DNA of 56,884 bases, from contig JADFMY010000006.1 in the NCBI GenBank assembly GCA_022563685.1, positions 1-56,884 of the forward strand, in the 5' to 3' direction. The notes beneath the pieces were generated by a model that was given only the letters and a program-made list of their open reading frames with translations, had not been told where the DNA came from and searched no databases. Positions within the stretch are counted from its first letter, which is position 1, and each line of letters opens with the position of its first letter. Positions 1-56,884 of this stretch are shown here, one piece after another. The position numbers were made by a program, and so were the translations under genes. The DNA comes from Pseudomonadota bacterium. GTDB lineage: Bacteria; Pseudomonadota; Gammaproteobacteria; GCA-001735895.

Positions 1-977
1 GATCGAAGTCTTGTACGATAGTGAAACGCCAGGCTGATCATGGCAATCAAACAGGTGGCGAGTAACCACGGTCGTGTCCAGTCGTAATCTACCTTATAAC
101 CCATCCAGCTGGACAGGGTTTCGTAGCGAAGAACACCTGCTTCCAGCGAGATTTCGTCCCCTGGCCGTAATTCAGTTCGTTTATCGCCGATGCGTATGAC
201 CAGGTGGTGTTGGTAAGGAATTCGAAAATTAAATGCTCGATTTTCAGGTAACAGGTCTTCCTCGATGACCAGCATGGTCCAGATTTTTTGTTGTGAACCC
301 GGCAGGCTCCATTCTCTGGCCTGTTTATATCGATGAATAGGGTAGGCAGGCAGGTGTACACTGCCCAGTTGTGGCGGGCTGCCATCTGCCGGAAACCACC
401 GGAATAACGGGGAATAACCCTTGTTATGGGTGGTATAAAAGCGGTAATGACCGAGCACCAACGGGACCTGATCTCCAATTTCGATAATCGGTGCATTGGC
501 TGGATCGCCACCGAGTCGAATACGGTTCAACGTGGCGTCGCGTTTGATGCCTTTATGATAGTTAATATCGAAACCCAGATTGGTGAATCTTTCGCTGCCG
601 AGCTGGTAGTCGTGCCAGATGCCAGCCTGCACATTTTCCAGTCGCCCGTCGAACTCTTCCATACTGCCGAGTTCCAGGGTGCCTTTGAGGTAGGTCAGCT
701 GCCCCAGCATTGCCAGAATGACCAGGAAGAACAGCGAAAAATGGAATACCAGAAGCGCCGTTCGATTGGCAAAAGCCCCGCGTACCAACAGCAGGGCGAT
801 GAAATTAATCATTAATAGAACGGTGGGCGCCAGTAACACCGCCAGCCGCATATCGCCCGGTAGATACTGGTACAGAACGACCGCGATGAAAAGCAGGATC
901 AACGATGCCAGCGTGAGCCTGGCCGATGACAGTACCGCGGTTATGCCCCGGCCCGCGCTATTAAGGTAGATTCCCAC
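1..977 (-). CDS. resB: ResB-like cytochrome c biogenesis protein (C-terminus cut by window edge)
   Basis: About 325 residues are visible, starting at a GTG that overlaps the end of the 11-heme gene by 17 bases. Three hydrophobic segments come first (around residues 18-38, 42-65 and 68-92), the third containing FHFSLFF. A long hydrophilic, presumably periplasmic domain follows, then a fourth membrane segment with a His near its end (FHYRTRL) just before the window edge. This 3+1 layout is that of ResB/CcsB, the partner of CcsA/ResC in system II heme ligation to apocytochromes. A ccsA-like gene lies at 25804-26604 and a ResA-like thioredoxin at 17437-17991, which supports the call. No other product is obvious; the exact start is uncertain because no strong ribosome site is seen. 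Confidence 0.75.
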   Translation of the reverse strand, partial: MGIYLNSAGRGITAVLSSARLTLASLILLFIAVVLYQYLPGDMRLAVLLAPTVLLMINFIALLLVRGAFANRTALLVFHFSLFFLVILAMLGQLTYLKGTLELGSMEEFDGRLENVQAGIWHDYQLGSERFTNLGFDINYHKGIKRDATLNRIRLGGDPANAPIIEIGDQVPLVLGHYRFYTTHNKGYSPLFRWFPADGSPPQLGSVHLPAYPIHRYKQAREWSLPGSQQKIWTMLVIEEDLLPENRAFNFRIPYQHHLVIRIGDKRTELRPGDEISLEAGVLRYETLSSWMGYKVDYDWTRPWLLATCLIAMISLAFHYRTRLR

Positions 978-3375
978 AGGCTTCGTTGCCGTCGTCCATC
1001 CAGTTTGTTCCGCTTTCACCATTGCCCGGAGACCCCGCCGAACCGCAATCGCTTTCAATCCAGTTGCCACTGGTGGCAAAACTGCGGATCTTGAGTACCG
1101 CATTATTGTAATAGGGAGGATTGGTATAAGGCGTCTTAGTGTTGTTTCTCACCTGGGTTCCTGGCGGGAGCCCTGCTTCGGGCCCGACGTCATTAAGATT
1201 GACCAGAAAGGCCTTGTTTTTCCAGCCATGGGGCACTGCGACGTGACACCAGGAGCAGCGCACGCGATCAATTCTTTTTGCATGGACGGAATGCAGGTTA
1301 TCGTCCCCGTCGCCGCCAAATCCACTGGCGCCATCACCCTCGGTGGCGTAGAGCGTATAGCTGTGGCATTTAAAACACAGGTCGTTGGAATTATTCGTAC
1401 CTGTACTCGCATCCCAGTTACCCTTGAGAATAAAATTATTACTCGACCCATGTGGACCCCAGGGCTTACCATTTTCACCGCCACTTGGAACCACGGTACC
1501 CGAAGCGGTATCGGAGCCGTGGCAGTCGGAGCAGTACATGGTCTGGTTGCCGATATCGGCTGTATTATTCCAGGGACTAAGCCAGTTGTTGGCTCTGGCA
1601 TCGCGAATAGATGTTGTGCGGCCGGTAGGGCCCATGACGGGATGCCAGGAGCGATGGTTATTACTGCTATAAGCGGCGCTCGCACCTGAATCGGTAGTCG
1701 TCACCTGGCCCCTGTGGGTAACAGGCGCCTGAAATTCCATCGCCTGGTTGGTGTACTGGATCATACCGTTGGTGCCCGACGAGGTATTGCCGCCAGAGTC
1801 TCCCAGCATGGGTGGGTTACTACCGAAGGCATAGTCGGAATGACATTTCAGGCATATCTGGTACTCACGGGTGACATGAGCGTTATTGACCGCGATGTTG
1901 GCCCCGGTACCGCCATCGCCGGATTTTATGGTGTAGAGTAGCGGTAAAACATTCGGATCAAAATTTGCCGAGCCATAAGAAGGTTCAACCCCCCAAGAGC
2001 CTTTCAGCACGCCGGAGGCTATATTGGTATGGCCTGCGGCATGAAGATGGGTGCCCGCCACAGTACTGCCGGCATTATTGAACAGGCGATTTTTCGTCAC
2101 TCTATGCGGGTTGTGGCAATCCGTGCATTCAACATGACGGTTGCTATTGTTGAATTTTGTCTTGTCTTCGATAAGGTCAGCGTTCGTGATGTCGTGGGTT
2201 TCGGTAGCGGCTGGCTGATCATCCGTGGTGATGGGCATGTGCGTAAGCCCGAAGAAGAAATCGGTTTTAATATCAGGTACTTCAAAAGCAGCCCCTCCCT
2301 GGCCGACCAGTACGCCGCCATCGTTAGAGTGGCAGGTGTAGCAGGCTTCTTCCTGTGCGGCATTACCCCCGGTTTTGGGGCTGGACAGGCTGTCAGTACC
2401 CTCTCTGAGCAAACGTTCGGCCCCTATTACCGTATGCGTATCATGGCAGTTCAGGCAGGACGCCTTCCATACGGGTAGATTATCCGGGAATTCGCGCTGG
2501 CTGGAAGCGGTGGGGCTGTAAATCTCGTCGGCCACCGCTGAATCTGCATGCGCGGATGTAGACCATGCCTGCCCCAGTTTGTCGTGGCAGGCCAAACACA
2601 GGATATCATCAGCCTGACTGAAGCCGCCTCCTTGTGGAATGAACTCCTGGAAGCGATTTAAGCGCAGAAATTTGATGTTTTTGGTGACATCGTCGAAGTC
2701 ACGAATATGAGGATCATGGCAGCTGGTGCATTGTACCTTGTTTTTTTCCAGCGGTACTAAAGGCTTGCTTCCGGCAATGCGATTAGCGATATGAGTCTCG
2801 ATATCCGGATTTCGCAATTCGCCATCCAGAAGCGATAATGTACTGTCATAGGTAAAGGAAATCGGGTGATCATTGCTTAAATTGGTATCCAGCTTTCGAG
2901 TAAAGCCTGTGGTATCGCCTGCACCGAATGGAATTTTTCCACCCGCACTGGTGCCCGTCAGTTCGATGGTGACGTCAGTCTGGGAATTAACTACATTCAC
3001 CGAGCCTATGGCAATCGTGCCATCATGGCATGATAAGCACAGCTTGGAGCTGCCTCCCGGGGTGGCGGCGATATCATTGGCATCGATCGAAGCGGACTTA
3101 TAGGGCGTATAGCTTCCCCCGAAGGCCTGCCGATTCCACAGCGGGGCATTCGGTATGTCTGTCGCATGGTGCGGCGTATGGCAAAATACGCAAATCTGAC
3201 TTTCAGTGGTAGCAGTGACAGTACCGCTACCTGAAGTAGAGAAATTATGACTGGTGCCGGCCACATCCGAGATGGTCTTGGCCGAGAGAAAGCCGCTACT
3301 GTATAGCAGGACTCCCATGCCTACATAACAGGATAATAGAAGGGTTCGAAATCGCAGGGCGCCTGGAAATGCCAT
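961..3375 (-). CDS. Secreted undecaheme c-type cytochrome
   Basis: About 804 residues with an N-terminal signal peptide and eleven CXXCH heme sites: CVFCH, CLSCH, CTSCH, CLACH, CLNCH, CYTCH, CTDCH, CLKCH, CSDCH, CFKCH and CSWCH. Many extra His residues, often as CxxCHxPH, could be distal ligands. The first ~270 residues repeat the layout of the tetraheme protein at 11741-12511: an early SHN, then CVFCHTPH, CLSCHDGT, a DHP, CTSCHDPH and CLACH. It looks like a tetraheme module extended by seven more hemes. The ATG at 3375 overlaps the stop of the upstream NHL lipoprotein (TGATG), so the two are translationally coupled. It is probably periplasmic or extracellular and carries electrons across or beyond the outer membrane. 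The specific partner is inferred from context only. Confidence 0.88.
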   Translation of the reverse strand: MAFPGALRFRTLLLSCYVGMGVLLYSSGFLSAKTISDVAGTSHNFSTSGSGTVTATTESQICVFCHTPHHATDIPNAPLWNRQAFGGSYTPYKSASIDANDIAATPGGSSKLCLSCHDGTIAIGSVNVVNSQTDVTIELTGTSAGGKIPFGAGDTTGFTRKLDTNLSNDHPISFTYDSTLSLLDGELRNPDIETHIANRIAGSKPLVPLEKNKVQCTSCHDPHIRDFDDVTKNIKFLRLNRFQEFIPQGGGFSQADDILCLACHDKLGQAWSTSAHADSAVADEIYSPTASSQREFPDNLPVWKASCLNCHDTHTVIGAERLLREGTDSLSSPKTGGNAAQEEACYTCHSNDGGVLVGQGGAAFEVPDIKTDFFFGLTHMPITTDDQPAATETHDITNADLIEDKTKFNNSNRHVECTDCHNPHRVTKNRLFNNAGSTVAGTHLHAAGHTNIASGVLKGSWGVEPSYGSANFDPNVLPLLYTIKSGDGGTGANIAVNNAHVTREYQICLKCHSDYAFGSNPPMLGDSGGNTSSGTNGMIQYTNQAMEFQAPVTHRGQVTTTDSGASAAYSSNNHRSWHPVMGPTGRTTSIRDARANNWLSPWNNTADIGNQTMYCSDCHGSDTASGTVVPSGGENGKPWGPHGSSNNFILKGNWDASTGTNNSNDLCFKCHSYTLYATEGDGASGFGGDGDDNLHSVHAKRIDRVRCSWCHVAVPHGWKNKAFLVNLNDVGPEAGLPPGTQVRNNTKTPYTNPPYYNNAVLKIRSFATSGNWIESDCGSAGSPGNGESGTNWMDDGNEACGNLP

Positions 3376-4463
3376 CAATTCTCGCCCAGATATTGGAAGA
3401 TGGAAATTCGACTGTTCAGCATGTCAGAAACAAACAACCTGTCGTTACTATCGATCCAGACACCGGTAGGTTGAGAAAATTGTCCCGCCAGGGCGCCCGA
3501 GCCACCAATAGACATCAATAACTCGCCCATAGGGTTAAATATCAGCAGGTGGTCATAATAACTTTCAGTCACATAGATATTACCGTCTGAATCCACCGCT
3601 ATACCCTTGGGACGGGTAAAATTACCGATATAAAGTCCTCGCTGACCGATTATTTTGATGCTTTCATCCGCATCGTTAAAAATCTGTATGCGTGCATTCA
3701 GTGAATCGGCAACATAGAGTTTATCATCGTGGTAATTCAAAAAGGTAGGGTGGTTGAATTCCCCCGGGTTTGATCCCCTGGCGCCCATAACATCCAGCAA
3801 TGCACCCTGGAGGTTGAATATCTTGATATTATCGGCTTTGGTATCGCTGACAAACACGCGTTTACGTAAAGGGTCGTAGGCGATACCGGTGGGTCTTTGC
3901 AGGATTTCTGCACCCAGGGTGTTAATGAGCTGGCCTTCCTCGGTAAAAACATACACCAGGCCCTGTTCGGAATCTGTCACCAGAATAGTGTTTTCAGCAA
4001 TGGCAATGCCGACGGGGCTTTTAAAGGGTATATTCAGTTCAGCTTCATTCCAGATAAAAAATTCGCCAGATTTTTCATCAAACACAAAGACCGCCTGTCG
4101 GCCGGGGTCAGCCACATAAATTCGGCCTTTGTCATCAACGGCTCCATGCTGGGGGCGCAGGAGGTTGATCAGTGGTATAGATTCGCTTTCAAGACCCACG
4201 AGTGCGGAAAAAAATCGTGACAGGGCGCTGCCTTTTTTTTTGTCAGACTTCGCCCGACTGGATTCACCACGTATATCGCCGATATAGATATAACGGGGTG
4301 TTTGTGGCGGACGTGGCCATACTTGCAACTGACCAGGCTGAAGGTTATTCGCGGGCATGCTAAACATGAGCTTGTCTGGTGTGGTGGCACAGGCGTTTAA
4401 CAGGCATACCATCAGACCGGCTGTAGCAGCCAAACGGACCCTGGCCAGGGATTTTTTTACCAT
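3375..4463 (-). CDS. NHL-repeat beta-propeller lipoprotein
   Basis: 362 residues with a signal peptide and lipobox (LLNAC) around residue 25, then about six NHL-type repeats (for example LYVADSLNARIQIF, IYVTESYYDHLLIF, LFVSDMLNSRISIF). This predicts a six-bladed propeller on a lipid-anchored protein. It is a distant paralogue of the NHL lipoprotein at 13794-14900. The start overlaps the end of the triheme gene by 7 bases and the stop overlaps the 11-heme gene, so it sits inside the operon. Such propellers bind proteins or surfaces and have no enzymatic motif here. A role as a scaffold or docking protein for the cytochromes is inference. Confidence 0.85.
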   Translation of the reverse strand: MVKKSLARVRLAATAGLMVCLLNACATTPDKLMFSMPANNLQPGQLQVWPRPPQTPRYIYIGDIRGESSRAKSDKKKGSALSRFFSALVGLESESIPLINLLRPQHGAVDDKGRIYVADPGRQAVFVFDEKSGEFFIWNEAELNIPFKSPVGIAIAENTILVTDSEQGLVYVFTEEGQLINTLGAEILQRPTGIAYDPLRKRVFVSDTKADNIKIFNLQGALLDVMGARGSNPGEFNHPTFLNYHDDKLYVADSLNARIQIFNDADESIKIIGQRGLYIGNFTRPKGIAVDSDGNIYVTESYYDHLLIFNPMGELLMSIGGSGALAGQFSQPTGVWIDSNDRLFVSDMLNSRISIFQYLGEN

Positions 4464-4867
4464 CTTCCCGGGCCTGAGGTCTGATTACTACCGCGTATGC
4501 CGCTTTTTAAACCAGGTTTACCAGAATGACAAAGATCGCAGTTCTCTGTTGACCAGGCAATTTCTCCGTTGTGGCACATCCCGCAAAACTTGCCATCTGT
4601 GATATCGCCCATAGTCATATCATTACTTCCGGCACGCATTTCAAAACCCAGTTCGTAGTGACAGACCTTGCAGCGAAAACGTATTCGATGAAACCAGTGA
4701 GGAAAGATAACTGGCCGAACACCTTCCTGGTCTGAGCGTTTATTAATAACCACATCGGCATACTCAGCATACACGGGCGCGATGAATAAAATACTCAGTA
4801 CCAGGAATAATCCGGATAAAGAATTACGAACACCCTGGTTGAGCCAGGTTAATAGCCAATGACTCAT
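4457..4867 (-). CDS. Triheme c7-type cytochrome (type A, copy 1)
   Basis: 136 residues, signal peptide ending near PVYA, then a small domain with three heme sites CKVCH, CGMCH and CDLCH. The motif FPHWFHRIRF precedes the first heme and supplies two His likely to be distal ligands. It is close to the protein at 8435-8857, sharing VVIN..SD..G.RPVIFPHWFH and CHNGEIAWS.ENC.LCHS. The mature protein has only two His besides the three CXXCH ones, so one heme may not be bis-His. ATGA overlap with the stop of the gene at 4864 indicates coupling. Likely a periplasmic electron shuttle. Confidence 0.85.
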   Translation of the reverse strand: MSHWLLTWLNQGVRNSLSGLFLVLSILFIAPVYAEYADVVINKRSDQEGVRPVIFPHWFHRIRFRCKVCHYELGFEMRAGSNDMTMGDITDGKFCGMCHNGEIAWSTENCDLCHSGKPGLKSGIRGSNQTSGPGRW

Positions 4868-5403
4868 TTGGGTTGCACTCCGGGCTTACCGGTAAAAGTC
4901 CTTCGGGCCACACTGTGGCAGCGTAGACATTCGGTCAATGGAAAAGCGACCGCGCCATGACAGCGGCCACAGTATTCTCCATTAAGAATAGCGAACATAT
5001 TAATGGGATTGGCGCCTACTTTTTCCTTGAAAATACTGTCATGACAATTATCACAATCCAGCCACTCTGTATGACTAAGGTGGGGAAATCTGACCAGGGA
5101 CATTTCACCCGTATTTTCAAGAATAATATCCATGTCCAGTATTTTCACTTTGGTCACTGAAAACAGATTAGACCTTGGTTCAATGTATTTGTCTCGCAAT
5201 GCATCCACCCAGGAAACCATATTCCCTGTAGTATCAGGCGGGAGCAGTATCAGGGCCTCGGACGGTTCCTGCAATAATTCGATGGCCGGTGACTGGGGGT
5301 CATGCAACCCGTCATCGGCCAACAGTTTCCATGTCTGTTTTGCAGCCAACAGGGCGCCTGAAATTAAAATCAGGACAATCAACAGGAGGCGTATTATATT
5401 CAT
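4864..5403 (-). CDS. Triheme c7-type cytochrome (type B, copy 1), membrane-anchored or secreted
   Basis: 179 residues with an N-terminal hydrophobic segment (residues 4-22), a linker, and a C-terminal triheme domain with CDNCH, CGRCH and CLRCH. FPHLSHTEWLDC before heme 1 provides two probable distal His. The last ~125 residues match the C-terminal part of the fused cytochrome at 7500-8429 (HDP, SWVDAL/DWGKAL, HTEWLDC, GAN.I.M..IL, CG.CHG.VAFP..EC). Unlike that protein it has no class-I domain, so it is either an ancestral form or a truncated duplicate. Lies 15 bases after the helical protein gene. Confidence 0.83.
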   Translation of the reverse strand: MNIIRLLLIVLILISGALLAAKQTWKLLADDGLHDPQSPAIELLQEPSEALILLPPDTTGNMVSWVDALRDKYIEPRSNLFSVTKVKILDMDIILENTGEMSLVRFPHLSHTEWLDCDNCHDSIFKEKVGANPINMFAILNGEYCGRCHGAVAFPLTECLRCHSVARRTFTGKPGVQPK

Positions 5404-5418
5404 TGTTAAGTTGGTGGG

Positions 5419-6270
5419 TTATCCAGGAATATAGATACCGGCACTGCGTATCGATCTAACCAGTTGTTTGGTGGATTGTTCCAGCAGTTTGATCGCATCT
5501 TCATATTTTTCATCCTGGGCGGACTGTTCTGCCTGGATTCTCAGTAGTTTTGCCGAGTGGGTAAATTTGGTTACCATCTCCTGAACATAGGTTGACCTGG
5601 CTTTTCCATTTACTAACAACTTTACCAGCATTTTGTGGGTATTATTCCGGTCTATCTCGTACTCGTATTCTTCTTCTGGCGCGGCAAAATTGAGGCTTCT
5701 TACCAACGTCTGACCGCCACGTAAAGACTCAATAGATACTTTAATTAAGTGGTAAGCCTTGTCGAGTTCTTTTTTAGCCAGGATGTGCTTACCATTTTTT
5801 ACAAATTTATCGGCTTTCGTCATTAGCCCGACGAGTTGTTTGTTGGTTTTTTCTTTACTACTAAATTCCTTTTGCTCATCAGCAATACGATTAAATGCCT
5901 TGTTCAGCGTATTGACAGAATCTTTCCGCTTATCGAAATCCAGCTTTAATTTAGCATCGCCTGCGCTCGAAGGCGTTGCCAGGCGGATCGCCATAAACAT
6001 GCTTTTAGCCGATTGATCTAACAGGGTAGATCCTGCTGAATTATTGCCCAGCCTGAATGCATTCTTCGCCTGAATAAATAGGTCTTTCGCTTTTAGATGT
6101 AAGACTTTCACTTTGGGATTGTCGCTTTTTAAAACTTGTTGGGCGCCAGAGGAGGTATCAATCAACTTGTCCAGGAAATTGGCTCGCGAGTCTACCGGGG
6201 GAGCGCCAGAAAAGCCTGCTGGGCTAATCAGCAATAAAGATAAGAGGGTAAGGAAACGAAATATATTCAT
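5419..6270 (-). CDS. Secreted helical protein of unknown family (copy 1)
   Basis: 283 residues from the ATG chosen here; a TTG 15 bases upstream is also in frame. A signal peptide is followed by an almost all-helical, Lys/Glu/Ala-rich protein without cysteines or recognisable enzyme motifs. It is a paralogue of the next gene upstream (6288-7157): both have a central [LF]xFxxPEEEY[ED]Y motif followed by a basic residue and Asn, and both end with an SxxSAxI-type helix and a short hydrophobic tail. The repeating helix pairs resemble TPR-like or four-helix scaffolds but I cannot assign a family. Position between two cytochrome blocks suggests a structural or chaperone role for them. Confidence 0.7.
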   Translation of the reverse strand: MNIFRFLTLLSLLLISPAGFSGAPPVDSRANFLDKLIDTSSGAQQVLKSDNPKVKVLHLKAKDLFIQAKNAFRLGNNSAGSTLLDQSAKSMFMAIRLATPSSAGDAKLKLDFDKRKDSVNTLNKAFNRIADEQKEFSSKEKTNKQLVGLMTKADKFVKNGKHILAKKELDKAYHLIKVSIESLRGGQTLVRSLNFAAPEEEYEYEIDRNNTHKMLVKLLVNGKARSTYVQEMVTKFTHSAKLLRIQAEQSAQDEKYEDAIKLLEQSTKQLVRSIRSAGIYIPG

Positions 6271-6287
6271 AGAAAATTGTCTCAAAA

Positions 6288-7157
6288 TTAAATTCTTATA
6301 CCCATTATTATCAGGGCACTAGATAAATCCCTTATTGACTGGTCGAGTATCTGTATCGCCGTCTCGTGCTGATCGCTTTCTTCCCTGATGCGCGCATCTT
6401 TCGTTGCGGCCTTGCTCCGCTCAAGATACACATCGATCAATTTCAGTGTTTGTTCATGGAAAGTATTTTCGTTTAATACCTTTTCAACCAAATCGAGAAA
6501 GTGCTGGTTTCGTTTTAACATGTAATCGTATTCTTCCTCAGGGGTATCGAACCTAAGGCCATAAACCACGGTGCTCTCATGCTTCAATTTCTGCAGAAGC
6601 TTTGTTTTAAGGTTGTAAACCCTGTGTAAAATTGAACTGGCCTGGTCGTATTCCTGGGCTTCGGCATGTTTTTTTATCTGATCCAGTAAACTGGTAATCC
6701 GTTCAGAGGTTTTATTGAGTAGTTCGTGATCGTCGGGTGATAACTCAGACCACTCGGGTAAAATAAAAGCTTCAACTCTTTTCAGGTTTTCATTATAGAG
6801 ATTCTGGCTGATAGACTTTTTACTCAGTAACTGAGACAAAGTGGTTACATCCCTCAACACATAATCGATGATTGCATTGGCTTCCAGCCAGTTTTGCTGC
6901 CTTACTTTATCGACTGCCAGTTGGTAATTGGATTGAGCAGTTTTCATCAAACTTAAAGCCTCCCTGTTTTCGCTTGACTCGATACGTTGAATTATTGGTG
7001 GATGGCTCAGCAGGTAGTACGCCATCTTGAATTTCTGCGAGAGTTGTTTGTTTTCCTCTCCAAAATCAAGCGACTGGAAATCTTGCATGATCAGGGTCTG
7101 AGCAATAACGGTATTAATATACAGATAGAATATAATCGAGTATTTCAGGTGGCGCAT
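6288..7157 (-). CDS. Secreted helical protein of unknown family (copy 2)
   Basis: 289 residues with a signal peptide ending near VIAQ, then a mostly helical, charged protein. The segment LRFDTPEEEYDYMLKRN (around residues 200-216) aligns with LNFAAPEEEYEYEIDRN of the neighbouring gene at 5419-6270; overall architecture and length are the same. No cysteine, heme site or catalytic motif is present. A clear ribosome site (AGAGGAA, 7167-7173) precedes the ATG, and a long hairpin (7176-7204) lies directly upstream of it, which could control translation or mark an mRNA end. Function unknown. Confidence 0.72.
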   Translation of the reverse strand: MRHLKYSIIFYLYINTVIAQTLIMQDFQSLDFGEENKQLSQKFKMAYYLLSHPPIIQRIESSENREALSLMKTAQSNYQLAVDKVRQQNWLEANAIIDYVLRDVTTLSQLLSKKSISQNLYNENLKRVEAFILPEWSELSPDDHELLNKTSERITSLLDQIKKHAEAQEYDQASSILHRVYNLKTKLLQKLKHESTVVYGLRFDTPEEEYDYMLKRNQHFLDLVEKVLNENTFHEQTLKLIDVYLERSKAATKDARIREESDQHETAIQILDQSIRDLSSALIIMGIRI

Positions 7158-7175
7158 AACACAAATTCCTCTTTA

Positions 7176-7456
7176 GGGAAGGTCTGATTTATTCAGGCCT
7201 TCCCGCAGTACATGGGCAGGTTTTTGCTCCTCGGCAATTGCTCCTGCATTGCTCTAATAAGTTACATCCATGTAACGATGCAAAACCTGCATTTCCCACA
7301 GGGCCTGCCCCGCGAGCTTCGCGAGTGCTTTGGGTATCCGTGTGGGTCACGTTCTGTCAAAATCGATGCCGTTAAGGCATTGATTTTGTGAGACAAACGA
7401 AAATCACATTTTTCGTTTGTCGTCCTCTGAGAATTCACGGATGAATTATTCAGAGG
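7176..7456. other. Intergenic array of strong hairpins
   Basis: The 342-base gap inside the cytochrome operon is full of inverted repeats and has no convincing gene. Seen: 7176-7204 (GGGAAGG-CTGA stem, 11 pairs with one bulge); 7216-7227 with 7280-7290 (GCAGGTTTTTGC / GCAAAACCTGC) enclosing 7261-7276 (GTTACAT-CC-ATGTAAC, perfect); 7358-7388 (13-pair stem with one G-T, loop GTTAA); 7392-7421 (GACAAACGAAAA, 12 perfect pairs, 6-base loop); and 7424-7456 (CCTCTGA plus AATTC stems). None has a clean T-tract on the minus strand. An mRNA processing or stability segment, a structured RNA, or a mobile repeat are all possible. Confidence 0.75.
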
Positions 7457-7499
7457 TTCTTTATACCCGCAACTAATTTTATTTTCTCTCAGCTTCAAA

Positions 7500-8429
7500 T
7501 TACTTGGACTGTGAATGACACTTGCGACACTCTGATACAGGGAAAGCAACCTTTCCATGGCACACGCCACATTGCTGACCCAGCAGTATGGAAGCCATGC
7601 TGATCTGGTTCGCACCTTTTTTCGGGATAAAAATTGCAGGATGGCAGTTAGAACAATCAAGCCATTCAGTATGTTGTTTATGTGGGTAGACAACATTGGG
7701 CATCGAACCTTTTACCTCTCGAACGATATTGAGGTCCATCAATACGGGTACTGTATCTGAATCCAGGAGGTCGTAGCGTGGAGCGATTTTACCATCATGC
7801 AATGCCTTGCCCCAGTCGACACGATTTCCCGACCTGGATTTAGGCAAATTTTGAAATGCAATTTTTGGCGCCTGCAGCATCTCAGTCCCGTCGTTTTCCG
7901 GATCGTGTATGCCATCTTTCATCGGTGGCGGGTTCCAGGCAGACGAGGGTTTCATTAAGCGGTTAAATTTATTTACATTATTGCCGGACTTGATTTTTTT
8001 ATTCTTTTTTTCCAGTTCCAGGGCTGCTTTATTTAGGGTCTTCCCGGGCTCCTGCTCACCGGTTTTTCCCGAATACTTTTCGAATCCCGACTGGCTCAAC
8101 ATGTATGAGATTGCAAATCTGATCTCTTCGTTTTTGATGGCAGGGTTACCGCCTTTCGCGGGCATATTCTTAAAACCGTTTATCGCGTGCTTAGCCAGGG
8201 TTTCAAAACCTTGCTGCTCGCGCGTGACCCAGTCACTGTTAGATCCGAGCTTAGGGGCTTCCAGTACTCCCGCAGCATGGCAGCCTGTGCAACTGAGATC
8301 ATAAACTTGCTTTCCGGTTTTTAAAACTTCTGCCGCCTGGGCATTATTTCCGTTAATAATCGCCAGCATCGCATAAAGTGCAATACCGATGGTAACAAGG
8401 GAATAAAAGGATTTGTTCAGAGGTTTCAT
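7500..8429 (-). CDS. Fused class-I plus triheme cytochrome c (four hemes)
   Basis: About 309 residues. After the signal peptide comes a class-I cytochrome c domain with CTGCH (near residue 46) and a likely Met ligand in GFKNMPAKGG. A charged linker follows, then a triheme c7-type domain with CSNCH, CGVCH and CRKCH, introduced by YPHKQHTEWLDC. The C-terminal part matches the protein at 4864-5403, so this gene joins a soluble monoheme domain to the triheme module. I chose the ATG at 8429, which has AAGGAG eight bases upstream, over the GTG at 8438. It follows the type A triheme gene after 5 bases. It probably bridges periplasmic donors and the outer-membrane cytochromes. Confidence 0.87.
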   Translation of the reverse strand: MKPLNKSFYSLVTIGIALYAMLAIINGNNAQAAEVLKTGKQVYDLSCTGCHAAGVLEAPKLGSNSDWVTREQQGFETLAKHAINGFKNMPAKGGNPAIKNEEIRFAISYMLSQSGFEKYSGKTGEQEPGKTLNKAALELEKKNKKIKSGNNVNKFNRLMKPSSAWNPPPMKDGIHDPENDGTEMLQAPKIAFQNLPKSRSGNRVDWGKALHDGKIAPRYDLLDSDTVPVLMDLNIVREVKGSMPNVVYPHKQHTEWLDCSNCHPAIFIPKKGANQISMASILLGQQCGVCHGKVAFPVSECRKCHSQSK

Positions 8430-8434
8430 GGTAT

Positions 8435-8857
8435 TCACTCCTTTTTACCATCTTTATTATTGCCAGATTCCGCCTTTTTTGATCGGGCCATTAATTTTGA
8501 AATTGTGCTTTCGTGTACCTGGGTTTTTGTACCGGGTTTTGCGGAGTGGCATAAATTGCAGTTCTCCACTGACCAGGCAATTTCGCCATTATGGCAGGCA
8601 CCACAGTATTTACCGTCAATAATATGGAGCATGTTCATTTTGTTCCCACCAGCCTTGAATTCAAATCCAAGGTCGGCATGACAGACCTTGCAACGGAACC
8701 GAATCCGATGAAACCAGTGAGGAAATATTACCGGTCTCATGCCGGCTTCATCCGAAAAGTTGTTAATCACTACATCGCCATATTCAGCCCGGGCCAGGGA
8801 CGAAAAAAATATCAAACTGGGTATTAAAACTATTAATATCTTGAAACTGGTCCGCAT
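8435..8857 (-). CDS. Triheme c7-type cytochrome (type A, copy 2)
   Basis: 140 residues: signal peptide (to about ARAEYG), then CKVCH, CGACH and CNLCH. FPHWFHRIRFRC is identical to the copy at 4457-4867, and the rest of the heme domain is highly similar; the Lys-rich tail differs. A good ribosome site (AGGAGC) precedes the ATG. It lies 14 bases downstream of the outer-membrane barrel gene, which places it as the possible inner partner of that barrel. The triheme fold is that of small periplasmic c7 cytochromes; the direct partner is inferred. Confidence 0.86.
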   Translation of the reverse strand: MRTSFKILIVLIPSLIFFSSLARAEYGDVVINNFSDEAGMRPVIFPHWFHRIRFRCKVCHADLGFEFKAGGNKMNMLHIIDGKYCGACHNGEIAWSVENCNLCHSAKPGTKTQVHESTISKLMARSKKAESGNNKDGKKE

Positions 8858-8871
8858 ATAAAATGCTCCTG

Positions 8872-10641
8872 TTAGAGATCACCGAATCTTCTGGTGAGCT
8901 GTATTTTTATTAAACGGTCATACTCGTCGTCATTATTGATATATGCGAGATTTAGCCGGGCTTCAAACAATCCGATACGATAAATTAATTCGTTTTCCCA
9001 CGAGTTATCGATTACCGAATCATCACTGATTACAAAGTCATTTGGGTTGTCCGATTTTTTCCGGCTAAATTTCAATTTTGACTTAAAACTAAGCTCAGGT
9101 GTATTTAAAAAACGGTTTTTTACGAAATTTATCTGGCCACTACCATGTTGAGAATTAGTGACCCCCTGGGAAGTCGTAACACGGCTTTTCTGCAACGTCA
9201 TATTGACCAGCAGATGGCTATGTCTGCTGAAGCGATAATCATTGGTAATCTGCAAATTGAGTAACTGAAATTTATTTTTGTCAACATCATAATTACGCAC
9301 GTCGGAAGCCAGAAAGCGGACGAAAGAGCTATTGCTCGTGCTGGATTCAGACCAGGCCAGGCTCAGTGAATGATTCAGGCTTTCTGCATCTTCCCCGATG
9401 GAACTGACTTTATTCCCCAGGGATTGATTAAAATTGGACTTAATCTTAATTGCCGGTGTTAGAAACAGGTCTTTCGAAAGGGAATGGCCTAGCCGGAGTT
9501 GCAGGGTTTTTTCGGTGGGAATAAATTTACCATGTACCCGATTGATATTTGATCCGGCATTCCAGCTGTAATACCCTGTCACGGTCTTTACTAAGTCGGA
9601 GTTATAGCTAATCCCTGCGGACTCTGACATGCTAAATTGGCCAATGTTGTTGTTTTCTATCTGGCTTGCGTTTATCGACTCCGTGATTGTAATTCTGGGT
9701 GTAAAGTTGTAAATCAAACCCTGATTAAAATTTAGGGCAGGTTGTTCGGTACGAGTTATTGTATTCCCAGGTAAAACCGGATTTTTTTGCTCGGACAACT
9801 GCCTGAGATTGGAGACGCGAATATTCCCGGTTATATTCAAATCGGAACGACTGGCGGGTTGCCACGAGAGAAAGCTCGAAAATTGATTATTTGTGATATC
9901 GGTGGAAGCGTTAATAAAATCGCTATGGGTTTGCGTCGTCGATAGCAGATTTTCCAGAGTTAAATTCTTTTTCCCCGTATAGGAATGCCGGCCGGTTAGC
10001 GCGTAGTTAGTGGTGTCATCCTCATTCGAATTGCTGGTGTTGTCATAATTGATATCGCCAGACAGTTTGTTTTCCTGTAGCTGATATCCTGCAGTAAAAC
10101 CCAGGGCGTCATTGACAAAGCTGGTCTGGTCGATATCGTCGCGTTTATTGCGCTCCAGGTTAGCGCTGTAGAATTGCTTTCCATCCAGGGAGCGATATTG
10201 TTGCCGCATGCCGATGAGGGTATTGGTGATAGTCCTGTTAAACAATTTGGCATCGAGTTCATTCTTATTTTTGTTGGCATAAAACGTAAACGGAAATCGA
10301 CTGGTGGGGAATAGATTTAGCTGAAACTTCCCGTTGATAAATTCGTCTCGACTAGTCACCGCATCGTTGGATGCTTCTTCATTCGATGCAAACGACAAGC
10401 TGCCGTTTATCAGGGCAAACCAGGGGTGCCAGATATAGCTGCTGGCGTTGATAGTCGATACTGTGAGCCAGTCTGTCGAAGGACTCATGCCATTATTAAA
10501 ATCCCGCTCCCGGTAAATAGTACTCAAATCACCCCATGTTCGAATCGGGGCGATTTCTGCTTTGGCAATATTTTGATAATTCACAAACATAATGAGACAA
10601 ATAATACTAATCGACCAAAAAATTGAATCTCTTAGGTGCAT
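8872..10641 (-). CDS. Outer-membrane beta-barrel, candidate porin of a porin-cytochrome conduit
   Basis: 589 residues from the ATG at 10641 (a TTG at 10647 is also in frame). After a signal peptide the protein is a long series of alternating polar/hydrophobic strands with Asn/Ser/Thr-rich turns, typical of a barrel of 20 or more strands, ending in IQLTRRFGDL. No TonB box, plug domain or cysteine pair is seen, so it is neither a TonB receptor nor a close copy of MtrB. It lies between a PPIase and a triheme cytochrome in one operon, the arrangement expected of a conduit in which a barrel sheathes multiheme cytochromes. Family identity with known conduit porins cannot be proven by eye. Confidence 0.8.
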   Translation of the reverse strand: MHLRDSIFWSISIICLIMFVNYQNIAKAEIAPIRTWGDLSTIYRERDFNNGMSPSTDWLTVSTINASSYIWHPWFALINGSLSFASNEEASNDAVTSRDEFINGKFQLNLFPTSRFPFTFYANKNKNELDAKLFNRTITNTLIGMRQQYRSLDGKQFYSANLERNKRDDIDQTSFVNDALGFTAGYQLQENKLSGDINYDNTSNSNEDDTTNYALTGRHSYTGKKNLTLENLLSTTQTHSDFINASTDITNNQFSSFLSWQPASRSDLNITGNIRVSNLRQLSEQKNPVLPGNTITRTEQPALNFNQGLIYNFTPRITITESINASQIENNNIGQFSMSESAGISYNSDLVKTVTGYYSWNAGSNINRVHGKFIPTEKTLQLRLGHSLSKDLFLTPAIKIKSNFNQSLGNKVSSIGEDAESLNHSLSLAWSESSTSNSSFVRFLASDVRNYDVDKNKFQLLNLQITNDYRFSRHSHLLVNMTLQKSRVTTSQGVTNSQHGSGQINFVKNRFLNTPELSFKSKLKFSRKKSDNPNDFVISDDSVIDNSWENELIYRIGLFEARLNLAYINNDDEYDRLIKIQLTRRFGDL

Positions 10642-10647
10642 GCACAA

Positions 10648-11649
10648 TTATTCTTCATCGATAGCGGCAGGTATATTTTCATTGACGTATATATCTGCTG
10701 CCTGAATCAGGCTTCCGGTATATTCTTTCCATGCCTTATCCTGTGACTCGCGATAAAGCAGGTTTGCAGCACGCTGTTTAACTTCACTAAAGGACTTGAA
10801 TTTTTCAGGCTGGATCCCATTAAGACGAAATATAGTGAAACCCTCGAGGACGCGAACAGGAGGGCTTATTTCATTGATTTTCAGATTGTTCACGGCAGTA
10901 TTCGAATCACCGTCGAGCATACCCTGGTGCAGGTAACCCAGATCACCGCCATTGACTGCGCTCAGGTGAGATGAATAGCTACGGGCCAAATCTGCAAAAA
11001 TTTCGCCCTCGCGCATACGCTGAATAAGTTGATTAGCCGCCTTTTCGGCATCTAGCCAGGTTTGATTGGTCGACGATGGTGGAACCGACAGCAGGATAAC
11101 GGATACCCAGAACCGGCCCGGCTCGGTGAATTTTTCAGGGTGTTGTTTATAATAGGCCTGTACAGCCTGCGCATCGGGTTGCTCGATATCCCTGATTCTG
11201 GACTGGATCTGTTCGATCAAATCCTGACGCTCAAGCATCTCCAGTAAGCGCGGCAGGTTTTCTTCTTTCTGCGCCTGCCATTCTGGGCTGTCGCTGTATT
11301 TATCGTCATACTCTGCGAGGCCAGCCAGTATTTTCTCTCTGTCGGGGTTAAGACCTTGCTTGACGGCCTGCTGATGAATTAAAACCTGCTCGACGATATC
11401 CCTGCCGACCTGTTTTTGGAATCTCACGAGTTCATCTTTGGGGACTTCTCCATGATAGTACTTGTAACGAACCGCGGCTCGAAAAATATCCATGAACTCG
11501 TCATAGAGAATAATACGATCATTGATACGCGCAAAAACGGGGTTCTGTGAGGTTGTGTCCTGTGCCGAAATAGCGGGCCAGGACGTGATAACTAGTATCA
11601 GGCACAAGCCCAGTGTTTTCGTAACCTGCTTGAATTTGCTTACCCACAC
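10648..11649 (-). CDS. Periplasmic parvulin-type peptidyl-prolyl cis-trans isomerase
   Basis: 333 residues starting at GTG with a signal peptide (to about AISAQD). An N-terminal helical SurA-like chaperone region (residues 30-165) is followed by a parvulin domain: VSVILLSVPP, then FADLARSYSSHLSAVNGGDLGYLHQG, and a C-terminal ISPPVRVLEGFTIFRLNGI. These are the rotamase signatures of the PpiC/SurA family. It folds outer-membrane or secreted proteins. The stop abuts the barrel gene, and the tetraheme gene lies upstream behind a hairpin terminator, so its clients are probably the barrel and the secreted cytochromes. Confidence 0.9.
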   Translation of the reverse strand: MWVSKFKQVTKTLGLCLILVITSWPAISAQDTTSQNPVFARINDRIILYDEFMDIFRAAVRYKYYHGEVPKDELVRFQKQVGRDIVEQVLIHQQAVKQGLNPDREKILAGLAEYDDKYSDSPEWQAQKEENLPRLLEMLERQDLIEQIQSRIRDIEQPDAQAVQAYYKQHPEKFTEPGRFWVSVILLSVPPSSTNQTWLDAEKAANQLIQRMREGEIFADLARSYSSHLSAVNGGDLGYLHQGMLDGDSNTAVNNLKINEISPPVRVLEGFTIFRLNGIQPEKFKSFSEVKQRAANLLYRESQDKAWKEYTGSLIQAADIYVNENIPAAIDEE

Positions 11650-11687
11650 ATTAAGGTACCGTTTTTTCTGCTGCTAAAATTAACAAA

Positions 11688-11714
11688 CCCCCCATTGATA
11701 CTTTCAATGGGGGG
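11688..11714 (-). terminator. Hairpin terminator or attenuator after the tetraheme gene
   Basis: A perfect 11-pair stem (CCCCCCATTGA / TCAATGGGGGG) with a 5-base loop, followed on the minus strand by TTTGTTAATTTT. It lies 27 bases past the stop of the tetraheme cytochrome and 38 bases before the PPIase start. No second promoter is evident, so it may let only part of transcription continue and thereby keep the tetraheme gene far more expressed than the rest of the operon. Confidence 0.8.
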
Positions 11715-11740
11715 TGTCATGTCTCAGGCTATAGAGTCTC

Positions 11741-12511
11741 TTACTTGGTATGACAGGCCAGACAGACTGCACTACCAGCGTTCGAGATCCGAAGGAAAGT
11801 GGCGTTTGTTGTGTGAGGATCATGGCAACTGGCGCATTCCACGAATGGCTGAGCTGTACCCGTGTCGATGCCTGCCACCGAACGAGTATATAGCTGCATA
11901 TCTGTTTTCTCACGCGAAGTATTTCCACCTGTTTCGACCCACCAGATAGTGGTGCCGTTGATAGGGGCATTGAGAGGCGCCACAAAATCGCTGTCATTGA
12001 GGGTACCGGTCTTAGCATTAACAGTGATGCCGCCGCCACCATACTGGATGCCAATGGGGTGATCGTCTTGTAGATCAGTGCCAATCAGAGCGTTACCCGC
12101 AGGTCTGTCGGCGCCTGTCCAGGTACCGGTCATGCCGGTATTTGGTGCGTTTATTACAGAATCCATAGCCTGGGTGCCATCATGGCAGGACAGGCAGGCG
12201 ATAGATACCGAGCCGACAGGCGCTGTTGCACCGTCCAGGCTGCTGGTTCCCAGGCTGTCATAGGTGGTGTATGTGGCCCCTCCCAGGGTTCTGTTCCACA
12301 GTGGCACGGAAGCCGAAATATCCGATCCGTGCGGGGTATGGCAGAACACACATATTTCGGCTGTGCCGCTAAACGTATTGGGCCCGGGGCCGCCTGAGCC
12401 TAAATTATGCTTGGTCGTGGCAACAGCTGCTATTGCGCTCCCTCCCGCGAGTAACAGGCCCGCTACTATCGCGAACCTGCCTGCAGTTTTTATTAATTTT
12501 TGGAGTTTCAT
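11741..12511 (-). CDS. Tetraheme c-type cytochrome, candidate extracellular cytochrome filament subunit
   Basis: 256 residues; signal peptide to about residue 29. Heme sites at residues 54-58 (CVFCH), 106-110 (CLSCH), 226-230 (CASCH) and 250-254 (CLACH), the last one two residues from the C-terminus. Exactly four other His exist (35, 61, 151, 233), just enough for bis-His ligation of every heme. Between hemes the chain is Gly/Thr/Ser-rich with few charges. Size, heme number, a heme at the very end and CxxCHxPH motifs recall OmcE/OmcS-type nanowire cytochromes, but homology is not established. The same layout forms the N-terminus of the 11-heme protein. It is first in its transcription unit, behind a sigma-54 promoter, and is followed by a terminator hairpin. 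Ribosome site GAGG lies eight bases before the ATG. Confidence 0.88.
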   Translation of the reverse strand: MKLQKLIKTAGRFAIVAGLLLAGGSAIAAVATTKHNLGSGGPGPNTFSGTAEICVFCHTPHGSDISASVPLWNRTLGGATYTTYDSLGTSSLDGATAPVGSVSIACLSCHDGTQAMDSVINAPNTGMTGTWTGADRPAGNALIGTDLQDDHPIGIQYGGGGITVNAKTGTLNDSDFVAPLNAPINGTTIWWVETGGNTSREKTDMQLYTRSVAGIDTGTAQPFVECASCHDPHTTNATFLRISNAGSAVCLACHTK

Positions 12512-12565
12512 GATCTTAGCCTCTATAGTTGTAAATAAATTGGTAAAGTAAGTATCTATAACGAT

Positions 12566-12580
12566 GCAGGTATTGTGCCA
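12566..12580 (-). promoter_or_regulatory. Sigma-54 (-24/-12) promoter of the tetraheme cytochrome unit
   Basis: Read on the minus strand: TGGCAC, five bases, CTGC followed by A. This matches the sigma-54 consensus (TGGCAC-N5-TTGCA) except for one base in the -12 element. It lies 55 bases upstream of the tetraheme ATG, suitable spacing for a short leader. The activator would be the NtrC-type protein encoded at 20761-22122. Confidence 0.72.
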
Positions 12581-12793
12581 ATTTTTGCGGCCCCAGAAAA
12601 AAATAGAATTAACAAGAAAAGTTTAATAAAAACAATAAGATACGTGGTAACAGTTATGGTCGACAATGGACGGGAAGGATAAAAATAAGAGATTTTAAAA
12701 GCTCCCTCTCATTTATAAGAAATAAGTGGTGGCTGAATTCTCATATCTAAGAAGGATGGCGCTTACTTAAGCCCGTCATTCCCACGAAAACCC

Positions 12794-12985
12794 GTAGGCT
12801 GGGCTGAGCTTGTGAAACCCAACATGACAAATGCAAATCAATATGTTGGGGTTCGTCCCTCACCCCAACCTACTGGCTACAGACTATCGGGAAAACCCGG
12901 TAGGTTGGGGTGACACCAGGAACCCCAACACGATTAATCCGAATCTAAATGTTGGGGTTCGTTCCTCACCCCAACCTACTGGCTA
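12794..12985. repeat. Cluster of four palindromic REP-like units
   Basis: Four copies of a GTAGGTTGGGGT...ACCCCAACA type palindrome in alternating orientation: 12794-12826, 12843-12880, 12899-12932 and 12948-12985. Each can fold into a hairpin; units 2 and 4 are nearly identical (TTGGGGTTCGT.CCTCACCCC). They resemble the GTTGGG/CCCAAC repeats scattered through many gammaproteobacteria. The cluster ends 4 bases before the stop of the NrfJ-like gene and fills most of the 364 bases between it and the tetraheme promoter. The rest (12581-12793) is AT-rich and shows no gene. Confidence 0.85.
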
Positions 12986-12989
12986 ATAT

Positions 12990-13625
12990 CTAAGAGGGAT
13001 TCACCTTTACGGCACTGACAAAAAATATTTCATCGAAGCTGCGATTCAGGGACTTACTGGTGAAATTCCGCATTGCCGCGCCGCTGTTCCAGCTGATGTT
13101 CTGACCCACTTCGATTTCGGCGACGGGTGCGGCCAGCCAGATTTTTTTACCCTGTTCTTCAACCTGGATATAGCTATAGCCGCCCGCGCTCGTGATTTCC
13201 AGTACCGAGCCGGAATGACCGCTCGTAGCCATGGCTGAGGTGGAAAAGACTTTATCGACAAACATGATCTGGTCAAAAGTCCGATCGATCGCCTTACTGG
13301 TGAAATTTTTCATCATCGCGTAATCGCTCCACGTTACTTTTTCGCCAGGTTGTACTGAAGACAGTGGAGAAGCCATCCAGAAAACCTTCCCATCGATATC
13401 AATTTCGAGGTAGGTATAGCCACCTGAATTCTGAATAGTTTTAACCGTACCCGTATTGGCAGTCGGTGTGGCAAGCCTGGTCGAAGCGGTTGAATTTGAT
13501 GCCTGGACAGCCTGGGTCGGGTTATCGACCAATTGCGAGTCGTCTGAACAGGCTGTTAATCCGATGAAGAGTACCGGCAGTAATGTCTTTAATAGTGATG
13601 CGCGAACTACAGGGCTTACAATCAT
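12990..13625 (-). CDS. NrfJ-like lipoprotein with two tandem domains
   Basis: 211 residues from the ATG at 13625; the in-frame ATG at 13667 lies inside a possible promoter and is less likely. Signal peptide with lipobox LTAC, a Thr/Ser/Asn linker, then two copies of a ~65-residue domain: GGYTYLEI...VFWMASPL...MMKNFTSKAIDRTFDQI and GGYSYIQV...IWLAAPV...AMRNFTSKSLNRSFDEI. This GGYxY / NFxSKxxxRxFD pattern is that of NrfJ-related proteins found beside multiheme cytochromes. The molecular role of the family is not settled. Here it lies between the NHL lipoprotein and the tetraheme cytochrome. Confidence 0.78.
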   Translation of the reverse strand: MIVSPVVRASLLKTLLPVLFIGLTACSDDSQLVDNPTQAVQASNSTASTRLATPTANTGTVKTIQNSGGYTYLEIDIDGKVFWMASPLSSVQPGEKVTWSDYAMMKNFTSKAIDRTFDQIMFVDKVFSTSAMATSGHSGSVLEITSAGGYSYIQVEEQGKKIWLAAPVAEIEVGQNISWNSGAAMRNFTSKSLNRSFDEIFFVSAVKVNPS

Positions 13626-13663
13626 GTCAATAACCTGGGAAATTAAATTTTGCAAACCCGATT

Positions 13664-13678
13664 GCAATATTTATGCCC
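13664..13678 (-). promoter_or_regulatory. Possible weak sigma-54 promoter for the NrfJ-like gene
   Basis: On the minus strand GGGCAT, five bases, TTGC followed by A. The -12 element and spacing are right; the -24 element keeps the GGCA core only. It lies 39 bases upstream of the chosen ATG. Much weaker than the other sites, reported because it fits the same pattern. Confidence 0.35.
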
Positions 13679-13793
13679 TTATTTGCATTGGGGCAAAAAC
13701 AAATGAAACACTGGCTAAATGTTGGCTTGAATTCTCTATTCCGGGATTATTTCAGAATACATTCCCGATTATGGGAATTTGTTCCGGGCTGGA

Positions 13794-14900
13794 TTATTCG
13801 TTCTCAGCAGGGCGCGGAAGGCCAAAAAACCCCTGTTCTTCAGTGATAGACGCAGGTCTGAATACATCTACTTTTCTAAAATACTGATCCACCATGTACA
13901 CACGCCCATCTTCATCCACATCGAGACCTGCGGGCAACATAAAGTTCGCTGGGCCTGCGCGGCTGTCGCGGCGGCCAACGGCCAGTAACAACTGACCCGC
14001 CGGGTTAAATATCTGGAAATTGCCAAAAGCGGCATCGGATACATAGATATTGCCATCTTTATCCGAGCCTATGCCTTTGGGTCTGGAAAATTGTCCACCT
14101 CGACGGCCTATATCGCCGAAGGAGCGAATAAATTCGCCTTGCTGGCTAAACACCTGGATACGAAAGTTACCGCCATCGACCACATACAGGTTTCCATCGG
14201 CGGCGATCACCGCATCCCGGGGTAAATTAAGTTCACCCTCCCCAGAACCGCGTTGCGAAATATTATAAAGAAACTCACCCGTTTGCGCGTCAAGCACCAC
14301 GACTCGGTGCCAATCGCTGCTGACGCCGCCGGTGTCGACCACAAATACTTTCTTGCCGTCTGGATCGACAGCGAGGCCCGCCGGACGGCTGAAAAGGTCC
14401 CGGTGACCCAGCGTTCGCAGGTAATTGCCATCCCGGTCGAACACCACGACTCGTTTCATGCTGGCATCGCAGACATATAGGTTCCCGTCCCTGTCTACAT
14501 CCAGCCCCATGGGTTTGGATAATTCTCCGGGAGGCGTGGTACCAATTTCGAAATACCTGCCTTCCCGCTTGTCGAAAGCATGTACTTTCCTTTGCTGGGT
14601 GTCTGACACAAAAACCCGACCCTGATGGACGCTGACAGCAAAGGGTTTTCCCATGCCAAAACCAGTGCGCGCCTGCCCGGTAATGAGTCTTTTAAAAGCA
14701 GCCTCTTTACCTTCCTGCTCTACATCGGCGCTGCTGATCAGGCTTTGCTGATAATGAAATCGCGGTTGATCCGGGGGCGGGGGAAAGACGGGTTTTTCAA
14801 CTTGAACAGAATCTGGTATGGTCGCGCACCCTGCCTGAAAAAGAAAAATAGCCAGAAGTAACAGGTGGAATAAAGAGCTTCCGGGTTTATTGATTGACAT
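13794..14900 (-). CDS. NHL-repeat six-bladed propeller lipoprotein
   Basis: 368 residues from the ATG at 14900, followed by a signal peptide and lipobox FQAGC. An in-frame ATG at 14963 falls within the sigma-54 promoter and so cannot be the start. Repeats such as LYVCDASMKRVVVF, LYVVDGGNFRIQVF, IYVSDAAFGNFQIF and VYMVDQYFRKVDVF form about six NHL blades. A paralogue lies at 3375-4463; both begin with a Pro-rich stretch and PR[YF] after the lipobox. Lipid-anchored, probably outer membrane. It is first in its unit from the divergent promoter region shared with the cytochrome at 15067. No catalytic motif; likely a binding or scaffold protein. Confidence 0.86.
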   Translation of the reverse strand: MSINKPGSSLFHLLLLAIFLFQAGCATIPDSVQVEKPVFPPPPDQPRFHYQQSLISSADVEQEGKEAAFKRLITGQARTGFGMGKPFAVSVHQGRVFVSDTQQRKVHAFDKREGRYFEIGTTPPGELSKPMGLDVDRDGNLYVCDASMKRVVVFDRDGNYLRTLGHRDLFSRPAGLAVDPDGKKVFVVDTGGVSSDWHRVVVLDAQTGEFLYNISQRGSGEGELNLPRDAVIAADGNLYVVDGGNFRIQVFSQQGEFIRSFGDIGRRGGQFSRPKGIGSDKDGNIYVSDAAFGNFQIFNPAGQLLLAVGRRDSRAGPANFMLPAGLDVDEDGRVYMVDQYFRKVDVFRPASITEEQGFFGLPRPAENE

Positions 14901-14959
14901 ACATTTTCCGCAGGAAATTGGGTTGAAATAACAGGACAAGTGTGTATAAGTAATTATAA

Positions 14960-14974
14960 GCAATTAAGGTGCCA
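14960..14974 (-). promoter_or_regulatory. Sigma-54 promoter of the NHL lipoprotein
   Basis: Minus strand reads TGGCAC, five bases, TTGC: an exact consensus in -24, spacing and -12. Expected transcription start is near 14948, 48 bases before the ATG at 14900. The element is 16 bases from the divergent sigma-54 promoter at 14991. Confidence 0.85.
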
Positions 14975-14990
14975 GAACAAAGGCAACGCG

Positions 14991-15005
14991 TGGCACTATT
15001 ATTGC
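14991..15005 (+). promoter_or_regulatory. Sigma-54 promoter of the cytochrome pair at 15067
   Basis: Plus strand reads TGGCAC-TATTA-TTGC, an exact consensus. It is 62 bases upstream of the cytochrome ATG and back to back with the minus-strand promoter at 14960-14974. Confidence 0.85.
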
Positions 15006-15066
15006 CCGCTGATGCGAGGACTGCCGGCGCCAACAATTTTGTAAAAGTATTGTTAAGGTTAACATA

Positions 15067-16062
15067 ATGAAATCGATGATGTTTTGCCTGGTTCTGGCCC
15101 TGTCCGGACTGACATTTCAGGCCCATGCGGCCGAGATCGACGCAGCGGGGCTCTACCAGGATTACTGCTCCGTATGCCATGGCGAGAAAGGTGATGGAAA
15201 AAGTCATGCGATGCAAGGATTAATCCCGCCACCGAGAGATTTCACCAGTCCTCAGTCATCCATCGAGCTCAACTTTGGGCGGATAGTGCATGCGATTCGT
15301 GAAGGCGTGCCCGGAACCGCTATGACAGCCTGGAAATCGAGACTTAGTGCTGAACAAATAAATGCCATAAGTCGCCACATTCAACAGAAATTCTTACGTG
15401 CAGCGACGGTAGAAACCGCCACCGAGGGCAGTCGTATTTATGCCGATTTCTGTTCCGTTTGCCATGGCGATACAGGCAAGGGTGCGGTATGGGCAACCAG
15501 TGGGCTTAATCCACGCCCCGTGGACTTCACTTCGACCGCAGCCCTGGCGACACTGGACCGGTTAAGAATGATCAATGCCGTTTCTTACGGGAGGCCGGAA
15601 ACAGCGATGACGGGTTGGAAAAACCGTTTAACCGACACTCAAATTGAAGTAGTGGTGGATTACGTTATTAATTCCTTTATGTCAGGCTCGGATGCCGAGA
15701 AAAAGCTGCAGACGGAGTCGGTCCCGGTTAGTGTGGATACCCGAGCGAATATGGATTTGCCGATGCCTTTCGATCTACACGGGGATTACAATAAAGGCGC
15801 CGCGCTGTATATGAGTAATTGCTCGACCTGTCATGGCGTGACGGGTGATGGACGCGGGCCCCGTGCCTACTTTATCAATCCCAAACCGCGTAATTTTCTA
15901 CATACATCCTCTCGTGCCACGCTAAATCGCCCTGCGCTTTATGAATCGGTAGCAAAAGGTAAACTACGTACCGAAATGCCCGCCTGGGAGACGGTTCTGG
16001 ATCCGCAGCAGCTGGCGGACGTCAGTGAATTTGTTTACCAGCAGTTTATCCGCGAAAAATAA
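15067..16062 (+). CDS. Triple-domain class-I cytochrome c
   Basis: 331 residues with a signal peptide (to about AHAAEI). Three class-I cytochrome c domains have CSVCH at residue 34, CSVCH at 129 and CSTCH at 252, each followed by a Pro-rich PPPRDF/PRPVDF/PKPRNF loop and a Met ligand motif (GTAMTAW, ETAMTGW, TEMPAW). His/Met hemes of this type have high potential, unlike the bis-His multiheme proteins on the other strand. First gene after a sigma-54 promoter and 8 bases from the next cytochrome gene. Probably a periplasmic electron carrier between inner-membrane complexes and the multiheme set. Confidence 0.9.
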   Translation: MKSMMFCLVLALSGLTFQAHAAEIDAAGLYQDYCSVCHGEKGDGKSHAMQGLIPPPRDFTSPQSSIELNFGRIVHAIREGVPGTAMTAWKSRLSAEQINAISRHIQQKFLRAATVETATEGSRIYADFCSVCHGDTGKGAVWATSGLNPRPVDFTSTAALATLDRLRMINAVSYGRPETAMTGWKNRLTDTQIEVVVDYVINSFMSGSDAEKKLQTESVPVSVDTRANMDLPMPFDLHGDYNKGAALYMSNCSTCHGVTGDGRGPRAYFINPKPRNFLHTSSRATLNRPALYESVAKGKLRTEMPAWETVLDPQQLADVSEFVYQQFIREK

Positions 16063-16070
16063 ATTTTGTT

Positions 16071-17063
16071 GTGAAACAGCTGCTGAATAATCTTTGTACA
16101 CCCCTGTACCTGGTTTTTTTTGCAACCGGCCTCCTGGCACAGGAAGAGCTGGAACTGCCGATATCCAATGCTAGTGACTACCATGAACAGGGAAGAGCAA
16201 TTTATAACTTTCGATGCTACTTCTGTCACGGTTATTCGGGTGATGCGCGCACCCTCGCAACCACTTTTGTAAATCCGCCACCGCGAGATTTTACGCGCGC
16301 AAAAGACGCTGATTTATCTCGCCCGCAGATGTTGCGGGCGGTCAAATACGGCCAGCCTGATACAGCTATGACGGGGTTTTCTCGAGTATTGAATAGCCAG
16401 GAAATTGCCACGGTTGTCGATTTTATTCGCGTTGAATTCATGCTCAATAAGGAGATCAATACGCGTTATCATACACCTGAAAATGGTTGGCCTGATCATC
16501 GACGGTACGCTATCGCTTTTCCATTTGCGACTGGAGAAATTCCTCTGGATAAACCCTGGGAAGATTTGACCGCACGACAGGTCAGGGGTAAACAGCTTTT
16601 TTTGACCAGTTGCATTACCTGTCATGATCGATCCCGGGTGATAAATGAAGGTGATATCTGGATAAAACAGTCCGTTTCCTACCCCAGGAATAACTATTCT
16701 CATACCCGCATAGATGCGGTGAGTTCAGCCAGTATTTACGCGCAGCACGATATTTCACCAGAATTGCCTTCACTCTCGGCGAAGGCCGGGATCGGAAGGC
16801 TACTGTGGCTTGAAAATTGTGCTTTTTGCCACGCTGCCGATGGCAGTGGTCAAAACTGGATTGGCAGCTTCCTGGAGCCACCTCCGAGAGATTTGCGGGA
16901 CCCACATTTTATGGCTGGCATGACTATCGACCTCCTGATTGAGCGTATTGAAAATGGACTGGTCAACACCTCTATGCCGGCCTGGAGGCAGGTACTGAGC
17001 AGAGAACAGATTGGTTATATTGTCAGTTATATTTCGGAAGCTTTTCATAGGGTCAGGGAATAA
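16071..17063 (+). CDS. Triple-heme class-I cytochrome c, paralogue of the preceding gene
   Basis: 330 residues starting at GTG, with a signal peptide ending near LLAQ. Heme sites CYFCH (residue 49), CITCH (181) and CAFCH (250). Domains 1 and 3 keep the PPPRDF loop and Met motifs (DTAMTGF, NTSMPAW). The middle domain is different: it has a long insert with WIKQSVSYPRNN and no obvious TxM ligand loop, so its heme may be ligated otherwise. It lies 8 bases after the previous gene, with which it probably forms a two-protein carrier. Confidence 0.88.
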   Translation: MKQLLNNLCTPLYLVFFATGLLAQEELELPISNASDYHEQGRAIYNFRCYFCHGYSGDARTLATTFVNPPPRDFTRAKDADLSRPQMLRAVKYGQPDTAMTGFSRVLNSQEIATVVDFIRVEFMLNKEINTRYHTPENGWPDHRRYAIAFPFATGEIPLDKPWEDLTARQVRGKQLFLTSCITCHDRSRVINEGDIWIKQSVSYPRNNYSHTRIDAVSSASIYAQHDISPELPSLSAKAGIGRLLWLENCAFCHAADGSGQNWIGSFLEPPPRDLRDPHFMAGMTIDLLIERIENGLVNTSMPAWRQVLSREQIGYIVSYISEAFHRVRE

Positions 17064-17213
17064 CGCACAGGAGCGCCTTCGACCGAGGTCGGTGAGCAGG
17101 AAAAATTCTCAAATTCGAGAAATTCGTAATGGCTAATCTCATTTCTGGGAATATTTCCGCGGATTTTCTAATGTATGCCCCTGTTTTTCCTTAAATAAGC
17201 GGGTATTCTATTT

Positions 17214-17228
17214 TGGCACTCGAATTGC
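17214..17228 (+). promoter_or_regulatory. Sigma-54 promoter of the thioredoxin-kinase-regulator operon
   Basis: TGGCAC-TCGAA-TTGC followed by A, an exact consensus. It lies in the 373-base gap after the cytochrome pair, about 209 bases upstream of the chosen lipoprotein start, so the transcript would have a long leader. It implies that the activator gene downstream may be autoregulated. The rest of the gap contains only a weak inverted repeat around 17105-17125. Confidence 0.82.
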
Positions 17229-17436
17229 AGTGATTTTGATGATTATGCCTTTCGATTTCAGCGCAGCTCGATGCGAGTGCTCATCTATCCCGCATCAAAT
17301 CTATTTTCAATGCCTATATCGCTCCGAAATAATTCTGCCGAAAAATTTACTGTACCCGGAGGGTGTAATATCATCTTTGATCATGCCACCTGTCTTAATT
17401 TTGCGCTGGATTGCATTCTTTTGGGGTCGTGGAGTC

Positions 17437-17991
17437 ATGTCGGTTAATAGCCTGTACAAACCTGCTACGCTGATCTGTCTGCTAGCTGTACTTTTGTCTT
17501 CCTGTGAAAAAATAACCACGGGAGAACCTGGCCGGGGCGATATGTTCCCGCGCTCGGCATTGTCTGAACTGATGTCGGATGCTGTTAATCAGCCTAAGCT
17601 GGAAGGTAAAACGCTGGTAGTTAATTTCTGGGCCACCTGGTGCCCGCCCTGCCGTAAGGAAATGCCGGAATTGCAACGTCTTAGCGATGCGATGGATAAA
17701 AATCGGTTTATGGTGATCGGCGTTTCAGTGGATGAGGATAAGAATTTAATGCGGGAATTTTTGTTGCAACAGAAAATTCGCTTTGACAATTATCATGATG
17801 TAGATCGACACCTGGCGCGTGACCTGCTTAAAGTTCGGGCCTACCCTGAAACCTTTATCATCTCCCCTCAAGGGATCATCATCAGGCGTATTGTCGGTGC
17901 GCAGTCCTGGAATAGTAAAGCAGTGCATTCCCTGCTGGAATCCGTACATAAAGGTGAAGGCCTGGAGAAAAGTGGGGGGTTGTCTGGTTAA
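17437..17991 (+). CDS. ResA/TlpA-like thioredoxin lipoprotein
   Basis: 184 residues from the ATG at 17437. Longer in-frame starts (17230 onward) sit at or before the predicted transcription start and would bury the lipobox LLSSC. The thioredoxin fold shows WATWCPPCRKEMPEL with a CPPC redox pair, then VIGVSVDED and the cis-Pro loop AYPETFII. Such periplasmic-facing thioredoxins (ResA, CcsX, TlpA) reduce apocytochrome Cys before heme attachment. With ResB at the window start and CcsA at 25804 it would give three of the four usual system II components. It is 3 bases from the kinase gene. Confidence 0.85.
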   Translation: MSVNSLYKPATLICLLAVLLSSCEKITTGEPGRGDMFPRSALSELMSDAVNQPKLEGKTLVVNFWATWCPPCRKEMPELQRLSDAMDKNRFMVIGVSVDEDKNLMREFLLQQKIRFDNYHDVDRHLARDLLKVRAYPETFIISPQGIIIRRIVGAQSWNSKAVHSLLESVHKGEGLEKSGGLSG

Positions 17992-17994
17992 GGT

Positions 17995-19518
17995 ATGAAT
18001 ATCAAATCGTTTATACAGCTTTTCCAGGGGCCATCAATTACTGGTGAAAATCTCGCGAATTTCGATAACGGTAAAGGTATTCTGAGCCCGCTGAAATTTA
18101 AAGGTTATCTGTTTAATATCCTGCTGGTAGCGTACATCGCATTTATTACTGCGTTTGTGCTGAGTCAGCGAGATCAACCTTTGGAGCAGCTCGAGCAGTA
18201 CCAGAAAATACAGAAGGCACAGGAAGCGCTGGTGCAGGCAGACCTGGCTGCTTTTCACATCGTCACGGTGCTGTTTTCCGAAGTTTCACAATCCGATCTG
18301 GAAAGTGTGGTGCAATACTTTTCCAGTCTGCGAGATCAATATATCAATTTACAGCAATGGTTTCCCGAGCAGGCTGAGGCATTCAGAGCGTTAGTCGAAT
18401 CGATTCCGGCGACGCTGGATGAGCCCAGTGAGAGAAATTTGAAAAATATACACTTTCATTTGGCTCGTTCCAAAACCGAGCTGGATCGTTTGATGGTATT
18501 AAATAGTGAACGCCTAACCGATCTGGTTGCAAGCCATCGGGCACATAATGAATCTGTCGTGGTCACAACCCTGGCATTAGGCATTATGGGGCTGATCCTG
18601 CTGGGAGGCATTACCAGCCTGTTTTTTAGTCGACTCAAAAAAGATCTTAACGCGCTACAGAAACGTACTGCTGAAATTGTTCAGGGGTATCGTGGCGAGC
18701 CTTTACCCGTATCCCGCAATGACGAAGTGGGGTATCTGACGCAGGGTGTTAATTATATGGCCGATGCCCTGGCCGAGCGTGAGCAGGCACTGGAAATTCA
18801 ACGTAGTACGGTGTCGTTCATGGAGAAAATGGTTGCCATCGATTCTCTGACGGGTGGAATTGCGCATGAAATCGGAAACCCCGTCACCTGTATAGCAGGT
18901 TTGGCAGAAGTGTTAAAAAATGATGAAGACAGCCAGTTAAGCGAAGAGAGCCGGCAATCTCTGGAAGCCATCCTGGATCATATCGATGGCCTGGTCAGAC
19001 TTACCCGGGAGTTGTCCGTTTTTGATACCCATAAGAGCGATGAATACGAATGGCTGGATATCAATCGCGTGGTTTCCAATACCTGCAGCATTTTTAATTA
19101 CGATAAACGCTGGGCGGGTATCCAAATTAATATGGATCTAGACCATTCTATCCCGGCGATATTTGCTTCGGTCAATCAGCTTACCCAGCTCATTAGTAAT
19201 ATTCTCGAAAATGCCATGGATGCGGAGCGCAATATTCAGCAACCCGAGGTAATAATCAGTACGCAGCTGCAGGACTCTGAGAATCTGTTAATTCGGATTA
19301 GCGATAACGGACAGGGTATGGACCAGGATGTTATGGCGCATATTTTTGATCCGTTTTTCAGCACCAAGCCGGTCGGGTTGGGAACCGGGTTGGGGCTTGC
19401 AATTTGCTGGAGCATCGTTAAAGCTCACAATGGCACCATTAAAGCAACGTCTACTGTCTCACAGGGTAGTGAAATCAGCATCATATTACCGATTAAAAAA
19501 GCAGAGAGTTCAGAGTGA
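17995..19518 (+). CDS. Membrane sensor histidine kinase
   Basis: 507 residues: membrane segment near 39-57, a ~130-residue periplasmic helical sensor, second membrane segment near 186-206, HAMP linker, HisKA with the phospho-acceptor in GGIAHEIGNP (His about 291), then HATPase with NILENAMDA, DNGQGM and GTGLGLAI. The HEIGNP box is of the NtrB type, as expected for a kinase acting on an NtrC-like regulator. The next gene, also a kinase, overlaps by 4 bases. The sensor domain is not a recognised heme or PAS domain. Confidence 0.92.
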   Translation: MNIKSFIQLFQGPSITGENLANFDNGKGILSPLKFKGYLFNILLVAYIAFITAFVLSQRDQPLEQLEQYQKIQKAQEALVQADLAAFHIVTVLFSEVSQSDLESVVQYFSSLRDQYINLQQWFPEQAEAFRALVESIPATLDEPSERNLKNIHFHLARSKTELDRLMVLNSERLTDLVASHRAHNESVVVTTLALGIMGLILLGGITSLFFSRLKKDLNALQKRTAEIVQGYRGEPLPVSRNDEVGYLTQGVNYMADALAEREQALEIQRSTVSFMEKMVAIDSLTGGIAHEIGNPVTCIAGLAEVLKNDEDSQLSEESRQSLEAILDHIDGLVRLTRELSVFDTHKSDEYEWLDINRVVSNTCSIFNYDKRWAGIQINMDLDHSIPAIFASVNQLTQLISNILENAMDAERNIQQPEVIISTQLQDSENLLIRISDNGQGMDQDVMAHIFDPFFSTKPVGLGTGLGLAICWSIVKAHNGTIKATSTVSQGSEISIILPIKKAESSE

Positions 19519-20756
19519 AAAATATAACAGAGGATGACGATAATGATACTGATATGATCACTGAATTGAATCTGGTGAGAGATGCGCTGGAGAACAGCCA
19601 AAGCCAGTTGGCTGACACCGATGACAAAGGGATGAGTGAAACCCGCTACCAGAATTATGCCTATGTAGTTGAAAATGCCCCGATTTCTGTGATGATTACA
19701 GATGCAGGAGGATTGATTACATTCGTTAATCCGAAATTTGAAGAAGTCACGGGTTACAAATTGCATGAGGTAGTGGGTAAGAATCCCAATATTCTCAATT
19801 CAGGGGAAACCCCGGAAGGAGCTTACAATGATTTATGGAAAACCATCAAAGCAGGAAACCAGTGGTCTGGTGTATTCCACAATCGACGAAAAGATGGTGC
19901 GCTGTTCTGGGAGAGGGCCGTTATTACTGGCATCAAGAATGCGCAGGGGGAAATATCACACTATATAGCGATCAAGGAGGATATAACCGAGGTCAAGGAA
20001 GCGCATAAAAAACTGGAACAGGAACGGCTGAGAATTATTCAGCATTCGAAAATGGCGGAGATTGGGCTGATAGCGGCCGGAATACTGCATGAAGTTGGAA
20101 ATCCCTTAGCGGCTATTAGAGGATTGATTTGTGATATTAAAGATTCCTGTGCTCTGACTGGCGATGGCGAGTCCTCGCGCGAAATGATCGCTCACCAGCT
20201 GGATCAGGTTCTGAGCGAGGTAGATCGCATCACTTGCATCACAATGGATATATCAGAGTTTTCCTACTCGAATAATGCTAAGGCAGATTTGTTGGATATT
20301 AATGGACTGGTGGATACTACCTGTCGCCTGATTCAATATGATAAGCGTTGGGATAGAATCGAATTACGAGTGGTTCTCGACCCGGAGTTGCCCCCTGTAA
20401 ACGCGATAAAGGATTATATCATCCAGGTATTGATCAACCTGTTTAGCAATGCCGTGTATGCTGTTGAGCAGGTAAAGGGCAGAAAGTCTGAGGTGCAGGT
20501 ATCTACTTTCCATGATGCCGAAAATATTTACATCAGTATCAAGGACAATGGATGCGGGATCAAACAGGAAAATTTACCCAGAATATTTGATAATTTCTTT
20601 ACCAACAAAGACCAGGGAAAAGGCACCGGGATCGGACTGGCCTTGTGCAAGTCACTCATCGACAGTCATCAGGGCACTATTGAAATTCAATCTAAGGAAG
20701 GACTCGAGACAGAAGTCTGTATCTCTTTGCCCATCCATTCTGATACGGAAGTTTAA
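19515..20756 (+). CDS. Soluble PAS-domain histidine kinase
   Basis: 413 residues from a GTG overlapping the previous stop. No membrane segment. N-terminal coiled region, a PAS domain (VVENAPISVMITDAGG to YIAIKEDITE, residues 50-165), HisKA with AGILHEVGNP (His about 192), then HATPase with NLFSNAVYAVEQ, DNGCGI and GTGIGLAL. It shares the HE[IV]GNP box and DKRWxxI region with the kinase before it, pointing to duplication. It probably senses a cytoplasmic or redox signal while its partner senses the periplasm. It ends 4 bases before the regulator gene. Confidence 0.92.
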   Translation: MKNITEDDDNDTDMITELNLVRDALENSQSQLADTDDKGMSETRYQNYAYVVENAPISVMITDAGGLITFVNPKFEEVTGYKLHEVVGKNPNILNSGETPEGAYNDLWKTIKAGNQWSGVFHNRRKDGALFWERAVITGIKNAQGEISHYIAIKEDITEVKEAHKKLEQERLRIIQHSKMAEIGLIAAGILHEVGNPLAAIRGLICDIKDSCALTGDGESSREMIAHQLDQVLSEVDRITCITMDISEFSYSNNAKADLLDINGLVDTTCRLIQYDKRWDRIELRVVLDPELPPVNAIKDYIIQVLINLFSNAVYAVEQVKGRKSEVQVSTFHDAENIYISIKDNGCGIKQENLPRIFDNFFTNKDQGKGTGIGLALCKSLIDSHQGTIEIQSKEGLETEVCISLPIHSDTEV

Positions 20757-20760
20757 GCTT

Positions 20761-22122
20761 ATGCAATCGTTACAAGTTCTGATCGTTGATGACGAACCCG
20801 CACTCAGGCAGATACTGTCTAAAACAGCCAGTAAGGCGGGGCATACTGTCAGTGTTGCTGCCAATGGCACCGAAGCACTGGAGCGTTTGAGTAAAGGGGA
20901 TATCGATGTGGCAATTTGTGACATTCGCATGCCTGATATCAGTGGTATTGAGGTGGTGCAAAATGCCAGCGCCTCGGGGATAGAAACCATTTTTCTGATG
21001 ATGACCGCCTTTGCCTCGGTCGATACTGCGATAGAGGCCATGCGTGCCGGTGCTTACGATTACATGCTCAAACCATTGCGAAACGAGGATGTGGTAAACC
21101 GGCTGGCGCATTTGGCTGACGTGATCCACTTGCGTTCTGAAAATAAAGTATTAAGGAAAATTGTTCGTAGACATACTGAAGGTACCTGCCAGCCGATTTC
21201 ACGGACGATGAAAAATGTGGAACGTTTAGTCACTAAAGTAGCGCCTACTGATAGTACCGTGTTAATTACCGGCCCCAGCGGATCGGGAAAAGGCGTAATC
21301 GCTCTTTCCATTCATCAGATCAGTCATCGCGCAAAGGAATCATTCATACCTGTAAACTGTGGCGCTATACCAGAAAATTTGTTGGAAAGTGAATTTTTTG
21401 GCCACACCAAAGGCGCGTTTACCGGCGCCGACAAAGCCAAACGCGGATTGTTCGCCGAGGCCGATCAGGGCACTATTTTTCTCGATGAGATCGGTGAGTT
21501 ACCCCTCAATCTGCAGGTCAAGCTATTGCATGTTATTGAAGATAAGCAGCTACGCGCCCTGGGAAGTGAACAGACTCGGAAAATAAATGTTCGTATCCTG
21601 GCAGCGACCAATCGCGATCTTGCAAAAATGGTTGATGAAGGCCGTTTTCGAGAAGACCTCTATTTTCGTTTAAACGTGTTTCAGGTACCCCTCCCTTCTC
21701 TGGCGCAACGCAGGGAGGATATACCCTCGTTGATTGATTTCTTTGTTAGAAAAGAAAGCGATAAAATGGGACTCGGCAGTGACATTGAAATTTCCCCGGA
21801 AGCACGGGATGTGCTGATCAGCTACTCCTGGCCGGGTAATGTGCGGGAGTTACAGAATGTGATCGCCCGATCTTTGATACTCTGTGAAAACGCTCGGATC
21901 GAACTCTTCGATCTGCCGCAAAATATCGGTGAACTGCAGAACTCTTTAACCGGGAACCAGAGACTGGCCGGGAGATCCTTGAAGCAACAACTTCATGACT
22001 TCGAAATTGATGTGATAAAAAATGCCATAGAAATTGCCAATGGCGATCGTAAAGTTGCGGCTAGCCGGCTGGATATCGGTGTATCCAGTTTATATCGAAA
22101 ATTAGAAGGTGCACAGGGATGA
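20761..22122 (+). CDS. NtrC-family sigma-54-dependent response regulator
   Basis: 453 residues from the ATG at 20761, where the receiver domain begins (VLIVDDEP); the frame is open further upstream but that part overlaps the kinase. Phospho-acceptor Asp about 54 (CDIRMPD), Lys in MLKPL. AAA+ domain with Walker A TGPSGSGKG (about 170), the sigma-54 contact loop GAFTGA (about 218) and Walker B IFLDEIGELP. C-terminal Fis-type helix-turn-helix (DRKVAASRLDIGVSSLYRKL). All residues for an active sigma-54 activator are present. The natural targets are the -24/-12 promoters at 12566, 14960, 14991 and 17214. Confidence 0.95.
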   Translation: MQSLQVLIVDDEPALRQILSKTASKAGHTVSVAANGTEALERLSKGDIDVAICDIRMPDISGIEVVQNASASGIETIFLMMTAFASVDTAIEAMRAGAYDYMLKPLRNEDVVNRLAHLADVIHLRSENKVLRKIVRRHTEGTCQPISRTMKNVERLVTKVAPTDSTVLITGPSGSGKGVIALSIHQISHRAKESFIPVNCGAIPENLLESEFFGHTKGAFTGADKAKRGLFAEADQGTIFLDEIGELPLNLQVKLLHVIEDKQLRALGSEQTRKINVRILAATNRDLAKMVDEGRFREDLYFRLNVFQVPLPSLAQRREDIPSLIDFFVRKESDKMGLGSDIEISPEARDVLISYSWPGNVRELQNVIARSLILCENARIELFDLPQNIGELQNSLTGNQRLAGRSLKQQLHDFEIDVIKNAIEIANGDRKVAASRLDIGVSSLYRKLEGAQG

Positions 22123-22340
22123 AATCCGGTAAGCCTGTACAGTATTCCAGGACCATGAAGTCGGTTTTTATATCTTTCGTTTTTCTGTTTTTTTTTGCCC
22201 CAGGTCAGACCACCCTCGCTTATATCCTGGATCAATCCGAGGAAGACGATCATGCCTTTAAATTGTTCGAGCTTATGAAAAAGGCGATCTGGGTCAGCCT
22301 GCTGATGAAAACAAAGCAGATGAGCTACGCCGACGCTTAA
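22119..22340 (+). CDS. Small secreted protein, probably frameshifted
   Basis: 73 residues as read, overlapping the regulator stop by ATGA. A hydrophobic signal segment (residues 13-34; an internal ATG at 22155 may be the start) is followed by DQSEEDDHAFKLFELMKK. After the A-run at 22277-22281 the zero frame becomes unconvincing (AIWVSLLMKT), while the -1 frame continues as KGDLGQPADENKADELRRRL and ends in a TAA at 22361-22363, just before the next ATG. One extra A would give a sensible ~80-residue helical protein. Sequencing error, mutation or recoding are possible. No family recognised. Confidence 0.5.
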   Translation: MKSGKPVQYSRTMKSVFISFVFLFFFAPGQTTLAYILDQSEEDDHAFKLFELMKKAIWVSLLMKTKQMSYADA

Positions 22341-22365
22341 ATCAGATGCCTGAGGAGGGATAATT

Positions 22366-22671
22366 ATGCGACCAATAAGTCGTTTCATGGTTTGTTTAGT
22401 TCTGCTTGGTCCTTCGCTGACCCAGGCCGCCAGCACCATTGAAGGCCAGAAAATATATGATCGTAATTGTGCCATGTGCCATGGTGTCCAGGGCATCAGC
22501 GTGATGGCAAGTGCGCCCAACTTTAAATATGGCCAGGGCCTGTTCAAATCGGATTTCTCACTGGTAGATCGGATCAAGAAAGGCAAAAACGCCTGTCCTG
22601 CTTTTATAGGCATACTGCGCGAGCAACAGATTTATGATGTGATTGCTTACCTGAGGACCCTGTACCCGTGA
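22366..22671 (+). CDS. Small monoheme class-I cytochrome c with Cys at the axial ligand position
   Basis: 101 residues with a signal peptide (to about TQAAS). Heme site CAMCH at residue 35. In this family the second axial ligand is Met in GKNAMPAF-like loops; here the sequence is KGKNACPAF, Cys at residue 77. This suggests His/Cys ligation and a lowered potential. The rest (PNFKYGQ, YLRTLYP end helix) is normal. Ribosome site GAGGAGG 9 bases before the ATG. Its stop overlaps the propeller lipoprotein start. Placed next to the two-component genes it could be a redox sensor rather than a bulk carrier. Confidence 0.85.
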   Translation: MRPISRFMVCLVLLGPSLTQAASTIEGQKIYDRNCAMCHGVQGISVMASAPNFKYGQGLFKSDFSLVDRIKKGKNACPAFIGILREQQIYDVIAYLRTLYP

Positions 22672-23813
22672 AAGTTACGCATGCAACCGGGCTCGTGATT
22701 CTATGCTTCTATCTGCTGGCCTGTACTGAACCTGAAACGGCAGAACATTCAGAGCAAGAGACGGCGGCTCCAGTCTCGGCATCGATGGTAGATACTAAGC
22801 CCCAGACTGAAATACTGGATCATTTTGAAGTTGGCGAAGACGTGTATGTGCGATCTCTCGCAGTAGAGGCCAGGTCGCAGACCCTGTGGGTAGGAACTTC
22901 GCTGGGGGTTCATGAAGTCGATTTGAAAAATCGAGAGCTAAGAAATACCTTTACCCGTGATCATGGTCTCGCCAATGAATATGTTTTCGGGATCGGCATC
23001 GATGCAGATGGTTATAAGTGGTTCGGCACCAATGCGGGCGGGATGTCTCGATACCGGGATGGGGACTGGAAAACTTTTTTCCCCATGCATGGATTGGCCG
23101 ATTACTGGATTTATGCCTTTGCCAATGATCCAGATGGGGGTTTATGGATAGGTACCTGGGCGGGCGCGAATTATCTGAACCGTAAAACCGGAGAATTCAA
23201 AACCTATGTAAAGGAGCTCATCAATGAATGGGTTTATGGCATTGCGGTAGATAGCCATGGCGCGATCTGGTTTGGTACTGAAGGCGGGGTGACCCGGTTT
23301 GAGCGCGATAGCTGGACTTCCTGGAGCCACGAAGACGGTATAGGGGGAGATAATCCTGACGCCTTACCCTTCAGTCGGAATACCGGGCTCGGTACTCGAT
23401 CCCGTCATGACCTGGGGATTATGGCAGAAGGAAAACCAACTTATAACCCGAATTATGTTTTCTGTATTCTGTCAGATCAGGAGGACACGATCTGGGCCGG
23501 GACCTGGGGTGGTGGTGTCGCTCGGTTTAAAGATGGGCAGTGGACCAACCTGATGGAGAAAGATGGTCTGGCGGGCAATATCGTGTACAGCATGGCCCAG
23601 GATAAGTCTGGGGTGTACTGGTTTGGCACCAACAAGGGCTTATCACGATACGATGGAACTCGATGGTATAATTGGAACATACACAATGGTCTTGCCTCGA
23701 ATCATGTTTATGCCATAGCGATAAACGACAATGAAATTTGGGTGGGTACTCGCGGTGCGGTAACTCGCCTGGGCATCAGAACGGCAGCTGAATCCAGGGA
23801 ACCCCTGTCTTGA
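22668..23813 (+). CDS. Seven-bladed Reg_prop beta-propeller lipoprotein
   Basis: 381 residues from a GTG overlapping the cytochrome stop. Signal peptide with lipobox LLAC, an acidic linker, then seven blades each with a W[FVIA]GT motif (WVGTSLGV, WFGTNAGG, WIGTWAGA, WFGTEGGV, WAGTWGGG, WFGTNKGL, WVGTRGAV). These Reg_prop repeats are best known from the sensor half of hybrid two-component proteins in Bacteroidetes; here no kinase is attached. Lipid-anchored, facing periplasm or surface. A paralogue follows after 50 bases. Ligand unknown; sensing or docking are possible. Confidence 0.85.
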   Translation: MKVTHATGLVILCFYLLACTEPETAEHSEQETAAPVSASMVDTKPQTEILDHFEVGEDVYVRSLAVEARSQTLWVGTSLGVHEVDLKNRELRNTFTRDHGLANEYVFGIGIDADGYKWFGTNAGGMSRYRDGDWKTFFPMHGLADYWIYAFANDPDGGLWIGTWAGANYLNRKTGEFKTYVKELINEWVYGIAVDSHGAIWFGTEGGVTRFERDSWTSWSHEDGIGGDNPDALPFSRNTGLGTRSRHDLGIMAEGKPTYNPNYVFCILSDQEDTIWAGTWGGGVARFKDGQWTNLMEKDGLAGNIVYSMAQDKSGVYWFGTNKGLSRYDGTRWYNWNIHNGLASNHVYAIAINDNEIWVGTRGAVTRLGIRTAAESREPLS

Positions 23814-23863
23814 TCATAGGTACTTTAACGGGTGGCTAGAATTTTTTTATTTGGAGAAAGACT

Positions 23864-25129
23864 TTGAATTTGAAACTGACATCATTAGTGCTGATTATAG
23901 TGGGTCTGGTAGTTGGTGCTTATATGCTGGGTGTCAAGCATAAGCTGGAGAATAATGACAATGAATCTGTCGATACCAGCTATGGGAAGGTTGACAAATT
24001 GCAGTCTGGTGCAGTGTTAACGCCTGATCATCCACTTTTGGAACCTAATTTGACCAATATGCCCGGTTCCGGCCTGGCAGGTGCAATACCCGCAAACCAG
24101 AATGTTAAGTTTACCCATTTCAGGGTTGGTAACCGTAACGTCAAATCCATTTATGCGGAAGACGACGTCATTTGGGTTGGCACTTCTGGGGGTGTCATTC
24201 GTTATGTGCCTGAAACCGATGAATATCGATTGTTCGATGTTCGCAATGGACTACTCGCCAATGGTATTTTCCACGTCAGTCGCTGGACGGAGAATAAAAT
24301 ACTGATAGGGACCTATGGTGGCGGTCTCGCTATTTATGATGAAGTTCAGGACAAATTCGAGATTTATAATGTGCCCGATGGTCTCGCCGATTCATTTGTT
24401 TACGACGTCCTGCTGATGCCCGATGGAGATCTATGGATTGCTACCTGGTCTGGTGCGAATCGCGTAAAGGGCGGTCGGCTGGATGATCCTTCGGCCTGGG
24501 AAACCTACACCGTAGAAAACACGGGAGGCGGGTTACCGAACGACTGGGTTTATGGCCTGGACCTGGGTAAAAACGGTGAAGTCTGGTTCGCCACAGAGGG
24601 GGGGCTGGCTCGCTATGAAAATGGTCAGTGGCAAAGCTGGAATCATCAGGATGGCCAGGGCGCTGTTTATGACCTGGTTAAAGAAGACAATCGATTCGAC
24701 ACCGATCCGGCCGAAGTATCGAGTCACCATGCGCGTCAAAAAATTGAAATGGGTCTGGAAAATATTAGTACCGCGTACAACCCTAACTATATCGTCGCGC
24801 TGACAGTAGACCTTGATGGGATCGTCTGGATTGGTACCTGGGGCGCTGGCCTGGCTCGCTTTGATGGCGAGTCTTTTAAAAACTATACGGTGAAGGATGG
24901 TCTTGCTTCTAACCATGTCTTCATGTTGCATGAAGATCATAACGGAGTGCTGTGGATTGGTACCAGCCACGGTATGTCTCGGTTCGATGGGCAGGGTTTT
25001 TCTACCATGACCACTCAGGATGGCCTGTTATCAAACACCATTTTCTCCATGGATACGCAGAAAAACAATACATTATGGGTCGGTAGTTTTGGTGGCGTAG
25101 CCCGGATTAAGCTTGAGGACGAATCTTAG
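23864..25129 (+). CDS. Seven-bladed Reg_prop beta-propeller, membrane-anchored
   Basis: 421 residues beginning at TTG, supported by a ribosome site (TGGAGAAAG) 13 bases upstream. An N-terminal hydrophobic segment (residues 7-25) without lipobox Cys suggests an uncleaved anchor. Seven blades: WVGTSGGV, LIGTYGGG, WIATWSGA, WFATEGGL, WIGTWGAG, WIGTSHGM, WVGSFGGV. Closely related to the preceding lipoprotein, including the unusual insert with SSHHARQKIEMG...YNPNYI in the same blade position (SRHDLGIMAEGKPTYNPNYV in the other). Probably the inner-membrane counterpart of it. No enzyme motif. Confidence 0.84.
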   Translation: MNLKLTSLVLIIVGLVVGAYMLGVKHKLENNDNESVDTSYGKVDKLQSGAVLTPDHPLLEPNLTNMPGSGLAGAIPANQNVKFTHFRVGNRNVKSIYAEDDVIWVGTSGGVIRYVPETDEYRLFDVRNGLLANGIFHVSRWTENKILIGTYGGGLAIYDEVQDKFEIYNVPDGLADSFVYDVLLMPDGDLWIATWSGANRVKGGRLDDPSAWETYTVENTGGGLPNDWVYGLDLGKNGEVWFATEGGLARYENGQWQSWNHQDGQGAVYDLVKEDNRFDTDPAEVSSHHARQKIEMGLENISTAYNPNYIVALTVDLDGIVWIGTWGAGLARFDGESFKNYTVKDGLASNHVFMLHEDHNGVLWIGTSHGMSRFDGQGFSTMTTQDGLLSNTIFSMDTQKNNTLWVGSFGGVARIKLEDES

Positions 25130-25254
25130 GCACCCCTGACTTTTGCAGAGTTTTCCCTTAAAGACAAACTCGTTATGTTTAGCACGGAACACAGGCCAGG
25201 TGAAATGCCTCAGTAGGATTCGACGCTTTCCATGCAGAAATATTTAAGGTCCTA

Positions 25255-25797
25255 TCAGGGCTGATTGTTCGGCGGTTCGGGGTTATTTAACTGGCTTTCC
25301 CATTCCCATAATGCCGATCTGGCCTTACGAATAAACGGATCACCCTTTTTGGCCAGGTGTATATAGCTTCGCATTGCCCCGGTTGCTGCATGAATATCTC
25401 CCAGTTTTTCATGGCAAATTGCCAGACCATAATAGGCATTAACCTGGTAGGGGTTGATGTCTATGGCTTGAAGGAATGACTCTTTGGCTGCCTGGTACTT
25501 TTCCAGTTCAAACAATGAAAAGCCAAGGTTGGCATATGCCTCAGGGATTGGGGCATTTAATACCAGTAACTTATTCCACTCCTGCACCGCCTGCGGGTAT
25601 TGTTTGTTAACCATGAAGGCGAGAGCCTTATTAAAATACTCATCGATTAACTGCTGCTGCGTCAAGGAATCGGCATTCCCGTATTGTGGCTTTCCCATTG
25701 CGAAATAGATAATCCAGCCGCCGGCTATGACTGTTGCGATAACAATCAGAGCAATAATTGCATACCTTTTTTTTAACGCCTGCGTTTTAATACGCAT
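25255..25797 (-). CDS. Membrane-anchored TPR protein next to ccsA
   Basis: 180 residues: one membrane segment near residues 12-33, then about three TPR units (ALAFMVNKQYPQAVQEWNKL, AYANLGFSLFELEKYQAAKE, AYYGLAICHEKLGDIHAATG). The layout is that of CcmH/NrfG-type TPR proteins that present apocytochromes for heme attachment. It starts 6 bases after the end of the ccsA-like gene, which supports a maturation role. Converges with the propeller genes across 125 bases that show no clear terminator. Confidence 0.78.
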   Translation of the reverse strand: MRIKTQALKKRYAIIALIVIATVIAGGWIIYFAMGKPQYGNADSLTQQQLIDEYFNKALAFMVNKQYPQAVQEWNKLLVLNAPIPEAYANLGFSLFELEKYQAAKESFLQAIDINPYQVNAYYGLAICHEKLGDIHAATGAMRSYIHLAKKGDPFIRKARSALWEWESQLNNPEPPNNQP

Positions 25798-25803
25798 AAT
25801 TCC

Positions 25804-26604
25804 TTATATCATCCCTTTATGGGGTGCGGTCGAAATAAACGGCACACCGAAAAAAGTGAGAAAGGCAAGGGTGAAACATCCAAGAATTAGCCAGAGAAAT
25901 AATCTATCTTTTTTAAACCCAACCTGTAAATGGAGGGTGAATGCAACGCCTAGCCAGGTGAGAAAAGCCCAGGTTTCAAGGGGATCCCACGCCCAGTATC
26001 GGCCCCAGGCATCCTGGGCCCAGATTGCGCCGAAGAACAGCATGAAGGATTCAAAAAGAAAAGCGATGGCCAGAAATTTGTAGGCCAGTTTTATATAGCT
26101 TTGTTGTTGAAGAGCTGATTCCTGATCGATCTTTGTTAGCAAACCACAGACAGCCAGACCACTGGCCAGAAATAGCAAGGTGAAAAAAAACTTCCCGGTG
26201 ATTACATGGAAATACAGCCAGATAGTGTTATAGGTTGGCGGCAGAAAGGACTCTTTAGGGCTTGCCGACATTAGCCATAACATCATGATAAAGACAACAG
26301 GGGTTAGAAACCAGAAAACGCGTGTTATCTGTTTGAAAAAAATGAAAAACAGCGTGACGCCAAGAAACATACTCCAGACATTACTGCTTAGAATTTCATA
26401 CAGGTTGATAAAGGGACCGTGGCCGATTCGGTTCCAACGAATTCCGATACTGATGCTATGCGCCGCCAGTCCACAAATCGCCAGAATAACCAGGGGCCTG
26501 TAGTACCGGTCTTTGTGCTTGCTGAAAAATGATCCGAACCCAAATGCCGTGTAGAGCAAAAAAGCGAGATATAAAATATTCAACTCAAATTGTTGGGAGG
26601 TCAT
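25804..26604 (-). CDS. ccsA: Cytochrome c assembly protein CcsA/ResC
   Basis: 266 residues and about eight membrane segments. The heme-handling signature WGRYWAWDPLETW lies near residue 205, flanked by His-containing helices (AHSISIG, YFHVITG, HLQVGF) as in CcsA/ResC/CcmC family proteins. CcsA with ResB exports heme and attaches it to CXXCH motifs (system II). The 35 heme sites of this locus would be its substrates. Divergent from the PstS-like gene; 107 bases separate them and may hold promoters for both, but I see no sigma-54 site. Confidence 0.92.
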   Translation of the reverse strand: MTSQQFELNILYLAFLLYTAFGFGSFFSKHKDRYYRPLVILAICGLAAHSISIGIRWNRIGHGPFINLYEILSSNVWSMFLGVTLFFIFFKQITRVFWFLTPVVFIMMLWLMSASPKESFLPPTYNTIWLYFHVITGKFFFTLLFLASGLAVCGLLTKIDQESALQQQSYIKLAYKFLAIAFLFESFMLFFGAIWAQDAWGRYWAWDPLETWAFLTWLGVAFTLHLQVGFKKDRLFLWLILGCFTLAFLTFFGVPFISTAPHKGMI

Positions 26605-26711
26605 TGCCTGGTGATTCCGGGGAGTATTTGAATAAAATTAAAGGGAAGTATGAATTAATCGGTTCTTTCTACAGGTATAATCACGGCTAAAAGCTATAAA
26701 ATCAATAATCC

Positions 26712-27155
26712 ATGAAATTATGCAGATTCATAGTCGGGCTGTCGTTTTGTTTTTTAGGGGCGGTGTCGGCGGCTACCACGGTTGTCGTGACCCGAATAGA
26801 CAGTGATATCGGTGAATTGACTACGAAAGAGTTAAGTCAATTATGGCTGAAGCAAATTTATTATATTAATGATATTGGAATTGATATTGCTGATCTGGAT
26901 GAAAAGGATCATCTGAGGCAGACTTATTATAAAAATGTAGTTGGTAAATATAACAATAAGCTGGCTGCCTACTGGTCAATACGCGTTTTCAGGGGTGAAG
27001 CCTTTCCGCCTGTAACTTTTGAGTCACAACAAGCCTTGATAGACTGGTTAGTGGCATCTAAAAACAGGCTGGGCTATATCGATAGTAGCAATCTGAATGA
27101 AAATTTAAAATCTGTATTTGTTGTTGAAATGGGTGCGAGTGAAGGTAAAGAATGA
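26712..27155 (+). CDS. Small PstS-like periplasmic binding protein
   Basis: 147 residues with a signal peptide (to about VSAATT). The body resembles the short phosphate-ABC-transporter-substrate-binding-like proteins: LTTKELSQLWLKQI, a YYKNVVGK..NKLAAYWS core and a C-terminal NRLGYIDSS. No ABC transporter genes are nearby. Instead the gene overlaps a porin gene by 4 bases and is followed by a hybrid kinase and an HD-GYP protein, a common grouping of these short proteins with outer-membrane and signalling partners. Ligand unknown. Confidence 0.7.
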   Translation: MKLCRFIVGLSFCFLGAVSAATTVVVTRIDSDIGELTTKELSQLWLKQIYYINDIGIDIADLDEKDHLRQTYYKNVVGKYNNKLAAYWSIRVFRGEAFPPVTFESQQALIDWLVASKNRLGYIDSSNLNENLKSVFVVEMGASEGKE

Positions 27156-28225
27156 AATATAGACATCTGTTTATTCTATCTGTATTACTGATTGTCGCTC
27201 TTCCTGTTAAGGCGAAAAGCTTTAATGGATTGTTCGGAGACATTACTGTTATAGATGCGAGTGATCGGCCCCTGACTGAAGATTCATTATCGGGTGTACT
27301 GGATTTTTATCTAGTCCATGAATTCAATAATCACCTGTCAGGTCTGCTAGAATTTGTTTACGAAAATTCCGCCGTCGACACAAAAACGGATCTGGAGCGC
27401 TTTTCATTAAAATACAGCTTTCATCAAAGGTTTAACCTGGCTATTGGGCGCTTTCATACACCCTTAGGTAATATCAATCGAGCTCAGCACCATGGGACCT
27501 TTTTGCAGGAAATGGTAACCCGCCCGTTTTTTCTCGAATACCATAAATCAAATTCTACCCTGCCACTTCACGTAGTGGGATTTATGGCAGATGGTATGTT
27601 CCGCAGGAATTCACTGAATATTGCCTACGAATCTACGCTGCATAGTAACCAGGCAGTTAATCAGGAATCTAATCAAAGCGGCCTCATTTTTATCAAACTC
27701 GATCCTAATGATAATTTGTCGGGTTCCATCAACCCGGGTTTTTCATCGCGAATACGTGTTTTTCCAGATCAGAAAAACTGGCAGGTGGCCGCATTTATTT
27801 ATCAAAATGAAACAGAATTCGATTTAAATAACCTACGGAACCTGTTGGATGAAACGATAGTTGGGCTTGATTTTCAGTATACGCACGAGCAATGGAAATT
27901 AATGGCGGAGTTTTTCCATATCAGACACGATTATCATCAAACCAGTAATCGTTTTGGCGCAACTGCTTATTTTTTACAGGCGGGGTATCGTTATAGCGAC
28001 AAAATCGGATTGCACTATCGTTATGCTTTTATGCACATTGACGAGAATGATCCTTACTACGGTTTAACTATTCTGAAAGATCAACACAGAAATTCTGTGG
28101 CTATACGTTATGAATTGAATGAATATAATGCGCTTAAGCTCGAACTCGAGTACCTGGTACATGAAAATTCGTCGATCGAAAATATCACTAGTATAGGGAC
28201 GCAATGGTCGTTTCTATTTCATTAG
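27152..28225 (+). CDS. Outer-membrane porin-like beta-barrel
   Basis: 357 residues, signal peptide to about VKAKS, then alternating strands with aromatic girdles: LSGVLDFYLVHEFN, FNLAIGRFHTPLG, WQVAAFIYQNE, LHYRYAFMHID, ending in a terminal aromatic strand (TQWSFLFH). GRFHTPLG matches the 'GxxxPxG' loop seen in porins of OprO/P and related families. Overlaps the PstS-like gene (ATGA). It may pass small anions or another substrate; not obviously linked to the electron transfer genes. Confidence 0.75.
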   Translation: MKYRHLFILSVLLIVALPVKAKSFNGLFGDITVIDASDRPLTEDSLSGVLDFYLVHEFNNHLSGLLEFVYENSAVDTKTDLERFSLKYSFHQRFNLAIGRFHTPLGNINRAQHHGTFLQEMVTRPFFLEYHKSNSTLPLHVVGFMADGMFRRNSLNIAYESTLHSNQAVNQESNQSGLIFIKLDPNDNLSGSINPGFSSRIRVFPDQKNWQVAAFIYQNETEFDLNNLRNLLDETIVGLDFQYTHEQWKLMAEFFHIRHDYHQTSNRFGATAYFLQAGYRYSDKIGLHYRYAFMHIDENDPYYGLTILKDQHRNSVAIRYELNEYNALKLELEYLVHENSSIENITSIGTQWSFLFH

Positions 28226-28878
28226 TCCCTACCGCGTTCGCAACTTGTTTAGGTTCTTCTTCTGCTTGAGTGGGTAATAGGCAGGGTCGAATTCATTCGA
28301 CCGGTCGCGATTCTACTCAAGATTACCGGGGCAGGCTGGTAAACTGGCAATGCCGGCCGGATAGGTCAATCAGGCTCAATCGTAGCCAAGAATCGCTATA
28401 TGATCCAGACTTTCTTCGCTTTCGTCATTGCGTTCGAAAATTGCCAGTTCCGCCTGCTGCCGTTTCAGGTGAGGTGGAGTGTAATAATTTGCTTCCACCT
28501 GGTCAGCAGGCCAGGGTGGTGAAATCAGCGATTCGAATTTGTCGGGTTGCATCGTTCGCTCCGGGGTTGACGCAGGTCAAACTATATTAAGAACCAGCAA
28601 CTTAACCATCTTAGTTGATAGTTTGCTTGTATAAAGTATCATAACTCATTGATATGTAAAAACAATGAGAAATTGTTGGCATTCCGGATCAGAGGAAAAT
28701 TTCTCCCCAGGTCCGACGGACTCCCGGATCTACGGGGAATTCGTTTTGTTAACCATCCGAGCCCTCGATCTATTTATTCGCTGCAGACAGGAGCACAACC
28801 TTCCTATCTCGCCTATACTCTAATAACGCAGAATCCAGCGATGCATTATTCTCGGGATAAACGGTTAACCATTCGCGC
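28226..28878. other. 653-base gap without a convincing gene; one repeat copy
   Basis: Open frames here are short and have no family features. At 28282-28316 there is a diverged half-copy of the palindromic GGTCGAAT...ATTCGACC repeat that is also present at 33907-34014 and 37982-38008. The rest is moderately GC-rich and may hold the kinase promoter, which I cannot place. Confidence 0.6.
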
Positions 28879-31281
28879 ATGTTTGAGAGAAAAGACTTCA
28901 AGTCGAAGTACAAAGAAGAAAAAAGAGCACGACTAGCCGCCGAGGCAAAGTTGAAGGAAAAGGATCGAGAAATCTTTCTGCACAAGAAGCAGATCAAGGC
29001 GGTTCTCGAAAAAATGGATAAACAGGTGCGGGAACGAACGGCCGCATTGCGTACCGAGGTCAAAAAGGCTGAGCAGGCCAACCAGTCCAAGTCAAATTTT
29101 TTGGCAAATATGAGCCATGAAATTCGGACCCCGATGAATGTGATTATCGGCATGTCGCATCTCGCCCTGGAAACTGAACTTGACTCCACGCAGCGTAACT
29201 ATCTTGAGAAGGTTAACAAATCCGCCGAGGCCCTGCTCGGTATCATCGATGAAATACTGGACTTTTCCAAGATCGAAGCAGGCAGGCTCGACATCGAGGA
29301 AATCGAGTATTCGCTGTACGATGTGTTCGACAATGTATCTAACCTGATTAGTTTAAAGGCGGCTGAAAAAGGTCTCGAGTTTATATTCGATATCGATCCG
29401 TGCATGCCATGGCGGTTGATGGGGGACCCCCTCAGGCTGGGGCAGATATTGATCAACCTGTCGAACAACGCGCTCAAATTTACCGATAAAGGGTATTTGA
29501 AAGTGTCGGCGCGATCAGATTATGTCGATGACGACACGGTAAATCTGCAATTTTTTGTCGAGGACAGTGGCATCGGCATGGATGAAGAACAACAAAAACA
29601 GGTGTTCGAGTCGTTTACCCAGGCCGATTCTTCAACCACTCGTAAGTATGGTGGTTCAGGGCTAGGCTTGACTATTTCGCGAAAATTGGCGCAACTGATG
29701 GGCGGGGAACTATCTATAGAGTCAGAATCCGGTGTTGGTAGCAAGTTCAGTTTTAACATCGTGAACCACCTGATTGCCGATATTCAGGCAACCATCGAAA
29801 TTCATGGAGCCGCGATCGCAAATTCAAAACTGTTGATTGTCACCAACAGCAGGGAGTGGACATCAATACTGGAACGCTTGTGCCGGTTTTTGTTAATTAA
29901 GCCTGCCTCGATATGCCTGCCCGACGATTTAGACAAAATCGAGGCGATAGACTTCAGCCAGTTCGAGTTGCTATTGATCGACCGTCAATGCGTTAAGGCC
30001 TGTATCGAACACGTGTCCAACCCCCAGATTCTGTTGAAAGATAATCTAGCTACGGTTGTCATGAGTGCACAGATGATCGATCCTGGAGCCGGAGCAGCGA
30101 TGCGGAAACGGGGTCTGGCGTATAGTCGAACCTTGCTGAAACCGGTCACCCTGCCCGGCCTTTACCAGGCCCTGATTCACGCTTTGGGCCTGGTTACCGA
30201 TTCCGACAGGAAGACGCTATCCGATGACGAAGAATATCTCGACGCGCTGGGTAAATTACGAAACGCGAAAATATTGCTGATAGAAGATAACATTCTCAAC
30301 CAGGAACTGGCAGTCGAACTACTGACCACCAACGGTGTCAAGGTCGAGGTGGCTGACAATGGCAAGCAGGCATTAGAGAAAATTAGACATAAGAGATATG
30401 ACGGCATTTTGATGGATTGCCTGATGCCCGTGATGGATGGATACGAGACAACCAGGACACTACGCAAACAACCAGAGTTTCGTGACTTGCCCATTATCGC
30501 GCTGACCGCCGATGTGATGAGCGAAAACATCAAAAAAATCAAACACTCTGGCATGAACGACCATATTGCCAAACCGATTAACATCAAGAATATGTTCATG
30601 ACCATGGCGAGGTGGATCGATGTATCGAAGGAAAATCGAACCAAAGTAGCACGGAAAAAAGCGGTCCATTCAAATTTTGCCAAACACCTGAAGGTAATCG
30701 ATAGTCAGGCTGCGTTGGCTCTGCTCGATGGAAACCTTGTGCTCTACCGCAAATTGCTGCAGTCATTTCCAAAAAATAATAAAGATTCGATCACGTCGAT
30801 TCGCGCAGCACTAAAAGACGATAATCAGGACAAAGCGAAGCGTAAGGTTCACACGTTGAAGGGTTTAGCAGGCTCGCTCGGTGCTCAGAACCTGGCCACT
30901 GCGGCGCAAAATCTCGAAATTTCGATCGGTAATAATGAACCCTGCACAGAGCAGCTGAAACTGGTCGAAGATGAGCTGGAAAAGGTGCTCAGCGATATTC
31001 GCCGATTGCCAACTGAAGGTGAAACGGAACCTCAGGAAGTTAAAATCGGACTGCTGCTGGATAAAGACGAAATCACGAGTCGATTGCGCATACTGCAAGA
31101 GAGGGTATCGCTATCCGATGTGGAGTCCGAAGAAATACTGGAAGAAATTCAGCGGGGCGTGGATGAACAACTTTTTGAAAACCTGGAACCAGTTCGAGTA
31201 GCGCTCGCGCGCTATGATTTTGAACGATCGGGCCAACTGCTTGAGCAGTTAATGCAGAAAGTAGTCGTCAGTAATGATTAA
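28879..31281 (+). CDS. Cytoplasmic hybrid histidine kinase (HisKA-HATPase-REC-REC-Hpt)
   Basis: 800 residues without membrane segments. N-terminal coiled coil (5-70), HisKA with [14 protein letters not shown] (His about 80), HATPase with [15 protein letters not shown] and [10 protein letters not shown], a degenerate receiver-like region (305-435), a full receiver (ILLIEDN, Asp about 513 in [11 protein letters not shown], Lys in IAKPIN), and an Hpt domain with His about 658 in [10 protein letters not shown]. This is the BarA/EvgS-type phosphorelay order, but without a sensor of its own, so input may come through a partner such as the PstS-like protein. The C-terminal ~120 residues are helical and unassigned. 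Confidence 0.93.
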
Positions 31282-31363
31282 AGGGCGCCTCGAAAAACAA
31301 GGGTCAAACGCCAGGCTGCCATGTTATGACGGTGACAGGATATGAAGGCAGGGAAGTTCTGAA

Positions 31364-32416
31364 ATGAGTGAAAAGCACACTATTCTGGCCATAGACGATA
31401 CGCCCGAAAATTTGCAGGTTCTCAAGGGCATACTGGTGCCACAGTATTCGATACTGGCGGCCATCAGTGGCGAGGCGGCGCTCAAAATTGTCGATAAGAC
31501 GCGCCCGGATCTGATTTTACTCGATATCATGATGTCGGGCATGGACGGCTATGAAGTATGCCGAATTTTAAAATCGCGTGAAGATACCGCAGATATTCCG
31601 GTTATCTTTATCAGCGCGATGTCAGAGGTCAAAGACGAGTATCAGGGATTCGAAGTCGGTGCAGTCGATTATATAACCAAGCCGGTAAATGCCGATCTGG
31701 TCAGGGCGCGGGTGAAAACACACCTGGCGCTTGCCGATCAGCAACGGACTTTTAAAATCATAGTCGAAGAGCGCACGTTTGAGCTGGAGCAAACCCAGAG
31801 CGACGCCATCAAGATGCTGGCCGAAGCGGGTCATTATAACGATACGGATACCGGGGTTCATATCTGGCGCATGGCGTCTTATTCATCGGCTTTGGCGCGT
31901 GCCCTGAAATGGCCGGTAGAAAAAGCAGCCATGCTTGAACTCGCCGCAGCGATGCACGATACCGGAAAAATAGGGATACCAGATTCAATTTTGAAGGCCC
32001 CCAGAAAACTCAACGAAGACGAGTGGGTAATTATGAAAACCCACGCTGAAATCGGATATCATATTTTACGAAAAAGCGACTCGCCTATTTTCCAGCTGGC
32101 AGCGGCGGTTGCGCATCATCACCACGAAAAGTGGGATGGTTCGGGGTACCCGGAAGGTTTGGCGGGGGAAGCTATCCCGGAATGTGCCAGGATAGTTGCT
32201 ATAGCCGATGTATTTGATGCCCTGACCATGTCAAGAGCCTATAAAAAAGTATGGAACACCGAACAGGCGATATCGATGCTGCAGGAAGACACAGGTAAAC
32301 ATTTCGACCCGCACATGATCGAGATATTTATTTCGATCATACCGAAAATTCTCGACCTCAAGGAAAGTTGGGACGCCAGTGAAGCTAATCAGCAAACAGT
32401 CGAAGTTAAGGAGTGA
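31364..32416 (+). CDS. REC-HD-GYP response regulator (cyclic-di-GMP phosphodiesterase)
   Basis: 350 residues: receiver domain with DDTPEN, Asp about 54 in LLDIMMSGMDG and TKPVN; then an HD-GYP domain with AAMHDTGKIGIPD (about 197), H.EIGY, VAHHHHEKWDGSGYPEGL and DVFDALTM. These are all metal-binding and GYP residues, so hydrolysis of cyclic-di-GMP is expected, as in RpfG. It follows the hybrid kinase by 82 bases and is its likely phosphate acceptor, linking it to biofilm or surface behaviour. Confidence 0.93.
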   Translation: MSEKHTILAIDDTPENLQVLKGILVPQYSILAAISGEAALKIVDKTRPDLILLDIMMSGMDGYEVCRILKSREDTADIPVIFISAMSEVKDEYQGFEVGAVDYITKPVNADLVRARVKTHLALADQQRTFKIIVEERTFELEQTQSDAIKMLAEAGHYNDTDTGVHIWRMASYSSALARALKWPVEKAAMLELAAAMHDTGKIGIPDSILKAPRKLNEDEWVIMKTHAEIGYHILRKSDSPIFQLAAAVAHHHHEKWDGSGYPEGLAGEAIPECARIVAIADVFDALTMSRAYKKVWNTEQAISMLQEDTGKHFDPHMIEIFISIIPKILDLKESWDASEANQQTVEVKE

Positions 32417-32444
32417 TATGTTTTCGCTAAAACGAGTATAAACT

Positions 32445-32717
32445 GTGGACTGGAAAATATTTTTAACCATTTTTGCAGCGATATTCATTGCAGAACTGGG
32501 AGATAAAACCCAGCTTGCAACCATGCTCTTTGCAGCTGACAAAGCGGTTAGTAAATATACAGTTTTCCTGGCTGCGTCTGCGGCACTAATCGTTGCGTCG
32601 GCGATTGGCGTATTGGCGGGAAGCCTCCTGTCCGAGTACATTAACGAAAAATATTTACACTATGTCGCCGGTATCGGTTTCATAGCAATCGGTGCCTTTA
32701 CACTATACAACGCGTAA
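32445..32717 (+). CDS. Half-size GDT1/UPF0016 (TMEM165) family cation transporter
   Basis: 90 residues from a GTG, with three membrane segments and the family signature FIAELGDKTQLATMLFA (residues 13-29). Full-length family members hold two such motifs in inverted halves. This one has a single half, as in some bacteria where the protein presumably dimerises. Members move Mn2+ or Ca2+. No second half lies beside it. Convergent with dinB. Confidence 0.82.
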   Translation: MDWKIFLTIFAAIFIAELGDKTQLATMLFAADKAVSKYTVFLAASAALIVASAIGVLAGSLLSEYINEKYLHYVAGIGFIAIGAFTLYNA

Positions 32718-32802
32718 AATACGGAACAAGGCCGTCAACCATCGAGCGCTGCAATAAGCCCGCATATTGCACCAGGGCGGTCTCAGTTGGCACTGACCCG
32801 GT

Positions 32803-33858
32803 TTACTTCTCGAATAACTCCATCTGGCCACCGGTTTCGGTCAAGTCGTTCAACTTGACGCCCACGCCGAGCAACCTGACGGGTATTTGCCCGCGCTGCC
32901 ATGCCTGTTCGCACAACATCGAGAGATCCTCCAGGGTTGGATTACAATGCTGGCGTTCGACCGTGGTCTGGCTGAAATCGTTAAACTTCATCTTCAGGAA
33001 GCTATGGTTAATCTGGTAATCCTGGTCGAGTTTTTCCATGCGTCTGTCTAGCGATTCGATCAGCTCCGGTAACTTATCAAGACAGGCGGGCAGATCGGCC
33101 AAATCCTTTGGGTAGGTATTCTCCACGCTGATCGATTTTCTGCGCCACTGTGAAACCACCGGCCGGTCGTCGATTCCGCAGGCGAGCTTGTGGATATGCT
33201 CTCCGAAGCTTCCAAATTGCTGGACAAATTGAAACAGGCCGTATTGACGCACATCCCCGCAGGTTCTGATGCCGACCTTTTCCAGCCGGGCTGCAGTGAC
33301 CTTGCCGACGCCCCAGATTTTCCTCACCGGCAAACCTGCAAGGAAAGATTCGATCTCGCCTGGTGTGATCACGTACTGACCGTCTGGCTTGTTCCAGTCA
33401 CTCGCCACCTTGGCGAGAAACTTGTTGGGTGCGATACCAGCCGAAACGGTTATTCCGATGGATTGTGAAATACGTTTTCGGATTTCCCTGGCGATCAGGG
33501 TGGCGCTTCCCCGGCAGAGTTTACAGTTTGAAACATCGAGAAAGGCTTCGTCCAGGGACAGGGGCTCGATCAAATCGGTATAGTCGGTGAATATCGCGTG
33601 CATGGCTCGTGAGGCTTCGCGGTAGGCAGACATGCGGCCCGGGATCAGAATTAATTCAGGGCAACGTCGCATCGCAGTGGCGCTAGCCATCGCAGAGCGA
33701 ATGCCAAACTTTCGGGCTTCATAAGAGGCTGTGGCGATTACCCCACGACGTTCAGCATTGCCGCCGACCGCAATGGGCTTGCCCCTCAGTTTCGGGTTAT
33801 CGCGTACTTCTACCGCGGCGTAAAAGCAGTCGGCGTCGATGTGGATAATTTTGCGCAC
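32803..33858 (-). CDS. dinB: DNA polymerase IV
   Basis: 351 residues of normal length for the Y family. Catalytic motifs: IIHIDADCFYAAVEV at the start and EPLSLDEAFLDVS near residue 100; the helix-hairpin-helix KIWGVGKVTAARL follows and the little-finger domain completes the protein. Translesion synthesis enzyme. Upstream of its start is a MITE-like repeat; no LexA box is seen by eye in the short upstream stretch, so SOS control is not shown. Confidence 0.95.
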   Translation of the reverse strand: MRKIIHIDADCFYAAVEVRDNPKLRGKPIAVGGNAERRGVIATASYEARKFGIRSAMASATAMRRCPELILIPGRMSAYREASRAMHAIFTDYTDLIEPLSLDEAFLDVSNCKLCRGSATLIAREIRKRISQSIGITVSAGIAPNKFLAKVASDWNKPDGQYVITPGEIESFLAGLPVRKIWGVGKVTAARLEKVGIRTCGDVRQYGLFQFVQQFGSFGEHIHKLACGIDDRPVVSQWRRKSISVENTYPKDLADLPACLDKLPELIESLDRRMEKLDQDYQINHSFLKMKFNDFSQTTVERQHCNPTLEDLSMLCEQAWQRGQIPVRLLGVGVKLNDLTETGGQMELFEK

Positions 33859-33906
33859 GGGAAATAGCAGTTTTGATCTAGTCTCTCAATTGAGAAAGTA
33901 CTACCT

Positions 33907-34014
33907 GTAGGGTCGCCCATTCGACCGGTCGCATTTCCTGGTGGCGCAGAGGATAATGCCTGTCCCCAATAATTATTGGTCGAATAAATTTGATAATCCT
34001 CCGGGCGACCCTAC
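33907..34014. repeat. 108-bp MITE-like element with perfect 12-bp terminal inverted repeats
   Basis: The ends read GTAGGGTCGCCC and GGGCGACCCTAC, exact inverted repeats. Inside are ATTCGACCGGTCGC and AATAATTATTGGTCGAAT. Related partial copies: 28282-28316 (GGTCGAATTCATTCGACC then GGTCGC) and 37982-38008 (AATTTATTCGACCAATAATT). No coding capacity. Lies between the divergent dinB and alaX genes. Confidence 0.8.
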
Positions 34015-34071
34015 AAGCATAATCTACCCACTCTAGTTGAGGAAGGGTCAGTTAAGTAACCAGGTAAATGA

Positions 34072-34788
34072 ATGATGACAGAAAAAGTATTTTATCAAGA
34101 CAGCTACCAGAAAACACACAGAAGTATCGTCGTTGAAAAGCTGGATGGTGGTGTGGTGCTCGAATCGACTATATTTTACCCGCTGGGTGGCGGGCAGCCC
34201 GGCGATACCGGCACATGCGCAACAGCGGCAAAGACTTATCGAGTGATCGATACGCGTTACGCCGATGATAAGACCACAATTATTCACCTTCTCGATACAA
34301 TCGACCTGGCTGCGATCGACCTGGGTGAACCGGCTGATCTGGAACTCGACTGGGAACGACGCTATCGCCATATGCGTATGCACACCAGCCTGCACCTGAT
34401 GTGTCATTTGATAACGGCACAGGCGACGGGCGGCTCGATCGGCGAGACCGAGAGTCGGCTAGACTTTGATCTGCAAGGGCAGGCAGTGGATAAAGAGACG
34501 CTTACCGCTGCGATTAACGAATTAATCCGCAAGGACTTGCCGGTCAGTGTGGGGTCAATCAGCGATGAGGAACTGGATCAAAATCCGGGGCTGGTGCGCA
34601 CCATGTCGGTTCAACCACCCAGGGGGCAGGGCAGTGTGCGGACCATCAGCATCGAAGACACAGACTACCAGCCCTGCGGCGGCACTCATGTTCAGCGGAC
34701 CGGTGAAATTGGTGAGGTCGTGGTTACCAAAATCAAGAGCAAGGGCAAGCAAAACAAACGCTTCACCCTGTCGTTGGTTAACCCCTGA
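34072..34788 (+). CDS. alaX: AlaX-type alanyl-tRNA editing protein
   Basis: 238 residues, the size of the AlaX-M group. An N-terminal TIFYPLGGGQPGDTG segment is followed by the editing domain with Zn ligands in RMHTSLHLM (HxxxH) and in PCGGTHV (CxxxH), both standard. It hydrolyses Ser or Gly wrongly attached to tRNA-Ala. Two successive ATG codons lie at the start. Free-standing gene. Confidence 0.92.
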   Translation: MMTEKVFYQDSYQKTHRSIVVEKLDGGVVLESTIFYPLGGGQPGDTGTCATAAKTYRVIDTRYADDKTTIIHLLDTIDLAAIDLGEPADLELDWERRYRHMRMHTSLHLMCHLITAQATGGSIGETESRLDFDLQGQAVDKETLTAAINELIRKDLPVSVGSISDEELDQNPGLVRTMSVQPPRGQGSVRTISIEDTDYQPCGGTHVQRTGEIGEVVVTKIKSKGKQNKRFTLSLVNP

Positions 34789-34835
34789 GCATTCGAATCA
34801 GGCTGTAGTCTGTAATTTCCACGAACCCCGGCCAG

Positions 34836-35420
34836 TCAGTTATATGTTTCGAGTAACTGTGAAATAGTGTGCTGCAGGCGCCACCATTCCTCGGTCATGT
34901 GTTGCGGTGGTGCGTTGCGTGTGCGAATCAGCAGGTAATTGATCGCGGCTCCGAATACCCCGAGCATTCCACCAATATCGATATTGGGTTGCTCGAATCG
35001 AACGCGAATCTTCTTTACCAGTGCCATGCCGCGCTCGGCCCGGGTGCGTGCCAGCGCGATAGTTAAGTTGTTCTGTTCCGACATTTCCCAGGCCATGATT
35101 TCCAGGGTCAATGGCCTGGCCTGTAACTCGGTAACATGCCGCTTCAGCAGCAGTTGCAAATATTGTCCGAGGGATTGCTGGCCTATTTCGTCGCCCGATT
35201 CGGTGATGATATCGTCAACCTCCCACCAAAGGGGGGTAATTTCGGCAAATGCCAGCAGCAGACCGTCGAGCCCATCGAAATAGCGGTAAATCAATACCTT
35301 GTCGCAGCCAGCCTGGCGTGCGAGCGAGTTGATACCAACCGCGGAGTGACCCTGCTCAAGCAACAGGACTTCGAGTGCGAGCAGTATCTTCTGTTCGGTT
35401 TGGAGGCGGCTTTTTGTCAT
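34836..35420 (-). CDS. TetR-family transcription regulator
   Basis: 194 residues. N-terminal helix-turn-helix (ALEVLLLEQGHSAVGINSLARQAGCDKVLIYRYFDGLDGLL, split here as residues 14-54) is typical of TetR. The ligand domain is Leu-rich and unassigned. It lies 15 bases after mazG on the same strand but an independent role is likely; the controlled genes cannot be told from the sequence. Confidence 0.85.
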   Translation of the reverse strand: MTKSRLQTEQKILLALEVLLLEQGHSAVGINSLARQAGCDKVLIYRYFDGLDGLLLAFAEITPLWWEVDDIITESGDEIGQQSLGQYLQLLLKRHVTELQARPLTLEIMAWEMSEQNNLTIALARTRAERGMALVKKIRVRFEQPNIDIGGMLGVFGAAINYLLIRTRNAPPQHMTEEWWRLQHTISQLLETYN

Positions 35421-35434
35421 CGTTTTAAATTATT

Positions 35435-36229
35435 CTACCCAACGATAGACTTGGATTGTTGCCAGAAACTTTCCATTTGATCGAGTTGTTGCTGGTTCAT
35501 TGGGTGGCCGCCGGACTTCATCTGTTCAAGCACGTAATCGAAGCGGCGTATAAATTTTTGATTGGTGTCGCGCAAGGCTATTTCGGCGTTCACCCGGGCA
35601 TGACGGGCGATATTCATGCACACAAACAATACATCTCCCAGTTCATCGCTGATCTCAGACTGGTTCCCAGTTTCGATCGCGCGTTTTAATTCACCGACCT
35701 CTTCTTCGAGTTTTTCGACGACCGATTGAATATGCGGCCAGTCAAATCCGAACTCGGCTGCCTCGCGTTGTAAACGTTCAGCGCGGTTGAGTGCCGATAG
35801 TGCAGCAGAACACCGGCCAAATCCGAATTGAGCCGAAGCTGACTTGTTCCTGGCTGACTTTTCCTGTTTTTTTAAAACTTGCCATTGCTCATTCAGCGCC
35901 GCGTCGTCTAATTTCAAGCTGCCGTTGGCCTCGAACACATGCGGATGGCGATGTATCATCTTGTTGACGATACCTTCCACCACATCGCCGAAATCAAAAC
36001 AACCCCTTTCTTTGGCGATACGTGCGTGAAACACGATATTGAAGAGCAAATCTCCCAGCTCTTCTTTCAAGTCTTCCATATCGTCGCGCTCGATCGCATC
36101 GAGCGTTTCATGAGTTTCTTCCAGCGTATAGGGTGCGATCGACCTGTTGTCCTGCCTGATGTCCCAGGGGCAGCCGTTTTGCGGGTCACGCAAAGCCTTC
36201 ATCACGTCGAGTAGATTGTCGATATTCAT
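35435..36229 (-). CDS. mazG: Nucleoside triphosphate pyrophosphohydrolase MazG
   Basis: 264 residues with two MazG halves. The N-terminal half has CPWD, EETHETLDAI and KEELGDLLFNIVFHARIA; the C-terminal half has EKLEEEVGELKRAIE and ISDELGDVLFVCMNIARHA. The EExxE/ExxD metal sites are intact in both. House-cleaning of non-canonical NTPs and control of (p)ppGpp are the known roles. Divergent from amgK. Confidence 0.95.
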   Translation of the reverse strand: MNIDNLLDVMKALRDPQNGCPWDIRQDNRSIAPYTLEETHETLDAIERDDMEDLKEELGDLLFNIVFHARIAKERGCFDFGDVVEGIVNKMIHRHPHVFEANGSLKLDDAALNEQWQVLKKQEKSARNKSASAQFGFGRCSAALSALNRAERLQREAAEFGFDWPHIQSVVEKLEEEVGELKRAIETGNQSEISDELGDVLFVCMNIARHARVNAEIALRDTNQKFIRRFDYVLEQMKSGGHPMNQQQLDQMESFWQQSKSIVG

Positions 36230-36346
36230 CTAATGCCTTTATTATATTGCCAGCGTGTCGATTTACACTGGATAATACGAGGCTCGTAATCCAGCCAGGC
36301 CAAATGGCGATCCATGTAGTGAGCTACCATTCGATTAAACATAATA

Positions 36347-37336
36347 ATGAGCGACAGAACTAAACAAATGACTGACTGGCTGGATGCCCTCGGATACCGG
36401 GATTATACCCTAAGCCCGGCCTCGGAAGATGCCAGTTTCCGCACTTACCATCGGTTACAGTGCGGTGAAAATTCCTGGATCGTGATGGATGCACCGCCGG
36501 ATAAGGAACACAGCGGTCAATTCATTAAGATTGCCAGGAAACTGCGCCAGGCAAATCTCAGTGCGCCCGAGGTGATCGAAACGAATCTGCCGCAGGGTTT
36601 TCTGATATTGACCGATTTTGGCCAAATGTCCTATCTTTCGGTGCTAGACGCCAAAAGTGAAGGTCCTCTCTATGCGGATGCTTTGTCGGCACTACTACAG
36701 ATGCAGACCAATATCGACAGCGACGATTTGCCAGACTACGATGAACCTCTGTTGATGCAGGAAATGGAATTGTTTCGCCACTGGTTCCTGGGTGAATTAC
36801 TCGGCATCGAATTGAGCGAGGCACAAGCGGAGCAATGGGGCTCGATCAAGCGGCTGCTGGTAAAAAATGCGCTGGAGCAACCCCAGGTATTTGTGCACCG
36901 TGATTACCATTCGCGCAACTTGATGAAAATAGAACAGGGCAATCCGGGCATACTCGATTTTCAGGATGCGGTTAAGGGACCCGTCACCTACGATCTGGTG
37001 TCGCTGCTACGCGATTGCTACATCGACTGGCCTGCAGTTCGAGTCGACCAGCTCGCGCTGGATTATTACGAGTTTGCCAAAGTCAATGACCTGGTCGACG
37101 TGAAGCCAGCCAAATTTTTACGCTGGTTCAACCTGATGGGAATACAACGTCACTTAAAGGCGATTGGCATCTTTTCACGCCTGAAAATCCGCGATCGCAA
37201 AAAAGCTTTTCTGAAAGATATTCCGCGCACACTCGATTATGTGCGGCAGATCAGTGCGGAGGAAATGAACATGGTCGGACTCTATGCACTCATCACCGAT
37301 CTCGGGCTTAGTTTCCGCGTGAAATCGCTGTTATGA
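36347..37336 (+). CDS. amgK: N-acetylmuramate/N-acetylglucosamine anomeric kinase
   Basis: 329 residues of the aminoglycoside-phosphotransferase fold. FVHRDYHSRNLM is the catalytic loop and GILDFQDAVKGPVTYDLVSLL the metal loop, both characteristic of AmgK. It phosphorylates MurNAc or GlcNAc at C1 in the cell-wall recycling bypass found in Pseudomonas and many other proteobacteria but not E. coli. The stop overlaps the murU start by 4 bases. Confidence 0.93.
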   Translation: MSDRTKQMTDWLDALGYRDYTLSPASEDASFRTYHRLQCGENSWIVMDAPPDKEHSGQFIKIARKLRQANLSAPEVIETNLPQGFLILTDFGQMSYLSVLDAKSEGPLYADALSALLQMQTNIDSDDLPDYDEPLLMQEMELFRHWFLGELLGIELSEAQAEQWGSIKRLLVKNALEQPQVFVHRDYHSRNLMKIEQGNPGILDFQDAVKGPVTYDLVSLLRDCYIDWPAVRVDQLALDYYEFAKVNDLVDVKPAKFLRWFNLMGIQRHLKAIGIFSRLKIRDRKKAFLKDIPRTLDYVRQISAEEMNMVGLYALITDLGLSFRVKSLL

Positions 37337-37974
37337 CCCATTGCGCGATGATCCTCGCAGCGGGTCGCGGAGAGCGCCTCAGACCCCATACCGATAGCTG
37401 CCCGAAGCCGTTACTGGAAATCAACGGTAAGCCGTTGATCTTCTATCACCTGGAATCGCTGGCCCTGGCCGGTATCAGCAAGGTGGTGGTCAATCTAAGC
37501 TGGCTCGCAGAGCAGATAGAAGCCGCGGTCGGCGATGGCAGTCAATTTGGGCTAAAGGTCATTTATAGCCGCGAAGCAGAGGCGCTCGAAGTCGCGGGTG
37601 GTATCGTTCAGGCACTGGAATTGCTGGAGGAACGATTTCTTGTCGTCAATGCAGATATCTATACCGACTATGCGTTTGAAAAACTGCGCTCGGTTAGCTC
37701 AAAGGCGCACCTGGTGCTGGTGGATAATCCAGATCATCATCCGCGGGGGGATTTTGCCCTGAATCATGGGCTTTTGAGCAATGCCTCCAACCATCGCCTG
37801 ACCTTCTCCGGCATAGCTGCCTATCACAGGTCTTTTTTCGAGTGTCATGCACCGGGTAGACGGACGCTGGCACCGCTATTGCGCGATGCCGCAGACAAGG
37901 GGCTCGTGAGTGCCGAATTGTTTGCAGGGAAATGGGTGGATGTTGGAACAGTGGAACGGTGGCAGTCGATTTGA
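37333..37974 (+). CDS. murU: MurNAc-1-phosphate uridylyltransferase
   Basis: 213 residues, a compact nucleotidyltransferase. AMILAAGRGERLRPHTDSCPKPLL binds UTP (split here as residues 5-28: LAAGRGERLRP and PKPLL), and LVVNADIYTDY carries the metal Asp. It makes UDP-MurNAc from the AmgK product. amgK-murU adjacency makes the assignment firm. Confidence 0.93.
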   Translation: MTHCAMILAAGRGERLRPHTDSCPKPLLEINGKPLIFYHLESLALAGISKVVVNLSWLAEQIEAAVGDGSQFGLKVIYSREAEALEVAGGIVQALELLEERFLVVNADIYTDYAFEKLRSVSSKAHLVLVDNPDHHPRGDFALNHGLLSNASNHRLTFSGIAAYHRSFFECHAPGRRTLAPLLRDAADKGLVSAELFAGKWVDVGTVERWQSI

Positions 37975-37981
37975 GTGCGGG

Positions 37982-38008
37982 CGGTCGAATTTATTCGACC
38001 AATAATTA
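37982..38008. repeat. Palindromic repeat between convergent genes
   Basis: GGTCGAA-TTTA-TTCGACC (37983-38000) forms a perfect 7-pair hairpin and is followed by AATAATTA. About 20 bases match the inside of the MITE-like element at 33907-34014. It lies between the convergent murU and Na/Pi genes, where it could serve as a two-way terminator. Confidence 0.7.
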
Positions 38009-38022
38009 TCGATACCCCAAAC

Positions 38023-39693
38023 TCAAGCCTTAACCTCAGTTTTATTATTCTTTTTTAGCCGGCTTCGCAATTGCCCGGCTGCTTCGAGTATCGGGTAGGC
38101 TACAGCGGTCAAATGCGAGTTGATGCGTTTCAGGTCACGGATCACATCGAGTTGCATCGCACTCAGGCGAGAGTCGTAGGTGACGTCTTCACGCAACTTG
38201 ACCAGGTGGTTAACCACCGCCTGTTTTTCAAGCTTGATGAACTTGTACTTTTTCGCCAGTAACTGTCGCGCCATGCCGATATCGCCAGAGGTGAAAACAC
38301 TGAGGGACAGGTGAAAACTGAGTAGCACAGGCTGATAGAGACTGTTGATATCTTCACGGTCGTGAAGTGACATCCTGGCACGGCTAACGAGTTTTTTGCG
38401 TAATATATTGTCGATCATATCCACCGAAATGATGTCGCCAATATGCTCCAGGTTGGTGACGAAACTCATAATTTCGGCACAACGCTTACTTTCTTTATCA
38501 CCCAGCGACTCACGGCTCAAATTGGTCAGGTATAGCTTGACTTCATCGTAAAACTGGTTCGCAACCTGATCCATCTTGCGCGTATTCTTGGCCAACTCGA
38601 CATCGTTTTTCTTTAGCGCGATAAAGGTATTTCGAAACATTTTCTCGACTACTTCGCCCATACGCAACACTTCGCGTTCTGCATTGACGAGCGCCACCAG
38701 TGGGGTTTCGAACGCCGATTTGTCAAGATGCATCGGCCCGACCGCGTCTGGATCCTCTTCGCTTTCGGGTAGCAGGCGCATGGTCAAGGCGGCCATTCGA
38801 TCGATCAGGGGTAGAAACATCAACGCCAGCGCAATATTAAATAACATGTGAAAATTGGCTATCTGACGAGCGTTGCTGACGTCGAACTGGGTCAGCCAGT
38901 CGCTGATTATGCCTAGCATCGGTAGCGCGATTAATACGCCGCAGACGCGGAAAATCAAATTCCCGAGCGGAGGTTGTCGCGCCGCGCTACTCGCTCGAAG
39001 GGTGGCAACAAATGGCGGGATCGCGCCGCCTATATTGGCGCCCAGTACAAACGCGAACGCGACTGTAATGTGCATTACCCCGGTGCTCGCAAGAGTAATA
39101 ATGAGCAATACGGTGGCCAGGCTGGAGTGCGCCAGCCAGGCAATAATCGCGGCGAAGATTACCGCCAGCACCAGGTCGTTGCCCAGTGCCGCGAAGATAC
39201 CCTGGATTATTTCGGATTCGCGCATTGGCATCGATGCGCCGAGGATCAGTTTCAGGGCTAGCAGCATCATCCCGATACCCAGTACCAGGCGGCCTATATC
39301 GCGTGTGCGCCCGCCGTCGGAGTAGGTAAACATCGCCACGCCCACGGCGATCAGGAACGGTGACAACGCCGACAGGTCGAAGGTTAGAATTTGCGTCACC
39401 AGGGTGGTGCCTACATCGGCACCGAGTAGCACCGCGAGCGCAGGAGCCGTGTTGATAATTCCCTGGCCGCTAAAGGAAGAAGTCAGTAACGCGGTCGCGC
39501 TGCTGCTTTGAAGTAAAACCGTGACCCCGAGCCCGGTGAAAAAAGCCTTGAATCGATTAGACAAACTGGCGCCGAGCGCGCTACGGACTTCGCTACCCCA
39601 GGCATCGTTGATGCCGATACGCACCATGCGCAAGCCCCATAACAGCAATGCAACCCCACCAATTAGATTAATGAGTATCGTGGTGCCGTTAAT
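38023..39693 (-). CDS. Na/Pi cotransporter family protein with C-terminal PhoU-like domain
   Basis: About 556 residues if translation begins at the ATT at 39693, which has AGGAG eight bases upstream and restores the first membrane helix (INLIGGVALLLWGLRM). From the TTG at 39648 the protein would be 541 residues and lose part of that helix. No ATG or GTG is available. Membrane domain with duplicated signatures LLQSSSATALLTSSFSG and LAHSSLATVLLIITLASTG (QSSS motif) as in NptA/YjbB, then a helical PhoU-like region (residues 330-540). Imports or exports phosphate. Confidence 0.88.
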   Translation of the reverse strand: MNGTTILINLIGGVALLLWGLRMVRIGINDAWGSEVRSALGASLSNRFKAFFTGLGVTVLLQSSSATALLTSSFSGQGIINTAPALAVLLGADVGTTLVTQILTFDLSALSPFLIAVGVAMFTYSDGGRTRDIGRLVLGIGMMLLALKLILGASMPMRESEIIQGIFAALGNDLVLAVIFAAIIAWLAHSSLATVLLIITLASTGVMHITVAFAFVLGANIGGAIPPFVATLRASSAARQPPLGNLIFRVCGVLIALPMLGIISDWLTQFDVSNARQIANFHMLFNIALALMFLPLIDRMAALTMRLLPESEEDPDAVGPMHLDKSAFETPLVALVNAEREVLRMGEVVEKMFRNTFIALKKNDVELAKNTRKMDQVANQFYDEVKLYLTNLSRESLGDKESKRCAEIMSFVTNLEHIGDIISVDMIDNILRKKLVSRARMSLHDREDINSLYQPVLLSFHLSLSVFTSGDIGMARQLLAKKYKFIKLEKQAVVNHLVKLREDVTYDSRLSAMQLDVIRDLKRINSHLTAVAYPILEAAGQLRSRLKKNNKTEVKA

Positions 39694-39809
39694 GTTATAG
39701 ACTCCTGAAAAATGTGAAGAGTAGGATCAGGCGAGGCTTGATATTGCAACTACTGAAGCAGTAAATCTTAGCAGAATGCGCGCTGTAGCACTAGCTCGAA
39801 TGTTTCACC

Positions 39810-39858
39810 TGTAGAGAACAAATAAACTGTCCGGTCTTGTAGCAAATGATCTGTCCGG
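39810..39858 (+). repeat. Left terminal inverted repeat of the insertion sequence
   Basis: Matches 41145-41192 on the opposite strand with one 1-base indel and scattered mismatches. CCGGT.TTGTAGCAAAT is the best conserved block. Confidence 0.82.
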
Positions 39859-39886
39859 TTTTCATAGGCCACCGAGGAGGTGACTT

Positions 39887-41065
39887 ATGAGGCGGTCGGA
39901 ATGGCTACAGGAGACAAGACAAATGAGGTTTCAAGAGGCATATGGGGGTTGGACGGAGAGCCGCCTGACACAAGAGGAGGCAGCGCAATTGCTGGGGGTA
40001 TGTGCGCGAACCTTTCGGCGTTACATAGATCGTTATGAGGACGAGGGTTTGGATGGACTGCTTGACAAGCGCCTGTCACAGATTTCGCATCGCCGTGCAC
40101 CGGTCGATGAAGTACTACGCCTGGTGGATCGCTATCGGAGCCGACACGACGACTGGAACGTCAAGCACTACTACGCCTGGTACAAGCGCGACGGTGGTAG
40201 TCGCAGCTATACCTGGGTGAAAAATACATTACAGGTTGCAGGTGCGGTAAAGAAAGCGGCCAAACGGGGTGTCCACCGCAAGCGCCGAGACCGTACGCCC
40301 TGGCCGGGGATGATGCTGCACCAGGACGGTAGCGATCATGAGTGGATTCCTGGTCAACGCTGGGATCTGATCGTGACGATGGACGATGCAACCAATGAGC
40401 ATTACTCGATGTTTTTTTGTGAAGAAGAAGGCACGCAGAGCAGCTTTCAAGGGGTTCGGGAGGTGATCGAACAGCGAGGGCTGTTTTGTTCGTTCTATAC
40501 TGACCGAGGCAGCCATTATTGGCACACCCCTGAAGCGGGCGGGAAGGTTGACAAGCGTAATCCAACGCAGTTTGGGCGTGCTATGGGACAACTCGGGATT
40601 GAGATGATCGCGGCCTATTCGCCCGAAGCCCGAGGCCGTTCTGAGCGTGCTTTTCGCACCCACCAGGGCAGACTACCCAAGGAACTAGCGGCAGCCGGTA
40701 TCAGTGACATGATTGCAGCTAATCGCTACCTGGCCAGGACTTATCTGCCACAATACAACGAGGAGTTCCAACAGTCGGCACTGGAAGAGGGTTCGGCATT
40801 CGTAGCTTGCCAGGATCTGAGCGTGCTTGAGGACATCCTGTGCGAGCATTATCAGCGAGTCGTTGGCAAGGACAACTGTGTACGCTTCGAAGGACTGGTG
40901 TTGCAGATACCCGCTGACCGCCACCGTTACCATTACGTTAAGACAAAGGTGAAGGTGTTGCGCCACACCGACGGCACGCTATCAATACAACATGGTCCTC
41001 GGGTGTTGGCAAAGTATGACGCTCAAGGGGAGCAATTAGCAGATGAAATACGGGTCGCTGCGTAA
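39887..41065 (+). CDS. ISNCY-family transposase
   Basis: 392 residues. An N-terminal helix-turn-helix (LTQEEAAQLLGVCARTFRRY) is followed by an rve/DDE core: Asp in LHQDGSDHEW, Asp in YTDRGSHYWH and Glu in SPEARGRSERAF. HTPEAGGKVD and QLGIEMI are conserved around the core in this group. Strong ribosome site (GAGGAGGTG) before the ATG. The frame is intact with all catalytic residues, so it may still be active. Confidence 0.93.
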   Translation: MRRSEWLQETRQMRFQEAYGGWTESRLTQEEAAQLLGVCARTFRRYIDRYEDEGLDGLLDKRLSQISHRRAPVDEVLRLVDRYRSRHDDWNVKHYYAWYKRDGGSRSYTWVKNTLQVAGAVKKAAKRGVHRKRRDRTPWPGMMLHQDGSDHEWIPGQRWDLIVTMDDATNEHYSMFFCEEEGTQSSFQGVREVIEQRGLFCSFYTDRGSHYWHTPEAGGKVDKRNPTQFGRAMGQLGIEMIAAYSPEARGRSERAFRTHQGRLPKELAAAGISDMIAANRYLARTYLPQYNEEFQQSALEEGSAFVACQDLSVLEDILCEHYQRVVGKDNCVRFEGLVLQIPADRHRYHYVKTKVKVLRHTDGTLSIQHGPRVLAKYDAQGEQLADEIRVAA

Positions 41066-41084
41066 TGTCCACCGCACAATCCGC

Positions 41085-41130
41085 GTTTAGAAGGCCCTTA
41101 ACGGGCTACGCCCTCCGGGGCCTTCTAAAC
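41085..41130 (+). terminator. Large stem-loop at the transposase 3' end
   Basis: GTTTAGAAGGCCC (41085-41097) pairs perfectly with GGGCCTTCTAAAC (41118-41130) around a 20-base loop. It lies 19 bases after the stop. There is no T-run, so it may act as an element-specific structure as well as a terminator. Confidence 0.65.
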
Positions 41131-41144
41131 AAACAGGCAATAGT

Positions 41145-41192
41145 GGACAATTAATTTGCTACAGAACCGGACATTTCTATTTGTTGCTAACA
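41145..41192 (-). repeat. Right terminal inverted repeat of the insertion sequence
   Basis: Partner of the left repeat at 39810-39858. The outermost bases read TGTTAGCAACAAATA on the minus strand. Confidence 0.82.
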
Positions 41193-41424
41193 CTACTTAG
41201 CCCACTCACCGACACCACAAGCATCTGTTTACATATATTCGTAGCCTTCCGGGGATTTAGTGGCAGGGAAGCCAGCCATTTTTAACCGCACACCGCCCCC
41301 TGCTCGCGGCTCTATTCGTGGGCACCGTTATTCACACTTTCTTCTTTATTAATCAAATAGTCGCTATGGGTGATTTCTACCTTTATTCACAAGGGGTCCA
41401 GGGTCGAAAGTCACCCTGTTTTTG

Positions 41425-41641
41425 GTATTGGACAACTCTTCGGTATTATTTTTCTCGCTAATATGCAGTTGGGTTACTTCACGCCACCCGTGGGCATGAA
41501 TTTGTTCATTGGAGCTATCGCTTCAACAAACCGGTCATGACACTTTACCGGGCAACCATTCCTTTCTTCCTGATCCTGTTGGTCGCAGTCTTGATCATCA
41601 CTTACTGGCCCGCCCTCAGTCTGGCCCTGATCGGCGGCTAA
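41425..41641 (+). pseudogene. Frameshifted 3' remnant of a TRAP transporter large permease gene (dctM-like)
   Basis: The first part reads GIGQLFGIIFLANMQLGYF then TPPVGMNLFIG, the C-terminal region of TRAP large subunits. At about 41508-41514 the frame must shift by one base to continue as SYRFNKPVMTLYRATIPFF and end IITYWPALSLALIGG-stop. In the first frame a TGA follows soon after. No earlier part of the gene is found; the 230 bases back to the insertion sequence (41193-41424) show no gene. So a TRAP transporter was lost here, perhaps with the insertion. Confidence 0.8.
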
Positions 41642-41782
41642 AAGAGACCGCTACGCCTGCGCAGCCAATCAAATTTATCGGCTGTTCTTTATGGTTGATA
41701 TGCCCGCTATCGAGATTCAAGTTACAGCACGTCAATTTTGTGGCATGATCGCGTCCGGTGACCCGGGTTTTTAGCATCATCT

Positions 41783-42145
41783 ATGAAATACATCGCTCTT
41801 GTAATCCTGCTGTTTTCTATCATGACCGGCTGCGCTACCGGCTCTGGAAAGCTAGACCCCTACGTTCAGAAACTACTGTGGCTGGACGCCGCTGACCCAC
41901 AAACCGATGCGCAACAGGCGATCAAGAAAGCTGATTTTCGTTTGCTCGGCCTGGCAACCCGCAGCGTGCATATTCCTGGAATAGCCAAAGAAGAAACCCT
42001 GAAGTACGAGCTGAGATGCGGCATACAGCTCATCGATGGCATTTCTGACGTGGTGCGCAGCGACGAGCACCTTCGGCTGATGCAAAAAGCGCGTAGTTAC
42101 GCACTCAAGTACAACGCGATTATCAAGTTACACTGCAAGCCTTAA
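41783..42145 (+). CDS. Small lipoprotein of unknown function
   Basis: 120 residues with a signal peptide and lipobox MTGC at residues 14-17. The mature part has two Cys (RCGIQ, LHCKP) that may pair and shows no family I know. It ends 10 bases before the convergent protease gene. Composition is like that of the surrounding genes. Confidence 0.65.
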   Translation: MKYIALVILLFSIMTGCATGSGKLDPYVQKLLWLDAADPQTDAQQAIKKADFRLLGLATRSVHIPGIAKEETLKYELRCGIQLIDGISDVVRSDEHLRLMQKARSYALKYNAIIKLHCKP

Positions 42146-42155
42146 GCACTCAGCG

Positions 42156-44399
42156 TCATTCCGGACGCAGCGCAGCGCAGATCCGGAATCTTGTTGAGTG
42201 AAGCCGCTTTAACGAAACCCCGCATAGCAGGCTAGACAGGAAAATCAGCCAAAGGTAATCGAATATACTGCTACCTGTGCCGATGCTGGCAAAATTACCA
42301 CCTCCACCGACTGGGCCGGCCCCGGCGTTACAGGCACCAGCGCTCGCAGCAGATACTAATCCAAGATCATTGAAAAATGTCGTATTACCGGTGGTAGCAA
42401 AGTCCCCAGCCCCACCACCCCCTGTATTTTGAATAACCAGGTCGGCATCAGAAATATCGTAAAATATATTGTCACTGCAACTCACCCGGAATCGCGCCTT
42501 TGAAGCCGAGTTATCGTTAAGTAATAGCGATACTGACTGGTTTCCATTATTGGCGACATTCGTTAACAGTGAAGTCACTGCATAGGTACTGTAGTCGTTT
42601 GAAAAAGTAAGCAGATCAATATCGACATTTGCGCAGTTGACCGGCGCATTATCGGTATTGGCGACATCCCAGGTTATGGGGATGCCACCGGAATTTACAA
42701 AAATTGTCGTAGTGGTGGTTTGCGAGGTGATCTTGAAGGGACCTGAACTGGAATCGACGGTTAGTTTCAGATCGTCGGTATCCTGCCCGCTTTTGCCGTC
42801 GCGCACGGTCAAGCGAAAATTCAGGTCTCGAGCAGTACAGGGCAAGGCCTCGCTCAGATCGAAAGGTCCATCGACTACCTGGGTTCCCAAAGCGGGAAAA
42901 TCGCGATCCCCGCCTGGTTGCGGTACATAGGTTCTAAATAATGCATTGTCACCCAGATCGTCACCCAGGGTGGCCGATGAAGTCTCGGTACCGGCGTCTA
43001 TCTGGTCCCACTGGTAACTGAGTGTATCTCCGGCGTCTGCATCGGTGCCATTGCCTTGCAACAGAAATGGAGTACTAATCGGGATGACCCGATCCACCCC
43101 TGCATTGGCAATGGGTTCATTGAGGTTGCCGGCAGAGACTAGCGCTGAGGGACAATTTCCGCTAGCAGAGACGAAGCTATCGATTTGTTCGATCGACTTG
43201 GAGTGGAAAGTCGCGTCACTATGGGGTTGAATATTCTCGGCACCGCATATCCCCGCGTAGGCCATGACGGTTGAACCACTACCCGGTTCGAATGCATTTA
43301 AGGCGATGCGATTAATACCAAAACAATTTGACGTCGTGCCATTGAAGGTATGTTCGGCTCCGAACTGATGACCAATTTCGTGGGCTACGAAATCTATGTA
43401 AAAAACATCGCCAACAGGATCTGGTAATCCTGTCACTCCCTGTGCTTTGAGGGAAGCATCGCAGACCGACGCAAGCCTGGCGACACCCCCGCCACCGGTG
43501 CTAAATACGTGGCCAATGTCGTAATCACTAACCCCGATTTTGCTTTCAATCCAGGATTTATTGTTGGCTAAAAGCTGCAGACCATCGTTATTAAATCCAG
43601 CGAGAGGACTCGTACCAGTGGTATCTATTAACAGGTCATTGTTACCGATCAGAACCAGACGAATGCCCAGATCACGCTCGTAAATCACATTGACCCGGTT
43701 AATCGCCGTGTTAATTTCAGCCAGAGCATCAGACAACTCGAAGCCAGCACCATTTGTATTTACCTTCGGCGCCAGGACATACTCTTGTGTAGCCGATACT
43801 GCCAAACGATACTCGAGTAAACTGCCCGCTATTCGATTTTCAGTCCGGTAACTTATATCTGGAGAATACAATTGATTCCCAGGTAGCTGGTTAGTACTAC
43901 ACTGAAAACCACTCGTTGAAGATTCGCTTCGACTCGTGCGAGAGAGGTAACGCTGCGTTGATGGATACTGCCAGTCAGGGTCGATAAATACCCGCCCCTG
44001 CGAGGTATATACCATTCCACGAAACCCTTTGGGACTCATATCGACCCGACCTGAAGCGCCAGGATCATCGATACCATAGACTTTGTAACTTTTAATCTCC
44101 GGATATTTCGCTGCAAGCTCTGCTTCCATGATCGAGGATTCAACGATGCTGAACCTGGCCAGGCTGCCGTCGGGCATGGGCAGGTTTATCGTTGCACTCT
44201 GGCCGCTCAACTCACTGGGAACGAGATTCAACAAGTCGCGCAGAGCCTGGTCATCACTGTCGAAATAACGCGTTGTCGAGGCATCAGCACTCGATTTTGC
44301 CTGCGGCGTGGCATCCTGCCATAGACTGCTTTGAGCGAACACTGGCCCGGCATACGTCAATACCAGGATGGCTATAAACCTTGATACCAGTTTTTTCAT
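42156..44399 (-). CDS. Secreted reprolysin-like zinc metalloprotease
   Basis: 747 residues from the ATG at 44399 (AGGA six bases upstream; a GTG at 44417 is also open). Signal peptide to about VFAQ, a propeptide region (to about 185), then a catalytic domain with HEIGHQFGAEH (HExxHxxxxxH) near residue 345 and a Met-turn VMAYAG. PKD/cadherin-like beta domains follow. The C-terminus has a Gly-rich stretch, one hydrophobic helix and basic residues, like a sorting tail. The final residues (RICAALRPE) are encoded by a REP palindrome, so the natural end was probably replaced by it. Confidence 0.87.
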   Translation of the reverse strand: MKKLVSRFIAILVLTYAGPVFAQSSLWQDATPQAKSSADASTTRYFDSDDQALRDLLNLVPSELSGQSATINLPMPDGSLARFSIVESSIMEAELAAKYPEIKSYKVYGIDDPGASGRVDMSPKGFRGMVYTSQGRVFIDPDWQYPSTQRYLSRTSRSESSTSGFQCSTNQLPGNQLYSPDISYRTENRIAGSLLEYRLAVSATQEYVLAPKVNTNGAGFELSDALAEINTAINRVNVIYERDLGIRLVLIGNNDLLIDTTGTSPLAGFNNDGLQLLANNKSWIESKIGVSDYDIGHVFSTGGGGVARLASVCDASLKAQGVTGLPDPVGDVFYIDFVAHEIGHQFGAEHTFNGTTSNCFGINRIALNAFEPGSGSTVMAYAGICGAENIQPHSDATFHSKSIEQIDSFVSASGNCPSALVSAGNLNEPIANAGVDRVIPISTPFLLQGNGTDADAGDTLSYQWDQIDAGTETSSATLGDDLGDNALFRTYVPQPGGDRDFPALGTQVVDGPFDLSEALPCTARDLNFRLTVRDGKSGQDTDDLKLTVDSSSGPFKITSQTTTTTIFVNSGGIPITWDVANTDNAPVNCANVDIDLLTFSNDYSTYAVTSLLTNVANNGNQSVSLLLNDNSASKARFRVSCSDNIFYDISDADLVIQNTGGGGAGDFATTGNTTFFNDLGLVSAASAGACNAGAGPVGGGGNFASIGTGSSIFDYLWLIFLSSLLCGVSLKRLHSTRFRICAALRPE
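42158..42189. repeat. REP-type palindrome overlapping the protease 3' end
   Basis: ATTCCGGA (42158-42165) and TCCGGAAT (42182-42189) are exact inverted repeats around CGCAGCGCAGCGCAGA. Similar CGTCATTCCGGA...TCCGGAAT units are common intergenic repeats in gammaproteobacteria. It also lies in the short gap between two convergent genes. Confidence 0.75.
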
Positions 44400-44507
44400 A
44401 TTCGATCCTGTTACCACGGGATGACGATGAATGATTTATCCAAAGCTCTCTTAATTGTTACCTATTCAGAGCAAATTATCAGTAACAAATTTATTCCAGC
44501 TATAGGT

Positions 44508-45803
<1,296 letters not shown>

Positions 45804-45810
45804 CTAAACC

Positions 45811-47010
45811 CTATACCTCCCGGACCACCCAGGCACCCGATTGATTTTCGAGTATACGGTCGCAGTGCTGATCCGCGGGCTCTAGCGCCCCATCGGTGAG
45901 ATCGACCACCACGCGCTGGTTTTCTGCCCGTAAGGCCCTGATTAGCTTTTCCAGCTCGGGGTCATCGCTATTGGGCGCAAGGATTCCGACAGCTTGCTGG
46001 CCTGACGTGGAGGAAAGCTGGTACAGGTTCAGCAAATCGGCGGAGAAGCCAGTGGCAGCTCTGGCATTGCCAAATACACTACCGACATCGTCGTAGCGAC
46101 CACCACGCGCTATTTCCTTGCCCTGACCCGGCAAAAATGCGGCAAAAACCAGGCCGGTATGGTAACTGTAACCGCGCAGTTCGGAGAGATCGCAATGGAT
46201 CAGGGTGTCCGGATATTTCGCCTGAACAGCCTCCACCACTGCCTGCATGTGATCGAGCGATTGCAGCAGCTCGTCGCCACTATCGGCATAAAACCCACGC
46301 GCATCATCGATAATGGAACTATCACCGTTGAGTAAGGCCAGTTGGTAAATCTGCGAACCTAACTGCTCGTCCAGAGGCAATTGTTGCAGGTATTGCTCCA
46401 GATCAGGCATCGATTTTCGCTGCAACATATCGAACAGGTTGTTTTCCTGATCGCTATCAAGGCGGGTATTACGAACCAGGCTACGAAATATGCCCACATG
46501 GCCTAAGTCGATCGAGATGGTTTGCAGCGATGCGCTATGCAGGGTTTCTATCATCAGGCTAACGACTTCCACATCGGCTGCGATCGTGTCGTTGCCGAAA
46601 ATTTCGGCGCCTATCTGCAAGGGGGTACGACTCGAAGTAATGCCCTCGCCCCGTGCATGCAGCAAATGCCCACAGTAGCACAGCCGGGTTACCCGGTGTC
46701 CTCGTTGATCGTCAGCGAGTAAATGCGCATCGATACGTGCAACCTGGGGGGTCATATCGGAGCGAACGCCCATTTGCTTTCCCGTTTGCTGATCGACCAG
46801 GGCAAAGGTTTTGGTATCGAGTGAATGGGCAGTTCCGGTCAACAGCGAATCCATATACTCGATCATCGCAGGCATGACCAGGTCATAGCCCCATGAATGG
46901 TATATGCGCAGGATTCTTCTGCGCAGCAACTCTACGGCTAGCGCATCGGGTGGCAGGGTTTCCTGCACACCGTCGGGGAGTAACCAGCGATTATTGCGGG
47001 TATCCGGCAT
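45811..47010 (-). CDS. hisZ: ATP phosphoribosyltransferase regulatory subunit
   Basis: 399 residues from the ATG at 47010; a TTG at 47022 is in frame but overlaps the previous gene. It has the class-II aminoacyl-tRNA-synthetase-like fold of HisZ: LLPDGVQETLPP, VRSDMTPQVARIDAH, LCYCGHLLHARG and ARGGRYDDVGSVFG. It lacks the HisRS anticodon domain. HisZ regulates the short HisG in histidine synthesis; its place before purA is normal in gammaproteobacteria. Confidence 0.94.
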   Translation of the reverse strand: MPDTRNNRWLLPDGVQETLPPDALAVELLRRRILRIYHSWGYDLVMPAMIEYMDSLLTGTAHSLDTKTFALVDQQTGKQMGVRSDMTPQVARIDAHLLADDQRGHRVTRLCYCGHLLHARGEGITSSRTPLQIGAEIFGNDTIAADVEVVSLMIETLHSASLQTISIDLGHVGIFRSLVRNTRLDSDQENNLFDMLQRKSMPDLEQYLQQLPLDEQLGSQIYQLALLNGDSSIIDDARGFYADSGDELLQSLDHMQAVVEAVQAKYPDTLIHCDLSELRGYSYHTGLVFAAFLPGQGKEIARGGRYDDVGSVFGNARAATGFSADLLNLYQLSSTSGQQAVGILAPNSDDPELEKLIRALRAENQRVVVDLTDGALEPADQHCDRILENQSGAWVVREV

Positions 47011-47018
47011 GGGTGCTA

Positions 47019-47210
47019 TCAACCTCGTACCAGGTAAAGGCTCACGACCCCGACGACCACCAGCCCGAAGCCGATGTACCTCAAGGTGGAATCCGGCATG
47101 GTAATCAATTGCTGCATCGTACTCTTATAACCCTTAGGGCTGATAAAAGGGATAACGCCTTCGATTACCAGTACCAGCGCCAGTGCTGAAAGCAGGTCAA
47201 CCCAGTTCAT
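47019..47210 (-). CDS. DUF2065 (YjeT-like) small membrane protein
   Basis: 63 residues and two hydrophobic helices (about 5-23 and 44-61) around SPKGYKSTMQQL. This matches YjeT/DUF2065, which follows hflC in many gammaproteobacteria. Function unknown. A terminator separates it from hflC. Confidence 0.88.
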   Translation of the reverse strand: MNWVDLLSALALVLVIEGVIPFISPKGYKSTMQQLITMPDSTLRYIGFGLVVVGVVSLYLVRG

Positions 47211-47219
47211 ATTGATCTC

Positions 47220-47252
47220 GCAAAAAAACGGGCGCCATTATAAACGCCCGTT
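47220..47252 (-). terminator. Rho-independent terminator after hflC
   Basis: Minus strand: AACGGGCG, 10-base loop, CGCCCGTT, then a run of seven T. It lies 32 bases past the hflC stop and 10 bases before the DUF2065 start, dividing the hfl genes from the DUF2065-hisZ-purA unit. Confidence 0.9.
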
Positions 47253-47283
47253 CCAGACCATTACTATTCACTTGTCTAGTTGT

Positions 47284-48150
47284 TTATTTTGACTTGGAAT
47301 CCTTAAAAAACTTGAAAAAGTCGGAATCAGGGCTCAATACGATCAGATCCTGATTGTTTCCGAAGGCGTTTTCATAAGCCCTCAAGCTACGAGTAAAGGA
47401 ATAAAAGTCCTTGTCCTGGTTGTATGAGTCTGCGTAGGTCTTGGCCGCGAGTGCGTCACCCTGGCCTCGAATTTCTTCTGACTTTCGATAGGCTTCGGCA
47501 AGAATTTCCTCACGTTGGCGATCGGCGTTGGCCCTGATCTGCTTGGCCTGCTCTTCACCGCGCGACCGAAACTTCTTGGCCACAGTCTGGCGTTCGGTGG
47601 CCATGCGCCGATAAACGTTGACACTTACATTTTCCGGCAATTCCACTTTCTTGACGCGCACGTCGATCAATTCGATCCCCAGATCCCTGATTTTCACCCC
47701 GGCGTTATCGGTGACGACCTGCATGATCATCGCGCGTTCACCCGAGATAACTTCGCGCATGGTTTTGGCGCCAATTTGACTCTTCAATTCATCGTTGATG
47801 ATAGAAGCCATGCGTGCGATCGCACGTCTTTCGTCACCACCGGTCGAGGTGTAGTAAGTCTTGGGGTCTGAAATACGCCACTTGACGAAAGAGTCGACGA
47901 TGACGTTTTTCTTTTCGCTGGTTAAGAATCGCTCAGACGGCGTGTCCAGGGTCAAAATTCGGCTATCGAATTTGAGCACATTGTTGATGATCGGAATTTG
48001 AAAATACAATCCAGGTTTGAAGTCTGACTCGACAATTTCACCCAGCTTGAACTTTATCGCAAGCTCCTTCTCATGCACGATAAAGGCCGACATCCAGACC
48101 ACGACTGTAACGATAATCAGCAGCACGAAACCAAATCTAATATTACTCAT
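47284..48150 (-). CDS. hflC: FtsH modulator HflC
   Basis: 288 residues: one N-terminal membrane helix, then an SPFH/band-7 domain (KFKLGEIVESDFKPGLYF, DSFVKWRISDPKTYYTS) and a coiled region (AEAYRKSEEIRGQGDA). With HflK it forms a membrane vault around the FtsH protease. ATG overlaps the hflK stop. Confidence 0.96.
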   Translation of the reverse strand: MSNIRFGFVLLIIVTVVVWMSAFIVHEKELAIKFKLGEIVESDFKPGLYFQIPIINNVLKFDSRILTLDTPSERFLTSEKKNVIVDSFVKWRISDPKTYYTSTGGDERRAIARMASIINDELKSQIGAKTMREVISGERAMIMQVVTDNAGVKIRDLGIELIDVRVKKVELPENVSVNVYRRMATERQTVAKKFRSRGEEQAKQIRANADRQREEILAEAYRKSEEIRGQGDALAAKTYADSYNQDKDFYSFTRSLRAYENAFGNNQDLIVLSPDSDFFKFFKDSKSK

Positions 48151-49286
48151 TGCCGTATCTCCCTGGTTCTGGAACGCGAAGTACTGCGTCGAAATTCATC
48201 GAATAAAGATCGTTGTGTGACATCATCCAACTGCCCGCCTTGGCTGGAGTTGGTACCGAGTCGACCGCGCGAGAGCAATTGATCGAGCGGTAAAAACAGC
48301 AGGTTGCTACCATTATCGATATCGATCAGTACCTTGGGCGTGCTAGACATGACCAATTCCAGCGTGTCTATGTACAGGCGCTCACGAGTAACTTCGGGAG
48401 CCCGCTGATACTCGGCCAGTAATTGATCGAAGCGACTGGTTTCACCCTGGGCAGATTTCACTACCCGGGTCTTATAGGCCGCGGCCTGTTCCAGCAAGGC
48501 TTGCGCATCGCCTCGCGCTTTCGGCACGATATCGTTACGGTAAGCATTGGCTTCGTTGATGATGCGCTGTTCATCCTCGCGCGCCTTGATCGCGTCTTCG
48601 AAGGCCTCCTGAACTTCTTCCGGGGGTTGAGCCTCACCCATGTTAACAGTCACCACGTTGAGTCCGGTTTGATAAGAGTCGAGAATCTGTTGCATGATTG
48701 CCTTGGTGTCGCTACCGATCACGGCTCGACCCTCGGTAATAATTAAATCCATCTTATTGTTGCCTACGACTTCGCGAATTGCGGTTTCTGCCGCCTGTTC
48801 GAGGGTAACGTCCGGATCTCTAATTTCGAAGGCATATTTCTGTGCATCCTTGATGTTGTACTGTACTTCGAGACTCATGACGACGATGTTTTCGTCGCTG
48901 GTCAACATTTTGGAATCCTTACGGGTAGTTCGGATATTGGCGACGTCAACCAGTTCGACATCTTCGATCGGCCAGGGAATATGCCAGTGTGGGCCCGACT
49001 GAGTTACAATGGTCCTGGCGCCAAAACGAGTTTCGACCCCACGCCAGCCTTCGTCTACGATATAGATACCAGTCAAAAGCCAAACGATCCCCAGTGCGAT
49101 TGCGGCAAAACCGACAATACCGGAGATATTGCCAGGAATCTTGGGGCCTTTGCCCTTTCCGCCGCCGCCGAGCAGGCCACCAAACTTGTCTTTGACATTT
49201 TTTAACAATTCATCCAGATCGGGCGGGCCCTGGTTATGCCTTTGCCCCCATGGATCTTTGTCTTTTCCCGGTTCATTCCAGGGCAT
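48147..49286 (-). CDS. hflK: FtsH modulator HflK
   Basis: 379 residues. Starts with the typical MPWNEPG and a Gly-rich stretch, then one membrane helix (about 56-76), an SPFH domain (EGWRGVETRFGARTIV) and a C-terminal coil. Partner of HflC, overlapping it by 4 bases. Confidence 0.96.
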   Translation of the reverse strand: MPWNEPGKDKDPWGQRHNQGPPDLDELLKNVKDKFGGLLGGGGKGKGPKIPGNISGIVGFAAIALGIVWLLTGIYIVDEGWRGVETRFGARTIVTQSGPHWHIPWPIEDVELVDVANIRTTRKDSKMLTSDENIVVMSLEVQYNIKDAQKYAFEIRDPDVTLEQAAETAIREVVGNNKMDLIITEGRAVIGSDTKAIMQQILDSYQTGLNVVTVNMGEAQPPEEVQEAFEDAIKAREDEQRIINEANAYRNDIVPKARGDAQALLEQAAAYKTRVVKSAQGETSRFDQLLAEYQRAPEVTRERLYIDTLELVMSSTPKVLIDIDNGSNLLFLPLDQLLSRGRLGTNSSQGGQLDDVTQRSLFDEFRRSTSRSRTREIRQ

Positions 49287-49369
49287 AGTTTTCTCCGATA
49301 ATTGAGTTTAAATACAAAATCGCCTAACACTTTCAAAACACTTTCAACGAGTGCGGATTGTAAAGGTTA

Positions 49370-50683
49370 TTATGCGACTCCTGCAAGCGAATCAGCCCGA
49401 ATTATCAGGCGTTCGCTGCTGAGCTGGAATCTTCGGTACAATTGTCCTAGAAGTGAGGGTGAGATACGAAGTTTCAAGTCGATATCGCCGTTGCTCTGGT
49501 AAGTTTCGCTATCAATTGCACCCTGGTTGAATAAAAACGCGCGTATTTGCCCTTCGTCGGCCTTTAACATGAGGCTGCAATACTGTTTCTGCTCGCTAAA
49601 TCTCTTACGCAATACTTCGTACAGTTGATCGAACCCTTCCCGACTGATCGCAGACAACCAGACCCGCCAGGATTGTCCCTGTTCGTCAACATCGATGCGC
49701 GGTTTATAACCCGGCAGGTCGATCTTGTTATAAACCATAATTTGCGGTACCTGCGCGGCTCCGATTTCTTCCAGCACTTTGTTCACCGCCTCTATTTTTT
49801 CGTGCCGGTTCTCATCGGCGCAGTCTACCAGGTGAAGGATCAGGTCAGCCTCGTGGATTTCGAGCAGCGTGGCGCGAAAGGCGGCCACCAGATCGTGCGG
49901 CAAATGACGGATAAATCCGACAGTATCCGCCAAAATAACCGACAGTTGATCATCGATTTCCAGTTTTCGTAAAGTCAGATCGAGCGTCGCAAAAAGCTGA
50001 TCGGCCACGAAAGCAGAAGACTCGGTGAGTGCATTGAACAGGGTTGACTTGCCAGCATTGGTGTATCCAACCAGCGACACCGTCGGAATTTCAGCTTTCT
50101 TGCGAGCCTGACGACTCTGTTCACGCTGCCTCGATACCTTGGTCAGTCGATTATTCAGGTACTTGATGCGCTTGCCCAGTAATCGGCGATCGGTTTCGAG
50201 TTGCGTTTCGCCCGGTCCGCGTAAACCGATGCCTCCTTTTTGTCGTTCCAGATGGGTCCAGCCTCGCACCAGCCGGGTAGCAAGGTGTTTGAGCTGGGCC
50301 AGTTCGACCTGGAGTTTGCCCTCGAATGACTGGGCTCGTTGCGCAAAAATATCCAGAATCAGGCCGGTCCGGTCCAGCACACGGCATTGCAATTGACGCT
50401 CCAGGTTGCGCTCTTGCGAAGGCGAAAGCGAGTGGTTGAATAACACAACTTCGATTTCATGCATTTTCACCAGTTCGGCAATTGCTTCAAGCTTGCCTTT
50501 TCCGATGAAAGATCTTGCTGAGGGTTGCGTGCGGCTGCTCACTACAATATCGACAACGGTGACATCAGCCGACCGGGCCAGTTCGATAAATTCGGCCTGA
50601 TCATCCTGGTCAGGCCGATGCGGAAAGTTTACGTGTACCAGGAGTGCTCGTTCGCCACCACGCGGCCGTTCAAATTCGAACAA
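49370..50683 (-). CDS. hflX: Ribosome-associated GTPase HflX
   Basis: 437 residues from a TTG preceded by a strong AGGAGG site. HflX N-domain (IGKGKLEAIAELV), coiled linker, then G-domain motifs VSLVGYTNAGKSTLFN, FATLDLTLR, DTVGFIRHLPH and NKID. Splits or rescues stalled ribosomes. Sits 20 bases after hfq. Confidence 0.96.
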   Translation of the reverse strand: MFEFERPRGGERALLVHVNFPHRPDQDDQAEFIELARSADVTVVDIVVSSRTQPSARSFIGKGKLEAIAELVKMHEIEVVLFNHSLSPSQERNLERQLQCRVLDRTGLILDIFAQRAQSFEGKLQVELAQLKHLATRLVRGWTHLERQKGGIGLRGPGETQLETDRRLLGKRIKYLNNRLTKVSRQREQSRQARKKAEIPTVSLVGYTNAGKSTLFNALTESSAFVADQLFATLDLTLRKLEIDDQLSVILADTVGFIRHLPHDLVAAFRATLLEIHEADLILHLVDCADENRHEKIEAVNKVLEEIGAAQVPQIMVYNKIDLPGYKPRIDVDEQGQSWRVWLSAISREGFDQLYEVLRKRFSEQKQYCSLMLKADEGQIRAFLFNQGAIDSETYQSNGDIDLKLRISPSLLGQLYRRFQLSSERLIIRADSLAGVA

Positions 50684-50703
50684 CGATACCTCCTGAGGGT
50701 ATT

Positions 50704-50949
50704 TTATTGATTACCCTCTCCCTCTTCAACGGGCAGATCAATAGTCACATTTCTGGCCGGTACCACCGTTGAAATAGCGTGCTTGTATACCATCTGGCTC
50801 ACATTATTTTTTAGCAGCACAACAAACTGGTCAAACGATTCGATCTGCCCCTGTAATTTGATTCCATTAACCAGAAATATTGATACTGGAATATGCTCTC
50901 TTCTTAACGCGTTCAGGTAAGGTTCCTGTAACATTTGTCCTTTCGACAT
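50704..50949 (-). CDS. hfq: RNA chaperone Hfq
   Basis: 81 residues, short form with almost no C-terminal tail. Sm1 and Sm2 motifs: [20 protein letters not shown] and [13 protein letters not shown]8 (MLQEPYLN), F42 region and YKH are the RNA-binding residues of the two faces. Acts with small RNAs. Confidence 0.98.
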
Positions 50950-51187
50950 ATTTGTTCTCCTTAAAATTATTATTTTGGGCTGCCCCGGACATTCATTCCT
51001 GTTTGTTCAGAGCGAGGAAACCGATCGATCTGGTCTCCATATATTATTATAAAACAATGACTTATAGTCATCCCTATTGGTCAGATATCTTGTTACCGAA
51101 CATATCCCCCGTTCGAATTCAAGCGTTTGACCCATTACTTCCGAGTGTATCGCATCACTCCCCTTCCAGGGTATCACGACGCGCCAG

Positions 51188-52132
51188 TCATGCACCCGGA
51201 AATACTTCATCAAGCAATTTGAATATAGCATCTTTCCTGTAATCCAGGCAATCAAAGGCATGACTTTGTGGCTGCTTGCGCAACCAGGTTAACTGGCGCT
51301 TTGCCAATTGCCGGGTGGCTACGATTGCCTTGTGGATCATTTGCTCGCGATTCAAACTACCATCGAGAAACTGCCACACCTGGCGGTAACCAACACAGCG
51401 CATCGAAGGTAGCGCAAGATTCAACCCCGATCGTTGTTTAAGACCCTCAACTTCGGCAATAATTCCCTGCTCCAGCATTTGCATGAAGCGTTGTTCTACA
51501 CGCCGGTGTAATTGCGCCCGATCCTGCGCATTCAGGATAAGCTTGAGGGCATCCCATTGGAACCCCTGAACCGGTTTCTGTTGCAGCACAGACATGGGTT
51601 GCCCACTGATCTCGTATACTTCGAGCGCGCGCTGGATGCGTTGCGAATCACCGGGTTTGATCCTTCCAGCACTGCCCGGGTCAATACTGGCGAGTTTTTC
51701 ATGCATCGCGGCCCAACCTGTCCGGCCTGCTTCGGCATCGAGCCGGGCGCGAATAAGCGCGTCAGCCTGCGGTAATTTGTTCAAACCGTTTTCGAGTGCG
51801 TGGTAATACATCATGGTACCACCCACCAACAACGGTATATTGCCTCGTCGAACGATTTGCCGGATCAAATGCGTTGCCTCGGTGACGAAATTCCACGCCG
51901 AGTATTGTTGCTCCGGTTCGATAATATCGATCAGAAAATGAGGTGCTTCAGCCAGCACGCCGGCATCCGGCTTTGCGGTACCTATATCCATACCCCGGTA
52001 GATCAATGCGGAATCGACGCTGATGATTTCGACCGGAAAACGCTGTGCGATTTCCACCGCAAGGTCGGTTTTGCCGGTCGCAGTAGCGCCCATCAGGAGT
52101 ATCACTTGCGGCAACTGCGCCTTATTGACCAC
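51188..52132 (-). CDS. miaA: tRNA dimethylallyltransferase
   Basis: 314 residues from GTG, overlapping the mutL end by 11 bases. P-loop GATATGKTDLA, DSALIYRGMDIGTAKP, VGGTMMYYHALENGL and the C-terminal MRCVGYRQVW and RQLAKRQLTWLR. Adds the dimethylallyl group to A37 of tRNAs. Confidence 0.97.
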   Translation of the reverse strand: MVNKAQLPQVILLMGATATGKTDLAVEIAQRFPVEIISVDSALIYRGMDIGTAKPDAGVLAEAPHFLIDIIEPEQQYSAWNFVTEATHLIRQIVRRGNIPLLVGGTMMYYHALENGLNKLPQADALIRARLDAEAGRTGWAAMHEKLASIDPGSAGRIKPGDSQRIQRALEVYEISGQPMSVLQQKPVQGFQWDALKLILNAQDRAQLHRRVEQRFMQMLEQGIIAEVEGLKQRSGLNLALPSMRCVGYRQVWQFLDGSLNREQMIHKAIVATRQLAKRQLTWLRKQPQSHAFDCLDYRKDAIFKLLDEVFPGA

Positions 52133-53909
52133 GCTTGAAGAACTTGTCCAGTTGGTCGAGGCTTAATTGCTTCCAGGTAGGTCGGCCGTGGTTACACTGT
52201 CCACTGCGTTCGGTTTGTTCGATATCTCGCAATAACGCGTTCATTTCGTCAATCGACAAAAGCCGATTGGCACGAACCGAGGCATGACAGGCCATGGTTC
52301 CAAGCAATTCGTTTTCATGCTGCTGAATTCGCTCCGAATGACCGTATTCGAGTAAATCGGCGAGCACATCCCGGATCAACTGTTCGGTATCTGAATTCTT
52401 CAGCAGGGCCGGTATCGCCTTGACCCGAATTTGCTCCAGGCTGAGTCGATCGACATCGAATCCCAGGTGGTTAAACAGTGTCTGGTTTTCTTCCACCAGG
52501 TCGGCTTCGGCGCGGCTCACATTGAGCGACATGGGAACCAGTAGCGGTTGCCTGATCACATCTTCGTGGGCCGCATTTTGTTTCATGCGTTCATAAACAA
52601 TTCTTTCGTGCGCGGCATGCATGTCGACGACAATCAGGCCAGCTGTATTTTCAGCGAGAATATAAACACCCTTGAGCTGTGCGATCGCGTAACCCAGCGG
52701 TGGCACCTGTTGCTCCAGTTGCGCGGTATCCAGTGCCGCGTCATCGCTCTGCAGCAAAGAAACATAGGCCGCGGTCTGTTCGCTAACCTTGGCCGTAGAA
52801 GTGGGGTAAGGGGCATGCCGGTGAAATCCGATACCCGCCTGTTGAGGCCTGACTGGCTGTGCTGCTATACCCGCCTGGTGCAGCGCAAACGCCGGCGATT
52901 CGACCTGATGTTCGGGTTGTACACCGGCCAGCGCCTGATGCAGGCTGCGATAAAGGAAATCGTGTAGCAGACGTGAGTTACGGAATCTTACTTCGTGTTT
53001 TTGCGGGTGTACATTAACATCGAGCTGGCGGGTATCCATATCGAGCGATAATACGAAGGCAGGGTGTCGACCGTGAAACATCACATCCTGATAGGCCTGA
53101 CGTACCGCATGGCTAACCGTCTTGTCCCGGATATTTCTCTGGTTCACAAAAAAATACTGCATGTCTGCCTGACTCCGATTAAACGTCGGCAAAGCTATCC
53201 AGCCCGATAAACGGTGACCCTCGGTTTCGGCATCGATTTCAAGCAGGCTTTGTGCGAAGGACTTTCCACACAGGCTCGACAGGCGCTGAAGGATCTCGTC
53301 GGTGTCCTGTGCGGCGCGTAGCTGGTAGACTAATTTTTGGTTATGGATCAGCTTGAACCCGACTTTCGGGTGGCTCAGCGCCAGCGTCTTGAACAGCGAC
53401 TCGATATGCCTGTATTCGGTTTGTTCGGTGCGCAGGAACTTCTTACGCGCCGGCACATTGTAAAACAGTTCGCATACCTCCACGACCGTGCCTGGCGACG
53501 ATGGATGCGGTACCGGATCCTGTTCCCCTCGTGCTGTTATTTTCCAGCCATGCTCGGCATCTTTCTCGCGCGAGCTCAGGCTCAGTCGAGACACCGATGC
53601 GATACTCGGCAGGGCTTCACCACGGAAACCAAGCGTGGATATTTTCTCCAGGTCATCCAGCTCGCGCAGCTTGCTGGTTGCGTGCCGCGCAATCGCGATC
53701 GACAATTCGTCCTGACCGATGCCGCAGCCATCGTCACTCACCCGTATCAGCCGCGTACCGCCGGATTCAATTTCGACCACGATCGACTCGGCACCCGCAT
53801 CGAGGCTGTTTTCCACCAGTTCTTTTACTACCGATGATGGTCGTTCAACCACCTCGCCCGCAGCGATCTGGTTTACCAGCAGGGAAGATAAGGTCTGGAT
53901 TCGGGGCAA
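52122..53909 (-). CDS. mutL: DNA mismatch repair protein MutL
   Basis: About 595 residues. I prefer the TTG at 53909, giving the usual MPRIQTL start with AGG upstream, over the TTG at 53924. GHKL ATPase motifs: NQIAAGEVVERPSSVVKELVENSLDAG (as residues ~15-40: ENSLDAG), VSDDGCGI, RHATSKL and GFRGEALPSIASV. C-terminal dimer domain has QLKGVYILAEN, ACHASVRAN and CNHGRPT. No DQHA-x2-E endonuclease motif, as expected for bacteria that use MutH-like strand choice. Confidence 0.96.
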   Translation of the reverse strand: MPRIQTLSSLLVNQIAAGEVVERPSSVVKELVENSLDAGAESIVVEIESGGTRLIRVSDDGCGIGQDELSIAIARHATSKLRELDDLEKISTLGFRGEALPSIASVSRLSLSSREKDAEHGWKITARGEQDPVPHPSSPGTVVEVCELFYNVPARKKFLRTEQTEYRHIESLFKTLALSHPKVGFKLIHNQKLVYQLRAAQDTDEILQRLSSLCGKSFAQSLLEIDAETEGHRLSGWIALPTFNRSQADMQYFFVNQRNIRDKTVSHAVRQAYQDVMFHGRHPAFVLSLDMDTRQLDVNVHPQKHEVRFRNSRLLHDFLYRSLHQALAGVQPEHQVESPAFALHQAGIAAQPVRPQQAGIGFHRHAPYPTSTAKVSEQTAAYVSLLQSDDAALDTAQLEQQVPPLGYAIAQLKGVYILAENTAGLIVVDMHAAHERIVYERMKQNAAHEDVIRQPLLVPMSLNVSRAEADLVEENQTLFNHLGFDVDRLSLEQIRVKAIPALLKNSDTEQLIRDVLADLLEYGHSERIQQHENELLGTMACHASVRANRLLSIDEMNALLRDIEQTERSGQCNHGRPTWKQLSLDQLDKFFKRGQ

Positions 53910-54149
53910 GGTAAAACCTGTCAAACGAATAAACGATTAAAAAGGGACTATAGCGCCTATCGGTTTGAAATTGTAGCCAGGAGTACTGTAGGAGTCGAAA
54001 TCGCGGGTCTTTTCATCTACTTAAAGCGAGTGATCCGTTAATCAAGTCATCGGCATCGGAGCCGAATTTATCTTCCAATCCGGAATCATCGAACGGCGAT
54101 CTGGGTTATCATTCCAGCATTCTCTATTTTCCGATTAACCGATGCCCAG

Positions 54150-54923
54150 ATGAAGACTATACTGTCCCTGATTTACCCGTTGGCTGGAATCTATCTGCTG
54201 TTCCTGGGACTGCTCTACCTCATGCAGCGCACTATGTTGTACTATCCCGTCCCCGCCCCGGTCAATATTAGCGCCGAGACAATCAGCTTTGACAATGAAG
54301 GCGTAAAACTACAGGGATGGAGACTGAACCGGGGTCAACCCAGGGCGCTGGTTTACTTTGGCGGAAACGCCGAAACAATCACCGGTAACATTTCACAATT
54401 TAAATCCCTGTTTTCAGATTACACGGTTTATCTGGTCAACTATCGAGGCTATGGTGACAGTGAAGGTAAACCAACCGAAGCAGCACTGTTTTCCGATGCA
54501 CTGGCTATCTACGACCAAATCCGGCAACAGCACTCGTCGATTAGCCTGTTTGGCCGTAGTCTCGGTAGCGGTGTCGCAGTATACCTGGCAAGGCACCGAC
54601 AGATCGATCAATTGATACTTCTCACCCCTTACGATAGCCTCGCCGAAGTGGCCCAGACGCATTATCCTATGTTCCCCGCCAGGTATCTGATGAAAGACCG
54701 ATTCGACTCGGTTAAATATGCAGCTGAAATTACCACACCCGTTTTAATCGTAACAGCCGAATCAGACCGGGTTGTCCCAAAAAAGCATGCAGAGATTCTG
54801 CGCGATCGATTAACCAGCACGAAGGTAACTTATCGAATGATCGCAGGCGCGGGACATAATGATGTGAGCGATTTCCCCGCATACCGAGAAGCTATCGAGC
54901 GTTTCATCGAACCAGGCTACTAA
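54150..54923 (+). CDS. Membrane-anchored alpha/beta hydrolase (BEM46/YfhR-like)
   Basis: 257 residues with an N-terminal membrane helix. Hydrolase features: YFGGNAE oxyanion region, NYRGYGDSEGKP, nucleophile Ser in FGRSLGSGVAV, Asp in VTAESDRVVP and His in AGAGHNDVS. Substrate unknown. The 225 bases before it show no other gene. Confidence 0.88.
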   Translation: MKTILSLIYPLAGIYLLFLGLLYLMQRTMLYYPVPAPVNISAETISFDNEGVKLQGWRLNRGQPRALVYFGGNAETITGNISQFKSLFSDYTVYLVNYRGYGDSEGKPTEAALFSDALAIYDQIRQQHSSISLFGRSLGSGVAVYLARHRQIDQLILLTPYDSLAEVAQTHYPMFPARYLMKDRFDSVKYAAEITTPVLIVTAESDRVVPKKHAEILRDRLTSTKVTYRMIAGAGHNDVSDFPAYREAIERFIEPGY

Positions 54924-54928
54924 ATAAT

Positions 54929-56164
54929 CTAGCCATTCCATTGATCAATCGAATTGGCGTAATATTTAAGCAGGTCCAGGCTATCCGGGTTTGCACGCAG
55001 CAGATTATCGCGTGATTCGATAAACCCACGGCCTTCGAGCATAGTCAGCGCGGCAGACAATACGCCCTCGCATGCATTGGCGGCGAGTTTGATCGGGGCT
55101 CCTTTTGCCTGCAAGTCTTCGATACGCGTTGAGGCAAGTGTTTTAAGTTCCAGTTCGCTTAGCCATTGCGACTGATTTTCCAGCACTAGCTGACTCATCA
55201 AGGCAAAGGGTAAAACCGGCACCACATCCGCAATATTTTGCATCAACTGATGACTCAGTTTTTCGACCTGCTCAAAACGACTGGATTGATCGAGCTGGCT
55301 AAAGTCGATCTTTTCCTGCTCGCAATATTGCCGCATTGACAGCGGCTTGCCAAAATTGACACTCGCGTAACCAAATCTCGACCAGCGCTTTTTTCGGCTC
55401 ATTAACACGGTTTTGAAGGCAAATTTGAGCGTCGTTTTGAGCACGAACCAGAGGCTTTTTTTGCTGGCATCCGGGTCTAGTTTCCGTACCAGGCTTACAT
55501 CTTCGACGACACGATCGTAATTGATACCGACTGGAACGAATACCACATCCCGATCGATATCTGGATGATAATCGCGCAGCATGTAATCGAGAAACCCCTG
55601 TTTCGGGTCTCGCAGCTTGCCGTCCCGGGTCAAACCCCCTTCGAGGAATACGGCCTGGCAAACCCCGGCGCGCGTGGCCAGATTGACGTAACGTTCGAGT
55701 ACTCTACGGTACAATGGATTTTTAGAATTACGTCGCACAAAAAATGCACCCATCGATTTGATCAATGTCTGTAGAGGCCAGATTCTGGCCCATTCTCCGA
55801 CTGCATACGACAGGGCTGTTTTTTCGGCCACCAGAAAGGACACCAGGATATAGTCCATATTGCTTCGATGATTCATCACGAATATGACGCTCGCATCGGC
55901 TGGGATATTTTTTAATCCATCGTTGTCGAAAAATCCAACACGTACACGGTAAAGCATGCGACCGATCGACTTGGCGAGCCAGTAACCAAAGCGAAAATAC
56001 AGGTACGCATTGAACGAAGGTGTAATTTCCCTGGCGTAGCGCAGCACCCTTGCCTGTACCATTTCCTTCGATACCTTGTGTTCCAGGGCATAATCCTTAA
56101 TCGCGGCAACCACCCTGTCAACAAGAGATGAGCCAGGTGCGAGTGCGCCCGTGGTGCCGGTCAT
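54929..56164 (-). CDS. PlsB-like glycerolipid acyltransferase
   Basis: 411 residues from the ATG at 56164; the frame stays open to 56329 but that part runs into a different gene and looks non-native. Acyltransferase motifs: FVMNHRSNMDYILVSF (HX4D), GAFFVRRNSKNPLYRRVL, VFLEGGLTRDGKLRDPKQG and VFVPVGINYDRVVED. It acylates glycerol-3-phosphate or a lysophospholipid. The N-terminal helical region of usual family members seems shorter or cut here. Convergent with the hydrolase gene, 5 bases apart. Confidence 0.85.
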   Translation of the reverse strand: MTGTTGALAPGSSLVDRVVAAIKDYALEHKVSKEMVQARVLRYAREITPSFNAYLYFRFGYWLAKSIGRMLYRVRVGFFDNDGLKNIPADASVIFVMNHRSNMDYILVSFLVAEKTALSYAVGEWARIWPLQTLIKSMGAFFVRRNSKNPLYRRVLERYVNLATRAGVCQAVFLEGGLTRDGKLRDPKQGFLDYMLRDYHPDIDRDVVFVPVGINYDRVVEDVSLVRKLDPDASKKSLWFVLKTTLKFAFKTVLMSRKKRWSRFGYASVNFGKPLSMRQYCEQEKIDFSQLDQSSRFEQVEKLSHQLMQNIADVVPVLPFALMSQLVLENQSQWLSELELKTLASTRIEDLQAKGAPIKLAANACEGVLSAALTMLEGRGFIESRDNLLRANPDSLDLLKYYANSIDQWNG

Positions 56165-56248
56165 ATCCGCGATGCTAATGGTCTGTCGTTGGAATGATTG
56201 CCAATCCCAGACGGGTACCTTTGGGAATCCGACGACCTGAGAGAAGAG

Positions 56249-56884
56249 ATGGCAAACCCGACTCTCGCCAAACATTTCGGACCGTTGCCGCCGACCACGA
56301 CCGCCTCCGGCTCGTTGGCCGATTCGCAATTAGACGCGGAAAAGGTTCCGTTCACGACAGGCGATCCTGATCCGATGACAATCAGCGGCACCACAGGAAA
56401 GACCGCTGCGCTGTTGGCTCTTGTTGTTGCATCAGGCACGTGGGGCTGGTCACTGGTTGATCCAGACACTGGGTCGAGCGCAATCCCTGGATGGTGGTTC
56501 ATTGCACTCATCGGAGCGGTGATTCTTGCAATAGTCACAGCGTTCAAGCCGCGGATCGCGAGATTCACGGGTCCGCTCTACGCGGTCACCATGGGTTCGG
56601 CCCTTGGAGTCATCAGCCACCTTTATAACGCGGCGTACAACGGCATAGTTCTCCAGGCCATCCTGGCAACATCAGCTGTGTTCATGGTGATGCTTGTGTT
56701 GTTCGTCACTGGCACCATCAAAGTGACAGATCGATTCAGGGGAGTCGTGATCGGTGCAACCGTCGGAATCTTCGTCTTCTACCTGGCGACGCTGCTGCTG
56801 TCGCTCGTCGGCATCTCGATACCACTCGTTTCAGGACCGTTCGGCATCCTTGTGTCCGTGTTCATCGTGAGCATTGCGGCGTTG
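56249..56884 (+). CDS. Bax inhibitor-1/YccA-like membrane protein (3' end beyond window)
   Basis: 212 residues visible, reaching the window edge. Ribosome site GAGAGAAG close to the ATG. Hydrophilic start (MANPTLAKHFGP), then six hydrophobic segments; FTGPLYAVTMGSALGVISH and YNGIVLQAILATSAVFMVM match the BI-1/YccA family in the version seen in Actinobacteria (MANP-type N-terminus). Codon choice and amino acid style (many TCG, GTC, ATC, Ala/Val-rich) differ from the rest of the window. It begins 84 bases from the divergent acyltransferase start. Either a transferred gene or sequence from another organism joined in assembly. Confidence 0.75.
   Translation, partial: MANPTLAKHFGPLPPTTTASGSLADSQLDAEKVPFTTGDPDPMTISGTTGKTAALLALVVASGTWGWSLVDPDTGSSAIPGWWFIALIGAVILAIVTAFKPRIARFTGPLYAVTMGSALGVISHLYNAAYNGIVLQAILATSAVFMVMLVLFVTGTIKVTDRFRGVVIGATVGIFVFYLATLLLSLVGISIPLVSGPFGILVSVFIVSIAAL

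Follow-up and report, generated by a model that had tools for sequence, protein, structure and literature searches.

This locus raises the question of whether a small tetraheme c-type cytochrome of a gammaproteobacterium forms an extracellular heme filament, and how such a filament would be joined to the cell by the products of the neighbouring genes. The window, i.e. the whole stretch of DNA that was analysed, comprises 56,884 nucleotides. The initial annotation placed the gene at 11741-12580, a range made up of the uetA coding sequence and a promoter-like site, and assigned the host to the gammaproteobacteria, in agreement with the gammaproteobacterial genus of the genome. The genes considered are listed below, with the basis of each assignment in parentheses.

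961..3378, minus strand: uetJ, 805 amino acids, 11 CXXCH (homology and CXXCH count)
3375..4463, minus strand: NHL-like propeller at the UetH/I position (named by reading and gene order)
4457..4867, minus strand: triheme cytochrome, 3 CXXCH (CXXCH count)
4864..5403, minus strand: triheme c7-type cytochrome, TIGR04257 (family match)
5419..6285, minus strand: heme-free protein near the UetF position, matched in 53 of 60 loci (gene order)
6288..7157, minus strand: heme-free protein near the UetF position, matched in 9 of 60 loci (gene order)
7500..8438, minus strand: class I cytochrome c domain fused to a triheme c7 domain, 4 CXXCH (family match)
8435..8857, minus strand: triheme c7-type cytochrome, TIGR04257 (family match and CXXCH)
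8872..10647, minus strand: 591-amino-acid protein at the UetC (porin) position, putative barrel (gene order)
10648..11649, minus strand: PPIC-type peptidyl-prolyl isomerase (PPIase) at the UetB position (family match)
11741..12511, minus strand: uetA, OmcE-like tetraheme c-type cytochrome, 256 amino acids (open reading frame and homology)
13794..14963, minus strand: NHL propeller protein upstream of uetA (family match)
15067..17063, plus strand: two divergent genes with three CXXCH each and cytochrome c (CBB3-type) domains (domain match)

The Uet complex of Tenderiales is described as comprising the undecaheme UetJ, the extracellular tetraheme UetA, the trihemes UetDEG, the PPIase UetB, the NHL proteins UetHI and the porin UetC (PMC10734462), and uetABCDEFGHIJ as an electron-uptake cluster conserved in Tenderiales (PMC12575090). 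Both sources link Uet to electrode-oxidising Tenderiales. In a 2017 Tenderia metatranscriptome, trihemes are among the most expressed genes, and the passages that report them do not name UetA (PMC5371394). The genes at 961-12511 correspond to those of the uet cluster described for "Ca. Tenderia"; hence the gene is uetA and the system is already known, which the initial annotation had missed, as it had the second OmcE-like domain, carried by the undecaheme of the cluster. By homology and gene order, the window gene is the first gene of the Uet cluster and a new member of a named system, for which Eddie 2022 (mSphere) is said to be the primary paper.

Comparison with the Uet cluster of Candidatus Tenderia electrophaga, as PMC10734462 and PMC12575090 describe it, revealed the same set of tetraheme, PPIase, porin-position, triheme, NHL and 11-heme genes. 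The window differs from Tenderia Uet in its class I cytochrome-triheme fusion, in two heme-free genes near UetF and in one NHL gene lying upstream of uetA. UetDEG are represented by three triheme proteins and the fusion, and UetH and UetI may correspond to the NHL-like gene at 3375-4463 and the NHL gene at 13794-14963. The 591-amino-acid protein has no Pfam or NCBIfam match; a homologue occupies the right place, also on contig L090, titled Candidatus Tenderia sp. (tblastn, same order), where uetA, PPIase, barrel, triheme and cytochrome-triheme genes follow one another in window order as far as the contig reaches. The downstream genes had been annotated as secretion and wiring machinery. Wiring is the better term and agrees with the published porin-cytochrome conduit; secretion was not upheld, since the genes are those of the conduit and none of the 11 stretches of the second cluster type described below has a PPIase match. 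Beside the cluster, at 22366-25129 (plus strand), lie a monoheme cytochrome gene and two propeller genes (Reg_prop in the one scanned), a trio that recurs near uet in L086, L091, L106, L109, L117, L120 and L127.

Recounting of the 256 residues of UetA gave the values of the initial annotation: four CXXCH motifs (residues 54, 106, 226 and 250), four other histidines (35, 61, 151 and 233) and no more, and the last heme histidine at residue 254, two residues from the C-terminus. The N-terminus reads as a plain signal peptide. A Pfam and NCBIfam scan returned the doubled-CXXCH motif alone above the cut-off. Searching all PDB chains with UetA (phmmer) identified OmcE of Geobacter (7tfs) with an E-value of 1.2e-29, residues 14-256 aligning to 10-232, and 9yuq with 1.4e-29; the third of five matches at E≤10 reached only 0.45. 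The entry 9yuq ("Putative multiheme cytochrome c", 16 chains) is as strong a homologue as OmcE and is not mentioned in the literature searched. A profile of 18 UetA rows (window protein and 17 relatives) found OmcE (7tfs, E-value 5.4e-34) and 9yuq alone at E≤0.01. No chain named OmcS or OmcZ appeared among the five phmmer or the two profile matches, as judged by molecule names, some of which are generic.

UetA and OmcE share 37% identity over 212 aligned columns and all eight axial histidines; OmcE of Geobacter sulfurreducens (7tfs) likewise has four CXXCH, the same distal histidine columns and a heme two residues from its C-terminus. The structure of OmcE is reportedly the subject of Wang 2022. 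UetA differs from OmcE in that His151 and the third heme are separated by more residues, Trp among them, and in the location of its gene inside a porin-cytochrome operon, and it is known here from genes alone, whereas OmcE is known as a filament (PMC9473688). OmcS and OmcZ also are extracellular heme filaments; in OmcE and OmcS one heme is ligated by a histidine of the neighbouring subunit, and the four hemes of OmcE superpose on hemes 1-4 of OmcS (PMC9473688). The OmcE-like subunit proposed in the initial annotation holds as a full-length OmcE homologue sharing the eight axial histidines and is a candidate for polymerisation. The low charge noted earlier was confirmed: D, E, K and R make up 11.8% of mature UetA and 14.4% of OmcE, as against 24-25% of two triheme proteins of the window. 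Both UetA and OmcE are rich in Ser, Thr, Asn and Gly, and the two trihemes differ from them.

Analysis of relatives revealed strong conservation of the heme ligands. All eight axial histidines are invariant in the 18 UetA rows. In a larger set of 80 UetA rows, which includes the window protein and was filtered for at least four CXXCH, fewer than 420 amino acids and more than 43% identity to the window protein, seven axial histidines are present in every row and H61 in 79, the exception being the lone gene of L069. The tail after the last heme is two residues long in all 80 rows, as in 7tfs. Counted after residue 30 of the extracted frame, 47 rows have four histidines beyond CXXCH, 20 have five, 12 have six and one has seven; "exactly four" is therefore true of the window UetA and most, not all, relatives. 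The eight histidine columns are also occupied in 11 of 11 rows comprising the window UetA, three other UetA, OmcE and six N-terminal domains of UetJ. In a tree of 112 rows (UetA, UetJ N-domains, OmcE and 9yuq), the UetJ N-domains form a single clade, and OmcE and 9yuq fall outside UetA, nearer the UetJ N-domains, on long branches flagged by the program; because of these branches the tree supports no claim on which lineage is older. An AlphaFold model of single-chain UetA, built from 18 alignment rows including the query, was unusable (pLDDT 33.6) and speaks neither way.

The N-terminus of UetJ is the sole other UetA match in the host genome. Residues 34-268 (approximately) of UetJ constitute an OmcE-like tetraheme domain that matches 7tfs with an E-value of 2.6e-17, and the remainder is heptaheme; UetJ differs from UetA in that it runs on past the fourth heme into this heptaheme part. 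Eleven CXXCH motifs occur in all eight complete UetJ relatives extracted. His44, which aligns with His35 of UetA, the first histidine of the mature chain, is invariant in nine UetJ. Among the 52 class-sample genomes with a match, 41 carry a small (open frame of at most 500 amino acids) and a large (above 500) OmcE-like frame at most 15 kb apart on one contig, as taken from the listed class-sample rows; of the other 11, five have both on different contigs or further apart, one has the large frame only and five the small one only. If UetA subunits join as those of OmcE do, the UetJ N-domain would present the subunit contact a single time, its C-terminal side being taken up by the heptaheme part, as a base subunit would require; this arrangement makes UetJ a candidate for the filament base at the outer membrane. 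The AlphaFold model of UetJ (nine rows) was unusable (pLDDT 27.8).

Comparison of genome samples revealed UetA matches in 8 of 31 genomes of the genus, 12 of 41 of the order and 52 of 369 of the class; these counts include the window genome, and some matches represent the UetJ N-domain only. In a scan of species genomes at least 591 stretches matched UetA, of which 561 were confirmed and the best 80 kept. Records among these best 80 of at least 591 matches are mainly titled Beta- or Gammaproteobacteria, and carriers among them include Ramlibacter alkalitolerans, Piscinibacter defluvii, Aromatoleum toluolicum, Dechloromonas hankyongensis and Halomonas sp. DQ26W. No UetA match at E≤1e-5 was found in 72,556 plasmid records. 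Contigs titled Caldilineales (Chloroflexota; L084), Nitrospirae (L062) and Nitrospinota (L107) also carry uetA; L084 clusters inside gammaproteobacterial UetA, so that mis-binning is possible. A UetA relative with 41% identity is present on two IMG/VR contigs filed as viral (L010 and L011), where no other window protein was found.

Gene order is largely conserved among the best of the at least 591 matches. Of the 75 named loci whose sequence extends 1.2 kb or more beyond uetA, 71 have the PPIase gene as the next match. The four others are L071, which has all but the PPIase, and L066, L069 and L105, in which uetA stands without any downstream gene; L105 is a 5.3-kb contig, L066 is on the same contig as cluster locus L063, and L069 is in the same strain as cluster locus L055. 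The 60 loci with at least 9 kb downstream contain matches to the PPIase (57), the 591-amino-acid protein (56), the first triheme (57), the cytochrome-triheme fusion (57), NHL (57) and UetJ (48). A UetJ match is present in the loci of Dechloromonas hankyongensis XY25 (L104), Ramlibacter alkalitolerans KACC 19305 (L055) and Piscinibacter defluvii SH-1 (L067). Seven of the 12 loci without UetJ end within 0.2 kb of the NHL match (L063, L065, L096, L113, L115, L116 and L125), two are lone uetA genes, L100 and L132 run 3.0 kb and 0.7-1.3 kb further without a match, and L099 (Aromatoleum toluolicum) has uetA and most of the operon followed by resB and ccsA, with no UetJ match. Of the 65 loci with at least 4.5 kb on the upstream side of uetA, 51 have the NHL gene, and 42 and 40, respectively, have the two divergent genes with three hemes each.

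The initial annotation credited uetA with its own sigma-54 promoter and a strong hairpin directly after the gene. Matching was carried out with the sigma-54 pattern TGGCACN5TTGCW. The elements concerned and the putative regulators are listed below.

11687..11715, minus strand: 12-pair terminator-like hairpin between uetA and the PPIase gene (folding)
12565-12580, minus strand: sigma-54-like site TGGCACAATACCTGCA before uetA, one mismatch (pattern match)
14959-14974, minus strand: exact sigma-54-like site before or at the start of the upstream NHL gene (pattern match)
14991-15006, plus strand: sigma-54-like site, one mismatch, before the divergent cytochromes (pattern match)
17214-17229: exact sigma-54-like site before or at the start of a thioredoxin-like gene (pattern match)
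17995..22122, plus strand: two histidine kinases and a sigma-54-activating response regulator (domain matches)

Six sites with at most one mismatch occur in the window, whereas 30 simulated sequences contain 1.97 on average and five at most; two of the six are exact (simulated mean 0.03) and four precede genes of the uet region. The other two, each with one mismatch (37610-37625 and 37868-37883, plus strand), lie far from the uet genes. Taken alone, the site before uetA is not remarkable. The promoter claim gains weight from the relatives, in which the site recurs: at most one mismatch within 300 nt upstream of the uetA match was observed in 22 of 79 named loci (best of the at least 591 matches), compared with 21 of 1449 mostly coding stretches drawn at random from these loci and with 8 of 333 stretches in a second control, which lie upstream of the cluster genes for the PPIase (73 loci), the barrel (69), triheme c7c (69), triheme c7b (62) and NHL1 (60). 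At up to two mismatches the figures are 47 of 79, 125 of 1449 and 44 of 333. The contrast for uetA thus stands against the second control as well. The NHL gene upstream of uetA has sites in 11 of 52 relatives at one mismatch and 15 of 52 at two, and 32 of the 79 uetA loci (about 40%) are without even a two-mismatch site. RpoN is encoded in the host genome, and the kinases and response regulator at 17995..22122 are candidate regulators of the sites, a link to uet suggested by their nearness.

The hairpin was likewise confirmed. The 91-nt stretch after uetA folds at -27.8 kcal/mol, a stability reached by none of 200 shuffles. Among relatives, the 90 nt after uetA has a z-score of -2 or below in 48 of 73. 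Such scores occur in 12 of 259 control stretches that follow four other genes of the cluster and in 11 of 55 that follow the NHL gene upstream of uetA; most of the control stretches probably enter the next gene, owing to tight spacing, so that this contrast is partly one of intergenic versus coding DNA. A stable fold is missing after uetA in 25 of the 73 relatives. The hairpin could favour uetA over the downstream genes. From the two elements we infer strong transcription from uetA, which would then be cut, or its message stabilised, after the gene; as a many-copy subunit would be expected to need this, the promoter-like site and hairpin are read as pointing to an excess of uetA. Between uetA and the next upstream gene, at 12790-12985, the stretches TGTTGGGGTTCG and ACCCCAACCTACTGGCTA are repeated and resemble small repeat elements by eye.

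Eleven stretches with a 4-5 kb spacing (L134-L144) represent a second cluster type, more minimal than the window-type Uet cluster. Analysis of these revealed an 11-heme protein of 558-608 amino acids in 10 of 11 (905 in L140, probably from an over-long start), a heme-free protein of 632-717 amino acids at the barrel place in 10 of 11 (an inferred barrel, one of which matches the window protein at 8e-4) and at least one NHL match in 9 of 11. A complete four-CXXCH small protein with two residues after the last heme is present in 8 of 11; L139 is cut at the contig end, L137 has no intact small open reading frame and L143 has none of these. Triheme matches occur in four stretches, octaheme matches in five and the PPIase as best match in none of the 11. 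The eight histidine columns are occupied in 21 of 21 rows comprising the window UetA, OmcE, the window UetJ, eight small tetrahemes and 10 undecahemes. A strict eight-histidine regular expression matched 9 of 9 UetJ, 9 of 10 undecahemes and 1 of 8 tetrahemes of the second type; it required C.[FY]CH and was too narrow, and the alignment was used instead. Judged from these alignments and gene orders, the common core of both types is a small OmcE-like tetraheme, NHL, the barrel-place protein and an undecaheme with an OmcE-like start.

A UetA paralogue with at most 43% identity to the window UetA was observed upstream of NHL2 and uetA (loci including L104, L099, L078, L093, L129, L092, L094, L101 and L122) and is absent from the window genome. 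Most of the records that carry it have Betaproteobacteria, or a family of that group, in their title. All 19 four-CXXCH rows lack exactly the H61-equivalent histidine and keep the other seven axial histidines, CHTPH being changed to CH(T/A)P followed by Q, T, I, S, M, A or R; the order paralogue-NHL2-uetA is found in 17 of the 19. Three extra five-CXXCH rows keep the H61 equivalent. The paralogue is possibly an end subunit with an open or non-His-ligated heme.

Taken as a whole, the data are probably best explained by a UetA filament on a UetJ-based conduit of the Uet cluster. UetA would be exported by its signal peptide and loaded with four hemes, each ligated by two histidines. As in the homologous OmcE, the subunits most likely join head to tail on the outside of the cell and build up a thin filament of hemes. 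Electrons of the filament would pass to an outer-membrane conduit of the UetC-position protein and UetJ, presumably so located, and on to periplasmic triheme and class I cytochromes. UetJ is probably the base of the wire: UetA would dock on its OmcE-like first ~235 mature residues as on another UetA, and the C-terminal heptaheme extension would block growth at that end. The sigma-54-like promoter and the hairpin would supply far more subunit than conduit, and net flow in the window host is probably electron uptake. The longer stretch before the third heme of UetA, the tree placement, the unusable models, the number of distal histidines, the Tenderia metatranscriptome passages that name the trihemes and not UetA, the missing sites or folds in some relatives and L099 without UetJ are counted against this explanation.

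It is possible, with less support than the filament, that UetA binds to UetJ as single molecules or short oligomers and is a surface or extracellular adaptor or shuttle that forms no long filament. All four distal histidines lie within the chain and suffice for a bis-His monomer, their number being equally compatible with a monomer and a polymer, and the passages of PMC10734462 that concern UetA call it an extracellular tetraheme cytochrome, not a filament. Against the adaptor, the only solved relatives found are the OmcE filament (PMC9473688) and 9yuq with its 16 chains, the C-terminal heme position is kept in all 80 rows, and the promoter-like site and hairpin suggest an excess of uetA.

A further alternative, about as likely as the adaptor, retains the same proteins and reverses the flow, the cluster exporting electrons to minerals. 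OmcE serves export in Geobacter (PMC12307469), undecahemes are described in manganese-reducing Dechloromonas (PMC13264449, 2026) and Dechloromonas hankyongensis (L104) carries the cluster, which may thus run outward elsewhere. The host genome contains two COX1-family oxidase genes and one RuBisCO-large-family gene, a full-length match to a family of which RuBisCO-like proteins are also members; these suit an electron-uptake autotroph and favour uptake over export, as does the published link to cathode oxidation (PMC10734462, PMC12575090), although direction may differ among hosts. No MtrA/DmsE-type decaheme was found above the cut-off in the host genome (92% complete), where one of two weak sub-cut-off matches is uetA itself, so Uet may be the main conduit of the host in either direction. 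That UetA is a periplasmic carrier functionally unrelated to OmcE, as its plain signal peptide and its operon with triheme c7-type cytochromes of a periplasmic kind might suggest, is very improbable in view of the full-length OmcE homology and an OmcE-like composition unlike that of the two window trihemes.

The reading of UetA as a filament on a UetJ-based conduit can be extended, though we regard the extension as doubtful, to Uet as a complete nanowire apparatus with a built-in UetJ base, His44 taking part in inter-subunit ligation and the paralogue acting as end subunit. The UetJ N-domain would then amount to a subunit of the UetA kind joined to a heptaheme in the outer membrane, filament and conduit would meet through the head-to-tail heme contact that also links the subunits, and the mostly betaproteobacterial paralogue would be specialised for the end of the filament, with a single reactive heme.

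Homologues of OmcS, OmcE and OmcZ across domains have already been reported in a review (PMC12307469). Among the papers listed that use uet gene names, OmcE is absent from the text of PMC10734462 and PMC13386937 and occurs once in PMC12575090, in the reference list. None of the following was found in the literature searched: an explicit UetA-OmcE link, which may already be in print among the reported OmcE homologues; the OmcE-like domain in UetJ and the pairing of small and large frames, the second cluster type included; the sigma-54-like sites before uetA and the hairpins after it, each of which about 60% of relatives share; and the paralogue minus one axial histidine. The finding is real and partly anticipated in print, and what is added is the OmcE domain in UetJ, the core common to two cluster types and the paralogue one ligand short.

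A 2025 review describes the anchoring of nanowires in the envelope and their electron entry and exit points as unresolved (PMC12307469). An OmcE-like subunit, a porin-position protein, propellers and an OmcE-domain undecaheme in one conserved unit would provide a concrete, testable model of anchoring. Heme wires are said to be ubiquitous (Baquero 2023), and Uet suggests that OmcE-type wires may occur in autotrophic or aerobic Proteobacteria besides Geobacter.
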